Part shown: positions 1-23,103 of the stretch, piece after piece
Layout: every line of letters begins with the position of its first letter
Position numbering within the stretch: position 1 is the stretch's first letter
Virus record (IMG/VR): IMGVR_UViG_3300027771_001132
Span: 1 to 23,103 of that record
Length of the DNA stretch: 23,103 bases
Strand: one strand, 5' to 3'
Origin: a virus
Translations under genes and position numbers: made by a program
Notes under the pieces: generated by a model
Seen by the model: only the letters and a program-made list of their open reading frames with translations
Told to the model about the DNA's origin: nothing
Database searches by the model: none

Positions 1-142
1 CTTTATACGCAACGAAATAGACTTGAGTCCAAAAGGAATCATTGACAGATTTGATTTATTCAACTATAATAGTTATAGCAACAATTGTACTTACGGACAC
101 TTTGGTGACAAAGATGTACCGTGGGAAAAAATAGGATGGTAA
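1..142 (+). CDS. metK: S-adenosylmethionine synthetase, C-terminal end (partial)
   Basis: This is the last 46 codons of a gene that begins left of the window; the reading frame starts at base 2. The translated end contains PKGIIDRFDLF and then YGHFGDKDVPWEK, which matches the conserved C-terminus of bacterial MetK (YGHFGRE..PWEKTD in E. coli). MetK makes S-adenosylmethionine from methionine and ATP in the cytoplasm. The stop is one base before the next start, so the two genes are probably co-transcribed. The link is notable because the same window encodes five radical SAM enzymes and a methyltransferase, all SAM users. Whether the full enzyme is intact cannot be seen. Confidence 0.85.
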   Translation, partial: FIRNEIDLSPKGIIDRFDLFNYNSYSNNCTYGHFGDKDVPWEKIGW

Positions 143-143
143 T

Positions 144-536
144 ATGAAAAACTTTATTAAAAAAATAACAGGCTTAGACAAAGTAGAAGCTGAGAAAGCA
201 AAAGTAGAATCTGAAAAGATGGAACTTCTTAAACAACGTGATCCTAAAGACTATCACACACGTAAGAAGGAAGCTTGGGTAAATGTCATTGATATTAAAG
301 TTAATGAAGAGAATGTTCGTAATGGGTTTTTTGAGCTCGACTGGAACAAATACTTTATTGCACAACTTGTTGAAGCAGGTTACGGTGTCGAGAATGATCC
401 AGAAGAAGAAATTGTAGATAGATGGTTCCGTGATATTGTGTACAATATGCTAGAAGCTGAAGGAGGAGATACAACTCGTGCAGCAGGACATATTAATGTT
501 GTTCCTATTTCTAAAGGAAGAAGCGAAGTTTCATGA
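144..536 (+). CDS. conserved hypothetical protein
   Basis: A 130-residue soluble protein that I cannot assign to a named family. The first 35 residues are rich in Lys and Glu and probably helical or coiled-coil. A central stretch, KEAWVNVIDIKVNEEN then NGFFELDWN, gives a predicted mixed fold, followed by an acidic helix (NDPEEEIVDRWFRDIVYNML). It resembles small proteins of T4-like marine phages from memory, which I cannot verify. It starts one base after the metK stop, and its stop overlaps the ATG of the first oxygenase by four bases (ATGA), so it belongs to the same operon. Confidence 0.6.
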   Translation: MKNFIKKITGLDKVEAEKAKVESEKMELLKQRDPKDYHTRKKEAWVNVIDIKVNEENVRNGFFELDWNKYFIAQLVEAGYGVENDPEEEIVDRWFRDIVYNMLEAEGGDTTRAAGHINVVPISKGRSEVS

Positions 537-1204
537 AGCTTATATCTATTAAAAGTATGCACCCTACAAATGAGTTTGCACCTTCGTGGAATATTCCAAT
601 GCACTTATCTCAGTGGGAAGATTATCAAAGTATTGATAAAATTAAAAACTTTTTAATTAGTAAAGAACCTGTATTAATAGGCGAGGCTCCTAAATTATTG
701 CTTTCTAGACCAACCGGCCGAGATAGCGTATTTGAGTATGCCGAAGAATTACCTGCAATAGATACTCTTTTAACTTTTTTAAGGGTTAGTTATATATACT
801 TTATTCATAATACACATTGTGAGCTCCGTGATTCTTGGATCACGTCTTGGTATAACATTGGACACAAAGGGCAAAGTATAAGCGAACACTTACACGATGC
901 TGGTGCGTCGAGTCACATAAGTGCTAATATGCATTTAGACAATTACAAAACAACAACAGATTATATTATCCCATTTGACAAAGAAAATATAAGTCCTTTT
1001 CCTAATCAAAAAGGAAATTTAATTATGTTTCCAAGTTATCTTCCCCACCGAGTAAATGAACATACTGAAGACAATCTTAGAGTTAGTCTTGCATTTGACA
1101 TTACATTAGAAAAACCGAATCAGCATACATCAATTAAGTTTATGGACGATGATATTTTAAGTTCATTAGATGTTGTACGACCTAACATTCAAGAGAGAGA
1201 ATAA
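533..1204 (+). CDS. 2OG-Fe(II) oxygenase-like protein, paralog A
   Basis: A 223-residue protein with the double-stranded beta-helix signature of phage 2-oxoglutarate/Fe(II) dioxygenases (2OG-FeII_Oxy_5/TIGR02466-like). It shows H119-L-H121 followed by a short gap and the strand ISANMHLDNY, then MFPSYLPH with distal H172 and a 2OG-binding-type Arg (R183) in LRVSLAFDI. The usual Asp of HxD is His here, as in other members of this subfamily, or is supplied by D122. No membrane segment is visible. It starts inside the stop of the upstream gene (ATGA) and is followed directly by a close paralog with the same N-terminus (MKLI..KSMHP.NEFAPSWNIP). The substrate is unknown. Confidence 0.75.
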   Translation: MKLISIKSMHPTNEFAPSWNIPMHLSQWEDYQSIDKIKNFLISKEPVLIGEAPKLLLSRPTGRDSVFEYAEELPAIDTLLTFLRVSYIYFIHNTHCELRDSWITSWYNIGHKGQSISEHLHDAGASSHISANMHLDNYKTTTDYIIPFDKENISPFPNQKGNLIMFPSYLPHRVNEHTEDNLRVSLAFDITLEKPNQHTSIKFMDDDILSSLDVVRPNIQERE

Positions 1205-1205
1205 T

Positions 1206-1904
1206 ATGAAGCTAATAGAACTTAAAAGTATGCATCCTGATAATGAGTTTGCACCCTCGTGGAATATTCCAATACATTTATCTACATGGGGAGATACTGA
1301 AAAAATTAATAATATTAAAAACTTTTTAATTGATAAAGAAAGCAAAGTGATACAGCAATTTCCTACCAAACAGGGCAGTGGAACCTACGGCGACGGCCGA
1401 ACAGGTTTAGGGTTAGATAGTGTAACTTCGAAATCTGGAATGTACACAATATTCGATTTTAATAAGGAATTAAGCGACTTTAATGACTTATTAGATTTTA
1501 TGAGAATTAGTTATTTAAATTTTTTATCAGAATATAAAACAGGTGTTCGTGACAGTCATATTGTTTGCTGGTTTAATGTTATTCGATCTGAACAAAGTAT
1601 TGACACCCATTTTCATGGAACAGAGCATCGCTGTTATTTAAGTGGCAATATGCATTTAGATAATTATCCAACAACAACAAATTATTACATACCGTATGAT
1701 CATACTCTTATACATAAGTTTCCAAATACAGCCGGAGGTTTAACAATGTTCCCAACGTACATGCCACACGGAGTAGATACATATACTGGAGAAGATGTTA
1801 GAGTCAGCGTTGCGTTTGATTTGCATACACAGATCCCTCAAGAACTTGTATCAATTCCATTTATAAATGATGAAATCTTTAACAGGTTGACATCTTCTTC
1901 TTAA
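1206..1904 (+). CDS. 2OG-Fe(II) oxygenase-like protein, paralog B
   Basis: A 232-residue tandem paralog of the preceding gene. I place the start at the ATG at 1206, one base after the upstream stop and after a purine-rich AGAGAGA, because the N-terminus then aligns with paralog A; an in-frame upstream start at 1170 would overlap the neighbour. Metal ligands are H135-F-H137 and H188 (MPHGV), with R199 in VRVSVAFDL. Relative to paralog A there is an insertion of about 20-25 Gly-rich residues around 54-82. Retention of both copies with all ligands suggests two substrates or a heteromer rather than decay. Confidence 0.75.
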   Translation: MKLIELKSMHPDNEFAPSWNIPIHLSTWGDTEKINNIKNFLIDKESKVIQQFPTKQGSGTYGDGRTGLGLDSVTSKSGMYTIFDFNKELSDFNDLLDFMRISYLNFLSEYKTGVRDSHIVCWFNVIRSEQSIDTHFHGTEHRCYLSGNMHLDNYPTTTNYYIPYDHTLIHKFPNTAGGLTMFPTYMPHGVDTYTGEDVRVSVAFDLHTQIPQELVSIPFINDEIFNRLTSSS

Positions 1905-1916
1905 TGTGTTATAATA
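1888..1916 (+). promoter_or_regulatory. sigma70-like promoter upstream of the exonuclease gene
   Basis: TTGACA at 1888-1893 and TATAAT at 1911-1916, both perfect consensus and spaced by 17 bases. The -35 box lies in the last codons of the upstream oxygenase and the ATG of the exonuclease is 33 bases after the -10. Two further promoters of the same form occur at 4411 and 5750. Confidence 0.75.
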
Positions 1917-1948
1917 TATTTAAATTAACATAACAAAAGGTTATACAA

Positions 1949-2935
1949 ATGGCAACTTATGTACTAGTAGACACAGCTAATACTTTCTTTCGAGCTCGGC
2001 ACGTAGTACGTGGTGATATTGATACTAAAGTAGGCATGGCACTACATATCACACTTAACAGTATTAAAAAGGCTTGGAAAGACTTTAACGCAGATCATGT
2101 TGTATTCTGCTTAGAAGGTCGTAGTTGGCGCAAGGACTATTACTTGCCCTACAAACGTAACAGGCAAGTTGCACGTGATAAGATGACTGTGTCCGAAGGT
2201 GAGGACGATAAAGCGTTTTGGGAGATCTTCGACGAGTTTAAGAACTTTGTTACAGACAAGACTAACTGCACAGTTATGCAACACAAGCAACTAGAAGCAG
2301 ATGATCTTATTGCAGGTTGGGTACAAGCACACCCTGATGATCATTGTGTTATTATTAGTACAGACGGCGACTTTGCACAACTAGTAGGTCCTAATTGCAC
2401 ACAGTACAATGGTGTTGCTAACGTAACTATTACACCTAAAGGCTATTTTAACGATGACGGCTCGCCTGTTATTGAAAAGAAGACACAAGAGCGTAAGCCT
2501 GCTCCATTGCCTGACTTTATGTTGTTTGAAAAGTGTATGCGTGGCGACACTAGTGATAACGTGTTTAGTGCTTATCCTGGTGTACGCAAGAAAGGCACTA
2601 AGAATAAAGTTGGTCTTATTGAAGCATACGAAGATAAAGGTACTAAAGGTTACAACTGGAATAACATGATGCTACAACGATGGACTGATCACGAAGGTGT
2701 AGAGCATCGTGTACTAGATGATTACAACCGCAATGTTGTACTGTGTGACTTGACTGCACAACCTGCAGATATTAGAGAGATTATTGATACAACTATTGCA
2801 GAACATGCAGTACCTAAAGACATTAGTCAAGTAGGATTGCGTCTTATGAAGTTCTGTGCAAAGTGGGATATGCAACGTATTGCAGACCAGGCACAGACTT
2901 ATGCAGCACCATTACAAGCGAGGTACCCAGCATGA
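1949..2935 (+). CDS. rnh: T4 RNase H-like 5'-3' exonuclease (FEN family)
   Basis: A 328-residue flap-endonuclease/5'-3' exonuclease of the type that removes RNA primers from lagging-strand fragments in T4-like replication. The N-terminal PIN-like domain shows D8 in VLVDTAN, EADDL at 116-120 and STDGDF with D139 and D141. The helix-3-turn-helix region follows with RGDTSDN (D200, D203) and YPGVRKKG. These acidic positions are the metal-binding residues of the family. Length is close to T4 RNase H (305). It has its own sigma70-like promoter and an AAAAGG ribosome site, and the next gene overlaps its stop by four bases. Expression is probably early or middle. The T4 gene symbol is used by analogy. 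Confidence 0.85.
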   Translation: MATYVLVDTANTFFRARHVVRGDIDTKVGMALHITLNSIKKAWKDFNADHVVFCLEGRSWRKDYYLPYKRNRQVARDKMTVSEGEDDKAFWEIFDEFKNFVTDKTNCTVMQHKQLEADDLIAGWVQAHPDDHCVIISTDGDFAQLVGPNCTQYNGVANVTITPKGYFNDDGSPVIEKKTQERKPAPLPDFMLFEKCMRGDTSDNVFSAYPGVRKKGTKNKVGLIEAYEDKGTKGYNWNNMMLQRWTDHEGVEHRVLDDYNRNVVLCDLTAQPADIREIIDTTIAEHAVPKDISQVGLRLMKFCAKWDMQRIADQAQTYAAPLQARYPA

Positions 2936-3411
2936 CATTAAAAGCAAAACCAGTATTGAAAGATAAGTTTTGGATTGTCGAAAATGACAGTAACGAACGC
3001 ATAGGCACAATGGCATGGAACGATGATCGATATTTGTTTAGTAGCGGAATAGAAACATGCTTTTTTGACAGTAAAATAGAGATGAAGAAAAAGTTTGGTG
3101 TGGATATTATTTGGACAGAACACAGCCAGCAAGTGCAAGAAGATACTACTAAGCATAGTGTAGTGCATGGATATCCTACTAGCGTTACTCCGTATAACAC
3201 AATGTATGATGTAGTACGCAAGCTTCCGTTGTTTACTAAGTCAAACAAGTCAAAAAGTGCATACTGTGCAGGCTACTACATTATTGAGTTTGAAAAAGGC
3301 TGGGTTAAGAGTTTTTGTCCTAAGCTAATTACAATCGAACGTTATAACTCTAAAGGCCCATTTAAAACAGAAATAGAGATGAGATCGGAGCTTCGTCGTG
3401 CCAAACATTGA
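2932..3411 (+). CDS. conserved hypothetical protein (marine T4-like phage type)
   Basis: A 159-residue soluble protein. I chose the ATG at 2932, which overlaps the exonuclease stop (ATGA); an in-frame ATG at 2863 would lie inside the exonuclease gene. N-terminal strands (KFWIVEND..ERIGTMAWND) resemble a small beta domain, and the C-terminal half has YCAGYYIIEFEKGWVKSFCP and a basic end. I recall similar proteins near replication genes of cyanophages but cannot assign a function. Its end overlaps the GTG start of the next gene by 14 bases. Confidence 0.65.
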   Translation: MTLKAKPVLKDKFWIVENDSNERIGTMAWNDDRYLFSSGIETCFFDSKIEMKKKFGVDIIWTEHSQQVQEDTTKHSVVHGYPTSVTPYNTMYDVVRKLPLFTKSNKSKSAYCAGYYIIEFEKGWVKSFCPKLITIERYNSKGPFKTEIEMRSELRRAKH

Positions 3412-3640
3412 GCCATTGAATACTATACCTTTACAACAGTTTTTAAATGCTGTAAAGGCTGCCGAAGCTGGTAGAGCTCCTAACGTTACACTAGATATGA
3501 ATACAGCTAAGAACTTAGCATTTACATTAGGTATTGTAATGACTCGCTTACACGGCGATTTAGAGAAATTAGTTGCACAGTCTAAAAATAGTGACGACGA
3601 AGTCATTCAAGTTAATTTAGATGGCGGTTCTAAGTTTTAA
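3398..3640 (+). CDS. hypothetical small protein, GTG start
   Basis: An 80-residue, mostly helical soluble protein (PLQQFLNAVKAAEAG; TAKNLAFTLGIVMTRLHGDLEKL). It starts with GTG at 3398, supported by GGAG at 3386-3389, and overlaps the upstream gene by 14 bases, so translation is probably coupled. No motif or family is recognised. The acidic C-terminal tail ends at 3640, just before a late-type promoter and a hairpin. Confidence 0.55.
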   Translation: MPNIEPLNTIPLQQFLNAVKAAEAGRAPNVTLDMNTAKNLAFTLGIVMTRLHGDLEKLVAQSKNSDDEVIQVNLDGGSKF

Positions 3641-3662
3641 CTGCGTAGATAACTTTTAAAAA

Positions 3663-3670
3663 GATAAATA
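3663..3670 (+). promoter_or_regulatory. T4-late-type promoter (GATAAATA)
   Basis: GATAAATA, one base from the T4 late consensus TATAAATA, 31 bases before the ATG at 3702. The expected transcription start about six bases downstream falls inside the left arm of the hairpin described at 3670-3703. Confidence 0.55.
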
Positions 3671-3703
3671 TATGCGTAGTTAATTAAAAGGAATTACGCA
3701 TAT
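3670..3703 (+). promoter_or_regulatory. hairpin over the ribosome binding site and start codon
   Basis: A perfect 9-base inverted repeat: ATATGCGTA at 3670-3678 and TACGCATAT at 3695-3703. The right arm contains the first two bases of the ATG at 3702, and the 16-base loop holds the AAAAGG ribosome site. A transcript reading through from upstream can form the full stem; one started at the late promoter would lack most of the left arm. Confidence 0.55.
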
Positions 3704-3992
3704 GAGTAGGCCAAAGCCAACAGTTATATTAGAAAACATCAATAATAAAACTTATAAAAGTGAACAAGTATTAGAAGCAGACGCTATCTGGGCTGTATTC
3801 TATCAAGAAAAGCCATTTAATCTTAAAAGTGCAAATGCACTTACTAATTATCCTGGTCCTAAATACAAGAAGACTAGCTTCAGTAATCCTGGGCATGCAC
3901 ATAATCTTGCCAAGAAACTAAACGAGCTGTTTAAATGTGAAAACTTTACTGTATATAAACTTACTTCAGGCGAAGTAGTTACCGAAGTATGA
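3702..3992 (+). CDS. conserved hypothetical protein
   Basis: A 96-residue soluble protein with a central, probably conserved block (ADAIWAVFYQEKPFNL, then GPKYKKTSFSNPGHAHNLAKKLN). The pattern of aromatic and basic residues suggests nucleic-acid or protein binding, but no family is recognised. It has a good AAAAGGAA ribosome site that lies within a hairpin loop, and a late-type promoter directly upstream. The stop overlaps the next ATG by four bases. Confidence 0.65.
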   Translation: MSRPKPTVILENINNKTYKSEQVLEADAIWAVFYQEKPFNLKSANALTNYPGPKYKKTSFSNPGHAHNLAKKLNELFKCENFTVYKLTSGEVVTEV

Positions 3993-4372
3993 ATTGGAAA
4001 GAGACATATACTAAGCTCTTTCTAAAAGAACTTGGCAAAAGTACAAACGAAACAGCCATAAAAGAGTATATGCCTCTTTGGTGGAAAAACAACAGAGATA
4101 AAAACTCAGGTGGATTGCGTCTAACAGAAGCAGGATTTGATGTACTAACCTTAATAGACTTGACAACATATGACATACCATATCCAAGAGATGTGCCGTT
4201 ATCTACTCAAGTAATCATCCATCTTGATAAGTTTATTGACTGTCCGTACTACTTAACTAACCGAAGTATTGTAGTAACAAACGAAAAGAAAGCTGTCGAG
4301 CTTACACTGTTTAGTGGTGATTTGCGCAAATATGGCCTAGCAAAAGCAGTTAATAGACAAAAAAAATCCTAA
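3989..4372 (+). CDS. conserved hypothetical protein
   Basis: A 127-residue soluble protein with the motif EYMPLWWKNNRDKNSGGLRLTEAG and a following DIPYP segment, which look like a conserved core. I recall such proteins in T4-like marine phages but know no function. It starts inside the stop of the upstream gene (ATGA), and its own stop codon is the first base pairs of a terminator hairpin, so it ends the transcription unit. Confidence 0.65.
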   Translation: MNWKETYTKLFLKELGKSTNETAIKEYMPLWWKNNRDKNSGGLRLTEAGFDVLTLIDLTTYDIPYPRDVPLSTQVIIHLDKFIDCPYYLTNRSIVVTNEKKAVELTLFSGDLRKYGLAKAVNRQKKS

Positions 4373-4401
4373 CCTATTGATTTGCAACAGGTTCTTTTTT
4401 T
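4371..4401 (+). terminator. rho-independent terminator
   Basis: AACCTATTG at 4371-4379 pairs with CAACAGGTT at 4385-4393 with one A-C mismatch and a 5-base loop, followed by C and seven T. An A-tract precedes the stem, so it could also work in reverse. It separates the preceding unit from the promoter at 4411. Confidence 0.7.
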
Positions 4402-4410
4402 AGAAAATGG

Positions 4411-4438
4411 TTGACAAATTCTGTAATGGTGCTATAAT
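4411..4438 (+). promoter_or_regulatory. sigma70-like promoter upstream of the MoxR gene
   Basis: TTGACA at 4411-4416 and TATAAT at 4433-4438, spaced by 16 bases, preceded by GG and followed by ATATGTATA. It lies just after a terminator and 46 bases before the ATG at 4484. Confidence 0.8.
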
Positions 4439-4483
4439 ATATGTATAGTTTAAATAAAGCACTAAACAAAGAGGGTACTACAA

Positions 4484-5575
4484 ATGGATACTTCAACTCG
4501 CACAGTTAGTCCAAATGGCGCAAAGAATAGCATTAAACATGCGCTAAAAAAGCAACGTCCTATCTTCCTATGGGGACCTCCAGGCATTGGTAAATCAGAA
4601 ATTGTGGCACAGATTACTGATGGCCTATCAAATTCACACTTAATTGACATCCGTTTGTCACTTTGGGAACCTACAGATATTAAAGGTATTCCATACTTCG
4701 ACAGCAATTCAGGTACAATGGTGTGGGGTGCGCCAAGCGAACTTCCAAGTGCAGAATTTGCTGCACAATATGATCACATTGTACTATTCCTAGATGAAAT
4801 GAACTCAGCGGCGCCAAGTGTGCAAGCGGCTGCATATCAGCTAATTCTTAATCGGCGCGTTGGCACTTACAAGCTACCAGACAATGTATCAGTTGTTGCG
4901 GCTGGCAACCGTGAAGCAGACAAAGGTGTTACATATCGAATGCCTGCTCCGTTAGCTAATCGCTTTATCCACTTAGAACTTGCTGTTAACTTTGACGACT
5001 GGTTCAACTGGGCTGTTGCTCCGGAAAACAACATTAATACTGACGTTGTAGGTTACTTAACTTTTGCAAAGAAAGACTTATACGACTTTGATCCTAAAAG
5101 TTCAACACGCTCGTTTGCAACACCTCGTACATGGTCATTTGTTAGCGAATTGCTAGACGATGACTTAGATGAAAACACCACTACTGATTTAGTGGCAGGT
5201 GCAGTCGGCGAAGGATTAGCTCTTAAGTTTATGGCACACCGTAAGGTTGCTTCGAGCATGCCTAATCCAAGTGATATCTTAGCAGGTAAAGTAAGCGAAA
5301 TGAAGACTAACGAGATTAGTGCTATGTACTCATTAACTGTGTCTTTGTGCTACGAACTTAAAGAAGCATGCGACAAAGGCGACAAGAAGTTTGATGACAA
5401 AGTGAACAACTTCCTGCGATTTGCAATGGATAACTTTGACACTGAGCTAGTTGTAATGGGCATTAAGCTGGCACTTACACAGTATGGATTACCAATTGAT
5501 CCAGATGAAGTAGCATGCTTTGATGAATTCCATGAACGGTACGGTAAGTATATTAAAGCTGCAAATAGCGCATAA
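4484..5575 (+). CDS. MoxR-type AAA+ ATPase
   Basis: A 363-residue AAA+ ATPase of the MoxR group, which usually acts as a chaperone or activator together with a VWA-domain partner. Walker A is GPPGIGKS at residues 31-38, Walker B VLFLDE at 100-105, sensor 1 is N142 in AAGNRE, and a probable arginine finger is R160 in LANRF. The C-terminal third is helical and lid-like. The start has GAGGG nine bases upstream. A metallopeptidase-like/VWA protein is encoded two genes downstream, the classic MoxR-VWA pairing. The likely role is metal-dependent remodelling of a target complex; the target in phage infection is unknown. Confidence 0.85.
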   Translation: MDTSTRTVSPNGAKNSIKHALKKQRPIFLWGPPGIGKSEIVAQITDGLSNSHLIDIRLSLWEPTDIKGIPYFDSNSGTMVWGAPSELPSAEFAAQYDHIVLFLDEMNSAAPSVQAAAYQLILNRRVGTYKLPDNVSVVAAGNREADKGVTYRMPAPLANRFIHLELAVNFDDWFNWAVAPENNINTDVVGYLTFAKKDLYDFDPKSSTRSFATPRTWSFVSELLDDDLDENTTTDLVAGAVGEGLALKFMAHRKVASSMPNPSDILAGKVSEMKTNEISAMYSLTVSLCYELKEACDKGDKKFDDKVNNFLRFAMDNFDTELVVMGIKLALTQYGLPIDPDEVACFDEFHERYGKYIKAANSA

Positions 5576-5593
5576 AATATAAATTAGGAGAGT

Positions 5594-5746
5594 ATGATGA
5601 AACTTATTTTAATATCAATGGTGCTGGTAGCATGTTTATTAGCACTAGGTGCATGTTCAACAGTAGGTGGCATGGGTAAGGATATTACCGCAACTGCTGA
5701 ATGGGCTAAAGATAAAATGGTAGGCGATGAAGAAGAACAATATTAA
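5594..5746 (+). CDS. entericidin-like small lipoprotein
   Basis: A 50-residue protein. Residues 1-20 form a short signal peptide with a hydrophobic core (LILISMVLVACLLALG) and a lipobox LGAC with lipidation Cys21. The mature part, CSTVGGMGKDITATAEWAKD, closely follows the entericidin A/B pattern (CNT..G.G.DI...G..I), a family of tiny cell-envelope lipoproteins linked to bacteriolysis. AGGAG at 5586-5590 is six bases from the second ATG (5597), so translation may begin there, making 49 residues. It sits between the MoxR and VWA genes. The role could be envelope stress, lysis or superinfection control; this is inference. Confidence 0.75.
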   Translation: MMKLILISMVLVACLLALGACSTVGGMGKDITATAEWAKDKMVGDEEEQY

Positions 5747-5749
5747 TGG

Positions 5750-5778
5750 TTGACATATATACTAATAAGTGTTATAAT
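5750..5778 (+). promoter_or_regulatory. sigma70-like promoter upstream of the VWA gene
   Basis: TTGACA at 5750-5755 and TATAAT at 5773-5778, spaced by 17 bases, again with leading GG and trailing ATATGTATA. It is 30 bases before the ATG at 5809. Confidence 0.8.
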
Positions 5779-5808
5779 ATATGTATAAGTTAACAAAAGG
5801 GCAGTGCA

Positions 5809-7119
5809 ATGGCTACTAAAGATACACAAAGTGAACTAAAAAACTTTACTCCAGATCCAGATATTACACTCGAAGCACTAGAAGAGATGCGTGTAATAGT
5901 TATGGACCGTATTATTACGGCACGTATTGGTTTGCTATTGCGTCATCCGTTCTTTGGCAACATGGCTACACGTTTGCGCATTGTTGCTGCCGATGAGTGG
6001 CTAGCTACTGCCGCAGTAGACGGGCGTAACTTGTACTACAACACGCAATTCTTTAATGCAATGAATAACAAAGAAATTGAATTTGTTGTTGCACACGAAA
6101 TTTTGCATATGGTATTTGATCACATGGGTCGTAGAGAAGACCGAGATCCTATGATTTATAATATTAGCGCAGACTATATTGTAAATAATACACTAGTACG
6201 CGATGCTATTGGACAAATTCCAAGTATTGTAAAATGTTATCAGGATTTTAAATACGAAGGTTGGACCAGCGAAGAAGTATATGATGATGTATACGAGCAA
6301 GCTAAGAAGAACGGCGAAGAGTACTTAAAGCAATTAGGCGAAATGCTAGACGAGCATCTTGATTCTGAAGATGACGGTACTGGCAATACAGATGGTGGCG
6401 AAGCAATTGATAGCAATGGAAATGCTACTAGCTCTTCTAAGCCTAAGTACAACAAAGAAGAAATAAAGCAAATTAAAGATGAGATTAAAGAGAATATGAT
6501 CTCTGCGGCACAAAGTGCAGGAGCAGGTAATGTTCCAGGCGCAGTTGCACGTATGATTAAAGAGCTTACAGAGCCTAAAATGAACTGGCGCGAAATTATT
6601 CGTCAGTCAGTACAAAGCACAATTAGAAGCGACTATACTTTTAGTCGTCCTTCACGCAAAGGACAAATGAGTGGTGCAATACTACCTAGCATGGACTTCC
6701 AAGACACTATTGACATTGCATGTTGCATAGATATGTCAGGCTCAATTGGTGAAGTGCAAGGCAAAGACTTCCTAGGCGAAGTGCAAGGTATTATGGAAGA
6801 GTTTCCAGACTATAATATTAAGGTATGGTGCTTTGACACAAACGTATACAATGAAGAAGACTTTGAAGCAAATGACGGCAAAGACTTGTTAGACTACGAA
6901 CTAATGGGTGGCGGTGGCACTGACTTTATGGCGAACTGGACATACATGAAAGAACAAGATTATGTTCCTAAGAAACTAATTATGTTTACAGATGGGTATG
7001 CCTGGGATAGCTGGGGTGATCCAGACTACTGTGACACAGTATTTCTTATCCACAGCAATCGTGATAAGAACTTAGAAGGACCGTTTGGTACGTCAGTACA
7101 CTACGATGCGGCAGCATGA
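5809..7119 (+). CDS. metallopeptidase-like and VWA-domain protein (DUF2201 type)
   Basis: A 436-residue two-domain protein. The N-terminal part has HEILH at 96-100 and a third candidate ligand H105, the pattern of the putative zinc metallopeptidase domain found in these proteins. Residues about 185-215 form an acidic, Gly/Ser-rich linker. The C-terminal part is a VWA-like domain with the metal-ion-dependent adhesion site: DMSGS at 308-312, T371 in GGGGTDF and D395 in FTDG. VWA proteins of this type partner with MoxR ATPases, and one is encoded just upstream. It has its own sigma70-like promoter and an AAAAGGG ribosome site. Proteolytic activity is unproven. Confidence 0.85.
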   Translation: MATKDTQSELKNFTPDPDITLEALEEMRVIVMDRIITARIGLLLRHPFFGNMATRLRIVAADEWLATAAVDGRNLYYNTQFFNAMNNKEIEFVVAHEILHMVFDHMGRREDRDPMIYNISADYIVNNTLVRDAIGQIPSIVKCYQDFKYEGWTSEEVYDDVYEQAKKNGEEYLKQLGEMLDEHLDSEDDGTGNTDGGEAIDSNGNATSSSKPKYNKEEIKQIKDEIKENMISAAQSAGAGNVPGAVARMIKELTEPKMNWREIIRQSVQSTIRSDYTFSRPSRKGQMSGAILPSMDFQDTIDIACCIDMSGSIGEVQGKDFLGEVQGIMEEFPDYNIKVWCFDTNVYNEEDFEANDGKDLLDYELMGGGGTDFMANWTYMKEQDYVPKKLIMFTDGYAWDSWGDPDYCDTVFLIHSNRDKNLEGPFGTSVHYDAAA

Positions 7120-7397
7120 TAAAAAATAAAACACCTAATCCATTAAATGTATTTGAAGTGAGGCAAGTCAAAGCGGCGCCGCCTCACTTTGAGTATGTTA
7201 ATTTACCTATGACATATAATTTAGAAGATAGTTTAATTAAATGGATTAAACACCATTTAAAGAACAGATTTTATGCTGGTAAGAATGTAAGCTTAGACAG
7301 TAATAACAAGTTAACACAAGTATTAACTGTTGGATTTGAGGAGACAAAAGACATGAGTTATTTCATGTTAGCGTGTCCACATTTAAAGTACAAATAA
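7116..7397 (+). CDS. hypothetical protein
   Basis: A 93-residue soluble protein that starts within the stop of the VWA gene (ATGA). It has a central amphipathic stretch (LEDSLIKWIKHHLKNRFYAGKN) and a C-terminal beta-like region (LTQVLTVGFEE..SYFMLACPH). No family is recognised. Its stop lies within an AATAAATA sequence that may be a late promoter for the next genes. Confidence 0.55.
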   Translation: MIKNKTPNPLNVFEVRQVKAAPPHFEYVNLPMTYNLEDSLIKWIKHHLKNRFYAGKNVSLDSNNKLTQVLTVGFEETKDMSYFMLACPHLKYK

Positions 7398-7400
7398 ATA
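7393..7400 (+). promoter_or_regulatory. possible T4-late-type promoter (AATAAATA)
   Basis: AATAAATA, one base from the late consensus, overlaps the stop codon of the upstream gene and lies 33 bases before the ATG at 7434, which has an AAGGAG ribosome site. Spacing resembles the sites at 3663 and 8647. Confidence 0.45.
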
Positions 7401-7433
7401 AAGTACGCATATATACTATACAAGGAGAACAAT

Positions 7434-7679
7434 ATGAGCGAAGATAACACCGTTGCAGCAGAAGTTAATGAAGTACCAGAAGCAGCAGCGCCAGCACAAG
7501 AACAAGCAGGTCCAGATTTAACTGTGCAGGACTTGCAAGCATTAAAAAGTATTATCGATGTCGCTAGTCAACGCGGCGCGTTTAAACCTAACGAAATGAT
7601 GACTGTTGGACAAACATACGGTAAGCTAGAAACATTTTTAGCAGCCGTTTCACAACAACAGCCCTCTGAAGGAGCATAA
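7434..7679 (+). CDS. conserved hypothetical protein (marine T4-like phage type)
   Basis: An 81-residue protein. The first 27 residues are rich in Ala, Glu and Pro and probably disordered; the rest is a helical domain (LTVQDLQALKSIIDVASQRG, then MMTVGQTYGKLETFLAAV). I recall similar short proteins in cyanophages, always of unknown role. It has a strong AAGGAG site at 7422-7427 and is followed after one base by the next gene, so the two are translated together. Confidence 0.65.
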   Translation: MSEDNTVAAEVNEVPEAAAPAQEQAGPDLTVQDLQALKSIIDVASQRGAFKPNEMMTVGQTYGKLETFLAAVSQQQPSEGA

Positions 7680-7680
7680 T

Positions 7681-8313
7681 ATGTTAAAGCATGTAGGCCG
7701 AATGGCTAACAATCAACGCAAAGTAATCGTTGCATACAAAGTATTGCCCGGTGAACCAGACGAATGCGTTGTAGTAACAACTGAAAATTTAGAAGCAGGT
7801 GATCACGATTCACTAATGAAATTAGTAGAGTCGAATGCAGGTCAACAAGCAGATGACTTAGCAACTGTTATGATGCGTTCGACATTGCCAGATGGCAGTA
7901 ATATGCTTTCACGTTTTCATAAAACTGGTAAGATGATTAAAGTTAAAACTACCAACGTTCAAATGATTCCTAATCGAAATTCAACTATTATGCTTAATGA
8001 TCTTAACGACGCTATTGCAAAACAACGCGGAGTTACAGTTAATGATTTAGCAATAACTGGTAAAGACGGAAAAACTACGGCTGTATTAGGATCTGTAGAT
8101 CAATCAGCAATAACTGCTAGTGAAATGGCTGCGGTTGCGCCTGGTATTGCGCCTATTGCAGATGACGGTGTTATTACTGACGAAACGCTTGCTAAGAAGT
8201 TCCGCAGTGATGCAGATCGGTTGAGTAAGGAAGCAGCAGAGTTACGTAGACAAGCTGAAGAATTAGTTCCAACTAAAAAGAAAGTAGCCGCTAAGAAGAC
8301 CACAAGTGCCTAA
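7681..8313 (+). CDS. conserved hypothetical protein, possibly virion-associated
   Basis: A 210-residue soluble protein. The N-terminal half (MLKHVGRM.NNQRKVIVAYKVLPGEPDECVVV) resembles a conserved marine T4-like phage protein from memory. The C-terminal half has an Ala-rich low-complexity segment (ITASEMAAVAPGIAPIA), a charged helix (ADRLSKEAAELRRQAEEL) and a Lys-rich tail (KKKVAAKK). The helix plus basic tail would suit a coiled-coil or DNA-contacting region. The position before the fibre gene, in a likely late unit, suggests a structural or assembly role, which is inference. Confidence 0.6.
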   Translation: MLKHVGRMANNQRKVIVAYKVLPGEPDECVVVTTENLEAGDHDSLMKLVESNAGQQADDLATVMMRSTLPDGSNMLSRFHKTGKMIKVKTTNVQMIPNRNSTIMLNDLNDAIAKQRGVTVNDLAITGKDGKTTAVLGSVDQSAITASEMAAVAPGIAPIADDGVITDETLAKKFRSDADRLSKEAAELRRQAEELVPTKKKVAAKKTTSA

Positions 8314-8623
8314 AAATAAACTACCACCAGAAGTTATTAAGCACTGGCCTGAAATATTCGGCGATGTTGAAATTAAGGCGGTTCCTATTGAATATATCCA
8401 TAACATACATGTACATTTTCATGATGGTAAGATTTGGGAAATTGACTTAGATAAACAAGCTTCTGTAGGAGACGGCGATGTTAACATAATTGAGAATAGT
8501 TTAGAGACATTCTTAGAGAAATACCATGACGATATCTCACATGTTGACTTTCGACTGAATACTTCTAAAGTAGTTGAAGATGTTAAAAAGCGTACCAAAA
8601 GTTTCATGAAGAAACGTAAATAG
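8306..8623 (+). CDS. conserved hypothetical protein, GTG start
   Basis: A 105-residue soluble protein starting with GTG and overlapping the upstream gene by eight bases, so translation is probably coupled; no strong ribosome site is visible. The N-terminal part (PEVIKHWPEIFGDVEIKAVP, then IHVHFHDGKIWEID) looks like a small alpha-beta domain, and the tail is Lys/Arg-rich (VKKRTKSFMKKRK). Similar proteins occur near structural genes in T4-like marine phages as I remember it; the function is unknown. Confidence 0.6.
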   Translation: MPKNKLPPEVIKHWPEIFGDVEIKAVPIEYIHNIHVHFHDGKIWEIDLDKQASVGDGDVNIIENSLETFLEKYHDDISHVDFRLNTSKVVEDVKKRTKSFMKKRK

Positions 8624-8643
8624 AAACTTGGTAATCTCTAAAA

Positions 8644-8685
8644 ATGTATAAATACTAATAATAGATATTCTAGGAGTATATACAT
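8644..8685 (+). promoter_or_regulatory. T4-late promoter TATAAATA inside a start-codon hairpin
   Basis: A perfect late promoter TATAAATA lies at 8647-8654. It is part of the left arm of a bulged hairpin: ATGTAT 8644-8649 pairs with ATACAT 8680-8685, and ATAC 8652-8655 pairs with GTAT 8676-8679, leaving two A bulged. The right arm covers the first two bases of the ATG at 8684, and TAGGAG sits at the edge of the loop. A late transcript would lack the left arm. Confidence 0.65.
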
Positions 8686-10024
8686 GGCATTACGTCTAAG
8701 ACGCGGCACAGATGCAGAACGTCAACTAATAACACCCGTAGAAGGTGAGTTAATCTACACTACTGACACTAAGTTACTATACGCAGGTGATGGTAGTACT
8801 GCTGGCGGTAAATTAGTTTCAGGTTCTGGTGGTGGCGGAGGTGGCTCTACAACATTAAATGCACTTACTGATACTGATTTAACAGGCGCAACCAATAACA
8901 ATGTACTAACATTTAATAGTTCAACTAACAAATGGGAACCAACAGCAGTCGCACTTGGTCTAAATGATCTCACTGGTGTATCTCTTAGTGGGACAGTTGT
9001 TAATGGTAACGCATTAGTGTATGATGGAGCAAATTGGGCGCATCGTCCAATTACTGATTTCTTTAAGGAACAACAAAATTATAAAATTAACATCGTAGGC
9101 GATGACAGTACTGTAATCGTTAACACTGATAATAACACAATAAACGGTAGCACAATTACAGCATCAAGTGGATTTGTAGGTAGTGTAACTGGCAATAGTA
9201 CAGGATATCATGATGGTGACGTAAAGGGCAGTGTATTTGGTGACGATAGTACAGTTATCGTAGATGCTATTGGCCGACGTCTTACTGCAACCCAAGTCAA
9301 TACTACCCTTGTGGCAACGTCAGAAGTTCGCGCAGAAGATATACTAGATCTTACAAGCGAAACAAACGTAGTACGCACAACTGCAACAGGGGTAAAGTTA
9401 GTATCTCAAACTGCAGGATCTGGCACTGAGCAAGGCCCAGTACACCGTACTGAAACTTCAAGAGGAACACTTGCTGCTCCTACTACTGTTACTATTGGCG
9501 ATTCAATAATGTCAATATCAGGCGAAGGATACGATGGCACTAATTATAAAACACAGGCAGTTATAAATATCGGAGTATCTGAAAATACTGTTGGTACGGA
9601 AACGATACCAGGTAGAATAGATTTTAGTGTACGAGATGACAACGGTACATTCAACACTTCGTTTGCACGTTTAGAATCAAACGGAATATTTACTGCACCA
9701 GCAATTCAATCACTAGGCATAACAACTACAGCCAAAAATTCACTAAATGCTAAAGTAAGTGGCGGATTAGGTTTACAAGGCACAATAGTATACGATACTA
9801 CACTTGCTGGAATACAGTATTATCACGGTACAGATGGATGGAACAACATACTAACTGGAAATAAGCCAGTTGAAACTACATCATTCATTAAGCCTGGCGT
9901 ATATGCTGACAACACTGCTAGAGATGCAGCAATTACTACTCCAACAGCAGGTATGATGGTGTTTAATTCAACAGGTACTAAGTTCCAAGGCTATACTGGA
10001 TCAGCCTGGGTAGACCTAAACTAA
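8684..10024 (+). CDS. phage tail fibre-like structural protein
   Basis: A 446-residue virion protein. Residues 1-45 (LRLRRGTDAERQ..TPVEGELIYTTDTKLLYAGDGST) match the N-terminal module of phage fibre and major-tropism-determinant proteins. A Gly-rich linker (SGSGGGGGGS) follows, then Thr/Asn/Asp-rich beta repeats, with GDDSTVIV occurring twice about 47 residues apart. The C-terminal part has two fibre-tip-like units (GTIVYDTTLAGIQYYHGTDGW; GMMVFNSTGTKFQGYTGSAW). It should sit on the virion surface and contact the host. Expression is probably late (perfect TATAAATA upstream). It is the last gene before the accessory region with mixed strands. Confidence 0.8.
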   Translation: MALRLRRGTDAERQLITPVEGELIYTTDTKLLYAGDGSTAGGKLVSGSGGGGGGSTTLNALTDTDLTGATNNNVLTFNSSTNKWEPTAVALGLNDLTGVSLSGTVVNGNALVYDGANWAHRPITDFFKEQQNYKINIVGDDSTVIVNTDNNTINGSTITASSGFVGSVTGNSTGYHDGDVKGSVFGDDSTVIVDAIGRRLTATQVNTTLVATSEVRAEDILDLTSETNVVRTTATGVKLVSQTAGSGTEQGPVHRTETSRGTLAAPTTVTIGDSIMSISGEGYDGTNYKTQAVINIGVSENTVGTETIPGRIDFSVRDDNGTFNTSFARLESNGIFTAPAIQSLGITTTAKNSLNAKVSGGLGLQGTIVYDTTLAGIQYYHGTDGWNNILTGNKPVETTSFIKPGVYADNTARDAAITTPTAGMMVFNSTGTKFQGYTGSAWVDLN

Positions 10025-10027
10025 TAA

Positions 10028-10633
10028 CTAAACTTTATAATTAAAAAAGTCTACGTCTCGTGCGTGGACTTTTTTTATGGCTGCAATACTTGCACTGTTG
10101 AAGTGTTCTTTAAATTCCCAATGATCGTATCCTGTGATGTTAGGTAATGGTAATTCACATCCTAGATATTCTTGTACAGGTTTTAAATCTTCTTCTAGTG
10201 TTTCTGCTTTACATATATAATCAACCCATTCGTTGTTTACATTAATAAAGTCTACTTGATTCGTAAATCGATTAAACCATCTTGGAAATTCAAAAGGTAT
10301 ATCAGGATTGCAATAGTCAGCAACCCATTCATTCACAGGCTTTAGTTCTAGTACAGTTTGTCCATTCCAGTCTAACCAATATCCTTCGTCACGCACTTTT
10401 CGGTATAAGCTAAACACTCTTTGCCACGGGTTGCGTACTACAGTTATTGTCTTAGCATATGGATAGTGTTCACGTACCATGCCTAAGTGCGGATGATCTA
10501 CCATCCAATCTACATGAGATAGTACATTAAAATTAGGATGCAGCCAATCTGAGATAACTTTCTTCATTGCCATACCAGTTCTAGGAACATGGACATATGC
10601 TAGTTCAGGCTTTTCTATATAGAATGTACCCAT
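10028..10633 (-). CDS. sulfotransferase family protein
   Basis: A 201-residue cytosolic sulfotransferase-like protein, expected to move sulfate from PAPS to a sugar, lipid or other hydroxyl. The 5'-phosphosulfate-binding loop is HVPRTGM at residues 15-21, in place of the common PKTAGT, and the 3'-phosphate motif is VVRNPWQRVFSLY at 65-77. ETLEEDL near residue 143 is also typical of the family. No signal peptide or membrane segment is seen, unlike eukaryotic Golgi enzymes. It starts one base inside the stop of the desaturase gene. The pairing with a desaturase suggests lipid or surface modification. The Lys-to-Arg change in the first loop should be noted. Confidence 0.75.
   Translation of the reverse strand: MGTFYIEKPELAYVHVPRTGMAMKKVISDWLHPNFNVLSHVDWMVDHPHLGMVREHYPYAKTITVVRNPWQRVFSLYRKVRDEGYWLDWNGQTVLELKPVNEWVADYCNPDIPFEFPRWFNRFTNQVDFINVNNEWVDYICKAETLEEDLKPVQEYLGCELPLPNITGYDHWEFKEHFNSASIAAIKKVHARDVDFFNYKV
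10043..10076. terminator. bidirectional terminator hairpin at a convergent junction
   Basis: AAAAAAGTCTACG (10043-10055) pairs with CGTGGACTTTTTT (10063-10075) with one G-U pair and a 7-base loop, giving A- and T-tracts on both sides. It ends the fibre transcript. It lies inside the last codons of the minus-strand sulfotransferase gene, so it encodes protein on that strand. Confidence 0.7.
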
Positions 10634-11403
10634 TAGTCAATCTTAATTAATTTAATTAACAATCCCATTAAGTCCCACTCCCACCATTTTTCTCCAGTGT
10701 GATAATTTGCAGGCTTTGCATGATGATTGTTATGCCAGCCTTCGCCTAAACTAACAATGTTTGCAATCCAACTATTAGAACTATGATCCTTTGTTTCGTG
10801 ATTTCTATAACCATGATAATGACCAAGTACGTTAACTACTCCAATTAGATGTACTGTCATACTTGCAGGAACAACATATGCAAATAACCATAAAGCAGGA
10901 TCTATTAATAGCAATACAGCAGAAAATGCAAATATAATTTTAAAGTAGTGCTTAAAAATGAACTTATGTGTAGGACTACGCATTAAATCTTTAATATATC
11001 TTACTGGGATAGCTGGTACTTTCCAATCGTATCCTAACCACACTTTAATTGCTTCTTTAAAATTAAACTTACCATCAGCCCATGAACTATGAGGATCGCC
11101 TTCTCTATCTGATTGTGCATGATGTTGTCTGTGTAAAGCTACCCAACTCATTGTAGGTCCTACTGTGCTAATAACGCTAATATAACTTAGTATAGTTTCT
11201 AACCAAGGGTATGTTTTAAAACTTCTATGTGTTAATAATCTATGCAGAGTTATAACACTGCTAATGGGTCCAATAATTAACCAAGAAATTGCAGCAATTG
11301 CAAATAGGTAATACTGCTGTGTGTACACTGCATATATAACTGCTGGAACGGTTACTACATGATTAAATCCTTGTAGTAATCTTACTTTGGTGTTTAAATT
11401 CAT
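10633..11403 (-). CDS. membrane fatty acid desaturase (delta-9 type)
   Basis: A 256-residue integral membrane di-iron desaturase. The three His boxes are complete: HRLLTH (54-59), HRQHH (91-95) and HNNHH (224-228), plus the extra GHYHGYRNH region (194-202). Hydrophobic segments at about 12-30, 31-52, 70-88 and 155-192 give the usual four-helix layout. The protein should introduce a cis double bond into an acyl chain in the cytoplasmic membrane. Desaturases of this type are known in cyanophages. Its start overlaps the stop of the upstream unknown gene by four bases (ATGA), and the sulfotransferase follows. Confidence 0.88.
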   Translation of the reverse strand: MNLNTKVRLLQGFNHVVTVPAVIYAVYTQQYYLFAIAAISWLIIGPISSVITLHRLLTHRSFKTYPWLETILSYISVISTVGPTMSWVALHRQHHAQSDREGDPHSSWADGKFNFKEAIKVWLGYDWKVPAIPVRYIKDLMRSPTHKFIFKHYFKIIFAFSAVLLLIDPALWLFAYVVPASMTVHLIGVVNVLGHYHGYRNHETKDHSSNSWIANIVSLGEGWHNNHHAKPANYHTGEKWWEWDLMGLLIKLIKID

Positions 11404-12020
11404 TTACCTTCCTCTAACTCACTCCATTCGGCATGAGTAATTGTCTCTGGTGCCCAGTTGTCAAAGGCACCTTGTTTTGTCTCTTTCCATACAAAATTCT
11501 GCCAACACTTTTGTACAGGCCATGGGCAAGTTTGTATATATCCATTTGTTCCTAGTGCCCAGGCGCCTTCACTGGCAATGTCCATGTGCTTACACCATAC
11601 TTTCCAAAATCCTCTGTTAGGTCTTGCAGGACGATTTTGCATTGTGATTAAGTACACTTCATACGTATTTACTTCTTCTAGTGCATCTATTAGTTTACAT
11701 GTACAACGAAAACCGTCTGTCATATCTGTAGCAGTCATTCTAAAGTCTGGAAAGGTGTATAGTCTGTTAATTTGTTTAGCAACATTAGGAGGATATCTAC
11801 TATCGTTAAACACACCTCCCATTACCATAGGCTTTCCCGTGCTAGTTTGGTAAAGTACACCGTAGCCTGTGTGTTCTTCTACTTTTAAATTATCTTTAGT
11901 ATAGTTATTACGTAACCAATTCTCTTCTTTTAAGCATAAATTTCTTGCTTTTTCGAACTCGGGTGTAGACTTGTAATAAATCTCAACGTGTGTATTTGTT
12001 AAATCGTATCTGTATCCCAT
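11400..12020 (-). CDS. hypothetical protein, possibly GNAT-like
   Basis: A 206-residue soluble protein, first gene of the minus-strand block. The segment TGKPMVMGGVFN..VAKQINRLYTFPDFR resembles the central strand and the loop before the CoA-binding helix of GNAT acetyltransferases, but the usual RGxGxG loop is not evident, so I keep this as a weak suggestion. The C-terminal part is rich in Trp and Cys (FWKVWCKHMD; CPWPVQKCWQNFVW). No ribosome site is obvious. Co-location with desaturase and sulfotransferase genes suggests a part in the same modification. Confidence 0.6.
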   Translation of the reverse strand: MGYRYDLTNTHVEIYYKSTPEFEKARNLCLKEENWLRNNYTKDNLKVEEHTGYGVLYQTSTGKPMVMGGVFNDSRYPPNVAKQINRLYTFPDFRMTATDMTDGFRCTCKLIDALEEVNTYEVYLITMQNRPARPNRGFWKVWCKHMDIASEGAWALGTNGYIQTCPWPVQKCWQNFVWKETKQGAFDNWAPETITHAEWSELEEGK

Positions 12021-12058
12021 TATAAGTTATTTACTTAAATATGTTTAGGAGTAGTTAA
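12021..12058. promoter_or_regulatory. divergent intergenic region, possible late promoters
   Basis: Thirty-eight bases between divergent genes. On the + strand CTTAAATA (12034-12041) and on the - strand AGTAAATA (12028-12035) each match six of eight bases of the late consensus. The + gene has AGGAG at 12047-12051; the - gene has no visible ribosome site. Confidence 0.3.
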
Positions 12059-12664
12059 ATGCTGGATAATACTGTAACAAAACTAAATTTTAAATTAGAT
12101 ATTAACGAACTACGACAATATTATGACAAATTAAATACAGACTACCAGCATTTAGATTGGAGTTGGGCAAAATGTGGCGCAGATATTGTCGAGCAATGGC
12201 GAGATGCTGCTTACGAAGACCCTGCTAATTTACTAACACATGGGTGGGCTATACAAAGCAACTTAAAAGACATTACAATACCTTGTCCTCCTTGGAATAT
12301 TAGTAAACACAAAACTGTAGAGTATCGAAATACAGAACTAGCATTTGGTATAATTAGACGTTTACAGGATAAAATGCCTTTTGGATATCGGTGGGGTGTA
12401 AGTGTTCAGCCTCCAGGCGGGAAAGTTACCGAGCATACTGACGCTGATGACGAATACACTGTTTGGTTGCCTATTTACACTAACGGCCCTGCAATAACCT
12501 TTGACAAAGGCTATGAACTAGTTGCAGATGGTAGTGCTTATTTGTTGAACACTACACAGCCGCATCATACATTTAATCCTAGTAACAAAGATAGAGTTAC
12601 TATTATTTTTAGATTAAAACAAGATAAGCTCAAAGAAATATTATCTTTGGAAGGCACTATATGA
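12059..12664 (+). CDS. aspartyl/asparaginyl beta-hydroxylase-like dioxygenase
   Basis: A 201-residue cupin-fold dioxygenase-like protein. After an N-terminal helical region (1-55) comes the core: VSVQPPGGKVTEHTDADDEYTV with H126-x-D128, then GSAYLLNTTQPHHT with the distal His at 169 or 170, and R179 in DRVTIIFRL for 2-oxoglutarate. This order matches the Asp/Asn beta-hydroxylase family. It has a good AGGAG site and starts a five-gene plus-strand unit with four-base overlaps. The substrate could be a protein, lipid head group or small molecule. Confidence 0.7.
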   Translation: MLDNTVTKLNFKLDINELRQYYDKLNTDYQHLDWSWAKCGADIVEQWRDAAYEDPANLLTHGWAIQSNLKDITIPCPPWNISKHKTVEYRNTELAFGIIRRLQDKMPFGYRWGVSVQPPGGKVTEHTDADDEYTVWLPIYTNGPAITFDKGYELVADGSAYLLNTTQPHHTFNPSNKDRVTIIFRLKQDKLKEILSLEGTI

Positions 12665-13305
12665 AACATCTAGCATACTTACCTATAGACATTGATGTAC
12701 AATGGCCTGATGAAGATGTGCTGCTACAATGGTTCGAAGATCATAAGTTATTAGACGACGATTATTGGGAGTTAACATCAAATCGTCATGCATGGGCAAT
12801 GACTTCGACTTGTAAGGAACCTAAAGACTGGCGTAGATTTGATAAAGAAATGTGGGACAATCGCAGAACTGATGGAGTAAACAAAGGAGTATTCTTTCAT
12901 CCTGGCTTTGAAGAAACATTTCCTAGTCTTGCAAATTGTATTAGACAGTTACCATTTAAACAACTAACTGTAAGTGGTATGCTTTATCAACTAGGACCTA
13001 TTCCAAATCATCAAGATGCGCACGACCCCCATAATCCGTTGGAACCTAGACGTTATACAATTTACTTAACAGATCCAAAACATAATACATTTTATTTTAG
13101 TAAAAAAGAAAACGGAGAAAAGTATTATCCAACAATGCAGCGTCCTTGCTTTGCATTTAATAACAACGATGTATGGCATGGCGCAACAGAAACACATAGA
13201 CCAAAGATAATCTTAACTACTGCTGGCATTATAGATAACGAAAAACACGCTGCATTAATTAATCGCAGTTTAGAAAAATACAAAGCCGAGGCATTATATA
13301 TATGA
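12661..13305 (+). CDS. 2OG-Fe(II) oxygenase-like protein
   Basis: A 214-residue protein with a jelly-roll dioxygenase core. Key residues are H117-Q-D119 in GPIPNHQDAHD, then RRYTIYLTD, and a distal H173 in NNNDVWHGATETHRPKIILTTAGI with R180 as a possible 2-oxoglutarate anchor. The N-terminal 80 residues are acidic and Trp-rich (WPDEDVLLQWFEDH; WDNRRTDG). It overlaps both neighbours by four bases, so expression is coupled. It is only distantly similar to the other oxygenases in the window, so it is not a recent duplicate. Confidence 0.7.
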   Translation: MKHLAYLPIDIDVQWPDEDVLLQWFEDHKLLDDDYWELTSNRHAWAMTSTCKEPKDWRRFDKEMWDNRRTDGVNKGVFFHPGFEETFPSLANCIRQLPFKQLTVSGMLYQLGPIPNHQDAHDPHNPLEPRRYTIYLTDPKHNTFYFSKKENGEKYYPTMQRPCFAFNNNDVWHGATETHRPKIILTTAGIIDNEKHAALINRSLEKYKAEALYI

Positions 13306-14009
13306 AATATAATTACTACTGGAATGACGTTCCAGGTGTTGGTAAATGCCGCAACAATTTAATTTACACAAGTCTTATGAGCGAAGACACTCGGACATTT
13401 TGCCAATGGTTTTATAATGATAAAGTTTATCATAAAGGACAAAATGAAGTAGTTGATCCAAAACTAATGCAAGAGAAATTTGATCGGGAAGTTCAATACT
13501 CGTTGCTTATGGAAAAGCACTATCCGCAATATGTTCCTGTAATTAAAGATATCGATGTAGGAAACCGCAAACTTTATTTAGAAGTAGACGGAATTGACTT
13601 TTGGAATCGTGCTAACTGTAGTGTAGAAAATTATGATAGTGTGCTGCCAGACTGGCGAGATCAAATGCTTGCAATATTACAAGCATATAAAGACCTAGGA
13701 TTATACAAATACAGTTTACATCCTAGCAGCTACTTTATAATAGACGGAAAATTAAAAAGTTTTAATCATTTTTTCTGCTATCACAAAAGTGAAGGCTCAA
13801 TTAAGATTTCAGATCATGCTAGTCATATATACAGTACAAGGCAAGATATAATGCGTACACAGATAGAGACTATGGGCATAAGTTGGGACGAGCCAGAATC
13901 GTTAAATACACTACAACATTTATGTTTTGAAAGTTTTAGAAAAAACTACACTGACGATTTTATAGATGCAGCAAAACAAATATACAATAAAGGAACTAAT
14001 AATTGTTAG
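13302..14009 (+). CDS. kinase-fold-like protein lacking catalytic residues
   Basis: A 235-residue soluble protein with a layout resembling small protein or aminoglycoside kinases: an N-lobe-like part (FDREVQYSLLMEKHYPQYVPVIKDID, then RKLYLEVDGIDFW as a hinge), and KYSLHPSSYFIIDGKLKSFNHFF, which lines up with the catalytic loop (HGDLHPxNIL) and DFG. The catalytic Asp is Ser and the DFG Asp is Asn, so phosphotransfer is unlikely. I recall related proteins in cyanophages without assigned function. It overlaps the neighbours by four and seven bases. It may be a scaffold or regulator for the surrounding enzymes. Confidence 0.55.
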   Translation: MKYNYYWNDVPGVGKCRNNLIYTSLMSEDTRTFCQWFYNDKVYHKGQNEVVDPKLMQEKFDREVQYSLLMEKHYPQYVPVIKDIDVGNRKLYLEVDGIDFWNRANCSVENYDSVLPDWRDQMLAILQAYKDLGLYKYSLHPSSYFIIDGKLKSFNHFFCYHKSEGSIKISDHASHIYSTRQDIMRTQIETMGISWDEPESLNTLQHLCFESFRKNYTDDFIDAAKQIYNKGTNNC

Positions 14010-15211
14010 ATCAAATTAAAATAGTTGGCATAAATCAATTTACGCAGAACGCAATTGATACTATACGTTCTGCAATAGAAGACGTCGATGGTAATGAACT
14101 GTTGCCCACTGTTAGTCTATGCCAGCACTGTCATTATCATGTTCCTGCATTACGATATCATAAAAATAATCAGGTATTTATAGCCAAACATTGTGATACA
14201 CACGGTACAAGTCACCACATGATTGAAGGTGATTACGAATTTTATCGTAATATATACTATACCCAAGATAACCCTCAATACAACTTTAACGGCGGAGTGC
14301 TAATAGAAGTAACTGACAGGTGCAATTTAGCTTGTCCGCATTGTTATCACGAACCTGATAATGCACTTACAGATCAATCAGCTGAAAATATTATTTCACA
14401 AATTAAAAAGTGGCGCCTTGGCGATGATGCTATACATCGCGTCGTCCTTAGTGGAGCAGAGCCAACTTTACGTAAGGACTTTAATAGTCTTGTTGAACAA
14501 ATTAATGCTTTAGATCCTAGCATTACTGTGTCTGTAATGACTAACGGTATTCGGTTTTCAGATAGAAACTATGTAAAGTCGGCAATTGCAAGCGGATTAA
14601 GTAGTGTTAACATAGGATTGAATCATCCAAGTTATAATGATCACAAAGTAATTAGAAGAAAACAACTTGAAGCTATTAACAATGCACATGCAGAAGGATT
14701 ACATATAAGTTATATCAGTTATACTATGATGACTCTAGAAGAAGTTAATTTTATAATGAACGAAATATGTAGTAACGAATGGCGAAGTAAAAACTTTAGG
14801 ATTCGTTACGGAAGCGACATTGGTCGTAATCCTGGACAAGTACGTATATTTGTTAGTGATGTATACAAAGCAATCGAACAATGGTGCAAGGATAATAATA
14901 AATCATTTGAAAGAATTGTAGAAGCTGACAATAATATATATCATGTTATGGCTAGAGTAGACGGCAAAGACATAAGAATTATTCAATGGTGTGACGAAAC
15001 AGATATTGATATGGAAGAACTTCGATCTGGACCATGGTGTGATTTTGTGCCAGGTGGTATAACAAATTTCTTGCATCAGATTATTAGAAGAGACGCTTGG
15101 AAAAATAAAGGTAATGTCCTTCCTGACAGTCCAATCGAACGATATATGTTTACTAGAAATCCAACTAAAGAACCATTAGATTTATTAACAGTATATAGAA
15201 AAGAGAAGTAG
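14003..15211 (+). CDS. radical SAM enzyme with N-terminal Cys domain (tetraether-synthase-like architecture)
   Basis: A 402-residue radical SAM enzyme. It starts with TTG at 14003, supported by AAAGGA eight to nine bases upstream, and overlaps the previous gene by seven bases. The N-terminal module has C40-x2-C43, then KHCDTHGTS with C64, followed by IEGDYEFY, the same order as the metal-binding N-terminus of the MJ0619/tetraether-lipid-synthase family. The radical SAM cluster motif is C107-NLA-C111-PH-C114, followed by SGAEP as the GGEP motif. Further Cys occur in the C-terminal part (QWCDETD, GPWCDF). The reaction is unknown; related enzymes attack unactivated carbon, including lipid chains. 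Confidence 0.8.
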   Translation: MLDQIKIVGINQFTQNAIDTIRSAIEDVDGNELLPTVSLCQHCHYHVPALRYHKNNQVFIAKHCDTHGTSHHMIEGDYEFYRNIYYTQDNPQYNFNGGVLIEVTDRCNLACPHCYHEPDNALTDQSAENIISQIKKWRLGDDAIHRVVLSGAEPTLRKDFNSLVEQINALDPSITVSVMTNGIRFSDRNYVKSAIASGLSSVNIGLNHPSYNDHKVIRRKQLEAINNAHAEGLHISYISYTMMTLEEVNFIMNEICSNEWRSKNFRIRYGSDIGRNPGQVRIFVSDVYKAIEQWCKDNNKSFERIVEADNNIYHVMARVDGKDIRIIQWCDETDIDMEELRSGPWCDFVPGGITNFLHQIIRRDAWKNKGNVLPDSPIERYMFTRNPTKEPLDLLTVYRKEK

Positions 15212-15212
15212 C

Positions 15213-16022
15213 ATGATTAAAGGTATTAACGGACAACCATACTTAGATATGGAACAGCATGTAGACATGGAAACGTTTGAACAATTGCAGCCAGAGATTA
15301 TGCGAGGCTTTGCTGAAGCAAGATGGTTTGCAAAAGAAGGCACTTGGATGAAACCAGGCTTTGAATTTAGAGACATGAGTTACACGCTTAATTGGAAACC
15401 TATATATGCTGCAATGGAACAGTTTCAAGCATTGCCCGACGATGATCCAATTAAAGTAGAGGGTATGAAAATATGGCCTACAGACTTTAAAGATTATAAA
15501 CAGCGTAATGTAATTACACGCTATCTTAAAATGGCAATGGAAGCATACGATCCTTATATCTATTACTTCCTGCACGAAGAAGGTGAATGGGATGATCGTC
15601 CTGAAGAGAAAAAAGAAACTGAAGAGTCAAAATTCTTTCCTAATACAATGAAATGGTTGCAAGGATTTAAAGACAACAAGATATTTGAATCATTTGGGCG
15701 GGTAATGTTCTTTCACTGTGAAGCAGATGGATTGCCATTTGAACATAGAGACTTGGGCGCACAAAATGGCATATGGCCCAAAGACAGATACGAAGCTCAC
15801 AACAACGAATTTATACACATTCGTACAGATACTCGCAATCAATTTTATATATGGGATCCAGACAAAAAGATGAAACACGGTATTAATACTCGGGCTGCTT
15901 TTTGGAATGACCAAGATTGGCATGGTGGTAATCGTGTTATGTGTCCGACATACGGTATGCGCATTGACGGAACATTCACTGATGCATTTAGGGAAAAATT
16001 AAAATTAAACGGAACTTACTAA
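15213..16022 (+). CDS. 2OG-Fe(II) oxygenase-like protein
   Basis: A 269-residue protein with a large helical N-terminal domain (1-160) and a C-terminal jelly roll. Metal ligands are H178-R-D180 in LPFEHRDLG, H237 in NDQDWHGGN, and R250 in YGMRIDGTF as a 2-oxoglutarate-binding candidate. It is the last gene of its plus-strand unit, one base after the radical SAM stop, with a GAGAAG ribosome site. Its last 18 bases overlap the 3' end of the convergent minus-strand oxygenase gene. The substrate is unknown; its position suggests it acts after the radical SAM enzyme. Confidence 0.72.
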   Translation: MIKGINGQPYLDMEQHVDMETFEQLQPEIMRGFAEARWFAKEGTWMKPGFEFRDMSYTLNWKPIYAAMEQFQALPDDDPIKVEGMKIWPTDFKDYKQRNVITRYLKMAMEAYDPYIYYFLHEEGEWDDRPEEKKETEESKFFPNTMKWLQGFKDNKIFESFGRVMFFHCEADGLPFEHRDLGAQNGIWPKDRYEAHNNEFIHIRTDTRNQFYIWDPDKKMKHGINTRAAFWNDQDWHGGNRVMCPTYGMRIDGTFTDAFREKLKLNGTY

Positions 16023-16574
16023 GGCTGTAAATGTAAAGAGGAACTTAGTGCCTAGTCCGGCATTAAATCCTGCATGCCAGCTTTCTAGTTTTGGATAACG
16101 ATATATAGTACCCTGTGGTTCCATATAGAAACATTCGTCTTCGACCATAAATGCTTGCCCTGGTTTAGGTTTATCTATAAAACAAATACATCTCATTAAC
16201 TGTTCTTTAGTATACCCGACTAGATTAATATCCTCTGTTAGACTAGGAATATCCCAATGCCAAGGAGCGCACTTTCCAGGACGTATTTCACTAATAAAAC
16301 TTTGTAATACTGTAGTATTAGATGCCTTGCCAATTATTTTGTTAACTTCTTTGTCGTAGTGATTGCCTGGTCTGTAATGAAAGAATTCTACACTGTTGCC
16401 TTTTGAATAACCGTGTTTGTCGGCTAGTTGTTTTTGTTTTAAATGATCTTCGTAAAATGCATGCCCAGGATCTAGATCTCTATTACCAGTAAACGGCGTC
16501 ACAGTATGTTGTAGACATTCGTTAATTAACGAGTCACATAAATTCGGCGGCAGCTTTCCTAAGTAATGTTTCAT
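16005..16574 (-). CDS. AspH-like 2OG-Fe(II) dioxygenase
   Basis: A 189-residue protein. The core has SEIRPGKCAPWHWDIPS with H106-W-D108, LMRCICFIDKPKPGQ, and then ESWHAGFNAGLGTKFLFTF with H167 and a basic K177. This matches small Asp/Asn-hydroxylase-like dioxygenases. The N-terminal 70 residues are His- and Asp-rich. Its start overlaps the stop of the upstream oxygenase gene by four bases (ATGA), so both are made together. The 3' end overlaps the facing gene by 18 bases, with no terminator visible between them. Confidence 0.72.
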   Translation of the reverse strand: MKHYLGKLPPNLCDSLINECLQHTVTPFTGNRDLDPGHAFYEDHLKQKQLADKHGYSKGNSVEFFHYRPGNHYDKEVNKIIGKASNTTVLQSFISEIRPGKCAPWHWDIPSLTEDINLVGYTKEQLMRCICFIDKPKPGQAFMVEDECFYMEPQGTIYRYPKLESWHAGFNAGLGTKFLFTFTALVSSV

Positions 16575-17248
16575 ATTGCTGTTCCCACTGCTAAATTAAA
16601 ATACGAAGTTTCGATTAATTTAAATTCTTTTAAATGACTACTTTCAATGTTAAACGAAACGTAGTTAGTGTCATACACAAAGCTATTTACTATTCCGTTT
16701 TTATTTGCTGCATTAAGCCAAGGACTGTAAAACTCATCAAACACATATCTATAATCAGATTTAAGTTCCTTTAGTGTCATTGTTATATGCACAGGATCTT
16801 TTAATACATTTCTATTAAGTAATTTTCTAACTACCAACTGTATTCTATCAATACTTCCGGTATTTACTGCACTATGCAGTTCGCCGGCATTCATATCAGA
16901 CCAATAGTTTGATTCTACTTGAGGATATATTAAATTAGCGTCAGTATATAATACAAAGCTACGTTCACCTTGGATATTAAAATGATATCTGTCATCCATA
17001 TCTGCATGGGAAAGATATGCTTGCCCAGGGTCTAGTTTTATTAAACGTGCTTCGCCTATGTTGCTAGGTAATGTAGATACTAAGTTGTCCCATACTGTGT
17101 CTTTGTATTCTTCTTTAATAGTCCAATCATCATAAAAGAAGTCCCCAGTTGGCTCGTTTAACGGCAACTTAAAGTTAACATCTATATCAGCAGACTTTAA
17201 CTGTTGTTTAATATCATCATTGACAAAGTATGAAGTCTGTGTTATCAT
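16571..17248 (-). CDS. AspH/cupin-like 2OG-Fe(II) dioxygenase
   Basis: A 225-residue protein with the core LIKLDPGQAYLSHADMDDRYHFN (H81-A-D83), GERSFVLYTD, and GELHSAVNTGSIDRIQLVVR with H125 and R135, which is a complete dioxygenase metal site with a 2-oxoglutarate Arg. A further C-terminal domain (150-225) contains SDYRYVFDEFYSPWLN and no known motif. It is the first gene of a two-gene minus-strand unit, divergent from the PP-loop gene. No clear ribosome site is seen; CATAAATA lies only five bases upstream on its strand, so a leaderless late transcript is possible. Confidence 0.7.
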   Translation of the reverse strand: MITQTSYFVNDDIKQQLKSADIDVNFKLPLNEPTGDFFYDDWTIKEEYKDTVWDNLVSTLPSNIGEARLIKLDPGQAYLSHADMDDRYHFNIQGERSFVLYTDANLIYPQVESNYWSDMNAGELHSAVNTGSIDRIQLVVRKLLNRNVLKDPVHITMTLKELKSDYRYVFDEFYSPWLNAANKNGIVNSFVYDTNYVSFNIESSHLKEFKLIETSYFNLAVGTAI

Positions 17249-17287
17249 ATATTTATTTATGTGTGTACTTAATAGATAAGTATTATT
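17249..17287. promoter_or_regulatory. divergent intergenic region with CATAAATA on the minus strand
   Basis: Thirty-nine AT-rich bases between divergent genes. CATAAATA (minus strand, 17254-17261) matches seven of eight late-consensus bases but lies only five bases from the ATG at 17248. No clear plus-strand promoter or ribosome site is seen for the gene at 17288. Confidence 0.3.
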
Positions 17288-17968
17288 ATGAACATATATC
17301 TAGATCAAAAGTGGAACCGAATAGGCATAAGTTTAAGCGGTGGTGCAGATAGTGCTCTACTTGCTTACTTAATATGTAAAAACGTAAGTACAACTACAGA
17401 TATACATATTACTAACCAAATACGCATGTGGAAGACACGACCATGGCAAGGATACGTTGCTGATGGTGTAATTAATTGGCTAAAACAAGAGTTTAATAAT
17501 AAGTTTTATATACACAAAAACTTAATACCGCCTGAATTAGAAGAGCCTACTGATTATTTTATTAAAGACGAGTATGGTAAAATGAAATCAGGTAATAGGA
17601 TTATATTACGTTCACACAACGAATACATTGCACATCAATACAACTTAGATGCATTATACGGCGGTGTAAATATGAATCCTGATATAGATATACCTGGACA
17701 ACTAGATGAGCGTAATGAAGGTACGTTAGTTCCTCATTTTGTACACAACGGGGTTGACATTTGTCATCCTTTCGTGTATACTAAGAAAGATTGGATTATA
17801 CAACAGTTCTACAAAAACAATATTATAGATTTGTTAAATCTTACTCGCAGTTGCGAAGGAGAATTTAAAGGTTTGGATTATACAACATATACACCTGGAC
17901 AAGATGTTCCGATATGTGGAGAATGTTTTTGGTGCAAGGAACGTCAATGGGGAATAGATAATGCATAA
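17288..17968 (+). CDS. QueC-like PP-loop ATPase
   Basis: A 226-residue N-type ATP pyrophosphatase. The PP-loop is SGGADS at residues 17-22. The C-terminus has a four-Cys zinc site, TRSC189 and then C210-GE-C213-FW-C216-KER, the order seen in 7-cyano-7-deazaguanine synthase QueC, though the first spacing is about 20 residues instead of 8. QueC converts carboxy-deazaguanine to preQ0 with ATP and ammonia. No queD, queE or folE gene is recognised in the window, so a different adenylation substrate is equally possible. The gene has no clear ribosome site; its end overlaps the next radical SAM gene by eight bases. Confidence 0.7.
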   Translation: MNIYLDQKWNRIGISLSGGADSALLAYLICKNVSTTTDIHITNQIRMWKTRPWQGYVADGVINWLKQEFNNKFYIHKNLIPPELEEPTDYFIKDEYGKMKSGNRIILRSHNEYIAHQYNLDALYGGVNMNPDIDIPGQLDERNEGTLVPHFVHNGVDICHPFVYTKKDWIIQQFYKNNIIDLLNLTRSCEGEFKGLDYTTYTPGQDVPICGECFWCKERQWGIDNA

Positions 17969-19226
17969 AAGTTGCACATTCTGTATGCACCCATTTACAG
18001 GATTAGCTACACGGGAAGACGGTGCTATTAAGGTATGTTGTCGTAGTGCGCCTATTGGTTATATTCAAAACGAAACACTAGAAGAAGTGTGGAATGGCGA
18101 AACTATGCGCAAAGTACGTAAGCAAGTGCTTAATAACGAACGTCCAGAAGTATGCAAGCCTTGCTTTGACTTAGAAGATCAGGGGGTGCAGAGCTTACGA
18201 CAGCGTCATATAGCAGGGGTAATACCTGAAGCTAGAGTCAACTTGTACCCAGATGCACTTGCTGCACTAGAAGAAGATTATACAATGCCGTTTGAACTTC
18301 CTACTATGGAAATTAAACTAAACAACTTATGCAACTTAAAATGTCGTATGTGTAATCCATTAGACAGTACTAGCTGGAAGGATTGGGATCAAGTAACAGA
18401 GTTTTATAAAAAAGAAGATAACATATTAATTCCTATTGTAGAATCACTTGTATCTAAGCCAGGGCAGTATATAGGTCCATTCGACAATAGTGATAACTGG
18501 TGGACATCGTTTGAAAAACTATTACCATTCTTTAGGCGTGTAGAGTTTGCAGGTGGCGAACCACTAATGGATCCATATCATTATAAGATATTAGACAAGC
18601 TTGCAGAGTATGGTGACAATATAGAGCTAAAGTACGCTACAAACGGCACTACACTGGGTATTAAAGGTGGAAGAACGATCCACGACTATTGGCCTAAGTT
18701 TAAAAGCATAGCTGTAAACGTAAGCATAGACGGCTTACATGACGTTTACGAGTACATTAGAGGCAATGGTAAATTTAGCGTAATAGAAGAAAACATTAAA
18801 GTTTTTAAGAGCTTTCCTAATGTAAGCAGAGTAGTTGGTGCATTTACTGTACAATCAAACAACATAATGCAGATTGATAAAGTTATTGATTACTTTATTA
18901 ACGAACTAGGAATTGTGTTTTATTCTCACAGAGTATCTTATCCTAAATCATTAAGTGCGCAAGTATTGCCGCCAGGACTAAAAGCAAAAGTAATAGCACG
19001 TTTAGAACAAATGAAAACAGAAGTATTAGAATACCCGATGGTTAAACAGCATAAACTATTAGAAACTGTAACACTACAACAGATACAAGATAACATTAAC
19101 TTCTTACAAGCAAAGTGTATGTATGAAACACATTGGCAAGACTGTATAGAGTTTAACAAACGCTTAGATAAAACTCGTGGGCAAGACTTCCTTGCAGCTA
19201 ATCCAGAATTTATTCCGTATGTTTAA
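17961..19226 (+). CDS. twitch-domain radical SAM enzyme A
   Basis: A 421-residue radical SAM enzyme. Residues 1-70 form an N-terminal twitch/SPASM-like Cys module: C5-TF-C8, CC at 26-27 within DGAIKVCC, and C65-KP-C68. The radical SAM cluster motif is C124-NLK-C128-RM-C131, followed by AGGEP, and TNGT and SIDG motifs typical of the barrel. The likely extra [4Fe-4S] cluster in the N-terminal module puts it among enzymes that modify peptides, sugars or other small molecules. It shares this layout with the minus-strand gene at 20108-21514. It overlaps the PP-loop gene and the next radical SAM gene by eight bases each. Confidence 0.85.
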   Translation: MHKSCTFCMHPFTGLATREDGAIKVCCRSAPIGYIQNETLEEVWNGETMRKVRKQVLNNERPEVCKPCFDLEDQGVQSLRQRHIAGVIPEARVNLYPDALAALEEDYTMPFELPTMEIKLNNLCNLKCRMCNPLDSTSWKDWDQVTEFYKKEDNILIPIVESLVSKPGQYIGPFDNSDNWWTSFEKLLPFFRRVEFAGGEPLMDPYHYKILDKLAEYGDNIELKYATNGTTLGIKGGRTIHDYWPKFKSIAVNVSIDGLHDVYEYIRGNGKFSVIEENIKVFKSFPNVSRVVGAFTVQSNNIMQIDKVIDYFINELGIVFYSHRVSYPKSLSAQVLPPGLKAKVIARLEQMKTEVLEYPMVKQHKLLETVTLQQIQDNINFLQAKCMYETHWQDCIEFNKRLDKTRGQDFLAANPEFIPYV

Positions 19227-20139
19227 AGTAGAAAGTCGATGGGGCCATCATACCAGTGTTCATGTAGAATGGAATATAGGCAAACGCTGTAACTTAGATT
19301 GCGGATACTGTCCTGCAGAAATACACGATAATTTTAGTCCGCACACTAATATAGATACAATGACTGCTGCAATATATAAATTAGCGGAATTAGATAAACC
19401 AATACGTCTTAGTTTAACTGGTGGCGAGCCAACTGTACATCCTAAAATAAATGAAATATTAAAATGTGCCAGAGATAGTTTAGATTGGCTAAGTGTTACA
19501 ACTAATGGGCTACGCTCATCAGATTGGTACATTAAGCAACCAGTAAACCAATGGGTGTTTAGTTTACATTTTGATAACAAACACAGTCGGCGAGCTGCTG
19601 AAAACGTTGTTAAGTACTCGCAACTACTAGATATGGAAGGCATGGCTACACTATACCAAGTCAATCTAATGGCACATCACGAACACATGGACGAAGTTAG
19701 AGCAGCAGCTACATTGTTAGAAGGACATAACATTCCATATGTCTGCAGACGTATCAGATGGACCGAAGCAGATAATCGAGAATGGTTTGACGATTTACGC
19801 TATCAGACAGCAGACTTAGATTGGATATTAAGTAAAGTTGCAACTGTAAAGCCAAACTGTATCATTGACGATAATGATATGCTGCATGCCAACGATGTTA
19901 TTAAGCATAAATTAAATCAATTTAAGGGATGGTCCTGTAATGCTGGATTAGAAAGTTTAATGATTAATTGGGACGGTGAAGTGCATCGTGCTACTTGCAG
20001 AGTAGGAGGAAGTTTAGGTAATATTTATAACGGAACATTTGAATCTCCTGTTGCTCCTATTACATGTACACGTACATGGTGTACATGTGCTGCTGATATT
20101 CCGTTGACTAAAGTAAATGTGCTAGTTCAGGAAATATAG
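19219..20139 (+). CDS. SPASM-type radical SAM enzyme A
   Basis: A 306-residue radical SAM enzyme. I place the start at ATG 19219, eight bases inside the previous gene's end; an upstream in-frame ATG at 19177 would add 14 residues with no similarity to the family. The motif C24-NLD-C28-GY-C31 is near the N-terminus, followed by LTGGEP and TNGL. The C-terminal SPASM-like domain has C240, INWDGEV, C260, LGNIY, then C283, C288 and C290, enough for an auxiliary Fe-S cluster. The 3' end overlaps the convergent twitch-domain gene by 32 bases. Confidence 0.83.
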   Translation: MFKVESRWGHHTSVHVEWNIGKRCNLDCGYCPAEIHDNFSPHTNIDTMTAAIYKLAELDKPIRLSLTGGEPTVHPKINEILKCARDSLDWLSVTTNGLRSSDWYIKQPVNQWVFSLHFDNKHSRRAAENVVKYSQLLDMEGMATLYQVNLMAHHEHMDEVRAAATLLEGHNIPYVCRRIRWTEADNREWFDDLRYQTADLDWILSKVATVKPNCIIDDNDMLHANDVIKHKLNQFKGWSCNAGLESLMINWDGEVHRATCRVGGSLGNIYNGTFESPVAPITCTRTWCTCAADIPLTKVNVLVQEI

Positions 20140-21514
20140 CTGCTGCGTTTAATCCACGGATAGCATCAAGCTTGTTTACATATTCTTTAAATCCAGGCAG
20201 CATATGACTATTATCTCGACTATCCATATGCTTTAATAATCCTGTCCACTGTCGCCAGCCCTTAGGATTGTGTATCCAAAATTCATCGTCTTGTGTATAA
20301 TTGTCCCATAACCATGTTTTAAGTTCTGCAAAGCGTTCGCGTACATCTTGTTTGTCTGCTTCAGGCAACATTGTAATGTTAAGGAATGTAGGTATATGAA
20401 CTAAGTGTGCATTAACAAGTCCGCCGCCCATCATCATATTGTGTACTCGTCCTACATTCATCTTCTTAAAGTTGCTGTTTACTTTCCACTTTATAAAGTC
20501 TGGTATATGTTTGATGTTGAATATTTGTACTGCTGTTGCCATACTAACATGTATGTTATCAGGAGTATTGTCTAACATATGCAAAGTGCGCTCTACTTCT
20601 GAAAACTTTCCAGGGAAGCGTATATAATCGTCACGTTCAAAACTTGCATCAACACTAACTGCAAACTTAACTTTACGGAACTTGCTCCACAACTCAATTA
20701 GCTCGTTATCTACAAGAAGTCCATTTGAATTATAGCGTAATAACACTTTGTCTTGATAACCTTGTCTAACAATTTCTTGAATGAACATTTTATGTTCTTT
20801 AATCATTAAAGGTTCGCCGCCGGCAAAGTAGACTTGTTTTAGATTAGGTATTTGTGCATACAACTCTTTCCAGAATGATTCTTTTTCGTGCCACTTGTTA
20901 TTAAATTCTTTCTTATCCCATGTCATCTGTTTCTTTACAGATTCATCTTCTAACTGCGGAACGAGTTTCTGCCAGTCTGCAACCCACTTGCTTGAATCAT
21001 GCGGACTGCACATTACACATTTAATATTACAAGTATGTCCTAAACGCAAATCTAGGTATTGCAAGCGTTCAGGCACAGTGCCATCTTCTTCTGTTTGATG
21101 TATTAATTCTTCTATATCAACACCTTCATCGTGCATCCATGTTGCAGTTTCCCAAATACGCTTACTAACAATGCCTTGCGATTCTTCATCAAAACATCCT
21201 GTACAACTTGCTGGTATTTTTCCTTCGAGCATAGTAGTACGAACATTTTTCATAAAGTCGCTGTTCCATGCTTCCATAGGAGTAACTTTTCCAAAGTTAG
21301 CATGACTGCCGTCTTTGTTTTTGATCAATCCAACAGTGTGATTTTCTCCTGCGCCGCTTGCATTTGCAGTACAGCATAATCTCATATCGCCATTAGGACG
21401 GGTTGCTAAGTGTATCCACGGTAGTACACAAAATGTGCAACTTGATTTAGTTGCTAAGTCACGTTGAAACTTACCTAGTCTAGTATCTTCTTTATCGTAG
21501 TGCGAATTTGTCAT
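20108..21514 (-). CDS. twitch-domain radical SAM enzyme B
   Basis: A 468-residue radical SAM enzyme with the same architecture as the one at 17961-19226: N-terminal Cys module C26-TF-C29, CC at 47-48 in GDMRLCC, and C104-TG-C107; radical SAM motif C162-NIK-C166-VM-C169; then FAGGEP, YNSNGL and SVDAS. A longer C-terminal region (about 370-468) is helical and Trp-rich (KTWLWDNYTQDDEFW). Its start overlaps the upstream radical SAM stop by four bases. The opposite orientation and weak overall identity to the plus-strand copy suggest ancient, separate paralogs and not a recent inversion. Confidence 0.85.
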   Translation of the reverse strand: MTNSHYDKEDTRLGKFQRDLATKSSCTFCVLPWIHLATRPNGDMRLCCTANASGAGENHTVGLIKNKDGSHANFGKVTPMEAWNSDFMKNVRTTMLEGKIPASCTGCFDEESQGIVSKRIWETATWMHDEGVDIEELIHQTEEDGTVPERLQYLDLRLGHTCNIKCVMCSPHDSSKWVADWQKLVPQLEDESVKKQMTWDKKEFNNKWHEKESFWKELYAQIPNLKQVYFAGGEPLMIKEHKMFIQEIVRQGYQDKVLLRYNSNGLLVDNELIELWSKFRKVKFAVSVDASFERDDYIRFPGKFSEVERTLHMLDNTPDNIHVSMATAVQIFNIKHIPDFIKWKVNSNFKKMNVGRVHNMMMGGGLVNAHLVHIPTFLNITMLPEADKQDVRERFAELKTWLWDNYTQDDEFWIHNPKGWRQWTGLLKHMDSRDNSHMLPGFKEYVNKLDAIRGLNAAAIFPELAHLL

Positions 21515-22593
21515 AGTGCTTCAATCTCTATAAATTGATCTTGTGGTTGTGAGATATCATATGTTTTAAACTTTCCGCATGTTCTTGCACACATTAACAT
21601 TTTATCTTCATTCCATTTCTTTTTCCATATGTTTTGCCAAATATCAGAATCAATAATATTTTTTATTCCATTTGTTGCTTTAAGGTTGTGTATGCCGCCA
21701 AAGTCACTTATCATTTTATTGTATTGCCCTCTTAACATATCTATAACATCTTCGCAAACATGAGCTGGATCATAATGGGTCATTGGCGTTTGTGCTAACC
21801 AACAACATGGTAATACTGTTTTAGACCCATCAATGTATATTTCTTTTATTTTTTGTACATGACAATCTATCTCTGCTTCATCTAATACTGATTTGTAATC
21901 GTCAATAACTTCTTTAGGTAGAAAATGTGTTTCAGTATCAGATGGTGCTTCTAAACTATACAGTGGAATTTTATTTTTATCCCATACATCATACTTAGGT
22001 TCAACTAAAAATCTTGATGTGTTTTTAACTGTAAAATCTTGGAAGCCTAATTCTTTTGCAATTTGTCTACATTCGTCAACTTGGTGTTCATTGTGTTTAA
22101 ATTTAATATAAGTCCAGTTCGCACGACCTCCTGCTGCAATAAACGTTTTTGCATTTTCAATAATACGATTCCAGTCTGTGCCAACTCTATATAATTTGTG
22201 AGTGTCTTCTAGTCCGTCTAATGCAAAGTATACGCAATGATCTCTTGGTAATGCTTTTGCTAGTGCCGTCCACCATTTTGCATTTCTTAAACTACCGTTT
22301 GTATGTATACCTATTGCTGTCTTAGGACTGGTGTCCTTTACATGTCTGCACATATCAATAAGTTTGTCATTTAATAACGGATCGCCAAAGTTGCCGCAGA
22401 AAAACGCACGGTTAATTGTGTCTAAAACTTCTTTGTTAATAATAGTTTTAAAATCTTCTAATGACCATTGTACTATTCGTAGTAAAGGATTTTCTATTCC
22501 GCCATGTATGTTTCTTGAACACATTGGACATTTTGCTTGACAGTTTGTCGTTAGCTCAATGTGAATAGTTTTTAAATCATTAAATTCAAACAT
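21511..22593 (-). CDS. SPASM-type radical SAM enzyme B
   Basis: A 360-residue radical SAM enzyme. The cluster motif is C18-QAK-C22-PM-C25 after IHIELTTN; GNFGDP takes the place of GGEP, and HTNGS and ALDGLEDTH follow. The C-terminal region carries C244, CC at 263-264 in VLPCCW after IYIDGS, and C335/C339 near the end, consistent with a SPASM-like auxiliary cluster. It overlaps the downstream twitch gene by four bases and the upstream methyltransferase by eight, so the three form one minus-strand unit. The substrate is unknown; such enzymes often modify peptides or sugars. Confidence 0.83.
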   Translation of the reverse strand: MFEFNDLKTIHIELTTNCQAKCPMCSRNIHGGIENPLLRIVQWSLEDFKTIINKEVLDTINRAFFCGNFGDPLLNDKLIDMCRHVKDTSPKTAIGIHTNGSLRNAKWWTALAKALPRDHCVYFALDGLEDTHKLYRVGTDWNRIIENAKTFIAAGGRANWTYIKFKHNEHQVDECRQIAKELGFQDFTVKNTSRFLVEPKYDVWDKNKIPLYSLEAPSDTETHFLPKEVIDDYKSVLDEAEIDCHVQKIKEIYIDGSKTVLPCCWLAQTPMTHYDPAHVCEDVIDMLRGQYNKMISDFGGIHNLKATNGIKNIIDSDIWQNIWKKKWNEDKMLMCARTCGKFKTYDISQPQDQFIEIEAL

Positions 22594-23103
22594 TAGGTTT
22601 TCCTATAATCATATACCTATTGTATTTAGGCGTTTGTAATTCCCCTTTGTATAGGACCTGGATGTTGGACATTTTTACAAAATCATCTACACTAACAGCA
22701 CACCTAATATGTTCTTCTAATTCAAAAAAGTTATTACTTTGTAATACAATATAAGAATCTTCTGGTACATTTAATAACCATTGATTGTATTGGCTTTGTG
22801 TTATATGTTCGCAGCTAGTATTAATAACAACCTGAGCATCATAAACGTGTGTACACATGTCTGCGGTAACTGCTGTAAACTTGCCGTCTATTTCTCGTTG
22901 TTTATTTATTGTATTTGCAATTTCTTCGCACAACGGATCTATGTCTACACTTGTAATATGCTTAACATTAATATTACTATTAAATAATAAACTTGATAAT
23001 ACTCCGTTCCAGCCACCATGTATAACAACTGTTGTTTTACTTTGTTGAGCGTTAAGTATTTTTTGTAGATGTTCTATTAGCCAAACTTTACTATTAACTT
23101 GGC
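22586..23103 (-). CDS. class I SAM-dependent methyltransferase (5' end outside window)
   Basis: At least 172 residues; the frame stays open to the right window edge, so the start lies beyond it (a TTG at 22933 would cut off the SAM-binding loop and is rejected). The open frame shows the Rossmann-fold order: VVIHGGWNGVLSSLL (motif I), then TSVDIDP with the acidic residue that binds the SAM ribose, FTAVTADMCTH (motif III) and VVINTSCEHI (motif IV). It therefore probably transfers a methyl group to a soluble substrate. It is the first visible gene of the minus-strand radical SAM unit, overlapping the next by eight bases. The acceptor cannot be inferred. Confidence 0.7.
   Translation of the reverse strand, partial: QVNSKVWLIEHLQKILNAQQSKTTVVIHGGWNGVLSSLLFNSNINVKHITSVDIDPLCEEIANTINKQREIDGKFTAVTADMCTHVYDAQVVINTSCEHITQSQYNQWLLNVPEDSYIVLQSNNFFELEEHIRCAVSVDDFVKMSNIQVLYKGELQTPKYNRYMIIGKPNV

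Follow-up and report, generated by a model that had tools for sequence, protein, structure and literature searches.

A late promoter within a start-codon hairpin: a predicted early/late translation switch in marine and jumbo phages

Introduction

Translation switches of the gene e type have been documented mainly for a few genes of phage T4 and for homing endonucleases. The described cases are genes e, soc, 49 and I-TevI of T4, and mobE of Aeh1 (PMC3014915; PMC2988022). At gene e the long early messages are folded, and the late ones lack the 5' strand of the hairpin (PMC3014915). Genes soc and 49 have the Shine–Dalgarno (SD) sequence and/or the AUG sequestered in a helix, as in gene e (PMC3014915), and at I-TevI, I-TevII, I-TevIII, segB and Aeh1 mobE the placement of the promoter, whether late or middle, stops the late message from forming a hairpin that sequesters the ribosome-binding site (RBS) (PMC2988022).

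The leader described here precedes a gene for a 96-amino acid (aa) protein. It resembles gene e in that a late promoter box lies in the 5' strand of a predicted start-sequestering hairpin (PMC3014915), and in that the energy signature, by our calculation, is the same. It differs in that the gene is unrelated and belongs to a marine/jumbo-phage lineage, in that the arms around one constant late box appear to have been exchanged repeatedly, and in that the stretch of DNA studied has a competing hairpin upstream. The likeness to soc and gene 49 is one of description, and again the gene is unrelated. With the homing endonuclease genes it shares the placement of the promoter; unlike them, it is an ordinary syntenic gene without a Pfam or PHROG match, and searches of Pfam, PHROG and the PDB returned no relative that would make it a homing endonuclease. 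What is new, then, is the gene, the phage lineage and the way in which structures seem to have turned over while the late promoter stayed in place; our literature search turned up no paper describing a switch of this type in a jumbo phage, and none on the transcriptome of PA5oct, one of the phages concerned.

A first-pass annotation of this DNA had proposed an early/late switch like that of gene e. The late box, the covariation of the arms, the unrelated arms of other clades and the gene e energy signature all bear the proposal out, and we consider it highly probable, from modeling and sequence comparison, that the leader acts in cis as an early/late translation switch dependent on the choice of promoter.

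The window and its genes

The window, by which we mean the whole stretch analyzed (23,103 nucleotides), is a 23-kb virus record from IMG/VR. The features that surround the leader are these:

1887..1915 (+), sigma70-type early promoter of the upstream operon, TTGACA-N17-TATAAT, 12/12 consensus
1949..2935 (+), RNase H / 5'–3' exonuclease-like gene, first of the early operon (phrog_107, PF02739)
3398..3640 (+), 80-aa ORF directly 5' of the leader, its stop codon overlapping the competing arm described below (from the sequence)
3702..3992 (+), the putatively regulated gene, 96-aa protein; conserved family, confident model, no PDB relative
3989..4372 (+), 127-aa partner gene, its start overlapping the stop of the 96-aa gene; a related ORF follows in 229/256 loci
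4371..4400 (+), imperfect terminator-like hairpin and T-run, 3' of both genes (from the sequence)
4411..4438 (+), sigma70-type promoter of the next operon (MoxR-like ATPase), 12/12 consensus

The genes 5' of the 96-aa gene, RNase H-like and then two small ORFs, run in its direction, and the 96-aa and 127-aa ORFs overlap by ATGA. The terminator scan scores the hairpin at 4371–4400 on the minus strand; on the plus strand it has one mismatch. Sigma70-type promoters also occur at 42, 4411 and 5750. The one at 1887 lies 1.8 kb 5' of the switch, a similar promoter recurs ~1.76 kb 5' in relatives, and no strong terminator was found between it and the 96-aa gene; by sequence, the gene may belong to an early transcription unit. 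Of the 66 leader representatives whose flanks are long, 23 have a sigma70-type promoter (≥11/12) within 2.5 kb upstream (opposite strand, 1) and 31 have one within 1.3 kb downstream (opposite strand, 1), and a strict scan of the 2.5 kb upstream found terminators in only two. With promoters upstream and few terminators intervening, read-through of early messages into the 96-aa gene is to be expected.

Most of the 57 diverse homologues aligned share 52–81% identity with the window's 96-aa protein, which is modeled with confidence (pLDDT 90.8). It has no relatives that we could find in Pfam, PHROG or the PDB, and its two good BFVD matches are uncharacterized phage proteins. At the DNA level the window matched none of the named phages searched; a protein search gave 15 named jumbo-phage records with homologues, among them Sinorhizobium phage Phosso, PA5oct-like phages of Pseudomonas, Agrobacterium phage Atu_ph07 and Salicola phage SCTP-2, in which the nuclease-to-ATPase neighborhood is mostly retained. 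With the SCTP-2 protein as query, no relatives came up.

Farther along, positions 10028–23101 form a dense block of what, by eye, may be modification enzymes: several radical-SAM-like (CxxxCxxC) and 2OG-oxygenase-like ORFs, a fatty-acid-desaturase-like ORF (10633–11403, minus strand) and an ATP-pyrophosphatase-like ORF (17288–17968), all judged from the translations.

The late promoter

3663..3670 (+), T4-type late promoter box GATAAATA, predicted start 3676; box in 255/256 homologues

The annotation had placed a late promoter across the left edge of the hairpin, and GATAAATA does overlap the left arm there. It had also put the start of the late transcript near 3676, which is the position that T4 spacing gives, the box of a T4 late promoter lying by convention at –13 to –6 (PMC2988020); we infer a late start at 3676 from that spacing. 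One-mismatch matches to TATAAATA occur across the window at chance level, and the significance of the box has to be sought in relatives.

Our homologue set comprises 256 loci of the 96-aa gene with enough upstream sequence, from marine and jumbo phages in IMG/VR and among the named phages. Taking the best match within ~65 nt, a permissive search, 255 of these have NNTAAATA upstream, 233 have NATAAATA and 205 have GATAAATA. For comparison, NATAAATA occurs within 75 nt of 73 of ~605 ORFs in five long relatives, where GATAAATA occurs 27 times against ~6 expected. The extended motif GATAAATATATGNGTA (≤1 mismatch) is found exactly once in each of 12 relatives. A late sigma factor of the gp55 family (phrog_234, phrog_12791) is encoded in 11 of 13 records tested, and is missing only from two fragments, the 23-kb window and one of 82 kb. 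At the level of sequence, then, these features of gene e are present: a late box directly 5' of the ribosome site, a predicted start-sequestering hairpin whose 5' strand is at or upstream of the predicted late start, and a gp55-family factor in the lineage.

In four leaders (L159, L260, L265 and L268) so little distance separates late box and start codon that a late message is predicted to be nearly leaderless (0–5 nt). Elsewhere in the window, at 8647–8684, a perfect TATAAATA box precedes a 446-aa tail-fibre-like gene (8684); the box's own sequence pairs weakly with the SD region, and the cost of opening is 8.0 in read-through messages and 3.2 in late ones.

The hairpin and its covariation

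3669..3681 (+), left arm of the predicted sequestering hairpin, with 3669–3675 missing from the predicted late transcript (folding, covariation)
3686..3692 (+), Shine–Dalgarno sequence AAAAGGA, in the loop (sequence, folding)
3692..3704 (+), right arm, covering the start codon at 3702–3704 (folding, covariation)

The perfect 9-base inverted repeat of the annotation is there: ATATGCGTA at 3670–3678 is exactly complementary to TACGCATAT at 3695–3703. It is the core of a longer RNA helix, of 12–13 bp, that by way of a G–U pair joins 3669/3670–3681 to 3692–3703/3704. The 10-nt loop, AAUUAAAAGG, contains the SD, as had been claimed, and the AUG is in the stem, where the annotation had put its first two bases; with U3669–G3704 closing the helix, the whole AUG can pair. 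Folded alone, 3661–3725 reaches –17.2 kcal/mol (z = –5.6), and none of 200 shuffles is as stable. Perfect repeats (arms ≥9, loop ≤20) are nevertheless close to chance in number, five in the window versus 3.0 ± 1.4 in shuffles. Since the repeat alone, like the TATAAATA matches, is near chance, the case must rest on comparative evidence; what exceeds chance is the position of the hairpin and its conservation among homologues.

The late transcript had been expected to lose most of the left arm and to be open. A transcript from 3676 does lose 6 of the 12 arm bases, but a 6-bp remnant, GUAGUU/AAUUAC, stays, and the late message is predicted to be much more weakly structured, not fully open.

Most of the 86 unique marine-type leaders fold the same helix. 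Covariation was examined in 28 leaders selected blind to the left arm. Among these, 90.5% of positions pair versus 85.2 ± 1.1 in shuffles, with slid registers reaching at most 71%, and the covariation score is 0.228 versus 0.134 ± 0.017, a value that none of 500 shuffles attains; two pairs have changed on both sides, which is not above shuffles. The best covarying pair is G3674–C3699, found as G–C in 13 of the 28, as A–U in nine, as G–U in five and unpaired in one. Counted from the predicted late start, G3674 is at position –2, hence only messages that begin farther 5' could be affected by its pairing. Covariation in related phages had been put forward as a check on the inverted repeat; in the window's clade the helix does covary, position –2 included.

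This bears on whether the promoter might be all that is conserved. The conserved TATATGCGTA could be an extended DNA element of the late promoter and start region, with the complementarity of the right arm incidental, and GATAAATATATG is indeed also conserved in leaders without the marine hairpin (L033, L039, L047). The right arm covaries with the left, however, and the L033 group sequesters its ribosome site too, by an arm further upstream. These points, with the unrelated arms that do the same job elsewhere and the lack of the effect at other late-box genes, both taken up below, make promoter conservation by itself a very unlikely explanation.

Access to the ribosome site across leaders

We calculated how much energy it takes to open the ribosome site (–18 to +3), once for a message begun upstream and once for a message begun where the late start is predicted. 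The positive control, gene e of T4, gives 15–17 kcal/mol for read-through versus 4.1 for late. Across 98 marine-type leaders the median is 10.4 for read-through and 3.4 for late, with a difference of at least 4 in 82.

Native read-through leaders were compared with leaders whose upstream halves had been exchanged between homologues. Dinucleotide-shuffled upstream sequence was dropped as the sole control in favor of this exchange: shuffling underestimates the marine clade, because the 5 nt between promoter and start are barely altered. Over 82 leader clusters, the native read-through message costs on average 3.7–4.1 kcal/mol more to open than the swapped (Wilcoxon 2e-12, 1e-13), and the effect is equally strong in the 55 clusters that are without the marine hairpin (mean 4.3, Wilcoxon 2e-9). 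The clusters, drawn at ~75% leader identity, are related by descent, so these p-values are optimistic, and the variety of the arms is the stronger argument. In leaders without that hairpin, the ribosome site is often bound by arms of unrelated sequence, located 5' of the predicted late start: ACCTCTTTT...AAAAGAGGT in L147, CACCAATCTTT...AAAGATTGGTG in L157, CTCCGTAT...ATACGGAG in L155 and TATGTTTAATCT...AGATTAAACATA in L173, in all of which the 5' arm is upstream of the late box. Five relatives supplied 43 other late-box genes, and neither these (mean +0.22, p 0.5) nor the 80 genes used as controls (+0.14, p 0.7) showed the effect. On the strength of the 43, we rejected the idea that late promoters in these phages have such a switch in general.

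The inverted repeat might instead be a DNA operator, bound by an autorepressor or some other protein. It overlaps the promoter, and has a near-copy of its left arm upstream, at 3641–3652; and there is a precedent, since I-TevI binds an operator that overlaps its own late promoter (PMC2988022). Yet marine leaders differ widely in the distance between the arms, and in other clades the arm sequences are unrelated, neither of which a fixed protein site would permit, and G–U pairs are tolerated; an operator in place of an RNA switch strikes us as extremely improbable. Hairpins close to 5' ends often protect phage RNAs or direct their processing, and this hairpin, too, could be an element of processing, stability or termination and not a block to translation. 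We give that reading equally little credence, as no T-run follows 3669–3704 in the sequence, the right arm and the start codon go together, and what the native-versus-swapped comparison scored was access to the ribosome site.

A competing hairpin in the window

3637..3647 (+), competing upstream arm, pairs with 3673–3683 and frees the ribosome site (11-bp hairpin, –11.2 kcal/mol)

The window's own leader is more complicated. The competing hairpin (–11.2 kcal/mol) and the sequestering hairpin (–12.3 kcal/mol) exclude one another. With the former allowed, opening the read-through message costs 4.3–6.9 kcal/mol, close to the 3.4–4.3 of the late message; without it, the cost is 12–14 kcal/mol. Masking 3624–3652 raises the read-through cost from 6.4 to 13.7 kcal/mol. 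The claim that read-through transcripts are folded thus stands for the sequestering fold taken without its competitor, and is weakened when the competitor is allowed. A ribosome terminating at the stop codon of the 80-aa ORF (3638–3640) would probably sit over the competing arm, and the models indicate that the competing hairpin weakens the predicted block in the window unless this upstream ORF is translated.

The leader of this one phage might even be bistable, gated by translation of the 80-aa ORF: sequestered when the ORF is translated, exposed when it is not. The near-equal energies of the two hairpins, and the rise in cost when the stop-codon region is masked, speak for this. However, of the 98 marine-type leaders only about a dozen, from close relatives, show marked competition, and the upstream arm does not follow changes in the left arm; we regard a bistable leader as unlikely, if somewhat less so than the alternatives above. 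On the preferred reading, of a switch set by promoter choice, we take the competition predicted in the window's leader to be incidental, although it could add a layer of control.

In many marine relatives a AACTRCGTAGATAACT-like element, a near-repeat of the left arm, lies ~9 bp 5' of the late box (3641–3652 in the window); it may be a site for a protein or the remains of a duplication. We considered this near-repeat as part of the conserved switch and rejected it, competition being strong in close relatives only.

How the switch might work

Transcription from the sigma70-type promoter at 1887 would give early messages that cross the RNase H operon and include the full hairpin at 3669–3704. 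With the start codon in the stem and the SD in the loop, the 96-aa gene and its overlapping partner would be poorly translated. Late in infection, RNA polymerase carrying the phage's gp55-type sigma factor would start inside the left arm, near 3676, and the message, now without half of the helix, would be translated. The read-through, the repression and the reason for late-only expression are our inferences here. Across the gene family, judging by modeled folds and compared sequences, it is the logic of the switch that appears to be conserved and not any one hairpin sequence.

Leaders without sequestration

Sequestration is low in about a quarter of the leader clusters. Some have a terminator instead: an intrinsic terminator occurs within 160 nt 5' of the late box in 6 of 21 low-sequestration clusters versus 3 of 61 others (Fisher p 0.007, with a 4 kcal/mol cut-off set after seeing the data); a rank test of terminator against sequestration, independent of any cut-off, gives p 0.0015, and the background of terminators is 7/246. 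Just 5' of the late box in L095 (PA5oct), L122, L125, L141, L102 and L104, a terminator replaces or adds to sequestration. Most low-sequestration clusters are also without a recognized terminator, and several leaders have neither.

There is perhaps an even chance that what selection maintains is the absence of early translation and not any particular sequence, RBS-sequestering arms or an upstream terminator having been re-invented many times around the fixed late promoter of one orthologous gene, throughout a broad marine/jumbo lineage. If so, the 96-aa product or its partner would be harmful, or wasteful, before the late phase. The gene e-type logic predicted here marks one uncharacterized gene in hundreds of sequences from marine and jumbo phages, and flags a two-gene unit as probably kept off until late. 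With RNA structure apparently replaced again and again around a fixed promoter, it offers a natural experiment in regulatory turnover, and the compensatory and cross-clade predictions that follow can be tested with simple reporters.

A possible second case

In two relatives, TTTGACA arms flank a AATAAATA box just before the SD of a large structural-type (tail) gene (G001:113856, minus strand; G002:145442, plus strand). These tail-gene leaders are possibly a second case of the same logic.
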